This document shows, piece by piece, positions 1 through 64,000 of a stretch of DNA of 64,000 bases (position 1 is the first letter of the stretch; each line of letters opens with the position of its first letter). Made by a program: the position numbers and the translations under genes. The stretch is from Polytrichum commune (lineage: Eukaryota > Streptophyta > Polytrichopsida > Polytrichales > Polytrichaceae). The DNA lies in assembly GCA_950295325.1 (NCBI GenBank), contig OX485803.1:46019554-46083553 (forward strand). Direction: 5' to 3'. The notes beneath the pieces were generated by a model. That model saw only the letters and a list, made by a program, of their open reading frames with translations, was not told where the DNA came from and did not search any database.

Positions 1-903
1 AAGCGATTTTTCCAGAAGTATCGCCATGCAAGAAAGTACCCACGGGTAGGTTTCGAAGTTTGTGAACATCTGTAGGATAACTCGCCTTACTGTGCTTGCC
101 TTGCATGCACCCGTGACATAGTTCCTGAGGAATCGTGGTGTTCTCGAGGTTGAAATCTTGAAGAGAATTTTGTGAACTCATATGCTGGATAGTTTTGTAA
201 TTGACATGTCCCATTCGGAAGTGCCACAGTTGCATGTCATTATAATCTGACCACTTGGATGTATCACTTGGATGTGTCACTAAAGCAACTGAGGATGAGG
301 CTGGAGAGGTTATTGTAGGAGGTACGACTGTCAGAGACAGCTCATACAATTTGTTAACTCGTTTGCCTTCCATAACCAATTCTCCATTCTTAGTTCAAAA
401 CTCACAATTACCAGGTTGAGTAAGGGACTCAGATAGAAATATAATCCCAGCATCGGAAACTGTCCCAACAGACAAGAGGTTGCGAGCCAAATCAGGGATA
501 TAGATGATATTGCGGAGGATACCTGTTAATTGGCGACCATTGACATGTCTGATGATTTTGATATCCCCTCTACGTTTGACCCATATTGTTTTGTTGTCAG
601 CAACAACAACTGGCCAAACTCCTTCATCAACCGAGTTGAAAGTTGTGAACCACTCACGACGATTGGTCATATGCTCTGTTGCAGCTGAATCAGCATACCA
701 CTTGTCTGAGAGCAGAGAAGATGTTAAAAACGCAGTGGAACAAGTAGAAACCATGAATGCTATTTCAGGTTCATCATCAGAAGGATGAGTATCTGAGTTA
801 TCAGATAAGGTTGTTGTATACATGGCTTCTGCAATATTAGCAGCACTAAGGCCGGAATAGGGTTTGCCACCGGGTTTGGGAAGAGGTTTTTTGTGAGGTT
901 TTG
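1..903 (-). pseudogene. Copia A pol, N-terminal part: protease, GAG-pre-integrase, integrase start
   Basis: Continuing from the zinc knuckle, the protease block reads WYADSAATEHMT near 665-700. The active-site D-S/T-G triplet is D-S-A here (codon GCT at 683-685 instead of a Gly codon), so the aspartic protease is probably inactive. The frame has a TGA just after …GNCEF (about 392-394) and resumes in the same frame as the GAG-pre-integrase domain, with LWHFRMGH near 225-200 and the Cys pair HGCMQGK. It then runs open through LHGDTSGK to base 1, where integrase begins. The overall spacing matches element C, which supplies the comparison. Confidence 0.82.
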
Positions 904-1701
904 GACAATCAGCAGTCCAGTGGGCACCTCGTTTCCCGCAATTAAGACACTTCGCTCGACTCTTCAGGTCTTTGAGATACTCAACATCCTTTCGATGTTG
1001 TTCTTTCCTTGAGAAGCGTTGGCGAGGTGTTGTTGAAGATCCCCAGCAGATCGTGTAAAAAATGCCTTATCACTGCTTTCATCAAAATGACCTTGCCCCT
1101 TTAAGATTGCCTCATGTCGGAGCAAACGCTCTTCAAGAAGATCAGCAGTTTGTTTGGATTTATCCACATTCGACCGAGCAGCAATAACGCTGTTATAACT
1201 GGGAGGTAGACTCAAAATAATCTTTGCCATAATCATGCTCGGAGTTAGTGGTTCTTTAAGATCAGCCAGTACCACAGCCATGTTGGTAATATTTTGAACA
1301 TGAGAGGAAATATCATCAGTCTGACTCATCTTATAATCGTAGAACTTTGCTTGAAGGTTGAACACATTCTCTTCAGTCTTCTTCAGATGAATCGCATTAA
1401 GCTTTGTCCACATCGCATGAGTATCTTGACAGGTGGTAAGCTTACCAAGAATTCGTGTAGATAAGCTACAGCATAAGAGATATTTTGTTGTTGCATCCTT
1501 GTCATCCCAGATTTCTTGTTGTTTGATGTCTTCAGCAGAGGGAACTTGGCCTGTAGGTATAACTGGTCGGAGCTCTTCGCCGTTGACCAGGCGAATCAAT
1601 TTCTTGGCCGCATACATGGTTTCCATTTGGAATTTCCATACAGAGAAACCATCTCCATCAAAAATCTTGAGGTGTAATTTCTCATTCTGGACAGAGTCCA
1701 T
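904..1701 (-). pseudogene. Copia A gag with frameshift (UBN2-type gag plus zinc knuckle)
   Basis: The start at 1701 gives MDSVQNEKLHLKIFDGDGFS, a typical plant Copia gag N-terminus of the UBN2 family. The open frame stops at 964, but the product is recognisable in another frame from about 1050 downwards (…SRKEQHRKDVEYLKDLKS), so a single-base insertion or deletion lies near 1040-1055. The zinc knuckle follows at 949-905. It reads C-x2-C-x5-H-x4-C, one residue longer than the usual CCHC knuckle and than the one in element C (x4). Gag forms the virus-like particle of the retrotransposon and the knuckle binds its RNA. Element C encodes a clear homologue at 5740-6460. Confidence 0.85.
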
Positions 1702-2151
1702 CTCTCAAGGAGAGTGTGACACAATCAGCAACTAAAGCCTACGACACCTGAACCACAAGGTTTGAGAACATCCAGAATCAAGGAGTGTCTATCCTAAACA
1801 ATCAAGAAACATATAATCGGAGAAATTTTGTTATCTCCAGTAATGATCCTATCGAAAAGCCACTGAGAGTTGCAGGTTTGTAGTAAGAATTTCTATGATC
1901 TACTAAAGACCACCGAATCTGCTAAAGACCACCGAATTTGCAGTAACAAATGATTTGCAGTGTGAGTCGGAGTCGGAGTTCTATCATCTGCTAAAATGGA
2001 GCGGGTACTGAGAGTTGAGCGGGGTAGGATTATACCTCAACGGAGGGGATAGCAACTACAATCGCTATGGAATTCTCCAATCACAATATGAAGAGCAGAT
2101 GCTATAGAAGAAATTCAAGAATCGAAAACACCGCGTAGCAGAACAGTGGGT
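1702..2151 (-). other. Untranslated leader of Copia A
   Basis: This lies between the primer-binding site and gag. It contains several short internal repeats (for example the CTAAAGACCACCGAAT motif twice near 1903-1930) and no ORF. I see no further gene here. Confidence 0.5.
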
Positions 2152-2165
2152 GTGGGCCCATAACC
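2152..2165 (-). other. Copia A primer-binding site (half initiator tRNA-Met)
   Basis: The minus strand reads GGTTATGGGCCCAC, the reverse complement of the anticodon stem-loop 5' side of plant initiator tRNA-Met (GTGGGCCCATAACC). This implies priming by a cleaved tRNA half, as known for Drosophila copia and yeast Ty5, not by the tRNA 3' end. The same 14 bases occupy the same position in Copia C (5648-5661). Confidence 0.75.
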
Positions 2166-2402
2166 TAAAGAATTTAGATACATGAGTTACTTGAGAGAAT
2201 ATCAAGCTTTATTAAAGTGTTGCAGAATGCACCACTGAATCAATCCACAACAGATTAGCAATCTAAGAAAGCAGGACTATCACTCTACTTCGTGTCGCTC
2301 TGTCTACGATCGGAAAGACTAAACTACAATCTGTGCACAATGACAATATAGCTAAACTACTTCTAACAGAAAAGAGTGGATGAAGAATACTTACATCCAA
2401 CA
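2166..2402 (-). repeat. 5' LTR of Copia A (about 237 bp)
   Basis: On the minus strand it starts TGTTGGATGTAAG at 2402, a classic plant Copia LTR start, contains an AATAAA-type signal near 2215, and ends just before the primer-binding site at 2165. The exact 3' edge is uncertain by a few bases because no clean CA end is visible and the partner LTR is outside the window. Confidence 0.65.
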
Positions 2403-3677
2403 CAAATCTTACTGCCAGTTCTGTTCCTCCTGCCTCCGTTTCTTCTGAAACTGTGTTGAGTGAAGTTTATTGTGTGCAATCCAGTATCTCCGATCCCTCC
2501 ATCGCCGATGCTTCTTCCTCGAGTGTTGATTCCGGTGCTACTGAGCACATGACTGATCAACGTCATTGGTTCAGCAATTTTTACTCTGTGGATGATCAGT
2601 GTTGGAGCGTTACTATAGCGGATAATCATGTACTTTATGACCGTGGCGTTGGTGATGTGACCATCCATGCTACGGTTAGTGGTGTGGTTACTCCTCTTTT
2701 GCTGGACAATGTTCTCTATGTTCCTCATCTGCGGCGCATTTTTATGTCCACTGGACGCCTCACTGAGAAACGTGTTGCTATAATCCACGTCCGCGATGAG
2801 TGTAAGATGATCAGTCATGATGGTGCGGGTCGCATTATCATGACAGGGTCTAAAGTTTGCGTGCTATGGCATCTTCCCTTGAATTCTATTCCTCCATCCG
2901 CTGCTGCTCATACTGCTGTCGTGGATTCTTCATCACCTTCCATTCCATTTCGTTCTACTGCCAATCTTCCAAAGATGGCATGCACGTCTTGGACATATCA
3001 GCCTTCACATACTTCTAGACATGAGCAACAGGGAGACAGTTGTCGGCCTTCCCTCTTTTCGCAAAGCTCTCTCACCGGTCTGCACAGTTTGCATTCATGG
3101 CAAACTCCACCGTCGTTCGTTTCCTATCAATCAAGAGCGGAAGCGTGTTGCCTTCCCGGACATCGCTGGCCCCTTCCAGGTTCCTTCTCTTGGGTGGCAT
3201 TCCTATTTTACGACCTTCAAGGATGATCACAGTAGTTTTAGATTTGTATTTCTCCTGCGCGACTGTCCTTTCTGTTTTCAAAAGCCTATACAGATTGTCT
3301 AAAAAGGAAGCTCGCCGGTCCATGACCAAACTTCGCACTGCCAATGCGAAGGAGTTTCTCTCCCAAGACTTCCAAGGTTTCCAAGATTTTATCCATCAGA
3401 AAGGAATTCGTCATGAGCTTACCGCCCTTACACTCCGGAGCATAATTTTGTGATCGAGCGGGACAATCGCACTGTCGTTAAGTGTGCACTGAGCATGCTT
3501 CATTATCGCTCTTTCCCCCTTGAGTTTTGGGGGCAAGCTGTGAACAATGCGGTGTATTTGCTCAATACAGTATCCAACCGGACTCTGCATGGCGACACCC
3601 TTTGCCAAGTGGTGCGGGTTCGAACCTAATGAATGGATAGCTCTTACGTTCATCCAGTCATTTCGACAGATGAATTC
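2403..3677 (+). pseudogene. Copia element B: protease, pre-integrase and integrase fragments
   Basis: Coding similarity begins at the first base after Copia A. The 2453-3226 frame contains VDSGATEHMT (near 2530) with an intact D-S-G triplet and the following WSVTIADNH and RGVGDV blocks, as in elements A and C. Frameshifts then move the match to other frames: a Cys pair VCTVCIHGK near 3080, integrase blocks GWHSYFTTFKDDHSS near 3190-3235, and NAKEF near 3340. Further integrase-like matches run to about 3625 (…AVYLLNTVSNRTLHG). The gag end is missing because A is inserted there, and everything after mid-integrase is missing too. It is the most decayed of the three relatives. Confidence 0.78.
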
Positions 3678-4604
3678 TGTAGGTTCGTTAAGAATATTCT
3701 AGAGAGGATGGTTATGGAAGAATAGCTAACACGTAGATAGTATTACCATGAGAAATGTCACTTAGGCTTTTATCTTGTAAATGTAGGTATCAGGAATAAG
3801 AGCTAAGCTCTGGTAGATACAGGTTTGCATTGTACACAGATTAAAAGTACACCACGCGTAGGAATGGCCGGGATTCGTGGCACTCAAGTAAAGTCATCCG
3901 GTAACAAAAACCGGATGAGTCCATCAAGAAGCTCGGATGGAGTTTACTTTAGTGAAACACCTCCGAGTTGGCATGTAAGACCTATTTTCTCCCTCATAGT
4001 TATTTTATAAATATTCATTAGTTGGCAAGGGGCAATGATATGGCCTTGGATGCTCTAAGCCTATTTTCTAACCTCCCATGAGTTATTTCCAAGGCCATGA
4101 TGTGGTTTTGAATTCCACATGCTTATTTTGATAAATATCGCAAGATATCAATGTGTGCAATATATAATTATGACGTGTTGTCATGAACATTTTTTTTTGT
4201 TCATTATTCATTTATTTTGCACGGGTGTGATTGCTCAAACATTTTTAATATGTCAAAATTATATATATCACCTTGTGATAAATCGGTGAACTAAAAAAAT
4301 CAATTCAATAATAATTATATATAATGAAATTTATTTTAAAATAACTAACATATACCATGTGACGAGGATAGATTATTATAGTAATTCAGATAGGCTATAG
4401 TCAGAAACTTATGATTTTCTGAGTACACCCCATCCATAACGTTGTCCCACAAGTCTAATTCCAAATAACATATCATTTATTTATACCTTATATTATATTA
4501 CCTAAATAATAATATATATATATATATTTTTTTTGTTCTATGTTTTCTATTCTATCTTCATTTTTTTATTTTTGTCATCTTATGAACACTTGCACTAATC
4601 TATC

Positions 4605-4983
4605 ATTAGGATGACAAAGATAATTTTAAATGGTAAGTCACAAAATTATAACCTCAATGTTAATGAGCATTTTGTAATGTTTTTGATCTCCAAGTTAATT
4701 ATGAGCTTCATTGATGGTTTCACTTCCAAAATGAAATCCCAATCAATTGCTTATTTGCTAATTGGAAGTGCACATATATATTGGATTTTAGACCTTGAAG
4801 GTGAAGTGCATTCAATATGGGATTTGTAGTCAAGCGGCCTTCAAGAATGCAAAGGCAATGTTTTTTTCGAAGTTGGGCAAGGCGGACAACAATTTTCGGT
4901 CGGGTTTAGAAAATTTCTAAGGGTTGCCCCAACCCGGATTTGATACCTCCGAAAGTTCGTGAGGGGGTATTTAACGTCCACCC
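4605..4983 (+). repeat. Diverged single arm of the 25.9-27.2 kb foldback family
   Basis: The segment follows the right arm of the element at 25918-27203 base by base with many substitutions: ATGACAAAGATAATTT, the block with TCCAAGTTAATTA, GTGCACATATATATTGGATT, TAGTCAAGCGGCCTTCAAGA and the end GTATTTAACGTCCACCC. No matching left arm is visible next to it. Confidence 0.7.
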
Positions 4984-5269
4984 ATGTTAATTTTTCTTAA
5001 AAATAACCGGATTAGTAGTGATTGGTTGGCAACACATGATGCCCCCACTTGCTTCTACATGAAACATTTTTTTTTTCTATACCCCTTTATATTAATGCCT
5101 TAAGTATTAGATTAGACTAGGATTTTTAAAACTACTAAAACTTGGTATTTTTGAAACCCTTGAGACAAGGAGCCGACAACGTATGGAAGTGTCTAAAGTG
5201 GTTCATCTCATCCGCGAAGATGAATGAACTCTCACTAATGAGAATACATGAGTGCCACGAATCCCGGCT

Positions 5270-5507
5270 GGGGATTCGTGGCACTCAAGTAAAATCATCC
5301 ATCCAAGATATCGTGGATGAAGTGGCTCCAATAAAAAAAGCCCCCCTATGGAGTTGAGGGCCGATTCATTCAAATGTGACGTCATTAGACTAATTCGGGG
5401 CCTTTGACTCTATTTCCGGAATCAAATTGCCCAAAAATAGCCATTTGGATGATTCCTGTGTTTTTTTCATCCGCACGGATGATTTTACTTGAGTGCCACG
5501 AATCCCC
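5270..5507. mobile_element. 238-bp MITE with perfect 31-bp inverted repeats
   Basis: The left repeat is 5270-5300 and the right 5477-5507; they are exact reverse complements over 31 bases, beginning GGGGATTCGTGGCACTCAAG. The left repeat abuts another inverted copy of the same terminus (5250-5265), forming a near-perfect palindrome centred on 5266-5270. It sits in the right terminal region of the larger composite element and shares its termini, so it is a deletion derivative or a self-insertion. Confidence 0.7.
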
Positions 5508-5647
5508 GGCCACGAATCCCCGGCCCGTAGGAATGGTAGAAATTAGTATTCCGTAGGGTGTATGGATACAAAATAGAAATAAAATTTTCTTCAACCAACA
5601 AAGTTATTTGCACACAGATACTTGTGTAATTCATCCGATTTGCATGA

Positions 5648-5661
5648 GGTTATGGGCCCAC
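5648..5661 (+). other. Copia C primer-binding site (half initiator tRNA-Met)
   Basis: The sequence GGTTATGGGCCCAC is complementary to the 5' side of the anticodon arm of plant initiator tRNA-Met. It is identical to the site in Copia A even though the LTRs around them have diverged, which supports real function. Confidence 0.75.
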
Positions 5662-5699
5662 TGCAATTAAAATAACTTTGTAATTGTTCTCTAAATTGT

Positions 5700-6690
5700 T
5701 TTAAACAATGGATAGAAGGGACTCTGAGTCTGAGTCTTAAAGTATTCGATGGCGACAAATTCGCTGTATGGAAATATCACATGGAGATATGTTTCGAAGA
5801 CAAGGAAATTATGCCAATCGTGAATGGCACAAGTCCTAAAGCACCGGAAATTGCAATAGAAGCGAAAAAGGTTGCATGGCAAAAAGCAAATGTTCAAGCA
5901 CGGCAAATGATAAGTTCATCAGTCTCACTGCCTGTTCTTGAAAATCTTGTGAATTGTTCTACTACAACATGTATGTGGACGACTCTTTGTGCATTCTACC
6001 AACAAAAATCTAGAGAGAATATCTACATGGTTTAGAATAGTTTCTTTGAATACAAGATGAACACAGGTGATTCTCTCAACACGCACATCAACAAGGTTAT
6101 GAGCATGGGAATCTCCTCAAAGACCTAGGACAACTAGTTCCTGAGGATATGCTTATAACTAAGATTATATGGAGTCTGCCTCCAGGTTACAAAAACATCA
6201 TTGCTGCTTGGACAAATGTTCCTGCTCCTGAGCATTTTGTTCCTAACTTGAAGGTACGACTCCTCCAGATGGAAAATCTCATGGCATTACAAGGCGGGGA
6301 AATCACAGGCGATTTAGCTTTCTTCACCCGTTCCAACAAATCGTCCTCAAAAAACAAGAAACAAAGTCATGAAAAAAACAAGGACTACATCAAAGAATTA
6401 AAGAGTTGTACGCGCTGTTACAATTGTGTAGAGTTTGACCATTGGACTGTTGAATGTCCACATCCTCGCCAAGACAAAGTAAAATTCTCAAACCAGAAGA
6501 AACATCGATCTGATCGTCAATCAAAGATTACAAGAGGAAAACGCAGTGAAGCTTGTGTCGCTACAACAACTGATCAAACCAATTCTAGTTCAAGTGATCT
6601 TTCCTCAGACTATGATCATAATACATATGCATTTATGGCCGTAAGTAGGAAATCTCACGCACTGAGTGTAAATCTCGACAAGCAGGCTTG
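5700..6690 (+). pseudogene. Copia C gag (UBN2-type) with zinc knuckle, frameshifted
   Basis: A first ATG at 5708 is followed by a frameshift near 5730, after which the gag N-terminus LSLKVFDGDKFAVWKYHMEI is recognisable. An in-frame TAG at 6033 (a CAG-to-TAG change would explain it) and a further shift near 6105 interrupt the domain, which continues as KIIWSLPPGYKNIIAAW (near 6160). The zinc knuckle at 6416-6457 is a canonical C-x2-C-x4-H-x4-C. A lysine- and serine-rich linker follows. Compared with element A, length and block order are the same. Confidence 0.85.
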
Positions 6691-8905
6691 GTTTGTTGAC
6701 TCTGGTGCTACAGAACACATGACAGAACATAGAGAGTGGTTTTCTACTTTCAAACAAATTCCATCAGGTACCTGGTCGGTTACAGTTGCAGACGATCAAA
6801 ACCTCTGGGTTAGAGGCGTTGGTGATATAGAAATCACAAGAACTGTTGATGGTGTGCAGAAGAACGGACTTCTCCAAAAGGTTTTGTTCATTCCTGATTT
6901 AAGACGAAACCTCTTCTCTGTAGGTCTTACACCTCTAAAGCTGGCCCATCTTTTCAAACTTTTGGTGAGAAATGCGCATTGTATCGAGATCTTGGCAAGG
7001 GACCAAAGGTCATGGAAGGAACTCAAACTGGTACCCTTTACAAATTATCTATACAGTCTATTATTCCAACTTTTGTCACTCCCGAAATGTCTTTAGAACA
7101 CTTGACATCTATGGCTCTCACAGCAACAAGTTCTAGTGTTGATGAACTTGCTCTTTGGCACAACAGGATGGGTCATGTAAACATACATGTAATCAAGCAA
7201 ATGAGTGACCACAACAGCCTACAAGATTTTACTATTTCTCCTAACAGTACTCTTCCTAGTGTTTGTCGAGGTTGTGCTCTAGGGAAACAACACAAATCCA
7301 CATATCCCTCAAACCCTATGAAAGAATGCTCTCAAATATCAGGGGCACTTCTTCATGCTGATTTATGCGGCAAAATGTCTCCTACATCTTTGGGTGGTGC
7401 AAATTATTATACCCTTATCAAGGATGATTATACATCATACAGATTTGTAGGGTTTCTCAAGGCAAAGAGCGATGTGCTAAGATTTTTCATCAAGGTCTTG
7501 CGTTCAATGGAAAGGACTATAGGTGATCGCGTTAAAACTTTACGAATGGATCGGGGAAAAGAATTCTGCAACGACGAATTTGAGCTACTTCTTGAGCAAG
7601 AAGGTATTACTCGTGAGACTAGTACTTCGTATACTTCGCAACAAAATGGCTACATCGAACGTGACAACTGAACAATATGCGAAGCTGCTAGAAGTATGTT
7701 ACATCTTCACCAAGTTCCTTTGAAACTCTGGGCAGAGTCAATTCATATTGTTGTTCATCTCCTCAACCGCACTATCCATCACTATGTTGGCTTCATAACA
7801 CCTTATGAACTATGGTTCAATACCAAACCTAGTGTCTCCCACTATCGCATATTCAGCACGGTTGCATATACATTCATTGATAAATCCCTGCGGACTAAAT
7901 TCCAAGCAAAAGGACATATGGTTGTATTTGTTGGACATAGTGATACGAGTAAAGGTTGGCGGTTTTGGAATCCTTCTACGGACACTGTATCAGAGAGCTC
8001 TGATGTGATTTTTGATGAGACAACTGGCTATACACCATCTATTTTTCCTCAGCAACGAGTCGAGTATGTTGATGTTCCTATTTCCCTTTTCTCCCCTCAT
8101 GTGGAACCTCCATCCACAGATGCCGAGGTATCAACTACACATTCTACTCATAATAGCCTTCCTATTGCCACATCAACCCCAACAGTTTCAGTGGGAGATT
8201 CTGAGCACACTAACTCTATTTCACCTCTTATACAAGATAGTGCTCACTCAAACTCTACATCCCCAAACGCAGCATCCTTACCCTCACCACTCTCTGTTGA
8301 TCATTCTCCTTTATCAATATCTGAAGAAGATCCTTCTCATTCTTCCTTACCTTCCGAGCACTCTGATCCATATGCTCTGGATGTTCCCTCTAATTCTCAA
8401 GGACTACCTTCCGAACCATTACATCCTAAATTTCGTTCCCTCACTGATATCTATTCTGAAGCAGGGCTTTTCGATACTGAAGAAGCTAATACTCGCTTCT
8501 CCTTTGCTAACATGATTCATACGGCCGAAACATATAGGGAACCTGCGACTTATAAACAAGCTCACATGTCACCACATGCAGCTTATTGGAAAGAAGCCAT
8601 GCAGAAGGAATATGACTCCTTAATGGATAATCACACATGGACTTTGGTTCCGTCGCCTCCTAGTCGGAAAGTCATCCAGTGTAAATGGGTTTTACAGGAT
8701 CAAGTATAGTTCTAAAGGCGCTATCGATAAGTACAAGGCTCGATTGGTCGCTAAGGGTTACAACCAAGTTCATGGTTACATAGAAACCTTCAGCCCCATC
8801 ACTAAACATGACTCAATTTGCATTATATTCGCCATCGATGTTGTGCTTAAGTTGCACATGCGCCAATATGATATTGGCACAGCCTACCTAAACAATGACA
8901 CTGTA
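6691..8905 (+). pseudogene. Copia C pol: protease, integrase, start of RT
   Basis: The protease motif DSGATEHMT starts at about 6698 and is intact. A frameshift near 6925 precedes the GAG-pre-integrase (LWHNRMGH near 7160, CRGCALGK near 7265). The integrase core shows the expected acidic residues: LHADLCG near 7350, LRMDRGKEF near 7545, and the Glu region NGYIERDN near 7650. An in-frame TGA follows at 7669 (a CGA-to-TGA change would explain it) and the same frame continues to 8706 through LWAESIH, WFNTKPSVSHYRIF and a Ser/Pro-rich spacer. RT begins with EAMQKEYDSLMDNHTW near 8590. A frameshift near 8705 then leads to KARLVAKGYNQVHG and the block ends at about 8905. The catalytic RT motifs are absent. 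Confidence 0.87.
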
Positions 8906-8950
8906 TTAGATAACATATGATGTTGTTATCAGATAACATACGATGTTCAA

Positions 8951-9095
8951 ACTAGGCACTGTGTTGGTTTGGGTCGAGCGACCCATACTAGGCATTGTGT
9001 TGGTTTGGGTCGAGCGACCCAAACTAGGCATTTGTTGGTTTGGGTCGAGAGACCCAAACTAGGCACTATGTTGGTTTGGGTCGAGCCAAACTAGA
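8951..9095. repeat. Tandem repeat, about 36-bp unit, containing a palindrome
   Basis: Four units with spacings 36, 36, 35 and 32 bases, each starting ACTAGGCA and containing TTTGGGTCG-AGC-GACCCAAA or a variant. Each unit can fold on itself. Just before it, GATAACATAYGATGTT is present twice (8907-8947). Confidence 0.8.
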
Positions 9096-9571
9096 CACTC
9101 AGGGTTGTCTATCCCGACGTCATGACGGTGTCGTGCCGTCATGACGTGTCGTGTCGTGACGGACCCCTCCGTCACGACACAATAGGGTCCACGTAGGGTC
9201 AACCTAGGGGGAAGCTAGTAGGGTGGGTAAAATACTTACCTTCTTGCCAAGGTGGCGTCCTATGTGGCAGAAAAGGCCGACGTGGACGTGGATATGTGTC
9301 GCGCACCTCTCCATGAGGAGTGCCCGAAACACCATGGGCACAAGGGGGACCCCGGAGTGACACCCGGGACTTGTGGCGCCGTTGGTGAGAGGGCCCAAGT
9401 GATCCTAGTGTGGGTGAGGGCCCCGGGCGTTGGGAACGCCTCCCATCCACGAAGACTAGGAGGCACAAGGGTAAGGCCATGAGCTATGCGTAGCTCATGG
9501 CGTGGTGATTCTAGAATGCTCAAGAACACCTCAATCCGAGGTGTGAGCTAGGAGTTATGGCCATTTGAGTG

Positions 9572-9595
9572 GGGCGCTGTCCCGGGACAGCGCCC
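9572..9595. repeat. Perfect 24-bp palindrome
   Basis: GGGCGCTGTCCC followed directly by its reverse complement GGGACAGCGCCC, centred on CCCGGG. Confidence 0.9.
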
Positions 9596-10347
9596 TGCTA
9601 CAGCAGTGCCTGGGAGTGATTCCCGGGACTGCCAAGGTTCAAACAGGCATAACTTCCTCAAGACTTGCCCGAATGGGGCAAGTGAGGAGTCCATCGGCAT
9701 CTACGTGAAGCGTAGATGAAGATGGAGTAGTTGGTTGCTGGAATCAGACATCATACAAGGAAGTTATGATGGTCTGAAGCTGCTGGGGGCTTCTAGGCCC
9801 AACGGCTAAGGGAAAATGTCCACTTGGCCCCAACTCTTGGTAGAGAGACAAGAGGTTGGTTGACGGTGGGGTAGGGGCCCCGCGTAGAGTCCTAGAGGCT
9901 TATATGGGTGAGGTGGTGTGGCCTCACCCATCCGAGGCCGAACGGCAAGGCCTCCATGGGCTTTGGCCTATTGTGAGGCCATAGTTGCCTAGTATGCTTC
10001 GGGTTGTTGTAGTGTTGCTCCGGCAACGCGATGATCAACATAGGATTGGACTTCCATGGATGGAAGTCCACATTGGGGAAATGGGTTACCGATTAAGGGG
10101 TGAGTCCCGAAAGCAAAGTAGGAGGGTTGGTTCCCTCCTATGAACTATTGGTCCGGGGTAAGAGGAGCTATCCATTAGCATGGCGGAATGCAAATGGTTA
10201 GCGCTCGTAACCTTTGCTAGAAACGAAAATTGGCAAGATTGTTAAGGGAGCTAGCAAGGGTTGCGACAATATGCCTAGCACCAGGTAAATCATTTTGCCA
10301 TTCTGTTTATCATTCTGTTAAAATCAAAGTAGTAAAATATGACTAAG

Positions 10348-10428
10348 GAGGGTGTGGGGCGGATGGGGGACGAGGGTGGGGCGGACGGGGGCGGGAACGG
10401 GGGCAGACGGGGGGGGGCGGACGGGGGC
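10348..10428 (+). repeat. G-run cluster (GGGGCGGA-like)
   Basis: About 80 bases of irregular GGGG/GGGGG runs separated by short spacers (CGGAT, ACGA, CGGAC, CGGGAAC). Four or more G-runs in close spacing can form G-quadruplexes. Confidence 0.8.
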
Positions 10429-10573
10429 TAGTAATTTTCCCCCCACTTTACCTCTACTTTGCTGACATGTCATCACACGTGGACATCTTACATCCTACGT
10501 GTCCGAAATGGAGTAATGTAATTACACACAACATTCGGTAAAATTCAAGTCCATCAGGATAAAGACAGCATCC

Positions 10574-10621
10574 GGCATAATGTCGTGACGGATACGTGTC
10601 GTGACGGCACGACATTATGCC
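10574..10621. repeat. Inverted repeat with 14-bp perfect arms
   Basis: The left arm GGCATAATGTCGTG (10574-10587) and right arm CACGACATTATGCC (10608-10621) are separated by 20 bases that also contain GTCGTGACGG, a motif shared with the 9120-9180 hairpins. Confidence 0.85.
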
Positions 10622-10640
10622 GAGATTAGTGATGCACCCC

Positions 10641-13126
10641 GTGGGTCATTCCCTTGCAACTTAGCTCAAGAAGACTCACGGTAAGACATCACGTAAATTT
10701 ATATTCGCTTGAGAACTACCGTGCCTCATTAATATGTTCGGTCCTCTAATTAATAATTCCTCTCTTCTCCTTATGATATGAATATATTATTAGAGTGAAC
10801 ACAATCTCATTATCTTAAATTCTCATTCTCAATGTAAGGCATCATTGATTATAAGAATCCTTAGATTAGAGAAGGTTTCAAGAGGTGTAACAATATCCTT
10901 GATAGCAATATATTTTCTAATAAGTTATATGTGAGCAATTTAGAGCTCGTAGTACATAACATCAATCACACAATTGTTAATATTACTCTTATAGTGAGGA
11001 AGAAGATCTCATGTTTTTGAATCTTCCTTTTTAAGCTCAAGTGTTACTACTTATAATATTGTAACTTGAATATATGTATACAAATTACTTTACATTCAAT
11101 CCTCATGTATTCCAACATCTATAGTGATTGTTTTGCAATGTCACGCTTTTGCTTCAAGGTGTTTCTTGATGACGAGAAGTAACATATCTCTCTTGAGTTT
11201 TGCTCAAGAAAGATAATTTTTCTCTTAAATAGTTAATCCTTTAGTTTATAATGACATCCAACAACTCACAAAATATCTTAAGAGAAAAAATATCTTTACT
11301 ACAAAGTGTTTCTTGATGACGAGAAGTAAACCTATTTCTCTTGAGTTTTGCTCAAGAGAGAGAGAGAGATCTTCTCTTGAATAGATAATCCTTCAAATTG
11401 TAATGACATCCAACAACTCACAAAGAATCTTAAAGTAAGAAGCTTCAATAACAATTGTAGTAAGTAGATTATCTTATATCAATATTACTTCATTCATATG
11501 TATTCAAACTTTGATGTGAATTAATGTCTTCATCATTCTTGTCAATCAATATGTAGTATAATATGTGTAATACTTATAAGTCGATTATGTAGTTATAATA
11601 ATAAGCTCCTCCTCTTTGGAAGAGTTTGTATTTGTTAAGAGGCTTCACTTGAATCATTCATACATTATAATTCTTCAAGCATTCAATCACATGTATATTT
11701 ATAATTCCCTCTTGAGGAGATCAATGATAAGTTCCGCTTTGAGAGATAATCTTGTTTTCTTCACTCAAGTTGTATAAATTGATAATTGTTTTCTCAAATC
11801 GATCTCTCTCAAAGTTCTATTGATTTTCCAAAATGTCTTGAGCGCTTTGTTTTCACTCTCACACTATCTTTTGGGTTCTTTCTCAAAAGAGTCTATTCAA
11901 TCTACTCTACTCTCGGTTGCTCAATCACTTAAGTCACAAGTTCCAATTGATAACTCGTAGTTTAATTTGAGAAAGAGAGAGAGAGGTCACACACACATTT
12001 GTGAAAAAGGTAATGTATTGCAAAAGTGCTCCGAGAGGAGAGGTACAAAGAAACTCAAGTGTTTTTGACACTCAAATTTAAGATAACTTCGTTGTGTAGA
12101 AAATGAGGTGTAGGTCTCCTAAATTGCTTCCCTTATATAGTCTTTTCTTCCTATCCAAAATCTACATTAAGAGTGGTTATAAACTTCCACTTTCCTAGAT
12201 GACTAACTATCTCCGACATATGTAGATGATTCTTATCCTAAACGGTTACAACCGTTTCGTCACCTTGATGTTCATAATTCCAAGATTTCCCTAACTCCTT
12301 GTTGTGGCTACATTCTAAACTCTTTTTGGAGATCAATCAAATCTTCATGTTGATTGATTAATGATCATGCTAGTAGAATGTACCATATTCCTATATTCCC
12401 CTTAATGTCTTCATAATGTCTCCTTGAGTTTAATATCTAGAATTCCCATATATTCCATAATTGTGCTTCCTAAAAATCCTACATTCTTCCTATTCCATAA
12501 TCATGCTTCCTTGGATATTCATTCATCCTCAAAATCTTATATTCTAATGTATTTCATATACCCCCTAATACACCCTTTAGTATTCCTTTAATACTCCCCT
12601 TAAAGTCCTTTGATTAACACTAGAATTCCTTTATAAGCTGCCGGCACCCTAATACCGTGGGTAAGGGCGCCTAATACCGCGCGTAAGGTACGTAATGCCG
12701 TGGAAAAGGGCCCTATTGCCGTGGTCGAACTCCATGGCCGAGGCTTCCTTCGGCGTTCCTCTTCGGTGTTGCTCTCCTTCCTCTTCATGAATCCTTCCTC
12801 CCAAGTTGCATGCTTGTTGATTTAAGTGCCGTTTGAGTGTTGATGTGCTTCCTTTATCTCTACAATGTTGCTACTCAACAATTAGCCTCTATCACAACAC
12901 ACTAGACAACCCTGTAGACACTGTGTTGTTTTGGGTTCCTCGACCCAATCCTTTTGTTTTGGTTTCTTTTTATTGTTTCTTGTTCTTCTTCTAGGTGTAA
13001 TATAATGAGCGTATTTCTAATGCAAATTGTTTTTGGAATGTGCAGATGTTGGGTTTGAACATCTAGTCCTACATAGAGGATGGTGATCTTCAACTTTACA
13101 AAACCCAAAAAGCCCTAGCGAAGAAG
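10641..13126. other. AT-rich gene-free stretch with a 147-bp tandem duplication
   Basis: No coding region seen. A unit of about 147 bp starting GTGTTTCTTGATGACGAGAA is present twice (11159 and 11306, to about 11440), and each copy contains the inverted pair CTCTTGAG...CTCAAGAG. Near 12640-12720 a short motif like CCTAATACCGYGSGTAAGG recurs. TTTTGGGTTCCTCGACCCAA at 12930-12949 is a decayed form of the GTTTGGGTCG palindrome. Confidence 0.6.
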
Positions 13127-13675
13127 ATGGACATCCTCAATTGGATCCCGGGGAGCTACGTCAAAGAGATCATAGAGGGGGGTGAAAACCCGATGGATAT
13201 GGTGAGGCATGTCAATCTTGCAGATTTTGCCACGAGGGCGCTGGTTGGAGCACCCGAACCACTCGTTGGATTGCATCCGGGCACCTCATCTCAGCAGCCA
13301 AGTGACGAGGTGGAGGAGGATGAAGAAGAAGAGGAACAAGAGGACATGAAGGCGGAAGGGGAGGTCAAAGAAGGGGCAACATGTTACACGCGGGAATCCG
13401 AAGCCCCCCAAAGGAAGAAAGCTATGCGGGTGGCAACCCCGCAGAGTAAGTTGGTGCCCGTCCTCACAATGGACGATGCTAGGGACATGTTCTCCAGGGA
13501 CGCGACTGTCACGTTTAGGGAGAAGAGGAGGTTAAAAGGGAAGAAGCTCTACGGCGACTACGCAGTGGAGGAGACAATCGCCATAAGCAGCAAGGACGAG
13601 GACGACATTGAGCTCGCCAAACGGCTTAGATCATATCCCCCTCCCCGACAGCGTTCGCAGACATGGTTAAGGTGA
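13127..13675 (+). CDS. Unrecognised acidic protein ORF (182 aa), probably element-borne
   Basis: I do not recognise a family. The start is MDILNWIPGSYVKEIIEGGE. Residues 60-80 are almost all Glu/Asp (EEDEEEEEQED), and the C-terminal third is basic and charged (FREKRRLKGKKLYGDY, then an acidic KDEDDIEL). There is no signal peptide or membrane segment. A second frame takes over at 13663, so the two were probably one protein split by a one-base shift. GC content is higher than in most of the window and it lies in the block marked by GTTTGGGTCG palindromes, so I infer an accessory gene of an unclassified mobile element. A genuine host gene is the alternative. Confidence 0.35.
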   Translation: MDILNWIPGSYVKEIIEGGENPMDMVRHVNLADFATRALVGAPEPLVGLHPGTSSQQPSDEVEEDEEEEEQEDMKAEGEVKEGATCYTRESEAPQRKKAMRVATPQSKLVPVLTMDDARDMFSRDATVTFREKRRLKGKKLYGDYAVEETIAISSKDEDDIELAKRLRSYPPPRQRSQTWLR

Positions 13676-14541
13676 AACCCGAAGTCCTAACTGTGGAAGA
13701 GGCTAACGAGAAGATGCGGAGGGATGAGGAGCAACACGTTCGCCTGCAAAAGGCTGCCGCAGAAAAACCCTCAGTGCGGAACGAGGTCGCAGAGTTGAGG
13801 GCTCTCCTCTTGGAACATGAACGACAAAGGGCGATGACCCAACCTCCATCCAGCGCCGACTTGATATCGCAAGTGATACAAGGGATGTGGGCGCAAGGAT
13901 TGGTGGTGGCTCCCACCAGCTCATTTCCACACTTTCTCCCCAGCTTCCTTGCGCAGAGCATCCCTCAGCACCTTGTGCTGCAAGCGTCCTTCAGCTTCCA
14001 GCAAATGATGCGGCCACACCATGTTCCCTACGCCCCGGTCCAACAAGTGGATGATCCCAACATCTGGCGCGTCTCTAGAGCCTCCTCCCCTTAGGGTCCT
14101 CCACCACTACGGCCCCCCATAGTGATGGCGCCCCTTCACCAGTAGGACGACCCCAGAATGTTTGGGTCGTCCGACCCAAACCCACCCGCCCCTATAGTGC
14201 CCCAAGGCCCTTCTCTCGATGCAAGAAAGATTGGGTTGGGCGACCCAAACCCCGTTGCAGCGCAGTCTGCCCTTGACCAACATGGGTGTCAAAGAGATAC
14301 GGCCATGTTAGATGTTGAAGGCCTGCAAGGGTCTGGTGATACCTCTACTCCTAACCAAATCGATGAACTCATGCATGATGCACATGCGGAGATTGGTTTA
14401 GGACAAGGACCTGATGCTGAACCTTTGCAGGAGAAGGTTGTTGACGTCGTTGAAGAAGGCGGTGGCGATGGAGGAGGGGCAGCGGAGACGGTGCAGGCCT
14501 CCACGGCATCGAGACATGACCAGGGCGAGGTAATATTTTGA
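13663..14541 (+). pseudogene. Continuation of the acidic protein: coiled-coil and Pro/Gln-rich ORFs
   Basis: Two open stretches in one frame (13663-14094 and 14158-14541) are separated by stop codons. The first has a likely coiled coil (VEEANEKMRRDEEQHVRLQK and the following RNEVAELRALLLEHERQ), then a Pro/Gln/Phe-rich tail. The second contains GSSDPNPPAP and GLGDPNPV, both encoded by copies of the GTTTGGGTCG palindrome lying in frame, then a Gly/Glu-rich end. The function is unknown. The interruption suggests a decaying gene or unrecognised introns. Confidence 0.3.
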
Positions 14542-15081
14542 GACCTCCCAGTTTGGGTCGATCGACCCAAACCTCCTGGGTCATTGTCTTGTTGGCGTGG
14601 TCGTGTCCCCCTAGCTAGGAGGAACTCCACCCCGACCCCCCGATGCCCCCATGCCCAACACTTGCGCCCCTTCCGTGCTCCCCCCCCCCCCTCGCAATCC
14701 CTTTGTCACCCTGCACTCGACTTCGCTCGATCTTGCGCAGCGCTCACAAGCAATTTTGTAGATGTATAATTAGGATAGTGTGAATGGCTCGTTCACCGCG
14801 GTTCCCCCCTAGGCAAATTGTACATAGAGAATTGTAAAAATAAAAATTATTATTATTGGTGCCCATATGTTTGCATCCGTGTTCAAATTTATCTTGTGAT
14901 TTGTTCCCCTTATAAGTTTATGTTGCCGCCTATGGTTTAAATGTTTTGTTGTGTTTGTACAAAAAATCCGTTGTGCTTGAAATGGACATAGCATAACATA
15001 GTCCTCGCCGCCTTCTCTTGCTCGTCACCGCAGGGATCGGAGCATAGCATTGCTACTCCCCGCTGGTCCTCTCCAAGCAGC

Positions 15082-15738
15082 GTGGAGGACAGCGTGGTGG
15101 TCCCCCCGATTTTGCCCGCGCCACCTCCGCCGCCCAAGACCCGATTCTTGGTTTTAGACCTCAACGGGGTCTTTGTCCAGTGCGTGCATTGTCCCAAGGT
15201 CCCCACGGTGCCAATCTGCAAGCCTGAGGACGTGAACTACGATGGACCCCCCGCGTACATCAAAAGCAAGCTAGTGTACCTCCGGCCGTGGCTTCGGCGC
15301 TTCCTGCAAGTCGCCCTATCCAAATGGTGGGTGATCGTGTGGAGCTCCATGAAATCCGAGAACACCCATGCGGTCATGGAGTTCATCTTCAAGGGACTCA
15401 ACCCCCTTGTTTGGTCCTAGGATAGGAGTCTTGTAAAACATTATACACCCCCGACGGCAGGGTTGTCAGGAAGTCCAACAACCCCGCCGTAAATCAATAT
15501 CTTAAGGTCTTGAAGCCAATTGTATGGGACCAGCGTCCCACCATGGTCGGATGTCCCTACGACGTTTGCCCCACCCGTGACAACACGCTGATGGTGGACG
15601 ACAGTGCTTTCAAGAACATTTTGAACCCGACCTCCAACTTCATAGTTTGCCCTACATGGACGGTCGAGAAGGTCCAAGACCGTTTTTTGTGAGACCTAAT
15701 TAAATACATTCAAACGCGCGTGGGGAGCGGACTACCCG
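15082..15738 (+). pseudogene. FCP1/NIF (HAD-type) phosphatase-like gene, broken
   Basis: The first frame (15082-15420) has a Pro-rich start, then FLVLDLNGVFVQ, which fits HAD motif I in the plant variant where DLDET becomes DLNG. The FCP1-domain blocks YLRPWLRRFLQ and WVIVWSSMKSENTHAVMEFI follow. After 15410 the reading frame shifts and a TAG interrupts the block before ESCKTLYTPDGR. It then continues as NQYLKVLKPIVWDQ and NTLMVDDSAFKNILNP (15590-15630), the acidic HAD motif with paired Asp. The family dephosphorylates proteins such as the RNA polymerase II C-terminal domain, but the DLNG variants are poorly characterised. With one shift and at least one nonsense codon, this copy looks dead unless introns are involved. 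It may be a gene fragment captured by a mobile element. Confidence 0.6.
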
Positions 15739-16760
15739 TGCCCTAGTTCCTTAGTTGTAATCCGATAGGCAAAAGATACATGGATCCGAGGGACTATATG
15801 TACAAAAAGTTGTACGCTCACGCAAAATATAATAAATTCATTTGAGATACTACATGATGTGCCATTTTGTGTAATATATGCCTCAAATGTATATGGATTT
15901 TCACATTCTCCCCCTCCCCCCCCCTTCCCTTGGGTTTTGTCTGTGTTTATTTTGACATCAGCGTTTGGAGCCCTCACTTGAGGTTGTCAGTGAATCAAAC
16001 TTGGGAAGCTTTTTCTACGAGACCATCTACGATGTTGCGTCCACTATCGACTACTCCAAGGAGCCCCTTGATGCCCGCGTCATCAATAGCCCCCCACCCA
16101 AGCAAATCTTCCAACAATCTCCGTCTCTATCATTGCTCAAGGGCATAGATCGCAAATGCGTCCGGGCGTCCCCCTTTCGGCCCGGCGGCAATATTACACC
16201 TCAAGGGCGGTTGCGAATGAACGCTTGGCCTGCGAAGAGTGGACCCCTCCCTATTCCTTTGCGGGATGCTTTGCTCCTCCTTGCCAACCCGGACGCGAGC
16301 GCCCCCCGTGCCAAGGTGACCCCCCGCACATGGCTTAACCACGCATTACAATCATTTTGCTCTAAAAAGGAGTGTGTGACACGTTTGGGTATTCCTCCTC
16401 AAACTAACACATGTGTTCTTGGTCTGGCGCGTTGCAAGTTGCGTCCAACCCTAAACCTATGCGGTCCAGTGCATCCATTGAGTTGGAGCGTACATACGCC
16501 ATGCCGAGAAATGCAAGACAATCCACTTCATCGTATTCGAATTCTTTGTTGTATAATTCGGGCAGCCGATGGAATCCAAAATGTGTTATGAAGGGCCCAC
16601 GTCCCAACCTTGGCTATAGTCGCAGGGCGGAGATTTTCAGGAATGTTGAAGCAATGCGAGCAAAAGAATCCGCTACAAAAGAAAAAGATGCTATCTCCAA
16701 GGCTAGATAGGCCATAGTAGGCATAGGGTTTTGGGCCATAGGCAAGATGGTTTTGGGTCG
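15739..16760 (+). other. Weak coding-like stretches downstream of the FCP1-like pseudogene
   Basis: After a possible splice acceptor (TGACATCAG at 15953-15961) the frame from 15965 reads LEVVSESNLGSFFYETIYDV and could be a further exon of the FCP1-like gene. The overlapping frame 16411-16710 ends GYSRRAEIFRNVEAMRAKES. I recognise no domain in either. TTTTGGGTCGC at 16750-16760 is the last trace of the palindromic motif that marks this block. Confidence 0.25.
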
Positions 16761-17109
16761 CACTATCCATTGGATGTGTGGTGTTAGCATGCTATGCATT
16801 TTACATGCCATACTTTGTATATTTTATTTGCAATAATATAAGTGTCATATGATTTCCCCTTTAATATGATCTAATGCTTACCTAAACTAGGTGGATTGTC
16901 CTACCTAAACCATCTCGATATGAGTTCTTTATTGGTTCCTTGATATGAACATCCGCTTCAAAGTATTTGCATCTTACAACAATCTCTAATATTTGTGTCA
17001 TTTTATCCATGTTCTTTTATTTGTAAATGTCTCAAAATGCCCAAAAAGTCCCAAATTAACGAATATAGTGTTTAGTGTAGAATGGACATGGTTAGGATTC
17101 AAAGATTTA

Positions 17110-17553
17110 AGGAAGGTGGTGCCCAACATCAGACAGGCTATCATGTGGAATTATGAAGTATGAAGTGAGTAAGATGCACAAATAGTCAAGAATTGTTGGA
17201 GGATGGCGCGTATATTACTTGCAACATGGAATGTTGATTTTGCCCTAGTTGATGAAAGGGAGAAGAATAGAATGCAAAAAGAATCAGATGAACTTGGTGC
17301 TCTAATTTCAAAGCTGCAATTGGGTGACAATGAGATGTCAATCAAGACTTACATTCAGATGGTGGGGGAAAAGATCATTGAGCTAGAATTGAGTGCTGAT
17401 GAGTTGGTGGATGTGGCTTTGGGAACCAATTTTGCACAAGACTTTGATCTTAATGTTGATTTAGATTCAGTAGATGTGGATGATGTTGTTCCACCTACAC
17501 TGAAACTTAATGATGCTAAATGTCATGCATCATTGTTGTTTAGTAACTGTTAA
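17110..17553 (+). pseudogene. pogo/Tigger-type transposase, C-terminal remnant
   Basis: The block reads IRQAIMWNYEV, stop, SE, stop, DAQIVKNCWRMARIL. This resembles the segment after the DDE_1 core of pogo/Tigger (CENP-B-like) transposases, where an IxNCWRxxGIL motif precedes an acidic tail. The open ORF from 17203 continues with GALISKLQLGDNEMSIKTYI, a family-like EELxxLIxxL...Y(I/L) region, then an Asp-rich end (DFDLNVDLDSVDVDD) and a stop at 17553. The catalytic domain is missing and two stop codons precede the ORF (TGA for TGG is one likely change), so this is a fossil. The assignment rests on motif recognition only. Confidence 0.5.
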
Positions 17554-18682
17554 TTATTAGAGAACTCTTTGTACTTTGGTGTTAATAAAATTATTAGTTT
17601 TCAAAAGCTAGTAGAGAATTTAAATAAGATGACAAGTGCTAACTTGGGTTGGCAACACTAGAGAGCTTTGGAATCCTATTTGAAGAGTTCTTGAGGATAT
17701 TTGTATTTGTTTGGAGTTATAAGTTATTATTTCATATCATTTATATTGCTTTAACTCGTTGTATATATTTTTGAGCTCATATTACTTATGTATTCATATT
17801 TCCTCAACAATACGAAAACTTTTCATCATTTGTCATATTAATGAGAAGACGACACCTCGATAGTACGTCTTGTTTTGTGTTTCCCAAACGTGTCATACTA
17901 AAGAGGGAGAACACTAGTTCCTTCATTCTCTGCTTATTAGATCCATTACCAGGTAGTTTAGTCTATTGTTCCCAGGATTTTGTAATGTAATGTCCTGTTA
18001 CTTTGCAGATAAAGGTAGTGAAATAGTGATGGATGGACAAGTTTGAGCTGTGTAAGCTTGTCTAGTTCTATTGTCCCAATGAAGTACTAAACTAATTCGG
18101 TGTGAAAATCGACTGTGATCAGTTCTGTTCAGACAGTGTAAAATTTGCGACATTGTCCAAGGGTTGAGAAATCTGAAGATTCAAAATTCCATGTCCACAG
18201 TTCTCCAAGCTGCTCCACCTTGAGAAATTTGCAAAAGTATCAAGAACACTCTTGCATTGTGGTGCTTGATTTGCACCTCACTTCCATTCACGCCAGTCGT
18301 CTATCAATCAAATAATCAGTTTGTTTAGCAAAATGCAGACTTCAAATTTCTCCTGCATTATAATTTATCTGACAATCCCTTCCTCAAATGACGCATGAGC
18401 TACATCACGAGGCCAGGTACGGGCCTTCAAATGCTCGGGAATTCAAGTGTTAGACTACCAATTTTTCATCTTCAGGGATGCACTAAGGAGCTGAAATCAA
18501 TGTCCGAACCCTATCCTGCTCAAGTAATGAATTATGTTGTAATTTTCTAAAACTCGCCTTCTCCTCCGCATGAGGAGGTGCAGCTAGCTGATCAGGTTGC
18601 TGCAATTATTCTGGAGTCGATTGTACCTAACAATGTACTAATGCAATGCAACGCCGGAAGAATGAGTGATCTACAAACGAAC
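17554..18682. other. Gene-free stretch, probably the 3' flank of the oxidase gene
   Basis: No ORF with recognisable similarity and no repeat structure that I can support. The right end would hold the 3' untranslated region of the minus-strand oxidase gene. Confidence 0.5.
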
Positions 18683-20341
18683 CTACAAAGGACCTATGTG
18701 AGACCATTTCGCAAGGCTTGGAATGGCGGGGTTCACACCGGTGTTGAGCACCGTGAGCATGTACCAGCCTGGCGGAGCAACATTGCCATTCGGAGGCGAG
18801 GTCGCCTGAGTTCGGTAAGTTCCTGCGGAATACGTCACGGTGGTGGTGGCGAGCACCAGGGCTCGCTGGTTCATCGAGTTTGCATGCGTGGTGAAGCTGG
18901 GCTCATACAAGCTGACGGAAATGCTCAGAATAGGAGTGACGCATGTGAACTTGATCACCATTGGGGAACTCCAATTGCTGTAGCTCGGGTAATAGGTGAT
19001 GATGGGCCGGAGAGCATTGAATGAGGAGCTGAGGTAGTAAGGGCTGTACTTCTCGATTCGAAGCTCGGTGGGGAAGCGGACACCGGAGAACACATAACCC
19101 GCTTGGTCATTGCTCCCAGCCACCAACACGGTGCCGTCCGCTTGTATGTTGGCGGTGGAGTGGTACATGCGAGGAATGCTGGTGGGGCTTTGGGTAGTGA
19201 AAGTATCATCATTAATGTTGTAAATGAAGGGCGAAAGGGCAGGCACACGGTTCTGATTCCATCCAGAGAGTCCCTGCTCGGCACCGTTGATGATGATGAG
19301 CTCCAAAGTGGGAAGAATCAACATATCGCACATCACACGGGGTGAAGGCATGGTTTTGATATCCCAGGTGGGATTCGCGTCCGTGATGACCATGCGCCCG
19401 CACGTGTCTAAGGCATTCAAGAAAGTGCGGTTGAGAGCACTGAAGTAGGATCCGTTGGGTGCTCCACCGCAGATCATCACTTCGGCCTTGTTAAACCCGT
19501 CGGAGGCGAGGAGTGGCAATAGCACGGAGGACCCCGAGTAAGGGTAGTTCCTTGGGTCCAAACCAAAAGTAGGGAAAGTTTTCACCACTTTGTTGGCCTT
19601 GTAATTCAAGAGAATTGAGTCACGGTTGGCGAAGATGAAGAGATTGCCGTCTGGGCAGAGGTGCAGGAACGGGTAGAGGTTGTTCTCCGATTTGCCTTCC
19701 GCTGTCTGATCCAGGAAGGCCAGCTTGGTGACTCCCTGGCCTGCAGGTCTTGGCCAAAACTCGAAGTTGTGTTTGAGAGTGCCACCAACGATGATCACCC
19801 TGTTATCTGGCAAAATCTGATCTGATGAATACCATCTTGACAAGGATAGCGTTTGGTTCATCTCCGCCCAATCGTCCGCCTTCCCGGCGCCGATATAGCG
19901 AACCCTGTTGGTACCGCCCTTCCACCCACCGGTTTGGCACAAGGTGCCGTTGGAGAAGAAGGCACCGGAGGAGCAGAAGGGGTCGGTCTGCACCTTGAGT
20001 GGCCGGATGCCATTCGTGATGGAGTCGTACTGGATCGAGTGGGCAGAGCAGTCATGAGGCACGACCGTCTCCGTTGGCTCATCTCTGCAAGTACCGTTGG
20101 GCAGGTTGATCTGGGAGGTACCGAAATCCGTTCTGTCGTAGATGATCACCTTGTTTGTGTGCTGTGTGGTCATGTGCATGGCACTCACACCCGCTTTCTG
20201 GACCACGACATTCCACGAGTCCATCCCTGCAACAGGAGTTGTTGACTCTGCGAAGCGGCTCGCACACAGCATGGCGAAGACCCACAGCTCCAACTTCATT
20301 GTGGATGACACCATTATAGTCAATTCTACTGCAAAATGCAC
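18683..20341 (-). CDS. Glyoxal/galactose oxidase-like copper-radical oxidase, secreted
   Basis: One uninterrupted frame of 552 codons. The first Met is unlikely to be the start: Met-15 (codon 20297-20299), or Met-10, begins a good signal peptide (KLELWVFAMLCASRFAES), giving about 538 residues, the usual length for plant glyoxal-oxidase-like proteins. Glyoxal_oxid_N covers roughly residues 50-290 and the C-terminal DUF1929-type domain about 435-550. All copper-site positions known from galactose oxidase are present: Cys-123 (PFCSSG) and Tyr-171 (RWYSS) for the thioether cofactor, Tyr-393/His-394 (RMYHS) and His-486 (FTTHANS). The enzyme oxidises simple aldehydes or alcohols to acids or aldehydes with release of H2O2 in the cell wall. 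It appears to be intronless. No neighbouring gene is coupled to it. The exact substrate cannot be told from sequence. Confidence 0.92.
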   Translation of the reverse strand: MHFAVELTIMVSSTMKLELWVFAMLCASRFAESTTPVAGMDSWNVVVQKAGVSAMHMTTQHTNKVIIYDRTDFGTSQINLPNGTCRDEPTETVVPHDCSAHSIQYDSITNGIRPLKVQTDPFCSSGAFFSNGTLCQTGGWKGGTNRVRYIGAGKADDWAEMNQTLSLSRWYSSDQILPDNRVIIVGGTLKHNFEFWPRPAGQGVTKLAFLDQTAEGKSENNLYPFLHLCPDGNLFIFANRDSILLNYKANKVVKTFPTFGLDPRNYPYSGSSVLLPLLASDGFNKAEVMICGGAPNGSYFSALNRTFLNALDTCGRMVITDANPTWDIKTMPSPRVMCDMLILPTLELIIINGAEQGLSGWNQNRVPALSPFIYNINDDTFTTQSPTSIPRMYHSTANIQADGTVLVAGSNDQAGYVFSGVRFPTELRIEKYSPYYLSSSFNALRPIITYYPSYSNWSSPMVIKFTCVTPILSISVSLYEPSFTTHANSMNQRALVLATTTVTYSAGTYRTQATSPPNGNVAPPGWYMLTVLNTGVNPAIPSLAKWSHIGPL

Positions 20342-20414
20342 AGTTGAGTCATCAAGAGTTGAACTTTGAGTAGGTGATGCAGTTTGAGTCTTTTTGCAAA
20401 ATTCCTTTTGACTA

Positions 20415-20422
20415 GTTTATAT
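20415..20422 (-). promoter_or_regulatory. Possible TATA box of the oxidase gene
   Basis: The minus strand reads ATATAAAC about 115 bases upstream of the preferred start codon. It is the only TATA-like word within the first 150 bases. Confidence 0.4.
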
Positions 20423-21999
20423 TTCCCTCCTGACTGTTTGTAGAGATGAATATGCAACATGTCCAATTGTAGAGATTGTCAACCTAGATGCACAAGTGTG
20501 CACTTCCGTCGACTGCAGAGGCGACAGGCATGTCAAGCTATGTATCTTGATGACTTTGCGATTGTTGATAAGTCCTGCTGTGAGGAGGATGAACATTGGA
20601 GAGCTGTATGATAATTGAAAACCTCTTATTGATCGATTGTCATAATCATCCAGGACTTCAGAACTCCGGTAATAAATAACAACCTTGACGGCTTATTGAA
20701 ACTTGGAAGTATTGATGTTCAAACAAAAAATTCAGATAAAAGGTAACATATCAATCATGAATAAGGATCAAGAAAGAAAGTCCATCCAAATCTTTTCGAT
20801 GTGCATTATTTATACAAAGCAATTGAAAACGACACTGAAATAGACCAAAAAATCGCAAATGCAGCAATAGCCATATGGTAACAAGCCATACTGACCAGGG
20901 TGCCTCCACAACAATTGATCTACATGGAAGAAGCCACTTTCCACATCCCCTTCCCACTGGCTTCGTCAGTTTCGGGCAGTGGATCCTAGTCTTGAGCTTC
21001 TAGTACTAATCTCCAGATGTAACAGGAAGACTCGAGCAACTTGGTACATCTACATCTAGGTGTGCGAAGACCTAAATCTCGACACATGCATACCAGGAGA
21101 GCTAGGAGTGTATTGACCAAGTACATTCATGAAAATACACGTGCTAAATGCACAACACATCGAGAGGTGCATTTTGAGGGGATCGAAGAGAATGATGATG
21201 CACAAGTCTTTCGACAGTTCCTCTAGTTTGAAGTGGACAAGACTACGATGCTCTCCTGGCTGCTTTGTGGAGACTACATTGCAGTACCTTCTGTGACAAC
21301 ACTCGAGAGCCATATGCTAATTGAGGACTTCAGATTAATATCTCCGATAATGACTAAAATGCAATAGATCAAGAACTTATGGACAAAGATAATAGCATTT
21401 CGATAATTAGCGAAACTGTTGTAACCAGGATTATCCTCGCCAGGAAGATAGATTAATATTCTGACAAGTAATACTCAGCAGCAGCAACCCCTTCTTGTCT
21501 GCGACAAAAGGTGTCAAAAGAGACGGTTTCAACACTGTGAGAACACCAGAGCAGCAAGCTTAGCACTTGGGAAATGAAGTATTTTTGTTGAAGTGCAGCT
21601 TAACTAAGTTCGAGATAACCAGTAACCGTTAAACGGAAGCATGTGTTTAGGAATTCTCCCGGACACATGGGTAGACGATAAGCTTAATGCTTTCATTTCT
21701 GCAAGCCTGCCGCACGGGGCAGTCTTAAGAAGTTAATAATCGCTAGTCCTACTGGCTAGAACTGATGATACCATCCTTATTGAAGTCCACTGTGTGCTTG
21801 CTTCCACCTGTACTTTCGAGGAACATTTAGTGCGAGAACAACAATTTTCTACTGCTAAGTCTGGTTAAATAGTGCATACCTGTAGGTCTGATCTCTGTGA
21901 AATGCTGGCACATTCAACTTCCGTGGTGGATGGCCACCAGCTGAGTCGTCGCCCCTCACGAAGCCATTACCACACTTCCTGCTGCTAAGTCCTGCAGAC
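20423..21999. other. Upstream flank of the oxidase gene; no gene seen
   Basis: Short ORFs only, none with recognisable similarity. Nothing more than generic intergenic sequence is visible. Confidence 0.5.
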
Positions 22000-23200
22000 A
22001 TCATCAACACCGTGCAGATTGGCATCAACAAACAATCTTGCAACAACCATGTCGCCAGAATTTTGTAGGCTACCTGCATTGCATCAAATTGATGCAACCA
22101 AGCAATTAAACTTCGGCAAGGATAACCCTCCACTAGTGTGAAAAGAAAGGGGTCTTTTCGACGAAGTCCATTTATCACAGCGTCATCAGGACCTGTCAAA
22201 ACATGATAAAGTCACATTTTGTGTCTAATCTATCGAGTTGACACACATTCGACACAAAGTGTGATCATTGGAAATGGGTCCTGGTTAACACACGTCAATT
22301 GAGCCGTGTTAAGAAGGCCCCTTTTCCGGTGCAACATTAAGTGCCATCGCGTAGTAGCCAGAACTGTACACGAGCAAATATAGAATGCAGAAATCAGTCT
22401 CTCTATTGCTTCCTTTTAAGACTAAACCATAATCTGCAGTGAACGCCAACCTCCGGAGTGATCATCCGCCCACTACCCTACCCCACAAACTCCGTCCGGC
22501 ACCAACTCAAACCTAAACGGTGCATCCTGTCTTTGTAGCAGCAAGACTCTGAACATCAACTACACCGTGATTGTTATCAACAATCTTGCTACAACTATGT
22601 CTCAGAATTGTAGGCTCAATACATTGGTGAAAGCAATCAAACTTCGGCAGGCATGAATCTCGCTTCTAGGATTGCAACAGCTGATGCTATCACGTGCCAA
22701 CGAAAACTGCACACAAATCAAAAATGCCGAATGCACGAAACTATCTCTCAACCATAATCTGCTGTAAATCCCAAACTGCGGAGCGACCAACCACCACCTA
22801 GCCTAAACCATGTACTCAGCCCGGCACTGAGTAAAATTTGAGCAGCAAGTCTTTGAACATCATCAACTACGCCGTGGTCGGCATCAACAATCTCGCCATA
22901 ACTACGTTCTCAGAATTGTAGTCTCCCTGCATTGACGTGAACAATCAAACTTGGGGCGTCCATGGTTTGCAACAGTTGATGATGCTACCACAGAGCCAGT
23001 ACTGTACACAAACAAACATGTGAACACACGAATCTACCTCTTGATGATTCATGTATGACCCGACCATGATCTACTGCGAATCCCAAACTCCGGAGTTACC
23101 GTCCGCCATATCCCGTACCCCTTATTCCATGTACTCGGCCCGGCACTTACTTAAAGTTGAGCAGTCCACGCTGTTTTTAGAGCAGCAACGACTTAGCTTC
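22000..23200. repeat. Degenerate tandem array, unit about 315 bp
   Basis: The landmark CTCCGGAG or CTGCGGAG occurs at 22451, 22776 and 23088 (spacings 325 and 312). A second landmark, ACnnCGTG...ATCAACAATCT...CAGAATTGTAG...AATCAAACTT, recurs near 22560 and 22860, with an older relative near 22005-22110. The units have accumulated many substitutions and indels. No ORF runs through them. Confidence 0.65.
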
Positions 23201-24936
23201 TGCAACACCACCAGTCCAGCAGCCTGCACTGAATCAGTGCAGCTTCAAACACAGTGGCACCGTCAGTTGGAAGCCCTCCCCGCTTCCTCCCGAATCCTTA
23301 TATGGAATCATGAAACACCCACCTGAGATCAGATCATGATCCACCATCATCATCCCTACTACTCCTGATGTAGAATCCAAGCTGCATTTGTAACCTGCGT
23401 CCGTTTCGCCACAGCCAGGTCCCAAGATCTAGATAACTGGTAGATGCGTGACTTCCCCCATGGACACCATCTACACTTTTCTTAGAAACATGAGGGACCA
23501 ACGACGTCGGTGAGCTCACCGGAGAAAGCGGATCTGACCATCCGGAGAGCCAGATCATAAAGTGGAAGGAGTTAGTGTAAGTTAGGTTGTCTATTCATGC
23601 CATGATCTGTCTAGCTGCAGCCATGGGCCTGGAATTATCACATGTGGTGGTGGTAACTTTAGCACAGACCTAAGCCACTCACTTCTGGATTAGCAGGAGC
23701 TAATGTATGTGGCCCTGTCGTGGGCATTTCAAACCGTTTGGTGGGCTCCGGAATTCTCATTTGGTAGCAATTGTGGTGAATAACGGAGGCTAATTCGGCA
23801 TTTCCACTTTCATAATCATCGACTTGCATATGCAAAAGTTATGAAAGTAGAAGTGAGATCGTTTGTTTTTTTTGTTTTTAAAGTGATCACTTATGTTCAT
23901 GTTTTGATTGGGTTCAAATTTAGTTTTAGAATGGCATCTAATATAATGTGACCATATAGTCCAATTTCATCATAACACATCCAATGCATTCTCTTTAGGC
24001 CTTGCTGTAGTATACCACCTTAATGTAGGTGTCCGGTTAAGGAGAATGGCCACATAAGGCCCAACGTGTCATGCCTTGATAACAGTTATATCCGGATATG
24101 CAAGTGTAAGGTATGTGGCCCTATTGTGGGCAAGTCTTCCCAAGTCCATGTAAAGTTCCATGACACCTACCCACGGGAAGGGTGAGAACTCATAGAATCA
24201 TGGTATAGTCCAATGTGCTATTTTATTTATACCAACTTCTAAGTTGGAGTATGAGACCCCAAGTTTGTCCAATTGGCAATTGGAACAAACTTGGGAAATT
24301 TGTTAGATTTTACTCCTCCCTCCCCTCCCCTCCCACCCCCCACCCCACCCCCCACCCCACCCCGCGCCCAATGGCACATCTTTACATTAGCATAGACCAC
24401 TGTAATTTTGACATACCACAATAATTTTGGTCAGTGAAAGTTCTTTTGACCCACATCAATTTCGAGCCCACAAAATCATATATTCATAATTAGGAATATA
24501 AAATCAATGTTTTTCACAAAAGAACATAAATTACTATGGGATGAAAATATATGACATCAACATCATAATAATTATAAATGTCAAGTTTGAGAACAATCCT
24601 ATTAATTATATCATCATTCTATCATTTAATATTGGTAAACTAGTAGTTTATAAATTTAACAACCACCCTAATTTCCAACCCACACATCAAATGCAGTGGA
24701 TCATGATACTTTTTACCCATGCTCACTTTCAAACCCCTTGTATTACGTGTAAACGATGTAGTTGTCATGAAGCCATATTGGTGGGAGCCGTCCATTTGGC
24801 CTTGCCCATCAATAGATGTGGGCATAATATAATAGGACTATTTAGTGAGACTATGTTTTGAGCACACAAGCCAATCACATTATAACTTACCACATGTTGT
24901 TATGGTGGTCCACTGTCAAAACCGTGTAATAACCCA
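23201..24936. other. Gene-free stretch with a C-rich simple repeat
   Basis: No supported gene. A CCCCTCCC/CCCCACCCC tract occupies about 24315-24364. Two similar segments around a GGTATGTGGCCCT-like word (23707-23719 and 24111-24122) suggest an old duplicated repeat. Confidence 0.45.
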
Positions 24937-25081
24937 CCCACACTTACCAGTGTGGGCCAACAATGAACAGTTCTTATTGTTTTTGGTCAAATCCAATGGC
25001 TATCATTGGCTAAACTGAAGCTAAAAGTGACCCTTGCTGATAGGAGTTTGTTTGTTGGTTGCCCACACCAGTAAGTGTGGG
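24937..25081. repeat. Short inverted-repeat element (MITE-like)
   Basis: Left arm 24937-24961 (CCCACACTTACCAGTGTGGG then CCAAC) and right arm 25054-25081 (GTTGGTTGCCCACACCAGTA then AGTGTGGG) are reverse complements with few mismatches, separated by about 90 bases. Each arm is itself partly palindromic. Confidence 0.55.
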
Positions 25082-25908
25082 CATGTAACAAGCCATCACT
25101 CAAGTTTTGGCGTCTAATTAAGAAGAGTGACCACATCATACCTTCAACCTTAGAACCCGAACTAGTGTTCAAGATTGAAGCCCTCATATGAGTTTCATTT
25201 TGAAAGGCTCTCAAATTCCAACCCTTCAGTTGAAGGGCTCATTCAAATCCAAGACGTCAATCTAAGAATATAGAAATGAAATACAAAACTCATATTAAAC
25301 TTGTGCATGAATTATATGGTACATGTTTCTAGTATAATGTGAAGAATTAAGAATCAACCATCCAACTCCACTTCTTGTAGTGACAATGCCCTACGCTGAT
25401 TGGTTCTTGTGGTGAGTTTATTACATTGAGGACTGCAAGTGATGTCTTCATTTTCAATCTGGGGTTGCGTTTTGAAAGGCTGTTTTGAGAGAGGTATATT
25501 CTGAAGAGCCAAATCGCTCCTGAAGGGCATTCAAGACTTCAACCTTGAACACTGACCGGACCTCTAGCTTGCAGAATTTGCCTGTGTGCCACTGTTCTGC
25601 TCATGTCCTTGGATTGTTTTTGGTCCTAGGCTCTAGCTTCCCCTCCAACCCTCCCTCCTACAGTGGCTTTTGAAGGGACAGGCCCGCCACATCCCATCGC
25701 CGATTGCACCGATGTAGGCAACTGGGCATGAGAGGGGACCTAATTTGGGACGTCGAATCGTCTATATGTGCTCAGAATGCAATCTTACCTGCTAAGTTGT
25801 TCCCTGCCTCTCTCTCTATCTATTTGTGGCAACGCTCTTGATGACTGTGAAGGGATCCACTTGTATTCCTAGACTGGGTAAATGTATGCCGTTGGATTCT
25901 ATAGCAGA
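25082..25908. other. Gene-free stretch
   Basis: No ORF or repeat that I can support. It ends at the 9-bp duplication of the next element. Confidence 0.4.
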
Positions 25909-25917
25909 CCTCTAAAA

Positions 25918-27203
25918 GGAGGACGCTAAACACCCCCCCACGAACTTCTAGGGATTCCATATTCGGGCGGGGGCAGCCCTCCCACGAAATTTCTGGCCCC
26001 GCCCGGATTTTTTCCAAACCCGCCCGAAAATAGCTGCCCGCCCCGCCCGAAAACGAAAAAAACATTGCTCTTCCATTCTTGAAGGCCGCTTGACTACAAA
26101 TCCCATATTGAGTGCACTTCACCTTCAAGGTCTCAAATCCAATATATATGTGCACTTCCACCTAGTAAATAAGGCATTAAATGGGATTTCATTCCGGAAG
26201 TGAAACCATCAACCAAGAATGTAATTAACTTGGAAGTCAAAAAATTAGAAAATCCTCATCAACATTGAGGTTATAATTTTTATGACTTACCATTTGAAAT
26301 TGTCTTCGTCATTCTTAAATGACACTTAAGTTTAGTGTGCTGATGTGGTATGTATATTTTATAATATTTTAGATAATTCTGAATACTTTCAAGAATATTC
26401 ATACGCACTTATTTATAAAAATATACTTAATGGAACTAATTAATAAATTATTTTAATTACCGGATTTAATTGGAGTTAATTCCATTAATTAAATTTTAGG
26501 GTTAATTAGGCTTACTGGATATAAAAATTGAGTATTGTAATTACTGAAATTGATTGGACTTAATTGGAGTTAATTCCAGTAATTAAATTTTAGGATTAAT
26601 TAGTCTTACTTAATTTGGAAAGAATACTTTCTGATTTATTTGGGATTAATTAGGATTAATCAGAATTAATTAGACATAATTACATTAAATCACACTTAAT
26701 TAGAATAAGTGCGTATGAATATTCTTGAAAGTAGCCAAAATTATCTAAAATATTATAAAATATACATACCACATCAGCACACTAAATTTAAGTGTCATTT
26801 AAGAATGACGAAGACAATTTCAAATGGTAAGTCATAAAAATTATAACCTCAATGTTGATGAGGATTTTCTAATTTTTTGACTTCCAAGTTAATTACATTC
26901 TTGGTTGATGGTTTCACTTCCGGAATGAAATCCCATTTAATGCCTTATTTACTAGGTGGAAGTGCACATATATATTGGATTTGAGACCTTGAAGGTGAAG
27001 TGCACTCTATATGGGATTTGTAGTCAAGCGGCCTTCAAGAATGGAAGAGCAATGTTTTTTTCGTTTTCGGGCGGGGCGGGCAGCTATTTTCGGGCGGGTT
27101 TGGAAAAAATCCGGGCGGGGCCAGAAATTTCGTGGGAGGGCTGCCCCCGCCCGAATAGGGAATCCCTAGAAGTTCGTGGGGGGGGGGGTGTTTAGCGTCC
27201 TCC
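25918..27203. mobile_element. Mutator-like foldback element, 1286 bp, arms about 500 bp
   Basis: The ends are GGAGGACGCTAAACACC and its exact inverse, flanked by a perfect 9-bp direct repeat CCTCTAAAA (25909-25917 and 27204-27212). The two arms (about 25918-26425 and 26690-27203) are near-identical reverse complements, so both encode the same peptide on opposite strands (start MEVHIYIGFETLKVKCT); I regard those ORFs as by-products of the repeat. A GC-rich outer part is built of CGGGCGGG words and the centre is AT-rich with TTAATTAG-like repeats. Nine-base duplications with very long inverted repeats are diagnostic of non-autonomous Mutator-type elements. Near-identity of the arms indicates recent activity or gene conversion. 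Confidence 0.85.
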
Positions 27204-27525
27204 CCTCTAAAAAGCCTTCCCCAGGCATCAATCCATGAACCTGCCTAGCAACCTCCACAATAAATCCAAGTCAACTTTGATGCCAAGTTTAGGCAGTGCT
27301 GACTTCAGTATGTAGTAGGATTTCTGTGTTTATGGTTTGTGCCATGTTGGATCCATTAATTGAAGCTCGAGGCGACCAGTCACGCGTGTTCCACTGAACA
27401 GCAGGCTGGAGCGGAAACGGAACGCTGATGCCACCAAGAATCTATGCCACACTACCTTCTCCTCTCACCCACCATCATGCTCCCTCACGCCCATGAAGAC
27501 ACCTTATCTTGTGCTCGGGAAGGAT

Positions 27526-27746
27526 CTCATACCAGGGCCACACCAAAAACCCCAGCAGCTCCAGTAGCCAAAAACACCAGCCCTACGTATTTTCCGGAAA
27601 TACAGGGCTGGGATTTAGGGTGGCTGGAAGAAGGGGGGTAGCCTGCAACCAGCAGCTCCAGCCACCATAAATTCCAGCCATGTATTTCCGAAGAATACGT
27701 AGGGTTGGTGTTTTTGGCTGGGCCGCCCGGTGTGGCCCTGGTATCA
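27526..27746. mobile_element. 221-bp foldback MITE with 8-bp duplication
   Basis: The left end CTCATACCAGGGCCACACC and the right end (inverse CTGATACCAGGGCCACACC) continue as inverted arms of about 80-90 bases containing AAAACACCA-CCCTACGTATT. It is flanked by GGAAGGAT on both sides (27518-27525, 27747-27754). An 8-bp duplication fits hAT-type mobilisation. Confidence 0.7.
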
Positions 27747-27783
27747 GGAAGGATGCGCAACATCCATCCTCTAGCATATCGGC

Positions 27784-28200
27784 TTGGGCGAGGAGAAAGA
27801 GTTCGAGGTTTTTGTTGATGCAGTAGAAGACCGGTTTGATCCTTCCTCCCCGACTCCATCCGGCTCAAAGGACGAAAGGGCCTTGACACTCATTCCCCCC
27901 AATGTGTTGTCCACATCTAGTTGGAGTTCATGGAGCACGGATGCATTTCTCTTCGCCGGGGGAGCGTACTATGAGGTTAACAAGACATCGAGTGTTCGGG
28001 TTATAAAGTCATTTGCACATAGGAAGACCCAACAAAGTAGTGAGGTAGCCCCTAGCTTCAACTTGTGGAGGATCTTCAATGGATCCTCCTCCGAATACAT
28101 GAGTGAAAAAGGCTCGAGCATGCAATATCCTTCCATCTTTTGTATCCCCTCGTTGAAATTACACCTCTCATCTACTAATGTTTGGGACATAAAAAAATGA
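27784..28200 (+). CDS. Unrecognised 138-aa ORF just upstream of the LINE endonuclease remnant
   Basis: Not a family I recognise. The start is acidic (MGEEKEFEVFVDAVEDRFD), followed by Ser/Pro-rich sequence and an S-W-rich middle (SSWSSWSTDAF). Its position directly before a LINE ORF2-like region allows it to be a relic of LINE ORF1, but no coiled-coil or RRM signature is visible. Chance ORF or host fragment are alternatives. Confidence 0.2.
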   Translation: MGEEKEFEVFVDAVEDRFDPSSPTPSGSKDERALTLIPPNVLSTSSWSSWSTDAFLFAGGAYYEVNKTSSVRVIKSFAHRKTQQSSEVAPSFNLWRIFNGSSSEYMSEKGSSMQYPSIFCIPSLKLHLSSTNVWDIKK

Positions 28201-28659
28201 TCGTAACTTAGGGGTTAATAGGGAATATCTTAGTAGTTTTTCTCCCAAGGTTGATATCCTTTGTTTACAATAACATAAACTACGAGGTGCCAATGTGGAT
28301 AGGAATATTAGGATGCTTTGGAGGAGAAGCAATTTTTGGGCCCTTGAGGCTAGTCCTAGTAATGAGGTTGATGATACGAGACTAGGGGCAAGGAGAGGGG
28401 GAATTACCATGTGCATCCACCCAAGATTGCAGCCGCTCATCTATGATCAAGGTTCCCTTGCCAAAAATAGAGTCTGATGGATTAAATTCAAAGGCTTGGA
28501 AGGTGGGCATATTGGAATCCTTAAGTTCTATGCCTCAAACATGGTTGGGGAAAGGTGTGCCATGTAGGAGGAAGTGTGTCAATTTCTCCTAACATACTAT
28601 AGATGGATTATCACATGTGGCTTTAATATGGTTGAGAGCCCTTTAGATAGGTCCACAAC
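28200..28659 (+). pseudogene. L1-type LINE ORF2, endonuclease N-terminal part
   Basis: Reading the plus strand with stops, the translation shows REYLSSFSPKVDILCLQ-HKL, RMLWRRSNFWALEAS, GGITMCIHPRLQPLIY, WIKFKGLEGGHIGILKFYAS and ITCGFNMVESPLDRSTT. This matches the order of an L1 apurinic-like endonuclease (LQExK, W..., GG(I/V), a GDFN-like block). The GDFN motif is damaged (GFN). The coding sequence is cut at 28659 by the Mutator-like element and resumes at 32131. Multiple stop codons show it is a fossil. Confidence 0.7.
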
Positions 28660-28825
28660 GGATCTCTGTATTTTAGTGCTACGAGCGTTTGTAGGACGCC
28701 TCTCGCGGGCAGCGTTCATGCTCGGGCAGCCCGTTCCTATCCTCCCGTCCTGACCCGTCCTCCCATCCCGACTCGTCTTACCTGCCCGAATTGGCCTTCC
28801 TGCCCGTGTCCTCCATCCTGCCCGA

Positions 28826-28920
28826 CGCGTCCTTCCGTCCGTCCATCCATCCGTCCATCCATCCGTCCATCCGTCTGTCCATCCGTCCACCCGTCTGTCC
28901 ATTTGTCCATCCGTCATATC
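28826..28920 (+). repeat. CCGT/CCAT tetranucleotide microsatellite
   Basis: Uninterrupted mixture of CCGT, CCAT, CTGT and CCACC words in the left arm of the Mutator-like element. The right arm has only a short equivalent (near 31970), so the array grew or shrank after the arms formed. Confidence 0.85.
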
Positions 28921-28984
28921 CGTCTCCACCACTACCCCACACCGAACCCGAGCTCCGTCATTCTTCCTTGCTCACGCCACTAGA

Positions 28985-29790
28985 CAGCTCCAGAGTGAGT
29001 GAGGAAGCTGGAGAAAGGTTGTTGTATTGCTAGTTTAGGGTTTGGAATAGTTGTAATTTTTATCGATGTTGTCTTAGTCGCTCGCCATGGAGGTGGACAT
29101 TGTGGATCTGGGAGGGAAATGTGTCTCTTTCGAATAAGGGTTTGATTTTGTAATAGAGGAGGCCACGGAAGATCTACAAGACGGACAGGGTTTAGTTTCA
29201 GATCTGGAAATTATTCCGTCATTCTTCCTTGTTCACGCCACTGGACAGCTTCGGAGCGAGTGAGGAAGCTGGGGAAGGCTGTTGCATTGTTAGTTTAGGG
29301 TTTGGAAGAGTTGTAACTTTTATCGACGCTATCCTAGTCGCTCGCCATGGAGGTGGACATTGTAGATATGGGAGGGAAATACATCTCTTTCGAAGAAGGG
29401 TTTGATTTTGTCATAGAGGAGGCCACGGAAGATCTACATGACAGACATACGCTAGTTTCAAATCTGGAAATTCTTCCGTCATTCTTCCTTGCTCACGCCA
29501 CTAGAAAGCTTCGGAGCGAGTGAGGAAGTTGGGGAAAGGCTGTTGCATTGCTAGTTTAGGGTTTGAAAGAGTTGTAACTTTGATAAACGTTGTCCTAGTC
29601 ACTCACCATGGAGGTGGACACTGTAGATTTGGGAGCGAAATGTATCTTTTTCGAAGAAGGTTTTGATTTTGTCATAGAGGACGCCACGGAAGATCTACAG
29701 GACGGATATGCGCTAGTTTCAGATCTGAAAATTCTTGCATGTACAATCGTCCACAAGGACACCAATACGTGTTTGAAAGGTGGTGCATAA
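28985..29790 (+). repeat. Left array: three 260-bp units, each with a CCATGG start codon
   Basis: ATG codons at 29087, 29347 and 29608 (spacing 260 and 261) each begin MEVDIVDLGGKC-like peptides that go on to FEEGFDFVIEEATEDLQD and end 50-65 residues later. The first copy has a TAA after FE. Each unit also has GTTTAGGGTTTG (a telobox) about 50-60 bases before the ATG and the context CACCATGG or CGCCATGG. The innermost copy leads into the unique centre. I infer duplicated promoter-plus-first-exon units of the element's gene. Confidence 0.75.
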
Positions 29791-29863
29791 GAAAGGTTTA
29801 GGGTGCGGGATGTAACTCTCGAAAATCTGCGGGCGAGGTTATAGATCCCACCCCCTAGGCCCT

Positions 29864-30277
29864 TTGACAGGACAAACATTTCTTGGGAGGAAAAAATCCA
29901 CCAAGGATGGGGTAGAATCAACCCTAGATGCCAGGACAGTGGAAAAGCAAAATAGTACAAAGACACCTCTTGTTCCACCTTTAGTTGTCCCAGTTGTTTC
30001 TACAACCTCTGACTCTAATACAAGCTGTCCTAAAAGTCTTACAGGGCAACCACTCCCAATAGGACAGACAAAGCAGAGGAGGGCAAGTAGATTGCAAGCC
30101 AGTCTAATCTCTAAGCGAGGATGCCAATGCAATTTTGTGGCGAAGCAACTATATATGAACAACACTTTATGCGAAATTCAGTACCATGAAATTAACCATT
30201 TCAACAAGGCTGAACAAGTCTGTCATGGGAGTTTAGATTATGTTAGGACAACACTGAAAACAACGGATGTTGCATAG
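29864..30277 (+). pseudogene. Mutator-type transposase N-terminal fragment
   Basis: A 137-codon frame in the unique centre of the Mutator-like element. The first two thirds are Ser/Thr/Pro-rich. The last third, RRASRLQASLISKRGCQCNF then VAKQLYMNN...IQYHEINHFNKAEQVCHG, has the C-x-C...H...H...CHG spacing I associate with the zinc-binding module that precedes the catalytic domain in many plant MULE transposases. No DDE domain follows; after the stop at 30277 only short shifted ORFs are seen. Family assignment is by pattern only. Confidence 0.45.
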
Positions 30278-30889
30278 ATTGATATATGACATTGATAGGA
30301 TACATTACAACGTTACTGAATTCAATGAGGAAGGCATAAAGTCTTTCCAAGACACCAATGTTATACATGTCCTGTCATATTTTACTAAATTGCTTATTTC
30401 CCGAAAATTCCCAATTGCCAAAATTTCACTTACATTCAAAATTCAACAAACAATGACACTTTATTGAAAATGGGTAGGGGCCAATGCATCAATACTCATA
30501 TGTCCTAAGTGGACATGTCATGGTTCTCACCTATCATAATTGTGTCTTATTATGATTCAACCTTACATTGGTTTTACCTTGTCTTATTGTAACATCCCAC
30601 ACTATTATTCTAAGAAATAACACTAAACTCCACAACGTTATCAACGATTGCATTGCACTCGTCTTCCACCACCAAAATCTGTGTCTTTTGACGCGTCCAA
30701 CCACAAGACACGAAGATCATCATTTTTGTCCATAGCCAACATATCCAAGCAGACGTTCCAGAAACAAGCCCTCATCCAAGACGAGGCCTCAGCCTGCGGG
30801 CCTCAACCCATTGTTTGTCCTCATAATTTCTAGATCGGAAAATAGCAGGTACAATCGTCTGTCATCATAATCGTCCGTCCTGGCATGAA

Positions 30890-31850
30890 TTTCTAGATCT
30901 GAAACTAGCGCATGTTTGTCCTGTAGATCTTCCGTGGCCTCCTCTATGACAAAATCAAACCCTTCTTCGAAAGAGATACATTTCCCTCCCATATCTACAA
31001 TGTCCACCTCCATGGTGAGCGACTAGGACAACGTCGATCAAAGTTAGAACTTTTTCAAACCCTAAACTAGCAATGCAACAGCCTTTCCCCAGCTTCCTCA
31101 GTCACTCCGAAGTTGTCCAGTGGCGTGAACAAGGAAGAATGACGGAAGAATTTCCAGATTTGAAACTAGCGCATGTCTGTCATGTAGATCTTCCGTGGCC
31201 TCCTCTATAACAAAATCAAACCCTTCTTCAAAAGAGATACATTTCCCTCCCAGATCCACAATGTCCACCTCCATGGCGAGCGAGTAGGACAACGTTTATC
31301 AAAGTTACAACTATTCCAAACCCTAAACTAGCAATGCAACAACCTTTCCCAGCTTCCTCACTCGCTCCGAAGTTGTCCAGTGGCGTGAACAATGAAGAAT
31401 GACGGAAGAATTTCCAGATCTAAAACCAAACCCTGTCCATCCTGTAGATCTTTTGTGGCCTCCTGTATTACAAAATCAAACCCTTCTTCAAAAGAGACAC
31501 ATTTCCCTCCCAAATCCACAATGTCCACCTCCATGGCAAGCGAGTAGGACAACGTTTATCAAAGTTACAACTCTTCCAAACCCTAAACTAACAATGCAAC
31601 AGCCTTTCCCAACTTCCTCACTCGCTCCGAAGCTGTCCAGTGGCATGAACAAGGAAGAATGACGGAAGAATTTCCAGATCTGAAACTAAACCCTGTCCGT
31701 CCTGTAGATCTTATGTGGCCTCCTCTATTACAGAATCAAACCCTTCTTCGAAAGAGATACATTTCCCTCCCAGATCCACAATGTCCACCTCCATGGCAAG
31801 CGACTAAGACAACATCGATTAAAGTTACAACTATTCCAAACCCTAAACTA
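30890..31850 (-). repeat. Right array: four 260-bp units in the opposite orientation
   Basis: Minus-strand ATG codons at 31013, 31274, 31534 and 31794 (spacings 261, 260, 260) begin the same MEVDIVDxGGKC peptide. The four peptides differ by only a few substitutions and none has an early stop in the first 40 codons. CAAACCCTAAACTA (telobox in inverse) lies upstream of each. Confidence 0.78.
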
Positions 31851-32130
31851 GCAATGCAACAACCTTTCTCCAACTTCCACACTCGCTCCGGAGCTATTTA
31901 GTGGCGTGAGCAAGGAAGAATGACAGAGCTCGGGTTCGGTGTGGGGTAGTGGTGGAGACGGATATGACGGATGGACAGACGGAAGGACGCGTCGGGCAGG
32001 AAGGCCAATTCGGGCAGGTAAGACGGGTCGGGACGGGAGGACAGGAACGGGCTGCCCAAGCATGAACGCTGCCCGCGGGAGGCGTCCTACAAACGCTCGT
32101 AGCACTAAAATACGGAGATCCGTCCACAAC

Positions 32131-33330
32131 TACTTGTAGTTGTCCAGTGGGGCTTAAGGAAGAATGATTATAGGTAGATATTAAGATCAAATATAACATT
32201 GATGATTATTTCAGTAGAGGGGATGGTCCTATCTACTTATGGGAGAACTTTGGAGATGATGGTGTTCGGGTTCTAGCTAGATTGGATAGATTCTACTTGT
32301 TTTCTAGTTTGGTCCAAAACCCATCTTCCCATGTTATGCATTATAAGATACTTGGAGATTCATCATTTCCTAACCACTACCTAGTCTTATTAATTTTAGC
32401 ACTAGCCCCCTAGGTGGCTCCTCTTGGAAGGTTAATGCTAGATTTTGCAAGAAGCCAAAGACTTTATTAAGGCCTTATGGGAGGCATCTCCTCCTCAAAT
32501 GCCTTTCTTTACAAAACTTTGAAAATTTTGTCAAATATTATAAGCAATTTTGTACTTCAAGAGTTGTTGCGGACAAGGTGGAAGAGGCTAGAATAAGATA
32601 ATCCTTTGAATTTTGGCAAGTTCAGCTTCACTTAGATCCCCAAAGCGAAGCTACTAAACCCGCCATTAAAGATCGTAGGTCTCCACTACAAATATTTATG
32701 AATAGGAAAGAAGATGGGCGTAGGATTCAATCTACAACAAAGTGGATGAAATCTCAAGATAGAATGAGCAAGGATTTCTTTTCCTCAATCAAGGAGCATC
32801 TAGCAGAAGGTCTCGTAATGGAGCTATATGATCAAGACGACATAGTCGTCTCTTCGAATGCAAGTCTCAATCAAGTATTTAATATGCTCTACTCTAAGTT
32901 GTACGCTAGTCCCACCCCTTATGCACAAAGAGAGGATTGTTGTGCGGAGTTGTTAAGCCACGTCCTTAGTAAATTCTCACTTGTAGTGTAGAAGGCGTTG
33001 GAGACTCCAATCACGGTGGAGGAACTCACTAGTGCAATTCAAGCCTTGGCGAAATGCAAGAGTCCGGGACCATATGGACTTACCTCTAAAATCTTCAAAG
33101 CTTATTGGAGTTTTATAATCGAAAATTTCACAAACATGGTAAACGAGTCTTTACAACGAGGGCGACTTCCAAAGGGAGTTACGCGTGGATTCATTGCCTT
33201 TTTGTTCAAAGAAGGGGATAGATTGAAGTTGACCAACTAGTGACCTATCACTATACTCAACACTACATACAAGATTTTTACGAAAGCTCTACAAAGATGC
33301 CTCCAACCTTTGTTAGTAGAGGTAATAGTT
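32131..33330 (+). pseudogene. L1-type LINE ORF2, endonuclease C-terminus and RT N-terminus
   Basis: Continues the LINE interrupted at 28659. The endonuclease C-terminus shows LARLDRFYLFSS and ILGDSSFPNHYLV (32270-32390), where L1 elements have SRLDRFL and SDHxPI. After a spacer, the frame 32698-32991 and the next (33001-33240) carry ITVEELTSAIQALAKCKSPG and PYGLTSKIFKAYW (canonical KSPGPDG has Asp, here Tyr). Then come GFIAFLFKEGDRLKLTN, a TAG where Trp is expected, and PITILNTTYKIFTKALQ. Similarity ends near 33325, before the FADD box, so the RT core is missing. Confidence 0.75.
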
Positions 33331-35486
33331 GTGGTTGTCGTTAGCATATTTTGTACCTTTTTCCATGGAATATATATATATATTCAAGTAAAGAGCTTAC
33401 TAATCTTGTCATGATCAATTACATGTCTACATAAGATGTGTGGTATCTATTTATAGTCATGCTAAAGTTAGTGTAATTGACAACTTCCATCCCTCCTATG
33501 AAGGGCCAAATAATCTCATTACTATTTAACACACTTTCTACTCAATGTCCATGTATACATAGGGATGAGTCATCTTTTAAACATGTGTTACTTATGCATA
33601 TGGTCTAGACAACATTCTTCCTAGAAGTGTATTGGTTCAAATTTCTTACAACTTCTAACATGTTAATCCATAATAACTTCATTCGTGGAATGAGGGTAGG
33701 AAACATAACGGATTATGTCCAATGAAATCACATGATTCTTAGGTGCGTAAGAGCCTAGGACGCAAGCTCAGTCAAGTGGACAACTCCAATACCTTGCATA
33801 GGTTTAAGTGAAAGTGATTTAAAACTATATACTAATTTTTAATTTTGTGAAGGAAAAAATCATAAATATTTCAAAGACACATTTATCCACAGAGCCAAAC
33901 AATTTATGTTGACAATTTTTTTTCAATAAATGTCTACATATTCTAGAAGATGGTGCAAGTGATGTGCTAGTAGGTGTTATTAAGCAAGTAGTTGTCTAAA
34001 ATTTGTTAAAAATATGATAAAATTACATTATATTGATGTTTTTCTACAACTTTGTGTAATTATGCACTCAAGTTTATAATGAATGTAAGGAGTATGAAAA
34101 AGACAATCCAACTTAAAAGTATTGAAGGTCATGAAATCTACACCCAAAACCAACTTTAGTCATTACCTTTTGAGCATCATTTTTAATGATGATTTTGAAT
34201 ATGTCATCTTTCTATTCTATATTAGAATGTATCTTGATATATTCTAACACAACAATAAAGGTCACCATGAAAAAAATTACAATTTAGACAACATTTTATA
34301 CTAATGCTAGGCGTTTGACTATAAAAAGAATGGTTTTAATATACCGGAGGATTTTTATTGTACACTTGACCGTGCTTGCTCCCCCCAACATAAAGGCCTT
34401 TGTGCAAGTGATAGCTCAAGTATGTATTTACTCAACAACCCTCAATCATGTCCATATGGTTTCTTCATTATTTCAAAATATGATGTCAAAAGGCTAATAG
34501 AAAGAAGCCTAGTAGTTATTTGGTGGAGATTGTAACTCCATAGTCATGAGTCCAATTCCAAAGGATTTTGTGAGGTAATTCCAAATCACAACCTCGTTCC
34601 CGTACAATTTCTCATAGGGTCCTTGATAAAAGTAAGCAAATCTTCAAGAAGCCCTCACATTGCCCATGTTTCCCAAGATACCACACACTATATTAGGAGA
34701 GTGGGCATCATGTGTCATCAGACTTCTTACTTGTTATCAATGTCAACAAAGCTTTCGTGCTTTTTAGAATATAAATTTTTATACAAAATCCAAAGTACAA
34801 ATCACTTCTAGATCTAAATAAGTAACTAAATCTCCTAGTGCGTAGTAAACATGTTATTGTATGGAAGTTGCCTCTTGGCACAGGTTTCCCACAAGTGTCC
34901 TTAGTTAACCACAACAATCCATACGTAACCTCGTGTTACACGTACAAGCTACCTTGAGCTCGACTCCAGCATCACCATTATTTCCTATTTCTGTTTACTT
35001 TGTAGCAAATTATCAAGAAGATGCAGAAGTGCAAGTGCATTGCTGTGAACTATTCTAATTAGAAGGCTTGATAAGTTTCACTGCCCACATACTGTAGGTG
35101 CAGAAGTGAAGGTGCACTGAAGTAAGTTGTCTTAGGGCCACTTCACACATGAGCCAAGAGCTGTGACCTTGTAATGGTGAGGACCCTTGACTCTCATCCA
35201 AAGGCCGTACCATGGGTGTTGGGGAAAGTTGTTTTATGTAGTCACGGGCCCTCCACCATAGTGTGAAGTGAGAATGGACCATCTTGTGGGACCATTGCGT
35301 ATTTTTGTTGGCGGAAAAAGGAGGGGAGGACTTGGTTTAATTTAATATGTCTCAGACTTTATTAATTTAAGAGAATCACTTGGTGGTGTTTGTTTGTCTT
35401 GGAATCTATCATGCACCTTGTTCTATATCTGCCCTACAATCCATCATGAAATTTGTCACATTGGAAAAAATATTTTAAAAAATCGC
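33331..35486. other. Gene-free AT-rich stretch
   Basis: Short ORFs only. A TATATATATA tract lies at 33371-33380. Nothing else that I can support. Confidence 0.4.
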
Positions 35487-35551
35487 GGTCTCCCGGAATT
35501 TGCATCAGGTCCACCTCTTGGAGGTGGGTCTGACGAAAATTCCGGGAGACC
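35487..35551. repeat. Imperfect hairpin, arms about 31 bases
   Basis: GGTCTCCCGGAATTTGCATC at 35487 pairs with GACGAAAATTCCGGGAGACC ending at 35551, and the inner part CCACCTC-TTG-GAGGTGG also pairs. It could be a tiny MITE. Confidence 0.6.
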
Positions 35552-35701
35552 ATGAAACCTTATCCATAATCCGCCATGTAGGACTCCATGTAGACTTTTC
35601 ACCCATGAAGTCTTCTTTGGGCCTTTAGGCCTTCACCTTTGTGTATGAAGTGAACTTGGATGGTCTCCACCCTTTCGACCAATGAGAGCTCTTAGATTGC
35701 A

Positions 35702-36233
35702 GGAATGCTATCTTGTGAGCAGTGAGCCGTGAGCCGTGAGCAAAAAATTTGAATTTTTATTCTTCAAATTTTTCAATGAAATGTATGATATAGACCCTAT
35801 GACCGTGGAGAATTTATGGTTTCATTCTATAAAATCTGCATATTATTTAACAAAAATTAATCAAGGTCCTATTTCCTTTTTTTGAGTTTTCGTGGATAAA
35901 TACTTAAAATTTTAATTTACATTCTTATCCCTTATTTTATGTTCCCTATTATTTTGGAAGTTTTTTTTCTAAATTTTTTTTTCGTTTTCTTCCGTTTCTT
36001 TTTATGGATGGTTTTTTCAAAAGTTTATAATTTCTTCCACTCCACGGTTATAGGCACCATCCACAATTAAATGTACCATCTACTTTTAGTCATATTTGTA
36101 AAGAAACTATACGAAGAGTCCTACTCGGTGTAAGAATTAAGTCAAATATTCTGATTTTTTTTTTTAAATCAATTTTTTTTCAAGAATTTCAAATTTTCTG
36201 CTCACTGCTCACCGCTCACAAGATAGCGTCGCT
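35702..36233. mobile_element. 532-bp MITE with GTGAGC-rich ends and 14-bp flanking direct repeats
   Basis: Both ends carry GCTATCTTGTGAGC (inverted at the right) followed by several GTGAGC/GTGAGCC words and AAAATTTGAA, giving inverted repeats of about 40 bases. GCTCTTAGATTGCA flanks it exactly on both sides (35688-35701 and 36234-36247). Fourteen bases is longer than hAT (8) or Mutator (9-11) duplications, so the superfamily is unclear. AT-rich interior, no ORF. Confidence 0.68.
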
Positions 36234-36247
36234 GCTCTTAGATTGCA

Positions 36248-37886
36248 ATGGTCACAGGCCTTCAATCTTGTATGTGAAGTGGCCCTTAGTGACCAACACC
36301 TACAAGCATCATCCACCTTGTTGAGAGAGACAAAGTGTACAGACAATTCTAACTGGAAGAATGAGATCAAGTTAAAAGATGGAAGAAGGTTCTAGAAGAA
36401 CCAAAGATAGAATATTCATACCCAAGTCAACCCAATCACATCAAGTATTGATATGTACCTTAAATTTTTTAAATATGATATGGATAAGTTGTCGAATTGC
36501 CCCACGTGAGAGAGAGAGAGAGAATTCACCTTTATCATAGCCGCGAGTCCATATGTGAACTCATAACATGATTACAAAGCTAGCCTAAATCAATGACCAT
36601 CCCTATTGACAACCATCCCTATTGTAAACATCATCTCATAATATGTAGTGTAGATGATGAAAATTTGACCACCCAGGCCATATGGAAGTAAATTGTTGAT
36701 GATGTTGCCAACCATAACAAGTTGAGCTCAACTCAAGCTTGAAAGTTTGGACCCTTGCATGTGCCCAAGATCCTGGATCTTTGCTCAAACTTGCTCCATG
36801 ATTTTGATCAAATTCGACCTTGTAGGATTTTCAAGGACTTCCGACATCTTGAAAATCAATTTTAAAAAAAAAGGTATCCAAAGCTCTACCATTTTAGGCA
36901 CATGTTAGGGTCCAATACCTTTACCTTCAAGTTGGCCAACCAAACTTGCAAGCTTTGAGACCACCATTGCAACTGTTCTAAATTTCAACAACACATGTCC
37001 ATGTCGACCACATGTTATTCTAAATATATTTCCTTGCATTATCTCTAAGTTTATAATTTGATTATTGAAACAATAAAATTACCACGTTATGTCTCATACA
37101 AGATCATGCTTTAAATATCCTCATTGACATTGTCTACTCATGTCAATTAGAATGCTATATTCAAGGTAATTCCAAACCCTTGACAACACACACTGGTTTA
37201 GCACTTCAAATTACCTTGATTTTACACTCATAACAACCTTCATGAAATTGTACTTTGTAATACACCCTTAACCTTTTATTGCTCCTAGTGACCCGAGGGG
37301 TCACCTCATGTTGGGAGAGTGTTCCAGATCGCCACCTTACACCATCATCCAAATCTCCCACTTGGCATGATGATTCTAATATATATTTCAAGAAGAGATA
37401 GGCGCAAGTCATGTTAGATTTTGATTTGATATGAAGGAGAACAATGCTCCAAGATGAATTTGATCCTTGTAGAAGGTCACTAAGACTTGAGAGAGGAGGC
37501 AAGTTTTCTTGCATGTGGGTGTTGCTCCTTATAAGAATCAATTATGTTTAGCATTTTGTGCAACAATCCAAAGCAAACATGCTCCAAAGATGGCATTCAA
37601 GTTCAATGTGCCGGACACCCATCATCTAGTCAATGAAATTTGACCACCTCTAGAAGAGGCATATGAATCTCAAAATTGAAAATTCAAATTCTCTTGTTCA
37701 TTGCTCACCATTTGAGAGGTTCCCAATGAGCTCCCTTGAGAAGTTAAATTAGGATAACAACATCATATCCACTTGTAAAAATACCTCTCAATAAGAGTAA
37801 GTTGTTTACATTCCAATTGTTCAATCACTTGTGTAATTGATCTCCAATGGTGTAAGTAAGACTATTAAATGCCATAATCATTGGAC
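36248..37886. other. Gene-free stretch
   Basis: A (GA)n tract at about 36508-36523. Otherwise no supported gene, RNA or repeat. Confidence 0.4.
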
Positions 37887-37894
37887 CTTTTAAC

Positions 37895-38179
37895 CTCGGG
37901 GGGTTCACTAGCAAAAATCGTAGAACAACGTGCGATAAAAAATAGGGTCTAATATATTCACTGTAGATAAATTTTGTAAAAAAATTACATATAATATAGG
38001 GGGTTTTTAAATAATGAAAAAGGATTACATGTAAAATATCATCACATGTAAAATACCAGCACACCTTTATTTTGAAAAATGCCATACCTTATAATCTTTT
38101 CTACAAGGTAAGTAGCCCCCCAATAAATAGGTCCCGAACGCACGTGTATGCAAAATATAAGAGGGAGTGAACCCCCAAG
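37895..38179. mobile_element. hAT-type MITE, copy 1 (285 bp)
   Basis: Terminal repeats CTCGGGGGGTTCACT and inverse of CTTGGGGGTTCACT; 8-bp direct repeats CTTTTAAC at 37887-37894 and 38180-38187. It shares most of its length with the copy at 46197-46445, including CGATAAAAAATAGGGTCYAA and GTCCCGAACGCACGTGTATG. Confidence 0.85.
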
Positions 38180-38187
38180 CTTTTAAC

Positions 38188-38765
38188 TATTGGATTTGCA
38201 CAACATTAATTACACTAACTCATTTGGTACACAAAATGGTCCAAAACAACAAGCATGTGCATGTTGTCAAACGATTGATTGGTCAGTTTCTAAGAAACTA
38301 ACTCACAAAGCACTTGGCATGGTGCTTTTGTGGCATCCAACTCTCCAATTCACACCAAAAAAAAAATTAGAGAGGTCCACAATAAATATTAAAAGCAATG
38401 ATGTTATTGTTAATATTATTGTGCAGAACTAAAGGAACTCTACCCTATGATTTTGTATGCTTTTGGTTTTATCATGCTTGGGCAATCATATCATGGGGCC
38501 CATCGCGACTTTATTCTTTGAACTTTTGCCAATCTTGGAAAATAATTAAATCACTCTATTTGCCAAGTGGTAGACAATTGACAACTTGTAAGGGGCCACT
38601 CACACGTAGCTTGTACAACGCCATGTGGATGAACATAAGGTATTTAGTGAGATTTTAGTTTACAGGATATACATATGGGATGGATAATTATTGGCATTTC
38701 TCCACCTGTATTTGTAGAAGTAAGTAGCATTTAGTATGAATTTTTAATAAGAGATAAGTAGACCC
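38188..38765. other. Gene-free stretch between two MITEs
   Basis: No ORF with recognisable similarity. Confidence 0.4.
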
Positions 38766-38768
38766 TAA

Positions 38769-39171
38769 GGGCAAGCCCAATGGCCCTGCACCTGCATATG
38801 CATCTGTGCTTTTTCATCCGTTATGCGGATGCAGATGCAGGCCCAGGCCCCAGTGGTCCCGCATAACTTAATTTGTGGATGAAAAACTCTGCAGGGTGGG
38901 ACGCCCTCCCTGCATAACATCAACTTATGCAGGGAGGTTGCTATCAGTATAGGTTAAACATCATTATGGCACCCTGCCAGATAAGACAAGGTATCTGAAT
39001 GAATTATGCGGGCCTTCCGTAGGTACAGGGGTAGATATTCTCCGCCTGCTACTGATTGCGTGGCAGAGTTACCGGCATGAGTGGCAGAGTTACCTGCATC
39101 TGCATCCGGGATGGAGGCCACTTTCTATTTCCGGATGCGGATGCAGATGCAGGCAATGACTGGGCTTGCTC
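38769..39171. mobile_element. Tourist-like (PIF/Harbinger) MITE, 403 bp
   Basis: Terminal repeats GGGCAAGCCCA and inverse of GAGCAAGCCCA, with TAA on both sides (38766-38768, 39172-39174). TAA/TTA duplication plus short repeats is the Tourist signature. The interior has repeated GATGCAGATGCAGGC/GCATCTGCATCC words close to both ends. Confidence 0.7.
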
Positions 39172-39174
39172 TAA

Positions 39175-42100
39175 GCCCCCGCCCCCAAAAAACCATACAA
39201 GTGCAACACTTCATAAAGACACAACACAAAGCAAATCATTCCAAGAGTATAGCTTGAATGGCAAATGCAACGAGACAATTAGGCAAACGATATAAATACT
39301 ACTTACAAGTTCGCAAATTTAGTGTTCAATATTATATTATCATCATGCATCACAAAAGTAGGCTTAGGGTGGAAACACAACAATCCTAAGGTCCTTATCT
39401 TCAACCTTATATTATTGGTAAAAGATTGAGTGATCTACATTTAAAGTCTATTTACCTCACTATTTACTTTACCTCTAATTATGTGAAAGTCTTTTATAAA
39501 TTTAATGTCAAACAAATTTAATCCTCCCTATATTAGGCTACATGTTGTTTTAAAAATGCACTAAGAACTAGGATTTAAGTATATCTTGATTTATGCATGA
39601 ATTTTGGACAATTCCAACCTCTAATATGATGTACATTAGATCCCATAACTACACAAATATGATGGTTGGCGAACATGGAATGCAAACATTCGAAGTTGTG
39701 GTGGTTATGTTGTTGCTTTCAATGTTGTCATTTGATGTTTTTGTCCCCACAAAGTGCACATCCCTTATTATTATCGAACATGTGGTTTGTCCAAATATAC
39801 TTAAATGTCAATTTAAGTGACGTAGCCAGGTGATTTGCCACTAGATTTACTAATCAAGTATCGTCCTCATCATCTGCAAAGGTCACAAAGTGAATAAAGC
39901 AAAATTCATGATATTGAGGATGCAACAACCATAAGAAAAGCCTGACATACATATGATGAAAAGAAGTCATGCATGAGTGCAAAAAATGGATTTTTGTTCA
40001 TCAAAATGTTTCAAATCTACATCCTCGGATCTGCAACTAGGTTGGAAGCACTTTGTGGATTCTGTTTAATTGGAGTGTAGACACAGTCTGGCAGTTGTAC
40101 GATGTTATCAGCTGCAAGTGGCAAATGACGACTTTTACATGTGGGAGTTTTTTTTGCAGACAATGTAGAAAATCTCACATCTAAAAAACAAATCAACAAA
40201 TTCTTCCAGTCAGTGATCTTGCACCGGTTTTCACGTATGAAATCTTGGATTTGATTTAAATCCCACAGTAGAGAAACAGAAATTAGATTTGAATTGGAAC
40301 AGCCTTCTGAACATTCAAGTGCACATGTGTTATGAAGGATCAATTAACCCTTGCTGATTAAGCCTTACCTGCAGTGTTTCCATACACTCCCAGATGGTCT
40401 GACAATTTCAATGTTCTCTTCTTTCATGACATTCACATATACATGGATCTATGTCTGGGAAGAACCAGCAGTTAGTTACAGATGAACCGGTTGAGTTTGA
40501 GAAATAACCGGTTGAAGTTGGAGACTTCAGGAGAATTACCGATCATTTTAGAGGAATCTATACAATACACCTCAAATGAATAAAGCAAATCCGGGAGATG
40601 TCAACATGTAACCGGCTGGAAGAATCACTAGGATCTTGACCGACTACGCCCAAAAACTACCCGGGCACTGATATGGATAATGGAATTCCTCACTTTCTTC
40701 GAAAGTGATTTGCACTTTGGCCACGTGAAATGCATGGGAGAGTTGACTCCTTGAGAACGTGATTGCAGTTAAGACCTCTAAACATGACTTCAACTTGCAG
40801 TACTGCAGAAGGAATGAAGCCAGAGTTCCATTTGGCTCGATTGATGCCAGGTAACTTTTGTGGGCTCATCCAGAGTCAGGATTGCACACAAGGTCAATGA
40901 TAGTAAAATACTATACTAAATATGATATGTAGTGTCACCAATTCCAATTGTCTTGCTCAACACTAATTGTAAACCACAGTATAGTGTGTCACCAACACTA
41001 AATGTTAACCCATCATTATTTGTCATTCCTTGTAATTTTTTGGGGGGATTATAGATCACAGTGTTGCAATTACTGTCACTTACCAGGTGATTTTCATCCA
41101 AATTTCAATCACCCATGACAATATTAAATCACGAGTTGCTGTTAAGAGAAGGTAGGGTTTTGGTCAATAGTTGAACTCATGCATCACGCATGACAGTATT
41201 TGTTCACTTATTCATAAGAAGTGTCATCCTAAAAGTTACCATAGTGACATTGAATCCTATATGACACTAAACATCATATTCGGTGTAACGTTTTGACAAA
41301 ACCATCTGCACTTGAATAATTTTTAAGCCATGTTTGCCAAATCACCTTATGGGAAGAACCAGCAGGCAGGCAGGCAGAAGAGGAGAAAGTTGTGTGGTGT
41401 AAGTAATTTTCCACTGCATGTGGAGCTCCATCAACCATTCGGTAACTTAGACATGGCCACTCAGGATCACTGACACACATGACTCAGGTTCATACATGCT
41501 TACATGCTCATCATCTTGAGAGTATTGCAGAGGTAAATTCAGCCCGTATCTATTGAACGTCTGTGCTTTATTCCGGCCTGGAATAATATGCAGCAAGTGG
41601 AGATTGTGGGGCAAAAAGAAAGAGACATGACTTCAACTTTCTCTTTCCAAAAAGCAATCACAAAGAATGACTTGCTGAGGTTGTTAGGGAGGGATGACCC
41701 AAGTTCTTAAAGTTCTTTCAGCTAAGGTAGAATTGCAAACAGCGTAGAACTATCCTAATCCAGCACATCTAGTAATGGAATATCTACTTCAAGGTTAAAA
41801 CCATCAAGTGGTTGCTCACCTTCCAAAATCATATTCAGATTAGAATGTACAAACCAAATTAGCTCTATCATGCGACTACTTTGATAAAGGCATGTAACAA
41901 GATTTGAAAGTGTAGCATCCACCAACCCTTTTCTTATGTTATTCACCAACATGTCCTCTATGACTCTGATTCCAAAATTGCACAAGTCTCTCAAATTGAT
42001 CTAATTGGGGTGAAAGAGTGTCCAAAATATGCGACAGGTGGCTCATCGTGGCCGGTGGCATGAAATGTACTTTTAACAACAGAAGTATTTTCTAGGGGGA

Positions 42101-45100
42101 GGGGGAAGGTTACGTGGATAATTTATGGGGAAAGTTTCAACCATAACAATGTACACATTTACGTTATAATCTTCTCATTTGGGAGATGTACGTGGTTGAA
42201 GCTTTGTCACGGGTAGATCACTCTAAGGCATTTTTGTGCACCACGTGTGGCTGGGGGTTTTTTTGTTTTGGGGCTATTTACCTTCAAGGGCTGAATTAAA
42301 GCCTCCCTATAATTACTTAAATTTCAAAAACGGCCCATTTGTTTTCACCCTTCCATTCCTTATATTGTCCAAGTCACTGCAATTTTTTGTACTCTATATT
42401 CCTTTTAACGATGGCGCATTCCCTTTTCATCAATTTTTGGACAAACGGAAATCCCAATTATCATCCATCCCCATGAGTCCTAAACTTATTTACATACCAT
42501 ACTAAACATACCTTCTAGGATCCTTATCTTTAGCCCCTATATTAATTTTACAAAAAAATAATGGCCCACATTTTATGTCCATCTAACTTACTTATAATGG
42601 GATTGTCTACATTTAATGGCCCCTTCATTATTTGGAATTCCTTTATAATTTTTATTTCAAATGATTTTAATCCTCTCTATATTATGCCGCACGTCGTTTT
42701 TAAAATGCACTAAGTGATCTACCCGTGAGCTTTGTGTGAACAATCCTAACTTTATAAATATACCATCCCTACAATAAGATCCATCATTAGAGGTACATCT
42801 TTTCTTCTAATAACTCATAATTGGGATAAATTGGAATAAATCAAAGGTTGATTGTGCTTTAGTCTTTAGGAGTTAAGTTCACAGTCTTCCTCCTTGGCAA
42901 TCCTCTATTCACATGGTTATATTGTCATGGGGTAGTTATAATAATGCTAATGAATCAATTTTTCATCTAGGGCATTTGGTGTTGTTTTATTATATCTATT
43001 TATGATTGTATATAGTTGAAAATTTAGTAATTACAAAAATTACTCATATAATTTTATTGATTCGGTCAAGTGACCAAGTTCAACCAACCAACATTATTAT
43101 AGAACCCATAGATGGGATATTTTTCCACATCAGACTGTAGGGTAAGTGTATCTGGCACGTGGGATGCCGCTTGGGTCCAAGAGTCATCCCCCATGGAATA
43201 GTACATCTTTACTTTGATGCAATCTTTGGGTTTATTCAAAGACTTACTCAACACTTCTCCCAGGCTAAGCTATTTAATTGCCACTCCGTTTGTTATATGG
43301 TTGTGCATATGGGGTAAGTGTTAAGGTATTGTATGTGGTCACATTGTGTGCACTTACAACTCCATAGACATGTCTAGACAGAACCATAGCGGATCAAGAA
43401 TTAGTTTTCTCATTTAATTAATAGTTGTGAGCCACAAAGATTGTCATTTCAAGTTTAAAAGCCATAGTAGATTGTGAGCAAGAATCCCCTCCACTCTTGA
43501 TTGTGTCCTAATCCGGGTGGAGGTTCTTTCTTTCCCCAACTACTAGCGAATCATTCATTACTAGTGCATTCCATTCAACTTCAATGTCACATATATGGTG
43601 AAGGGAAATTACATAAGTGATTAATCACACATAAGTACTCTTTTGCAATGGTGTTCGACTCCTCTTCTCCAACTTCAGTCTTCTCTTTGATCCTTGGAAT
43701 ATGAACTGCGTCATCGGCAGGTGTATTGCATGACTCTATATAGGAAGCGTCCAGTAGATCATTTTCCATGGTTCTTCAACAATAATTCGTTCTACTTCTC
43801 AGCAAGTAATAACACTGATATGAGATTTAGATTTTTTTTATTGTATATTTCGATATTGCTGAGCCAATATAATATTGGCAACGTGAAATGTGAATAGAGT
43901 CTTTTCTATCATCTGCACATCATGAATCGGTTCACCACATGATATGCAATATTTTCATACGAAGATAGTTGGAATGCTATTTTATACATTTAAGTATTGT
44001 ACTCGGCTATGGTTGGATAATCTTGAACTTGAAGATATATCCAATCGTAATGGGCCTTTGACAAAAATATTGTTCGTTGGTGATTGAATAGATTTTGAAG
44101 TGATACCCACAAAGCATAAGCTAATGTCACAGTAAGGTACTACAACTACAATGTTGGGTCGAGATGATGTCACATGAAAACAAATGCTTGAGAATCATCA
44201 TAATTCGTAGGAATTTTTGAAAATGGTTCCTTTATTTTCTTCACAAGGTTGTGTGCCTGTAGATGCAATTTGGCATTAAGGGCCCAAATTAAGTTATTAT
44301 CTCCATCATGCATAAGGGGAGAAAAACTTAATTTATTTAGGTGCGTTATTTTTCCTTTAGAATTATGTTTTTATATTGCGTACTATCCTCTTAAACAATT
44401 GTTTTCTCCCTAAAACACTAGTGGCTTCAAAAAATACAGCAATTTCTAATCCCAAATTCAATGTTACAAATCCTATACAAAAACATCATACACATTTTTT
44501 ACTTCTATATTATATTTCACTACATTTTTCTCTCCTTCATATCACAATACCAAATTTGGCTACACATTTCTTTCCTTTACCTCACAACGGTCAACAAAAA
44601 TACCATTCATCAAAATCCACTACAAAATCACAACCCCGTTGCTTTGAGCCTCATGTTGATCATATGTAACAACGTGAATACAAAATGAAAAACACATCAC
44701 ACAAGTAAGATTGCATTATCCTTGAGAGCTAGAGAGCAAGACCAAGAGTTCTATTATTTTCTCTTTCAACCTCGGTGTTTATTTAAGGTCTTTGATCATC
44801 ACTACCTTCTAAGATGATGGGGCACTATACCGACACCTAGTTGCCATCCTACGACGACGAGGCGTCATTGACAATGTGATATCTTATGTATACCATGATG
44901 ACGAGGTTGGGTTTACAGACACTTGGTCATTGATAGTAGTGTCATAACACTTTGTACACTAGTATCTAGCATTGGGACATTTCCAACAAGGGAGATGTGT
45001 TGGAAGAGTCCATAGTGGTTTGAGACATTATGCAATGGAGCTCCTACTAGTGCAATTATATGTCCAACACCAAATTGTATTTATTCTCAAACTCAACTCA

Positions 45101-46188
45101 TCAGGCTCATAAAAACAACTATAACAATATGTGCAGAATACAAAACCATCATTTGGAATGAATCACAACATTTGGGACCAACTGAACTTCAAAGAATTGG
45201 TCTTCTATCTGATAATGTTGTGTAGTGATTTTTGGAGATTTTTTGATTGCTTAATTTTAGTATTCCACTTTTTTAAGAGCACTTTAAGACTAAAACCTTC
45301 AAAATTTTGGGTGGAACACTACAACATGAAATGATGCATAAAATTTTCACAAATCATCCCCTTTCTAATCGGATCACACGTGCACGAAGCTAACTTCCCA
45401 TAAAAGTTTTAGTAAAAAATCCACACTACAAAAAGTGCATGATGGATGAGAAAACGGACTTCAAATCCGAGCGTGTGAATAGAGCACAAATTCTTACCAC
45501 ATGCGGGGGGCAAAATGGTAATTCCCATTCTCCATTCTCCATTCTCCACAGGCCACAAAAAGGGTGTCACACCTTTCTCCATGGAGAAGCTATCCTATTG
45601 GCTCCTCTTTTTCCTCATTCTCCATTCTCCATTCTCCATTCTCCGAGAAGGTGTGACAACCCCTAATGTTGAATTAATACATCCAAAACACAAGAAATCT
45701 GACACTCTTGCAAGTTTCGTGAAAAATCCAATCTCACCCGATTTTTGCGGAACAAACATGCATATATGGCAGGGTACTATTTTACCGCTAGACCACTGGT
45801 GTGCATCCACAATACACTCCATGCACATCCTTGGTTATATATCCTCCTACAAACAAAACTCACCAGTGATTGATGTTCTCAGCATCAATAGCTTAGCTTG
45901 GGTGTTGTAACAGACAGATACAGTAATAAAGAACAGAATACAACATGATTTACTTTGAAATCCAGAAACCAGTTTGAGTTGTATATCTACACAAAGAATT
46001 AAGTTACATTGATTTGGTCAAGATTTTCATGCATGTATACAATCATGTCTCACACCTGCATTGATGTCGATTTCCAGGTTGCATAATATGCAAGATTACG
46101 CAATTTGAAATCAAGCGACAAGTTGTACAGTCTAGATAAGGATTAAGGGCCAAGTTCCATATAACGGTCCCGGTCTATTTTTTAAATG
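39175..46188. other. Seven-kilobase gene-free stretch
   Basis: I translated the longer ORFs here (for example 40017-40343, 41274-41480, 41755-41994 and 43066-43254, all minus) and recognise none; none has flanking features of a gene. The sequence is AT-rich with scattered homopolymers. The only clear repeat is a TTCTCCA heptamer array (45524-45644). Confidence 0.45.
45524..45650 (+). repeat. CATTCTC heptamer minisatellite in two blocks
   Basis: CATTCTC repeated about 3-4 times at 45526-45548 and again at 45615-45643. Between them lie GGTGTCACACCTTTCTCC and, after the second block, its approximate inverse GAGAAGGTGTGACAACC, so the whole can fold. Confidence 0.75.
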
Positions 46189-46196
46189 GGTGAGAC

Positions 46197-46445
46197 CTCA
46201 GGGGGTTCACTGGCGAAAATCATAGAACAATGTGCGATAAAAAATAGGGTCCAATATATTCGTTGTAGATAAATTTTGTAAAAAATGTACATGTAGAATA
46301 GGGGATTTTAAAATAATGAAACATGTTTACATGTAAAATACCATCACCTTATAATCTTTTCTGCAAGGTAAATAACCCCCCCCCCCAATAAATAAGTCCC
46401 GAACGCACGTGTATGCAAAATATAAGAGGGAGTGAACCCCCCGAG
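46197..46445. mobile_element. hAT-type MITE, copy 2 (249 bp)
   Basis: Terminal repeats CTCAGGGGGTTCACT and inverse of CTCGGGGGGTTCACT; 8-bp direct repeats GGTGAGAC at 46189-46196 and 46446-46453. Same family as 37895-38179 with an internal deletion of about 35 bases. Confidence 0.87.
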
Positions 46446-46453
46446 GGTGAGAC

Positions 46454-47832
46454 ACGGGTGACATCATCCAAAAAATGGGTGATGTCACCTATTTTATGGA
46501 GGGGTACTTCTATGTGGGGTGCCGGTTTATTCGATTTCTTACTTTCTAACTAAATTTGGTGAGTGATAAGACATGACACTTTATGAAGGTGACCGGCAAT
46601 GGAGGTCATCATCATTTAACTTTTCATATTTGATTTGCACATCAATTTCCATACATTTATTAAATGAATTCCAAATTATATGTTGTTGATATACGTAGGT
46701 TGAAACTACTATCATCTATGGAAATATGTATATATTATTATATATTATTATTTTAGTTGAATCGTCATTCTACGTTGTTTATGAATGATTTTTGATACAT
46801 TTTTTTTATTAAACCCGACACGTAACATGGGCCATCATTAGTACATATTGACTAGAATTAAGATAACGGTAGTCTAGAATGAATTCACAGTAAAAGCACA
46901 TAGTTCATTATTCTTGCATTAAAAGATTCGCAAAAATAACATGCGTTTACATGGTTTAGGGTTTGCCTCGTAGAAGAATTGAATTATTACAGAGGAGAGA
47001 TTCCTCACGTGATTGTCAATATGTGGTTTGGATTATTGACGCAATCCATGAATATTCTGATTACTTTGGCCAAGATTGGGTAAAAAGCTATAGCAAGACA
47101 TTGATGAATTTAAAATCATAATTAATCAAAGAATGTCGACCATTTTTGTTATTGTTGATTACATTATAAATTTCAAGTTACACTATTTTTCTTTAATTAA
47201 ATGCAAGAGTATGGACTATACCCAAATGCCCCTAGTTTTGGTAAGTAAAATTTAAATGGCATACTCACTGCCAGATTGTTGTCCGGATAATTAGAGTGAG
47301 GCGAGTGGCTGTCAACATTGCATGTACTGATACATACAGATTTTTTAAGTTTACACCCCTAATTGATAATCTCATTATCAATGTAACTACTACATAAAAT
47401 GAAATAATCATGTGTTTATTTTAATAAAATTTAGCCATGACACCTAAATGATACCAAAATAATATTTTAAATATTTTATGAGTGTTTCATTTGGTTTGTT
47501 TGCCTTATATATTTGTTTTTATTTATTTATTTATTCTTAAGATATAGTTTCTAAAAAACATCATAAAATACACTTTCCCATGGATTCACTTTAGTTCACA
47601 ATGAAAAGACCGATGATGTAACATACACTTATCTTCTATCATTTTTATTTTTTTCATTTCCTCTTACAACTAGGCTTTGAGTAGATAAAGAATACACGAT
47701 GCAAGAGAAAACTTTGATACTCTTCACAACTAATGTTGTCATGTCCATAGTTGCTATAACATTATAAATTACTACAAAGGATGTTCTTCAGAGAATTATC
47801 AAAGAGCAAAAAATTATAGCAAAAAATGGAAA
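46454..47832. other. Gene-free AT-rich stretch upstream of the Harbinger relic
   Basis: It may hold the left end of the Harbinger transposon, but I could not identify its terminal repeats. No other feature. Confidence 0.35.
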
Positions 47833-48341
47833 ATGATGTTTGATGTAATTTGTCAACAACACCTTGATATGGATTCAATGATTAATCTCACATACATTGA
47901 ATGTATTCGTAAGGTAAGAATGTTGGGTGTTTTGTATGGGCCATGGTACATCAAACCAAGGTCCTTGCAAAACGATCAAGAGAGATGTAAGAGTCTTTTT
48001 CGAATTTCTGGTAAAACTTTTGATTATATTTGTGATATTATCGGGGTACACATGGAGAAAAATCCGTCTCCAGGTTTAAAAACCATTATTGGGTGGTGGA
48101 TGACTATACCTAAACAAGTTGCTATGGCTTTCCATCGATTAACGACCGGATATTCACATTACACCATGGGTGAGATATTTAGAGTTGCGGTATGTACAAA
48201 TGTAAAGACTTCCAAAAGGTTTGCAAAATCTCTTTTGATTGCCGCAATACCTTTGCATTTAAAGTGGCCGGTAGGTGAGAGTTGGCCAATATAAAACTTG
48301 GATTTCAGAACATTAATGACATTCTACAATGTTGTGGTGCA
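47833..48341 (+). pseudogene. PIF/Harbinger transposase, N-terminal half
   Basis: The frame reads SLFRISGKTFDYICDIIGVH, then TIPKQVAMAFHRLTTGYSHY, TMGEIFRVAVCTNVKTSKRF and IAAIPLHLKWP. These are the blocks that precede the catalytic domain in plant Harbinger (HARBI1-like) transposases: F-R-(M/I)-S...F, the (K/R)-V-A-x-x-L-x-R-L-A-x-G block, S-V/M-G-E-x-F, and the ...(I)KWP segment. In the next frame ANIKLGFQNINDILQCCGA leads up to the first catalytic Asp, and there the gene is cut by the LINE at 48342. A frameshift near 48285 also interrupts it. The enzyme would cut and paste the element at TTA/TAA targets. Confidence 0.75.
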
Positions 48342-48499
48342 AGCCATTCAAAAATATGCCACCCACACCACACACACCCAATCAAGAGACAAAAAAATAC
48401 ATACGCCCCCCCCCCCCCCCATCCACATCACCAACCTACAAACCAACATACAATAATGCAACCCGGACAAAGACATCCTTAGTACCAAACCCACCATAC

Positions 48500-49338
48500 A
48501 AATACACAGCCTAGAATCCAACATACATGACCATAATGGTAAATACATAGCCACAATTACCACGGAACGACTACATTGGTTATGGAACCAATTCACCCTC
48601 AACAACCAACCCCACATAACCAACTTCCTACAACCGCCCCCACAAGACTTCGAAACCGAAATAGTATGGCTCATGCAAAGACACATATCCATACTCCATA
48701 AGAAAAAACCAAAAATCATACAACCCAAAAATCAACACCACACGTTACACCCGGACATCACTAAACTATTCATAGAGACATTTCACATCACACACTCATA
48801 CTACTCATCCCCACTCACTTGTCCTATCCAACTCACACAATACAACTTACCACACACCCGAGACATAATATTTGGTTCACTAGGACACGCCCAATCCTCT
48901 AAATGGAATGGTATAGGCCTAGCATTCCCCACAGACCACAACACAACGGTCGAAGCCATACACTGGGCTAGAATGGCGGCCAAAGAAGACACACAAACAA
49001 GTACCATACTAATAATTAATCACGATGATTGGACACCAAAGAGAATCCCACTTAACAAACATCTAGACATGCACACAATAGTAACCATCCCACCACATAG
49101 CATCCACTATAACCCCACGCCCGAATGGCCCAAATACTACCAATACACAGAACCATCCCTCACATCCATCATCTACATACATAATCAAACAACACTCACA
49201 TCCACCCCACAAATCTCACAAGAACTAACAAACATACTAAAAACAATAACAACCACACATATTGACACACATCTTATTAAACCCACCCACGCACAACACA
49301 ACGTTAAATTCTCAAACAAATGGAAAAACGCCCCCTAG
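48500..49338 (+). pseudogene. LINE copy 1: linker region between RT and RNase H
   Basis: After the truncated start, LESNIHDHNGKYIATITTER then LHWLW matches HIYDEDGRHLITIPEHR then LQWLW of copy 2. The frame 48673-49338 contains IIFGSLGHAQSSKWNGIGLA then FPTDHNTTVEAIHWARMAAKED and TILIINHDDW. Copy 2 has KWIGNGYAHPHTEDDANQALHWARLAAK and TILITTNPNW in the same place. The block is therefore a conserved domain of the family and not a random spacer. I do not recognise it firmly; the W-x-G-x-G-x-A-x-P layout loosely recalls adenine methyltransferase NPP(Y/F) regions but the NPP is absent. Stops before 48673 show decay. Confidence 0.6.
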
Positions 49339-49434
49339 GTAAACATCCTCCCCTCCCCTAACACCACCCCAACACCCTTACCTCCCACATACTACCACAT
49401 TCACCCCCTCAAATATGACCCACTATCATGCATA

Positions 49435-49794
49435 TACACAGATGGCTCATTCATTCCGCCATCCAAAAACTCCGAGGGACAAATAGTGGGCAATACCGCA
49501 GGATCGGGAGTATATAGCCCCAACAACAACATTCAAATCTCAGAAAGACTACCCGGATATCAAAACATCCTAAGAGCCGAACTAAATGCAATCCTCATAG
49601 CCATTAAAACCATCCAAACCACCCAAAGAGACACACACATATTTACAGACAACCTTAATAGCATATACTTAATCAATAACCACATACAACACCCAACATC
49701 CCAACACCACCACCCAGACAAACTACTCATCGCTGCCATTATCAACCAAATATACTGGACCCCACAAATGATCCACATACACAAGGTACGGGCG
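49435..49794 (+). pseudogene. LINE copy 1: RNase H domain, first part
   Basis: The catalytic blocks are readable: YTDGSF (Asp codon 49441), RAELNAIL (Glu codon 49579) and IFTDNLNSIYL (Asp codon 49648), then HKVRA at the point of interruption. The fourth residue is in NEMADTLA (Asp codon 51380-51382), beyond the inserted element. All four D-E-D-D residues are thus still encoded, although the domain is split. RNase H in LINEs removes RNA from the RNA-DNA hybrid. Confidence 0.8.
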
Positions 49795-51346
49795 TTGTGA
49801 GGCCTAAACCACCACCCTTATGCGTCCTAGTCCAGGTGGAGGCTTAGGATCCACATTGTCACCCTCCAATGCTTGGCCCGTGGTCATGCTTGTTAACACA
49901 GTGATAAGGTAAAAATTCAACATACACTCTTTATTGCCAAGCGCCAAGGCCTAGTATTTAGAAAATACTTTGGCCTTGTTCTCATCAATCCAACTACTCG
50001 AACTCTAACCCGTCACACAAGAGGGTTTGGGCTAGCCTGGCCCTTCGTTTTAAATTCCCATTCTTCACCCATGCAACATTAATAATAATGTTTTGTTAAG
50101 TCCAAGATTCTGGCCATACCCTTAACCTCACTTAAACCTAAACTAATCCACTATACTTAACCCCAGCTGCATTAGTGGGGACTTCCTTACTTCTGCCCAA
50201 GCCAGCCTACGTCTCCCCTGTTTAAGCCCACCCAACAGTCACGGTTTGGTGGCACCTCCTACTGCTGTGTTATTGATTTCGTGGCACAGTGCCCCTGGCC
50301 CTGCCACCGAGGCCTGTTACGGGTGCCTCCTTAGCCCAGTCGCCCTCCTTGCTGGTCTCCTGGTCCACCGAGCAGCACCGAGAGCCCATCCACCTCGAAC
50401 CTTCTGCCGACCTATGCCCTTGATGTGAATGGATTCCCAGCAATGAGGATTCAAAATCCACCCAATGCAGCCCACTCCAGAGGCGCATGTGCGACACCCC
50501 CTGTCTTTCCTTATGCATACATTTTCCAGCCTCGCTCTGTTTACCTGTCTGTCCGAGCGATTTTTGATCCCAAATGGCCACATTCGATTTGAGTGACCTC
50601 AAAATCTACTCAACCGCCTTCTTCCCTCCGATCTGGCTGCATCCCTAAAGGCCTCGAAGCTAGTATACATCCTTCACTCCCAACCTTATGTTGTCTAGTC
50701 TTCCGACTCTCACATTTCGCTTAGTGCCCCCCAATTCTCCCTCGGAGCCGAGCGCCGCATTGGTGGCTGGGAGAATCCACCTCCTGCTTCATCAGAGATT
50801 CACATTCACCCATCCCATAAACTTCAGGCCCTGGCCGCACCCTGCCCTCGAATCTCCTGCCGCTACCTTTCGAGAGAGAGACCAAAACCTTTTGGCCGAG
50901 GCCTTGGGCCCCTTCCAACTCAGAAAAACCCGGGCCTCCATGCCTTCTCTGCCCTTGAATTCCCATCTCATCCATACACACGGGACCCCTCCTTTAACAA
51001 TCCTTGCAGATACCTAAAACAAACACACTAACAAGCCTAAACCCGTCCCAGCCTAATACCCGGCCACAACCAATCCCCGTCTGGGTAGATTAAACTCAAC
51101 TGCCACCTAACCAAATAAAAATTCCCCTAATATCACACTTAACACAACGCTAACCAATTCCCACAAAACTGTCTTGAGTTCCGAGTTCACAATTGAACTA
51201 CTCCCAAGCTTTCTAACCAAATCACAACACTAAAACCAAAGATTCACTATGTTTACGTCTTTTTTCATAATAGATAAAATTCCCAATCTAAGTTCTAATG
51301 ATTTTAAAGTTAACACGCATGTGGGCACACCATTTTGGGCTCACAA
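49795..51346. mobile_element. 1552-bp terminal-inverted-repeat element inserted in the LINE RNase H
   Basis: The left end TTGTGAGGCCTAAA and the right end (inverse TTGTGAGCCCAAAA) form a 14-base imperfect inverted repeat. GCG flanks both sides (49792-49794, 51347-51349); deleting the element and one GCG restores the RNase H reading GTACGGGCGCACACAGG (V-R-A-H-T-G). A 3-bp duplication is seen in CACTA and Harbinger elements, but neither the termini nor the GCG target fit either exactly. Inside, the sequence is C/T-rich and GC-richer than the surroundings; overlapping ORFs on both strands look non-coding. Confidence 0.72.
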
Positions 51347-52430
51347 GCGCACACAGGCGTTAGTGGAAATGAAATGGCGGATACACTAGCAAATGCAGGA
51401 ACACGACAAGACAAACCCGACATCACACCATGAATACACATAGCCCGCACTACCCCATATTGGCTAGCAAGTTGTCCAACCGGCACACACGACGGAGCAA
51501 TCCGTCACCTCCACACATTCATAACAAAAGAACATGAAAGCCAAGAATACACATCAGCCAACCAAAAATACCTATACGTCAACAAATGGCTATCAAACAA
51601 ACAAATCAACCAAAAACTGTCAAACCACTTCTAGAAAAGCAAGCAGGTCCCCGACACACAAATTACCCAAACCCTCAGATTTAGATATGCACAATACATG
51701 GGCAACCATAGAAAACATATATTTTGGCCTCTCCAATACCCAAATCCTAAGTGTACACTATGCCAAAGAAATGACAGAGACACATGGCCCCACCTACTAT
51801 CAACATGCGAACACCCATATTTAAAAGGGCTTAGAATTACAAGACATAACAAAGCCGTCCATCTAATCACACAAACACTACAAGCCAACAAAAATACCAG
51901 ATTCTTTACACGGGCCAATGCTGGTAACCTCAACAATCAACCACCAGACAACACAGTACCCGGATGGCTCCTAACATGCACATGCTCGCAAACGACATGC
52001 CACTGCCAAGCCAAACTAAGACCTGACATAATGTGCATTATAGGAGCCCACAACTAATCATCAACACCGATACTACCCTCCCCTAAACATACAATCCAAT
52101 TCATCGAATTTACATATTGCCATGACAGATTTCCTGAAGAAGCACTCACCCACAAACACACCAAATATGACCCACTCATCAACACCATACAAAACAACGG
52201 ATGGAAAGTCAACCCCCTAATCACTATCACAGCCGGAGTAAGAGGTGCTATCCACGAACATTCCATGGAAAAGCTAACCAACCTAAAAATCCCAAAACAC
52301 AACATTAAAACCCTCATGAAGAAAATACATGAAAATGCCATCAAATATCTCACATACATCGTCCTAAACAAAAGAAAACTTGATAACAAACAAACCCATG
52401 TCCCCCCCACCCTAACTAAACTTAATTAAA
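51347..52430 (+). pseudogene. LINE copy 1: RNase H end, zinc finger and C-terminal P-D/E domain
   Basis: Resumes at HTGVSGNEMADTLA. A frameshift-broken spacer leads to the open frame 51698-52057 with CTLCQRNDRDTWPHLLSTC (C-x2-C-x9-H-x4-C). A Cys cluster CTCSQTTCHC and then KLRPDIMCIIG follow. A TAA interrupts after GAHN (52055-52057), and the same frame continues with HTIQFIEFTYCHDRFPEE, then KHTKYDPLI and NGWKVNPLITITAGVRGAIH. A finger followed by (K/R)-P-D...E is the layout of restriction-like endonucleases in early-branching LINEs such as R2, though the D-to-E spacing (26 residues) is longer than usual. That identity is my inference. Confidence 0.6.
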
Positions 52431-52583
52431 ATAATATGATATAGTATGATAACAAGAGCCCACCTCCCAAAAGAGGCATAACGCCCTATGTTGCATCACA
52501 GGACACCGTGATCAATACAGGCCTAATGGGCTCACATTCATGCCGGTATACAATACTGGCGTTATTTTTTCTTTTCTTTTCTC

Positions 52584-53130
52584 TTGTGGTGCAATTAATT
52601 ACACTCACATTCTCTTTGATAAACCCCTCGATAGCAATAGTGCAAATTGGTTAATAGAGATCCCAATTATAATATGTTTTCCAACAATTGTGGACTTAAA
52701 AACTATATTTATAATGTTTTTACCGGATTTCCGGGCTACGTATACGATAGTCATGTTTTCTTGTCGTTCCAATCATCAATTATTTGTTACCAATGATGAA
52801 AGATCAAATGAAGTTACAAACGACATACAAGGTGTGGATGTTTATGAATTCATTATAGGCGATACGGTATACACGGCAAGCCAAAATATGTTCGTACCAC
52901 GGTAGGGACAACGGTTGTCGCTTATATTTCAATCGTACAATTTCAAACATTCTAGCACATGTATGTGTGTAGAACATGCATTTGGTATTTTGAAGGAGTT
53001 TCGATTTTTTTTTAAAAAAATAACACATATGGACTTTTAAAAGATACCTTCACTTATTATAATATGTTGCATTTACACAACATTGTTATAGATAAAAATG
53101 ACACCATTGATGAAGGTTTAGTTCTTTAAA
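52584..53130 (+). pseudogene. PIF/Harbinger transposase, C-terminal half
   Basis: After the LINE, CGAINYTHILFD picks up exactly where CCGA broke off. The expected motif is G-A-x-D-G-T-H, so the first catalytic Asp is now Asn and the Gly is Tyr. VDLKTIFIMFLPDFRATYT stands where VDxxxxFxxxxVGxPGSxHD is expected, so the second Asp is also lost. IIGDTVYTA, then a TAG at about 52903, and CVEHAFGILKEFRFF follow, with the third acidic residue (Glu of VEHAFG) retained. The enzyme is dead both by insertion and by substitution. Confidence 0.72.
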
Positions 53131-53814
53131 GTCACCATGATAAAAGATATACCGACATTGTAGACTGCACTGTACCGAAAGATAAAGCCGATAATAGCAG
53201 TTAGCAATTGCAAAACATACGTACCTTCTTGAAGCTACATGCTTCAATAAATAAATAAATATCAATTTGAATTTTTTGAATCATATACAATCATGTATAT
53301 ATTAAAAAAACTTATTATTTGAAATTTATATGCATTTTCTTAAATACAAAAAACAAGATTACATTCTAAAAATAAAAAACATATCTAATAAGTGTACAAA
53401 TCAGCAAATAACAAAAAAAATTGTTCTCACCTTTATTTTTAAGTATGATTTATTTTTACATTTTTTTGTCATGACTATGAAAAAAATCTCAAAAAAATAT
53501 GAAAAATTACAGAATCCAACGAACAACGTAGAATTGCGATCGCACATTCACTTACATTATAAACATTATGGCATATTTGTATAGAAGATGTCATTCGCTA
53601 CTCATGGATACCAAAAATATTTTTTTGGAGTTCATAAGAATTTTTTAGAGCCAAAAAACCAACACTATGTCAAAAAAAGTCGAAATGACTAATTTTTCAA
53701 AGTATGATTTTTTAAAGCCTTATGTCCTTGGAAAGGTATTACAACATAAAAATGCATTGTCTCATATTTTGACATTCAATACTTTTGTAAAAAAATATCA
53801 ATAAAAAATCAATG

Positions 53815-54800
53815 TTAGAAAGATTGACTAATTGAACGAAGTCTATCACCAATAAACATTAATGCCTCTATATAATCATGATTAGTTTCCTCGATAGATG
53901 TGATCCGTCGATGTTTGAGCTTCAATGTCTTAGAATGTCGAGCATCTTCACAATCCATTGTTTTGTGATGTCGTGCATTTTCTCGTGTTTCACCTTCGTT
54001 AATAACAATTACAATTGTTTTCTTTTATTTTCTTCATAAGGTGTAATGCACCTCTGATATTTTGCTAGAAAGTCTACGTTTCTTCGTGGTTATGTATCGT
54101 AAATCATCATCACCAACATCGAACTCTGGTAAAGAAATTGGATCACCTATGTATAGTCAAATTAATCATATAAACATATAATTTACCAATGATATATTTA
54201 TTTTAAAATATATATAACAACATAAGTAATAAATTACTTAGCATGTGTTAGTGATACGGATGAACTATCAAATGGCAAGTTTCCCGGGTCTACCGGACAA
54301 GAGCATCTCGGATACCACTCAACTAAGATATCATAAACTTCGATTGCCAATGGTATCTTAGGAAATCTCATCGAGTGGTGATTCTTTTTCATTAAGTTGT
54401 CAATTTGAAAATAAGTCGTTTGTCCCGATGGAATTTTGTTTTAATAATCATAATTTAAAAAAAATTACTTGCAAAGGTTGCTTATTTATCTTGATATTGT
54501 GATTTAGACCATATAACGAATCACATCACCATATTCTTCTCAAGTTTTGTCTATATTTTTCTTGCCGTAATTATCAAAGTATGCCAATTATTTATATCTA
54601 TGTACAAAAAAATATCAATTCATTTACAAGCAATCAATACAAAACACTCACTTAAACTCCATTTGCCTCTTGAGTATATGCGGCCGGCTTCCAAACCTTA
54701 TGAAGCTCTAAATGCCGTGTTCATGTCATTTAAACCTTGAGAATTTGGAATTTTCTCATCGGCAATCCATATTTGTGTCATAATGATAGTAAATCAGTTA
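53815..54800 (-). pseudogene. Possible Harbinger accessory (Myb/SANT-like) gene, decayed
   Basis: PIF/Harbinger elements usually carry a second gene for a Myb/SANT-like DNA-binding partner of the transposase. Minus-strand fragments in several frames look coding: TQIWIADEKIPNSQGLNDMN (54790-54730), HSMRFPKIPLAIEVYDILVE then WYPRC (54390-54310), PEFDVGDDDLRYITTKKRR (54135-54075), and ITSIEETNHDYIEALMFIGD then RLRSISQSF (53920-53820). Stops and frameshifts separate them and I see no diagnostic SANT tryptophans. The assignment rests on position and coding character, not on a domain match. Confidence 0.35.
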
Positions 54801-56403
54801 ATATATGTACATAAAATGAAAACGATCAATCAATTAAAATGTATGTGATATTTACAAGTTTAAAAACAATGGATACTGATGAATGTTATATAAATTTAAA
54901 ACCTAAACCCTTAAAAAAATCTTTCATTCAATTAATCACAAATTATTCATATATTTGAATAGGAACTAAATGATTATTCATGCATACTAAAAAAATTCAA
55001 GAGTGTAACAATAAGTACTAATATTACATTACACATGCAAAATCTCATTCAAGTGCTAGATGTGTACCTTGCTCTTCACAAAAGAGTACCATTGTGCGAC
55101 AATGAACCTTAGGAGTCTCTCAAAAGAAAGGGCTTGAAGAACAAAGTGGACTTTAGTGAGGTGTACCCTAGGTGATCAACCGATCCGATCCGATCACCGG
55201 AGCTTTGTAATCGGCACATGTCCTTCTTGTGACCATTAGGACCGCCCATCCTTTGCCACCCATTCTTGCACAACACAAAATGTGGAACACCCATCCATGT
55301 GGGGTATCGGTCCTTGGGTGAGAGGGATGGGCATATGGCACCACCCTCTTTTCACCCATTTTTTTTTTTTTTAAAAACAGACCAAGATTGGTACATGGAA
55401 CTTGGCTCTAAGTGCGACGTAACAAGCACACTTCAAGTGATACAAGAACAGATGCATGTTATTTTGGCAAGGACAACATTTGCCATTACACAGACTACTC
55501 TTCACTGAAGGATAGATATCCAACCCACAGAATTGAACTTCAGAACAACAGACAGCACTTGTTGTTGCTCTGATGACCATCTTCATATCACCAAATGAGT
55601 TACAGGAAATAAACCTAGTGTATAAGTGATTGAGAAATTACAGTCTGTAACTTAGACTGAAGAAAAATGTATCAAATAGAATTCACCTCATTTCATGTAC
55701 ATTTAAAATACCTCTATTTGTTTAGACAAGATCTTGCACTGATATCAGAAGCTCATCATTTTCAATTCATATGCCATACATCTGAAGCTTTTCTCAAGTC
55801 AATTTCCTTCATAAGAGTTGAAGCTGAAGCATTTCCACGGTATAATAACTTGAAAGAAACAGCTTCAGATCATGATCACCAAGACCTCTACTGTATGTTG
55901 CAAAGGTCCATGGTGCATGATTTTTTGTCACACTCAGATTATGTAGCTAGGAGGCCTAAACAGCAACAACACTACTTACTAACATCTACTCTTTTATGTG
56001 CTAAACCTCCAAGATACATGACCAAAATTCAATCTCCGTCACAACTTCAGCTTCTTCTCAGCCAATTTGACATATATCGCTTCTAGTGTAACTTTCTCTC
56101 ATCTCTATTATCATATCATAATTTTACAAAGAGATTTTTTCTCTTCTTGAAGCTGAAGCATTTCTCAAGTGTATCTATTCAATTGACAGGAGAAATTCAG
56201 ATCACGATGAAAAATATTAACACCCAAAGCTCTAAACTCCAATGCAAAAAGCCCATGGTAAGTGACATTCTATTTTCACACCTAAAACTATGTCATGGAA
56301 TGTAGAAAACTTCTGTATAGAAACAATCCTCCACTCCTTACTGTATGGAGTCTATTTTTATGTGCAAAACCTGCAAAAATGCATGAGCCAAATGCAATAT
56401 CCT
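54801..56403. other. Gene-free stretch between the Harbinger relic and the SURNod19 gene
   Basis: Homopolymer T run at 55360-55372. The 139-codon ORF at 55667-56086 (plus) has no recognisable domain and overlaps what should be the 3' flank of the next gene; I treat it as chance. Confidence 0.4.
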
Positions 56404-58964
56404 TTAAGAGATGATTTTGCGGTTGTGGAATGCAGAAACTGGAGTAACAATCTTGCCCTCCTCCGCCAATTTAATGAAAATGACTCCCATCACTCCTGTG
56501 TGTGGACCATCCACTTTCGTGTACTTGACTTGGTACCGGAGTTTCTCACCCTTCTTCACATTCATGTTCTCATCAAGCCCACAGTGCATGATTCCCACAA
56601 CATAACCCCTCTCATCTCCAGCTGTAGTACCATGGCCATAAATTGGGGCAGACTGACAGAGTATACGTCCATCCTCAGCAAACAACTTTGAATCTAAGCT
56701 GAAAGCATGCAGGTGCGAAACAGAATACACAATTCTTCCAGTGTATTTTGAGACAAAGGTCGCTTCGCGAACATCCACACATTCAGGTTTGTGAGCATCT
56801 GCGGCATTGCACGAGCCTTCGACAGTGTACTCTACTGTGCCACCAAAGCCTTGGTTGGTTACATCCAACCCCATGGACACCAAAGGCACAACACATTCAT
56901 CATACACCACATAACTCCAAGTGTACTGCAAACCACATCAAATTATCAAACTGTCAAACACACTTGACTGTGATTTCTCTTCACTCCCAAAAAGAAAGGA
57001 CACAACCTAGGTTTGCCAACAACAAAGTGAGCAATAAAATCTCTACGTTTGCAGGCTACTGTCTCTATTTAAAGGTGGACACTTTCTAACCTAGCCATGG
57101 CCCATTTAAGGTGTGGAGATAAGTCTCAAACGGTCAAAGATATTGGTTTCATTCTCTTTGATGATATGCCATAGAACAAATATAAAGCCTCAAACACACA
57201 TTTGTAGCATCAATTTTCTTACATTTTATTGCACAATCTTCAGTTGGAGGTACTCTCATACACTTCAAATATACAATAACAAGCTGCAAACAGGACTTTC
57301 ATATCAATTTTCATAATATTGCCAATTTTCAGATGCACATACCTTCAAGTACATGACTCTCTCCAAGTCTTTGTTATCGCCATCAACGTCGTCTCTCAGC
57401 AAACACCGAGACTCGTCCCCACAGCACTTCAAACCGCCAGTGTAGCCTTCAGGTATAGAAGGGCGCTTACCACCTGAAAACAAATCACATCTGCAAGGCA
57501 TTCAAAGTATGAGAATGAAGAACCATAATATACCATGCCCAAACTGTCCTATTTAGAATGGTCATTATTCGCATGTGAACAACCTATGTGGGTAGCCATT
57601 CTGGTTAAGCACCTCACTGAGCAACATTTATGAAACAAAGCTTCACACTACTTTATCATCTTCCTCAGTAAATCTGTAAAATCTCAAACCAATTGGCTCT
57701 CTAATATAATTTATTTTTGAGGGAAGTTAGATGGGGACTTTTTAAGAGAGGGAAGAAAGGGGGAAAATGAATTTACTATTAACAATAAAAATTTCTAACA
57801 TGTGATTCATCCCCCGCAGGAGGAAGTACCACTCGAAGGTAACCTTGAACCCACATGTGGATAATTGCCCGTCGCAAGTAGGGAAAATGACTGCCAAGTA
57901 TGGTAGCCAAGGGAAGGAACACTTAGATGCTTAAAATCTTGTTTAAACTAGGGGTGATCGTGGGGGTGGTTATAGCAGTGGTAGTAGTTTGCTTTCTTTG
58001 GTTCTGTTTTCGAGGAAAAGGCATAATAAATGCTAACCACCCCTTGCCCATCGAGCCCCCTTACCCCTCGTGGTTCACCACCCTTGAGGTGATCGTTCAA
58101 GCTCATGCAGTATCACAAGAGAGCTTCAAAGTCAAGGTCTGGGGTCCGGGAAAAAATTGAGGAACAACCACTTAAACACTACAATCCAAAGCCAATAAGG
58201 TAAACCGTTCAATTCCCGAGATTCAACCCAATTCCCCGTCCATGTGAGAATGAACAACCAAAGATTCACCGACAAATTTTACCTCCAAATTCACAGATAT
58301 GAAATCATGCCCATAAATTCCAAGAAATGCACCACCATGTGACTGACCTGCATTCGGTACAGCCCATTCGATGGACAGTGCCCCGGGTATCGATTCCGTG
58401 TACATTCAGCAGCCAGCGAGGATGATACTCGGCGGGCATATAGCCGCTCTCCATACCATAGGGAGCAGGAATGGTGGAGTTCGTGTGACGAGTCTCCCCA
58501 CCCTTTGCCCAAGTCTGTCCGATAACCCTGTTCCCACCGGCCACCGCCATCGCCATGTTATGGTGGTACACATGCGCAGGGTTCCTGAGCAAATCCGCCT
58601 TCACCGACTCCGCCAAACTGCCTGTCGCCTCGGCCTCCCGGATCCCAAACTCCGTTAGCACCCAGTGGTGCAAGTAAACCTCGGACAGCGGCACCGACTC
58701 CCCGTTCTCGAACACAAGCTCGGCATCGAAATCTCGGGTTGCAAATCTTCCTGCCACCGGCGGCTTCACGTCGAAGAACTTGTTCTGCACATCTCCAGGT
58801 CGGAACTTCAGCGCTGGGGAGCGGAACACCTCGGTGCGAACCTCCGACAACGAGGGGCACCCTGCTGCCGCAACCGAAACGAAACACAGAAGCATTACTA
58901 CTATTAACACACCCATCGATCCTCCTCTCCCCATCATCGCATTCCCCGACCAAACAAAAACCAC
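56404..58964 (-). CDS. SURNod19-domain secreted protein, three exons
   Basis: Exon 1 is 58964-58348 (donor CAG/GTCAGT), exon 2 57490-57343 (acceptor TTGCAG, donor AAG/GTATGT) and exon 3 56925-56404 (acceptor TTTGCAG). Lengths 617, 148 and 522 join in frame to 428 residues plus stop, with a codon split between exons 1 and 2 (TECR/CDLFSGG). Met-1, Met-10, Met-11 or Met-17 could start; all lead into a signal peptide (GVLIVVMLLCFVSVAAA), so the protein is secreted. The body matches the stress-up-regulated Nod19 family: VYLHHWVLTEFG (97-108), a TRHTNSTIPAPYG block (158-170), GYMPAEYHPRWLLNVHGIDT (174-193), and a Cys-rich exon 2. The biochemical function of the family is unknown; members are reported as stress-induced. 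It looks intact. Confidence 0.9.
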
Positions 58965-59073
58965 GAAAGGATTTAGACTCTTGGATTGATTCTCCGCCCA
59001 GGAGCGTCTTAGAGCAGGAAATCGAAGGCGGGTATAACTGTTTGAATCACAGTTTTCTGGTAGAATCTAATAC

Positions 59074-59082
59074 TCTTTATAG
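59074..59082 (-). promoter_or_regulatory. TATA box of the SURNod19 gene
   Basis: The minus strand reads CTATAAAGA about 110 bases upstream of the first ATG, a good plant TATA position if the 5' leader is about 75-80 bases. Confidence 0.5.
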
Positions 59083-59288
59083 GTAGCGTGTGCATTATTC
59101 GACGAGGTGCGGGAAGACTACCGTACCCAAGAGCCCGGGAGTGTGGTGGCCGCCTCTAGACGCAGACGCGCGTGAGTATGCGACAGGAGAAGGCCCACCG
59201 CACAATGACACTCGGATCAGCAGGACACTCCATACATAAGCTAACGAAGGTTCGAAGTCGGCTTCCTAGATCTTGTGCCTTACTTTGT

Positions 59289-59296
59289 CCACGTGG
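59289..59296. promoter_or_regulatory. G-box/ABRE-type element upstream of the SURNod19 gene
   Basis: CCACGTGG, followed by CTCC on the plus strand so that ACGTGGC (the ABA-response core) is complete. It lies about 325 bases upstream of the start codon. bZIP and bHLH factors bind such palindromes. Function here is inferred from sequence only. Confidence 0.45.
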
Positions 59297-59584
59297 CTCC
59301 CTCCCATGGGCTGGAACCTCTTTTGAGGGCTTCTTGCTGCCCTTCCCTCAGCCATTCAACCCAGCCGCTACGAAGAAGAAGAAGAACTCCAACCCTTCTT
59401 AGGGGCCGGAGTGAATAGAATGTCTGTTCGTAGGACATCCTTAGCCATACCCCAGGGTAGTGGCGTTGGGTGTAATACTACTTCACCCTTTTCAGGGAGT
59501 AGACACTATGTTGTCATCAGTTAATTAGTTTTACCGGGAGAACCGGTGAAGGAGGTGAGGGGTGGGGGCAATGTGTCCTGGGAA

Positions 59585-60639
59585 TTAAGTATGGGTTTGT
59601 AAGTTATGGATGGGCTGTTTATTTTCAATCCGTCTTTTATGAATTAAAATTGAGTGTGCATATTTTATGGCTATTATGTTGATTTGTCTAAATGTGTTCT
59701 TAATTTGTGGAGTGGGGAGTTTGAGTTGCGTGTGTAACGCAGTCGTCGAAGGGATGTGAGTAGTGGCTCTAGCACCTGATGCCAATACAATGAGTGGGGC
59801 TACCTGCCATCCATTTGAAATGAGATTGTTAATGAGTGGTTGATATTTGGTGGTTTTTCTTTCAAGTGTTTCGGCAGGGAACCTATCATTACAGTATGTG
59901 AATTCTATGTATTGTATAGTAATTGTTGGTGTGGGTGCAACTGGTGGTGGGGAATTGTATAGATGTCCAATGACGCACAGGATGTCGGGTTTGAGTCGAG
60001 CATTGCAATGACAACGTGGTGTGTCGCATGTACAGGGTAGCAACCATGTGGGTACTGTGTTTTCTTGAGGGGAGTCGTTGTATATGCCTGCATTCATGAG
60101 TGTATAGTGTCTCGTAATTTTGTTGGAGATGAGAAGTTTACGGATTTCCCAGACAGCTTTATTATGGCGGTTTGTGATTAGTGCATGGATGTGTTGTTGT
60201 TTACATTTAAGAAGTACATGTAACCATGTATCTGCTTCGGGCGAGTTACAAATTGGGCATGTATGGGATGGGTATGCGGTCCGACCAAAGAAAAGTTGCT
60301 TATGGGCATGTCCCATGTATTGTCCAGTTCTAAATTTCACTAGGCATGTTTTTTCTTTATCCGTTATAGCCGGGTTATTCCAAAAATCATTTGATAATGC
60401 CTTGTCAATGTCATTGTTTGCAAGCCATTTGTGTAGTTGGTGTGTTTGGGATGCCATAATTGTCAAGTTGCGCTTTTTGTCATATTTAAGGATGTATTGT
60501 CCAAGATGACGAATAGGGCCTTTATCTGGTGTGGCTTGCATTGAATGCCACCAGTTTTTTTGGAGGTAATATGGCGTGGGGTGGGCATGTTTGTAAGGTT
60601 CTTCGGCATGTCTGTGGTCTAGTGTACATCCCATTTTAG
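59585..60639 (-). pseudogene. LINE copy 2: zinc finger and C-terminal restriction-like domain
   Basis: Within the 436-codon frame 60895-59585 the finger is C213, C216, H226, C231 (C-x2-C-x9-H-x4-C), followed by a Cys cluster CTCDTPRCHC (288-297), K302-P303-D304 in LKPDILCVIG, then E331 in IEFTYCNDRFP, K347/K350 in the next helix-like stretch, and GWQVAPLIVLASGARATTH. The P-D ... E ... K pattern and position after a finger suggest a PD-(D/E)XK restriction-like endonuclease that nicks target DNA. The 26-residue D-to-E gap is longer than the 12-14 quoted for R2-type elements. No stop interrupts this part, which is the best-preserved sequence of the family in the window. Confidence 0.6.
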
Positions 60640-61276
60640 CTAGTTTATCGGCTTGTTCATTCCCACTTATGTTTGCGTGGGCCTTGACTTTATGGAGTGT
60701 GGTTGTTTGTGTGCGAGTTTGTAGCATCCTAACTATAGATTCAAGTATTTTTTTGTCGGGATGGCTATTATGTAAGGTTGGGTGTTTTGTTTGTGTGTTG
60801 ATGAGGTATAGGACGTTAAGACAATCTGTGAAGATGTGAGCAGGTTCGTTCCGATATGTGGTAGTAAGGAGGCATAGGGTATGGTGTACAGCCATGAGTT
60901 ATGCTCTTAGGATATTTTGGAGTCCTGGCAGCCGTTCAGCGATTTTTAGATCTTTGAAAGGATTATAGATTCCATAGCCTGTTTTTTCGCGAATCCATTG
61001 TTCTTGGGTTATTGCTTTGGGAGGTATAAATGATCCATCTGTGTAATAGCAGAGGTGCGGTTGGTATTTGAGAGGGAGGCATATGTTTTGATTGTTAAGT
61101 GGTGGGATATGAGTAGGTGGGGTCGTAATTGGGGAAGGCATATATGGGAGTTGGGACCATGTTTTATTGCGATTCACTGGGGTGTTCAAGGGTGTGGGGG
61201 GGACAATTGTGTTGAATATTGAAGGTATTTGTAATGTGGTGCCGAGGATGTCCATGTGACGGGCATACTCTCGCAT
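60640..61276 (-). pseudogene. LINE copy 2: RNase H domain with stop at the catalytic Glu
   Basis: YYTDGSF (Asp near 61039) begins the domain. RLPGLQNILRA is followed by TAA at 60901-60899 exactly where copy 1 has GAA for the catalytic Glu (RAELNA). The same frame continues LMAVHHTLCLL, IFTDCLNVLYL (Asp near 60826), HKVKAHANISGNEQADKLA (Asp near 60649). Apart from the nonsense codon the domain is intact. Confidence 0.8.
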
Positions 61277-62746
61277 CGCAGGAGGTGAGGTTTTATGGTG
61301 TATACATAGGACATGTATGTCTCAGCTTTCAATTCGGGGTTCGATTCGTAATTCTGGTGGTATGGTGGGTTCGTCATATGTAATGGTATATGCTTTGAAG
61401 TGTGTGATGACATGTGAGTCCGAAAAGGGGCCTTCATGGGGATGAAGGTTGTGATACCAGTTAGGGTTTGTTGTGATGAGTATCGTCATTGTGTTAGGGT
61501 CGTTTTTGGCGGCTAGGCGTGCCCAATGGAGGGCTTGGTTGGCGTCATCTTCTGTATGAGGGTGAGCATACCCGTTCCCAATCCATTTATGTTGGAACGC
61601 GGTTCCTATGGACCTGAATACTTTATCTCAAAGGTATGGGAAGGAGACTTGGCTTAAGGAGGTGGGGCATGTGACGGGTGAGGAGAAGTGTGAGTGGGTG
61701 ATTTGGAATGAGTCAATGATGTGTGTAAGGATGTCGTTGGGTAATGTGTATTGGGAAAATTTAAGGGGGTCATTCTTAGGTATTTTGTATTTGTATCATT
61801 TGTACAACCATGCGACTTCTTGTTCAAATGATTGTATGGGGGGTTCTAAATTATGTGATTGATGTGATGCGGTTTGGTATATTTCCCATAACCATTGGAG
61901 TCGATGCTCCGGAATGGTAATTAAATGGCGCCCATCCTCGTCATAGATATGTGATGCACCATGTTGGCTTTGGATTGTGGGATGGGTGTGGGCGATGTCA
62001 ATATCGGAGTTGCATTTGTTAATAGAGATGTGACATAAAGGGATGTTGTGGTGGGGGGGAATGTGTCGTGCGTCTCGTATTTGTGCTTCTTTAAAATTGG
62101 AGTTTAAAATGTGGGTAAAGTGTTGATGTTGTTTGTGAGTATAGTATTGGGTTAGGAGTAAGATGTTATGGTTTATGGTATTTTGACTTTCCCATGGGAA
62201 TAAATCCCTTTGAGGGAGCCATTTGTTATAGAATGAGTCGTTGGGGTTAATCCATTGGCATAGATAGGATGTGTACGTTTTCGTAATTTGGTTTTTATCT
62301 ATGTAGGTGTGGGAGCGGTCTCTTAGTATGGAGTGTAGTGGGTAGAGGGTGGGGTTTTGTAGGATGTGTAGTGGTGTTTTCGGGTGTACGGGTGGTGGTA
62401 GTGGCGGAGGAGGGTCACTTAGATTCCATATTCTTGGATTTATTTGATGGGGTAGTATTTTGTATGAATCTTTTAGGGTGTTTGGTAAGGCATACGTTGG
62501 GCAATTGTTTGGGCATTGAATTTGGCATGTTGATTCACAAAAGAGTAGCCTTGCGTGGTCTAGAGCGGCTTTAAGTGTTTTGGTGGGTGCATCATAGTAA
62601 TATTTGAATTCGTCGTTGGACATTAATTGGGTGCCATTAGGGTTTGTTATTTGTTTAAGGTCGGTGATGTTGTGAAGGATTAGTTTATGTAGGTATTTAA
62701 GAGAGGTTGTGTAGGTTAATGTGGGGATATTTTGAGAGTGCTGCAT
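61277..62746 (-). pseudogene. LINE copy 2: long linker between RT and RNase H
   Basis: A 316-codon open frame (62746-61796) contains a Cys pair cluster CESTCQIQCPNNC, a Pro-rich segment, and HIYDEDGRHLITIPEHR then LQWLW, shared with copy 1. After 61796 the match moves to another frame: HKWIGNGYAHPHTEDDANQA then LHWARLAAKNDPNTMTILIT (61600-61470), again shared with copy 1. The conservation between two diverged copies shows these are functional domains of the ancestral protein. Identity is unknown. Confidence 0.55.
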
Positions 62747-62829
62747 CCATTGTGTTTCAAGTGGTGTGGGAAGGAGTGGGAATTTTACAAGTGTGCTTCG
62801 TAAGTGGGCTCCGCTAGTTGTTTTGAGTA

Positions 62830-63699
62830 AATATAATGTTCATGTGATTGGTGATCGGATACAATCATGTTGGGATATGCGTGGGAGGTTGAGGGATCCT
62901 CCGTGTTTGGCAAGTATGTGTGTTGTTAGTCTGGTGTAGATTTTTCCAAGTCGTCCTTTGTCATTAAGGGCGTTAATGAGTTGCTCACCTATGCATGTGA
63001 TGTATGCGTTTTTTAGAGAAAATGCTTCGGTACCAAACATATTTTGAGGGAGTTGGACGACTGCGTTCGACATACATTTTGGGAGGCCACATATAGTTTT
63101 GTGGAGGGCAATTACTCATTTATCAAGTTTTTTAATGGCGGGGAGTGAGTATGGGACTGCATAAAAGCTATAGACGATGCCAGCTCTTATGACAGTGTCA
63201 ATCATTTGTATTTTTTGTTTCATTGTGGTTGGGCACGTTAATAGGAGTTTACATTGTTTGATGAGTTTGGTTGTGGTTATGTGTGTTTGGGTTTTCCATT
63301 GAAGTGATGGGACTAGGTTGATTCCAAGATATACGTATGACTCGTGTTGACTTAGGGTAGGGATGGATTGGTCCCTAAAGTTTATATTAGCGTTTTCTAA
63401 GTGCGTTTTGAAAGCTTGGGGGTTAAGTTTTTATTTGTTTGGGCATCCCGTGACTGCACATTTTGGGATGCCTAGGTCCATGCCTGCCCATTCGCAATAT
63501 TTGTCTAGTTTGTCTAATTGAAGTTGTAGGGATGTTAAACTGTGGGATATTGCTGCTAAGTCGTCGGCGTAGGCTGTAGAGCTGAGTTGTGTAGCATAGG
63601 TATTAAAAGTGTATCCATTATTTCCCCGTTGTAGCCACCTAAGGAGTGGTTCGAGAAAGATGATAAAAATGTATGGGCTTATAGTGCCGCTACTCAATT
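62830..63699 (-). pseudogene. LINE copy 2: reverse transcriptase (palm to thumb)
   Basis: The frame 63697-63431 starts LSSGTISPYIFIIFLEPLLR and carries STAYADDLAAISHSL, the RT box with YADD, followed by CEWAGMDLGIPKCAVTGCP, a typical post-YADD block (…(N/G)xxKC). The RT continues in another frame with LSQHESYVYLGINLVPSLQW (63360-63300) and ends with LPKCMSNAVVQLPQNMFGTE then AFSL and ISQHD (63075-62850). At least two frameshifts or stops interrupt it. The fingers and most of the palm before YADD are missing. Confidence 0.78.
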
Positions 63700-63700
63700 C

Positions 63701-64000
63701 ATGTACTTCTCAGCACCCGGCTAGCAAAGCTTATCAACTTAAAAGCTTGTTGTGTAGGTATGAATGTCAACACATTGTGTACTCTCATTCAATGAGGGAG
63801 TCCAAGAATCCCATATGGCATTTCATTTAAACAATAAGGTAATGATTGTAAGGAGCCTTGTCATGGGTTGTATCGTAATAGACGTTCAATCTACCAAGCC
63901 ATGGTATATGTGAGATACGTAGCGGGTGTCTACTACAACTAATGGTAGGTCGACATGTGTTTATTACCAAATGTAGTGGTCAAATCATATACTTCTCAGC
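63701..64000. other. Unassigned sequence beyond the LINE truncation
   Basis: No gene seen. TACTTCTCAGC occurs at about 63704 and again at the very end of the window (near 63990), 287 bases apart; this could be a chance match or the start of another repeat. Confidence 0.35.

Follow-up and report, generated by a model that had tools for sequence, protein, structure and literature searches.

What kind of element left two LINE copies that join an RNase H to a putative restriction-like endonuclease (RLE) in a plant nuclear genome? A first-pass annotation had pointed out both loci in the 64,000-nucleotide stretch of Polytrichum commune contig OX485803.1 analyzed here (the window). We consider it highly likely that both are dead copies, truncated at their 5' ends, and that they derive from a very large LINE lineage of the Dualen/RandI type that has been active recently; this judgment includes the mechanism proposed below.

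Both loci were borne out, and their ends (59585-63700 and 48342-52583) were corrected to 59372-63685 for copy A and 48343-52585 for copy B (Table 1). The lower boundary of copy A was moved because its 3' UTR and tail run past 59585. The RT, linker, RNase H, and CX2CX9HX4C finger attributed to copy A are all found on the minus strand, including the RT palm with YADD; its RNase H is matched by PF00075 on window positions 59585-60898 (minus strand) alone (E 6e-8). The distal motifs described earlier are also present in copy A, namely the second Cys cluster (CTCDTPRCHC), (K/R)PD (KPD), EFTYC...K (EFTYC...KTTKY), and GW-V-PLI (GW..PLI), and copy B follows the same order, as had been claimed. This arrangement exceeds chance, judging by the matches elsewhere in the genome, the motif order, and the dN/dS values reported below. 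Being 5'-truncated, neither copy reaches the APE endonuclease. Because only truncated copies were visible at first, the PCIF1-like domain, 2A motifs, ORF1, and 3' RNA structure had gone unrecognized.

Table 1. Features of the two copies in the window (TSD, target-site duplication; each is 8-9 bp).
Feature	Position	Strand	Basis
Copy A, 5'-truncated inside RT	59372..63685	-	3' end by signature and tail; TSD and 5' start; homology to L005-L010
Copy A TSD GTAGCGGC, 5' copy	63686..63693	-	
Copy A TSD GTAGCGGC, 3' copy	59364..59371	-	
Copy A RT remnant (approximate): palm with YADD and thumb, fingers lost	62840..63680	-	includes tblastn of P0001 (799-2168)
Copy A PCIF1-like domain (approximate, projected from P0001 1410-1525), NPPF replaced by AHPH	61519..61864	-	Pfam PF12237 on P0001; alignment of relatives
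Copy A RNase H (approximate), catalytic Glu codon is a stop	60622..61051	-	
Copy A CX2CX9HX4C zinc knuckle	60203..60259	-	alignment; residues 214-232 of 437-aa frame
Copy A putative RLE region: RHN, Cys cluster, KPD, EFTY, KTTKY, GW..PLI	59759..60169	-	signature in PMC5678591 (accessible part)
Copy A 3' UTR stem-loop structure	59385..59512	-	
Copy A (TTC)n 3' tail	59372..59384	-	
Copy B (second family), 5'-truncated; L014 is the nearest full copy read	48343..52585	+	
Copy B TSD GTGGTGCAA, 5' copy	48334..48342	+	
Copy B TSD GTGGTGCAA, 3' copy	52586..52594	+	
Copy B PCIF1-like domain, NPPF replaced by AFPT	48640..48900	+	PF12237 E 8e-4, 19.4 bits, below family cut-off of 31.1
Unrelated, unidentified insertion (~1.55 kb) splitting copy B RNase H	49790..51345	+	
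Copy B CCHC knuckle and putative RLE region; one stop at 52055	51635..52426	+	
Copy B 3' UTR stem-loop structure	52453..52565	+	

Four full-length elements of 11.9-14.6 kb were identified in the genome, the 14.6 kb element having open frames for ORF1 (1,822 aa) and ORF2 (2,924 aa). The first ATG of ORF2 overlaps the ORF1 stop as ATGNNTAG in four of the five copies read. ORF2 encodes, in order, a hydrophobic leader, one to three motifs of the 2A/StopGo type, an APE endonuclease, RT, a linker with a PCIF1-like domain, RNase H (PF00075, E 4e-12 to 2e-16 in four ORF2s), a CCHC knuckle, and a C-terminal RLE signature (RHN-[KR]PD-EFTY-KX2KY). Stops or frameshifts interrupt several copies, so that a single copy can mislead, and adjoining separate elements or captured genes might only resemble one ORF. 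Such a chimera is scarcely credible: uninterrupted frames of 2,919 and 2,924 aa carry the 2A motif, APE motifs, RT, PCIF1-like domain, RNase H, and RLE motifs together, the order is repeated in diverged families, and TSDs bracket the entire unit in L011, L012, L014, and L016. ORF1 itself has no Pfam domain at E < 0.03; RRM-like stretches in it are an impression only.

The search for an upstream APE domain in full-length copies, which had been suggested as a check, was positive. Exo_endo_phos or Exo_endo_phos_2 exceeded the curated Pfam cut-off in three of four ORF2s scanned (L005, L011, and L014; not L012), and the APE motifs WN, QETK, YMP, GDFNRD, and NSDH occur in all eight ORF2s reaching this region. 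Placement of the RT within L1 in an APE-only architecture would have refuted the original proposal and was not observed. Nine RTs of the lineage form their own clade beside R2, separated with 100/98 support from the group made up of human L1 and nine L1-like RTs of this genome. This tree is unrooted and midpoint-drawn, so it cannot tell whether the RT is nearer R2 or L1, and it lacks Dualen, I, Jockey, and RTE references; its named rows are PDB fragments only, because searches of viral contig and genome contig collections returned no relatives.

We also weighed whether the element is an ordinary plant L1 with an RNase H and a common CCHC finger, in which the PD..E..K pattern is coincidental. 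The same genome holds L1-like LINEs, human L1 and Bombyx R2 are matched almost equally by the RT profile (89 and 82 bits, respectively), and in APE LINEs, too, the linker ends in a CCHC knuckle (PMC5678591, in the portion available). This reading is nonetheless very improbable, as it is contradicted by the present tree (a larger tree with named references could restore it) and by mean RT identities of 70% within the lineage and 64% within the L1-like set versus 21% between them; the structured 3' UTR and its non-poly(A) tails also speak against it. Judged by these comparisons, the RT is outside L1, including the L1-like LINEs of this genome. Plant L1 and RTE LINEs share APE, RT, and CCHC with the element, and some plant L1 elements have RNase H. 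The element differs from plant L1 in its RT placement (RTE was not in the comparison) and its RLE signature, and from both groups in a 3' UTR that is folded and precedes a short microsatellite tail of (TTC)n, (CTAT)n, or (TTTTC)n, not poly(A).

The proposal that the C-terminus is a restriction-like endonuclease is upheld at the level of its signature, including the displaced catalytic lysine of KX2KY; the fold has not been shown. CCHC, RHN, a Cys cluster, [KR]PDI, EFTY, and KX2KY follow the same order in 13/13 ORF2 stretches examined, several of which are close relatives (L012 and L013 are nearly identical). All 13 meet the R2-type criteria of RH, PD, E/D, and KX2KY with displaced first K, a lysine that belongs to the published RLE-LINE signature (PMC5678591, accessible part). 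The knuckle CX2CX9HX4C, also present in every stretch, is one residue beyond the published range of CX2-3CX7-8HX4C. Because the GXW published after the fourth strand of R2-type RLEs is not evident in the alignment, we call the region R2-like and not a member of R2. The only PDB matches of the RLE profile at E ≤ 10 were two forms of Bombyx R2, which match weakly (best E 0.96) and in register at CCHC-RHN; other R2 proteins in the PDB are matched by RT and not by this profile. Weak Pfam matches of the C-terminus to DUF2043 and SwaI-like families were set aside. AlphaFold, an intended check, gave no confident fold for the C-terminal 273 aa (pLDDT 41.6; three rows, window rows only), and the best Foldseek match to the model had an E value of 1.0. 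The strand order of this low-confidence model loosely fits the RLE topology and was not used as evidence.

The C-terminus could instead be a conserved zinc-rich nucleic-acid-binding domain descended from an RLE and no longer a nuclease, leaving APE to do all the cutting. The missing confident fold is compatible with this, as is the second Cys cluster, CXCX4-6CXC, that lies just upstream of PD in all 13 stretches and that we do not know from R2. We regard the loss of nuclease function as unlikely given that all 11 rows covering each motif retain PD, E, and the initial K of KX2KY, across families ~42% identical, and that all eight pairs compared (which share members) have dN/dS values of 0.06-0.11 in the CCHC-RLE part. 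More generally, dN/dS is well below 1 wherever computable (RT is saturated in four of eight pairs), and by this measure purifying selection acts on the RLE, APE, and PCIF1-like regions. Two unrelated DNA-cutting enzymes remain our preferred reading; as far as motifs can indicate, with the RLE fold not shown, they appear to be united in one large, abundant plant element.

The linker domain is homologous to PCIF1/CAPAM over ~85-130 residues (PF12237; PDB 6irx, 6irv). In comparison with this cap-specific m6Am methyltransferase, the element's domain sits inside a retrotransposon ORF and lacks NPPF, which is replaced by AHPH, AHPP, AHPD, or AFPT in 23 of 24 distinct places examined (L072 had no anchor match, and L075 is the same place as L012). 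The AlphaFold model of this region was poor (pLDDT 37.8). Inferring from sequence alone, we take this domain to be most likely a module that binds RNA or caps without catalysis.

The 2A/StopGo type motifs, GD[IV]xxNPGP, precede APE in one to three instances per copy. Seven of 21 are exact D(V/I)ExNPGP; the E position is H in seven, Q in three, and K in three, and one motif reads AIHTNPGP. No activity data were found in the literature for Lys at this glutamate position, which occurs in three full copies. The motifs may split the element's own protein during translation, although peptide separation is inferred without activity data. In LINEs that bear 2A sequences, the motif is located before the endonuclease. 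Our element shares with L1Tc of Trypanosoma and with APE LINEs of animals an N-terminal motif of the D(V/I)ExNPGP type (PMC11512398 and PMC4981915, available portions). It differs from them in host and clade, in having one to three motifs in each copy, and in the replacement of E by H, Q, or K in many of these. A 2026 survey did not find natural StopGo recoding in plant viruses.

Three families together have 1,844 exact 3'-end signatures, and the C-terminal 437 aa matched at least 97 places at 71-100% identity, with only 96 of 6,276 first-look candidates scored. Recent activity is indicated by two copies on different contigs with different flanks that are 99.67% identical over 13,320 bp. The lineage might have been gained horizontally from an alga or other protist and expanded in the plant, as opposed to being inherited among land plants. 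In the accessible parts of the sources, plant LINEs are described as L1 and RTE only (PMC9033089) and RandI is listed in green algae only (PMC3747384), as such a transfer would lead one to expect. We nevertheless find horizontal gain doubtful, since the lineage comprises three or more diverged families, whose 3' ends differ in sequence and whose dS is mostly ~1 or above, or saturated, which points to long residence in the host.

Dualen, named at the outset as the nearest precedent, holds that position: Dualen/RandI of green algae is the nearest described kind known to us. It shares with our element the pairing of APE with RLE, an RNase H, and non-poly(A) 3' repeats (PMC3747384, PMC3636483, PMC4640811, each as far as accessible), and algal RandI tails include (ATT)n and (CTATTT)n, with "other repeats" in 8/8 families (PMC3747384, likewise). 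Our element meets the criteria of APE upstream of RT, RNase H, and a non-poly(A) tail, and that of a downstream RLE at motif level only; it differs in its length and in its host, a plant that has LEAFY. Dualen of Chlamydomonas reportedly has a cysteine protease (2005 abstract). Pfam scans of ORF2 and of pieces of ORF1, which have long unassigned stretches, detected no peptidase. The related RT and the order CCHC, RH(N), PD, E/D, KX2KY are common to R2, R4, NeSL, CRE, HERO, and Utopia. Relative to these RLE LINEs the element adds APE and RNase H, the latter of which Utopia has in part as well (PMC4640811, accessible text), and its insertions look dispersed, without site specificity.

We infer that ORF2 would be translated after ORF1 by termination-reinitiation and that StopGo would release the hydrophobic leader, leaving an enzyme of ~2,300 aa. 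This enzyme would recognize the stem-loop adjoining the tail; one endonuclease would nick the target, and the tail would prime target-primed reverse transcription. The RNA would be removed by RNase H, and cleavage of the second strand may fall to the other endonuclease, without our assigning either nuclease to a step. An abundant, recently active dual-endonuclease plant LINE makes it possible to ask directly which nuclease nicks which strand, and thus how APE replaced RLE.

The suggestion that this land-plant family may be undescribed stands, in that we found no description of the combination, no report of PCIF1 or PF12237 inside a retrotransposon, and none of a PCIF1-like domain and 2A motifs in Dualen; most subscription literature lay outside the search. 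Two of its features are separate novelties, each testable: the PCIF1-like domain, as a cap-methyltransferase fold within a retrotransposon, and the 2A motifs, as StopGo-type sequences native to the genome of a plant. It is a speculative extension, which we think will probably not hold in full, that a land-plant LINE clade distinct from algal Dualen has both endonucleases working in one ~2,300-aa enzyme, an inactivated PCIF1 recruited as a reader of capped RNA or RNA polymerase II, and natural StopGo recoding. If true, it would provide a cap-reader within a retrotransposon and a test bed for the passage from RLE to APE in LINEs.

Finally, insertion sites are scattered; the duplications measure 8 to ~14 bp, and truncation at the 5' end occurs. 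No common target was seen in 20 fetched family-B 3' flanks (17 parsed by script, two by eye, and one without a 3' end). The 8-nt word TGGTGCAA occurs in the duplications of both L016 and copy B and is treated as chance because it is absent from the other readable family-B flanks. The 3' fold comparison omits three rows: L028 has an internal repeat, L032 lacks a 3' end, and L037, in which one base of the terminal hairpin is changed on inspection by eye, escaped the pattern.

The lineage represented by two LINE copies in the window is a Dualen-like dual-endonuclease LINE, abundant and recently active in this plant genome. Both window copies are dead. Copy A starts within the RT, corresponds to residues 799-2168 of the 2,169-aa ORF2 stretch of L005 (a lineage copy on another contig; 76% identity), and ends in a (TTC)n tail. 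It is flanked on both sides by GTAGCGGC, an 8 bp duplication, and carries in-frame stops, one of them at the RNase H glutamate. Copy B, from a second family, is ~94% identical in DNA to another lineage copy, L014, shows the target-site duplication (TSD) GTGGTGCAA, and contains stops as well. Unrelated, more GC-rich sequence splits its RNase H; a repeat search of this insert gave no flanking or terminal repeats, and it remains unidentified.

Positions of features in the window
Feature	Position	Strand	Remarks
Fragments resembling several Copia-type elements	395-1704 and 2384-8709		By eye; one Pfam SH3_retrovirus match
Glyoxal oxidase-like gene	18683-20413		PF07250, E 1e-96
Copy B	48343-52585	plus
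Insert in copy B RNase H	49790-51345		~1.55 kb
SURNod19 gene	56407-59066	minus	Two exon-like pieces
Copy A	59372-63685	minus

An upstream APE endonuclease, which the first-pass annotation had proposed seeking in full-length copies, is present. Exo_endo_phos or Exo_endo_phos_2 scored above the Pfam cut-off in L005, L011, and L014, and the motifs WN, QETK, YMP, GDFNRD, and NSDH occur in 8/8 ORF2s reaching this region; the APE Pfam families were not above cut-off in L012 ORF2. RVT_1 matched four ORF2s with E values of 4e-26 to 1e-29. We built an RT tree from nine lineage RTs, nine L1-like elements of the same genome, and four PDB-derived references. The nine lineage RTs formed one clade (100/100), with human L1 and the local L1-like RTs on the other side (100/98). 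Mean RT identity is 70% inside the lineage and 21% versus the L1-like set. The tree is unrooted, has long branches, and includes none of the I, Jockey, RTE, or Dualen clades as references. The lineage RT profile gave 140 and 123 bits with two R2 proteins, 89 with human L1, and 82 with Bombyx R2. On this sequence evidence, the tree excludes L1 membership, the outcome that would have refuted the earlier reading, and, being unrooted, leaves the clade and any proximity to R2 unfixed.

The second, restriction-like endonuclease (RLE) follows the order CX2CX9HX4C, RHN, CXCX4-6CXC, [KR]PDI, EFTY, KX2KY in all 13 ORF2 stretches. RLE LINEs, in the available text of PMC5678591, have a CCHC knuckle, an RH at the first helix, and a PD-(D/E)XK core, and their catalytic lysine has moved to the first K of KX2KY. 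The lineage shows the RH, PD-(D/E)XK-type residues, and KX2KY, and a knuckle of the same kind that is one residue longer than published; no clear counterpart of the published GXW following strand 4 was seen. An RLE profile searched against 177,635 PDB sequences matched only two Bombyx R2 forms at E ≤ 10, weakly (E 0.96), and no other R2 protein there. The Bombyx R2 alignment runs through the CCHC His-Cys and RHN, and a chance pick of this protein among so many sequences is unlikely, weak as the score is. For the restriction-like C-terminus suggested in the first-pass annotation, the motif-level signature holds; structure prediction with AlphaFold yielded no usable model, leaving the fold unconfirmed.

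The dN/dS ratios are rough, since members recur among pairs and most dS values are close to or >1. They were low: 0.06-0.11 for the RLE (8/8 pairs), 0.10-0.18 for the APE (5 pairs), 0.04-0.14 for RNase H, 0.10-0.17 for the linker, and 0.04-0.11 for the RT in four pairs, with four others saturated. Constraint is weaker in the stretch following the PCIF1-like domain (0.16-0.45).

This PCIF1-like domain (PF12237) lies between RT and RNase H in 10/10 aligned sequences (E up to 1). L005, L011, and L012 pass the curated cut-off, but L014 and copy B fall short of it. In the genome, 150/150 listed matches were above cut-off, with 150 of 697 candidates scored, and no match was found in 14 control genomes (non-plant as far as named). 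The aligned region matched only two PCIF1 sequences in the PDB at E ≤ 10 (E 0.0087 and 0.67). Disruption of NPPF lowered human PCIF1 activity, according to the accessible portion of PMC6318281; of 24 distinct places inspected, 23 have this motif replaced and one gave no anchor. Because dN/dS is 0.07-0.15 in 8/8 pairs with NPPF replaced, the domain, as read from sequence comparison, is retained despite loss of the catalytic motif. A role in RNA or cap binding is an inference without functional data.

Upstream of the APE, GD[IV]xxNPGP-type 2A (StopGo) motifs occur one to three per locus in 13/13 loci; one reads GAIHTNPGP. Across all six frames of the screened loci (L001-L017), there are 21 sense-strand 2A-type motifs versus one other NPGP, which is antisense. 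Exact D(V/I)ExNPGP accounts for 7/21, and the E position is varied to H in seven, Q in three, and K in three. The H variant is >95% active in its own context, and the Q variant 26% or 56% active in earlier work cited by the same source (PMC12846837, available in part); we found no activity data for K in the literature. That partial text also describes StopGo as functional in plant cells, and reports almost none in plant viruses and no evidence of its natural use by them. A 2A sequence at the N-terminus can also serve as a signal sequence (excerpts of PMC4981915), and the ORF2 leaders of the lineage are hydrophobic by eye.

Dualen/RandI elements of green algae encode APE and RLE and are also listed as having RNase H (PMC3636483, PMC4640811). 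Dualen is present in every core-Reinhardtinia alga studied (PMC8226300), and plant LINEs are listed as L1 and RTE only (PMC9033089); all four sources were available in part. The lineage has APE, RNase H, and, at motif level, RLE in common with Dualen/RandI and adds the PCIF1-like domain and 2A motifs. The literature searched, which did not cover the 2005 Dualen description, contained no report of these two additions in Dualen or of a land-plant Dualen. The case for a Dualen-like mode of action is stronger than that for formal Dualen membership, which needs algal references.

Further copies were taken as thirteen open ORF2 stretches (L005-L017), several broken upstream; open-frame lengths run from stop to stop, and bracketed TSD bases could equally be tail. 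L012 (14,586 bp; ORF1 1,822 aa, ORF2 2,924 aa) is bounded by copies of (TAT)AGTAACTTAAA. L014 (12,864 bp), L016 (11,919 bp), and L011 (~13.5 kb; open frames of 1,310 and 2,919 aa) have the TSDs (TTT)GGGGATCAAG, (T)GGTGCAATGAT, and (TAT)GTAGATGAAGG, respectively. L013 and L012, on separate contigs, are 99.67% identical across 13,320 bp with differing flanks, and L013 has its own TSD, (T)GACTCCCACT, with an additional 8 nt at its 5' junction. Situated after the TSD and before the truncated element, these nucleotides duplicate a word just upstream; 5'-end template jumping is one possible source. Duplications of at least 9 bp were found in 6/8 copies tested, with 8 bp in copy A and none in L005. 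At L005/L023, the LINE 5' end adjoins a 1,298-aa open frame resembling Copia by eye.

In four of the five copies read (L012, L013, L014, and L016), the ORF1 stop and the initial ATG of ORF2 overlap as ATGNNTAG, in the forms ATGACTAG, ATGAATAG, and ATGGATAG; L011 lacks the overlap. From this overlap, we infer that ORF2 would be translated by termination-reinitiation after ORF1. In L014, L016, L018, and L019, ORF1 is 1,300-1,800 aa long, is Pro/Thr/His-rich in its N-terminal part, and matches no Pfam family. As an impression only, RRM-like folds and a helical stretch may be present in its C-terminal part.

The final 110-130 nt form a closing stem enclosing inner hairpins; a short linker then leads to a terminal CCGG hairpin beside the tail. 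This fold is common to families of quite different sequence. Compensatory changes affect 7/36 pairs in family B (22 sequences, leaving out L028 with an internal repeat, L032 without a 3' end, and L037, missed by the pattern) and 6/29 in families A and C (10 sequences). The lowest-energy fold of copy A alone departs in the inner part, and the joint A/C fold loses part. Flowering-plant L1 ends are poly(A) in 224/233 families, and algal RandI ends are other repeats in 8/8 (PMC3747384, partial text). Exact 3' signatures of the three families number 435 (control 4), 506 (control 6), and 903 (control 0); some of these may mark only short 3' ends that lack coding sequence.

The genome comprises 408 Mb, nearly all in seven large contigs. 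It also holds L1-like LINEs in two groups with long open frames (L055-L063) and three LEAFY loci, two of which (L076 and L077) differ by one residue (MRHYVH vs MRDYVH), with a stop within the matched region of L077. Window genes include glyoxal oxidase and SURNod19; together with the LEAFY loci, they identify the genome as that of a plant. The SURNod19 gene starts ~300 bp from the copy A 3' end (59364), and copy A lies upstream on the same strand, so that the LINE may sit in the SURNod19 promoter region.
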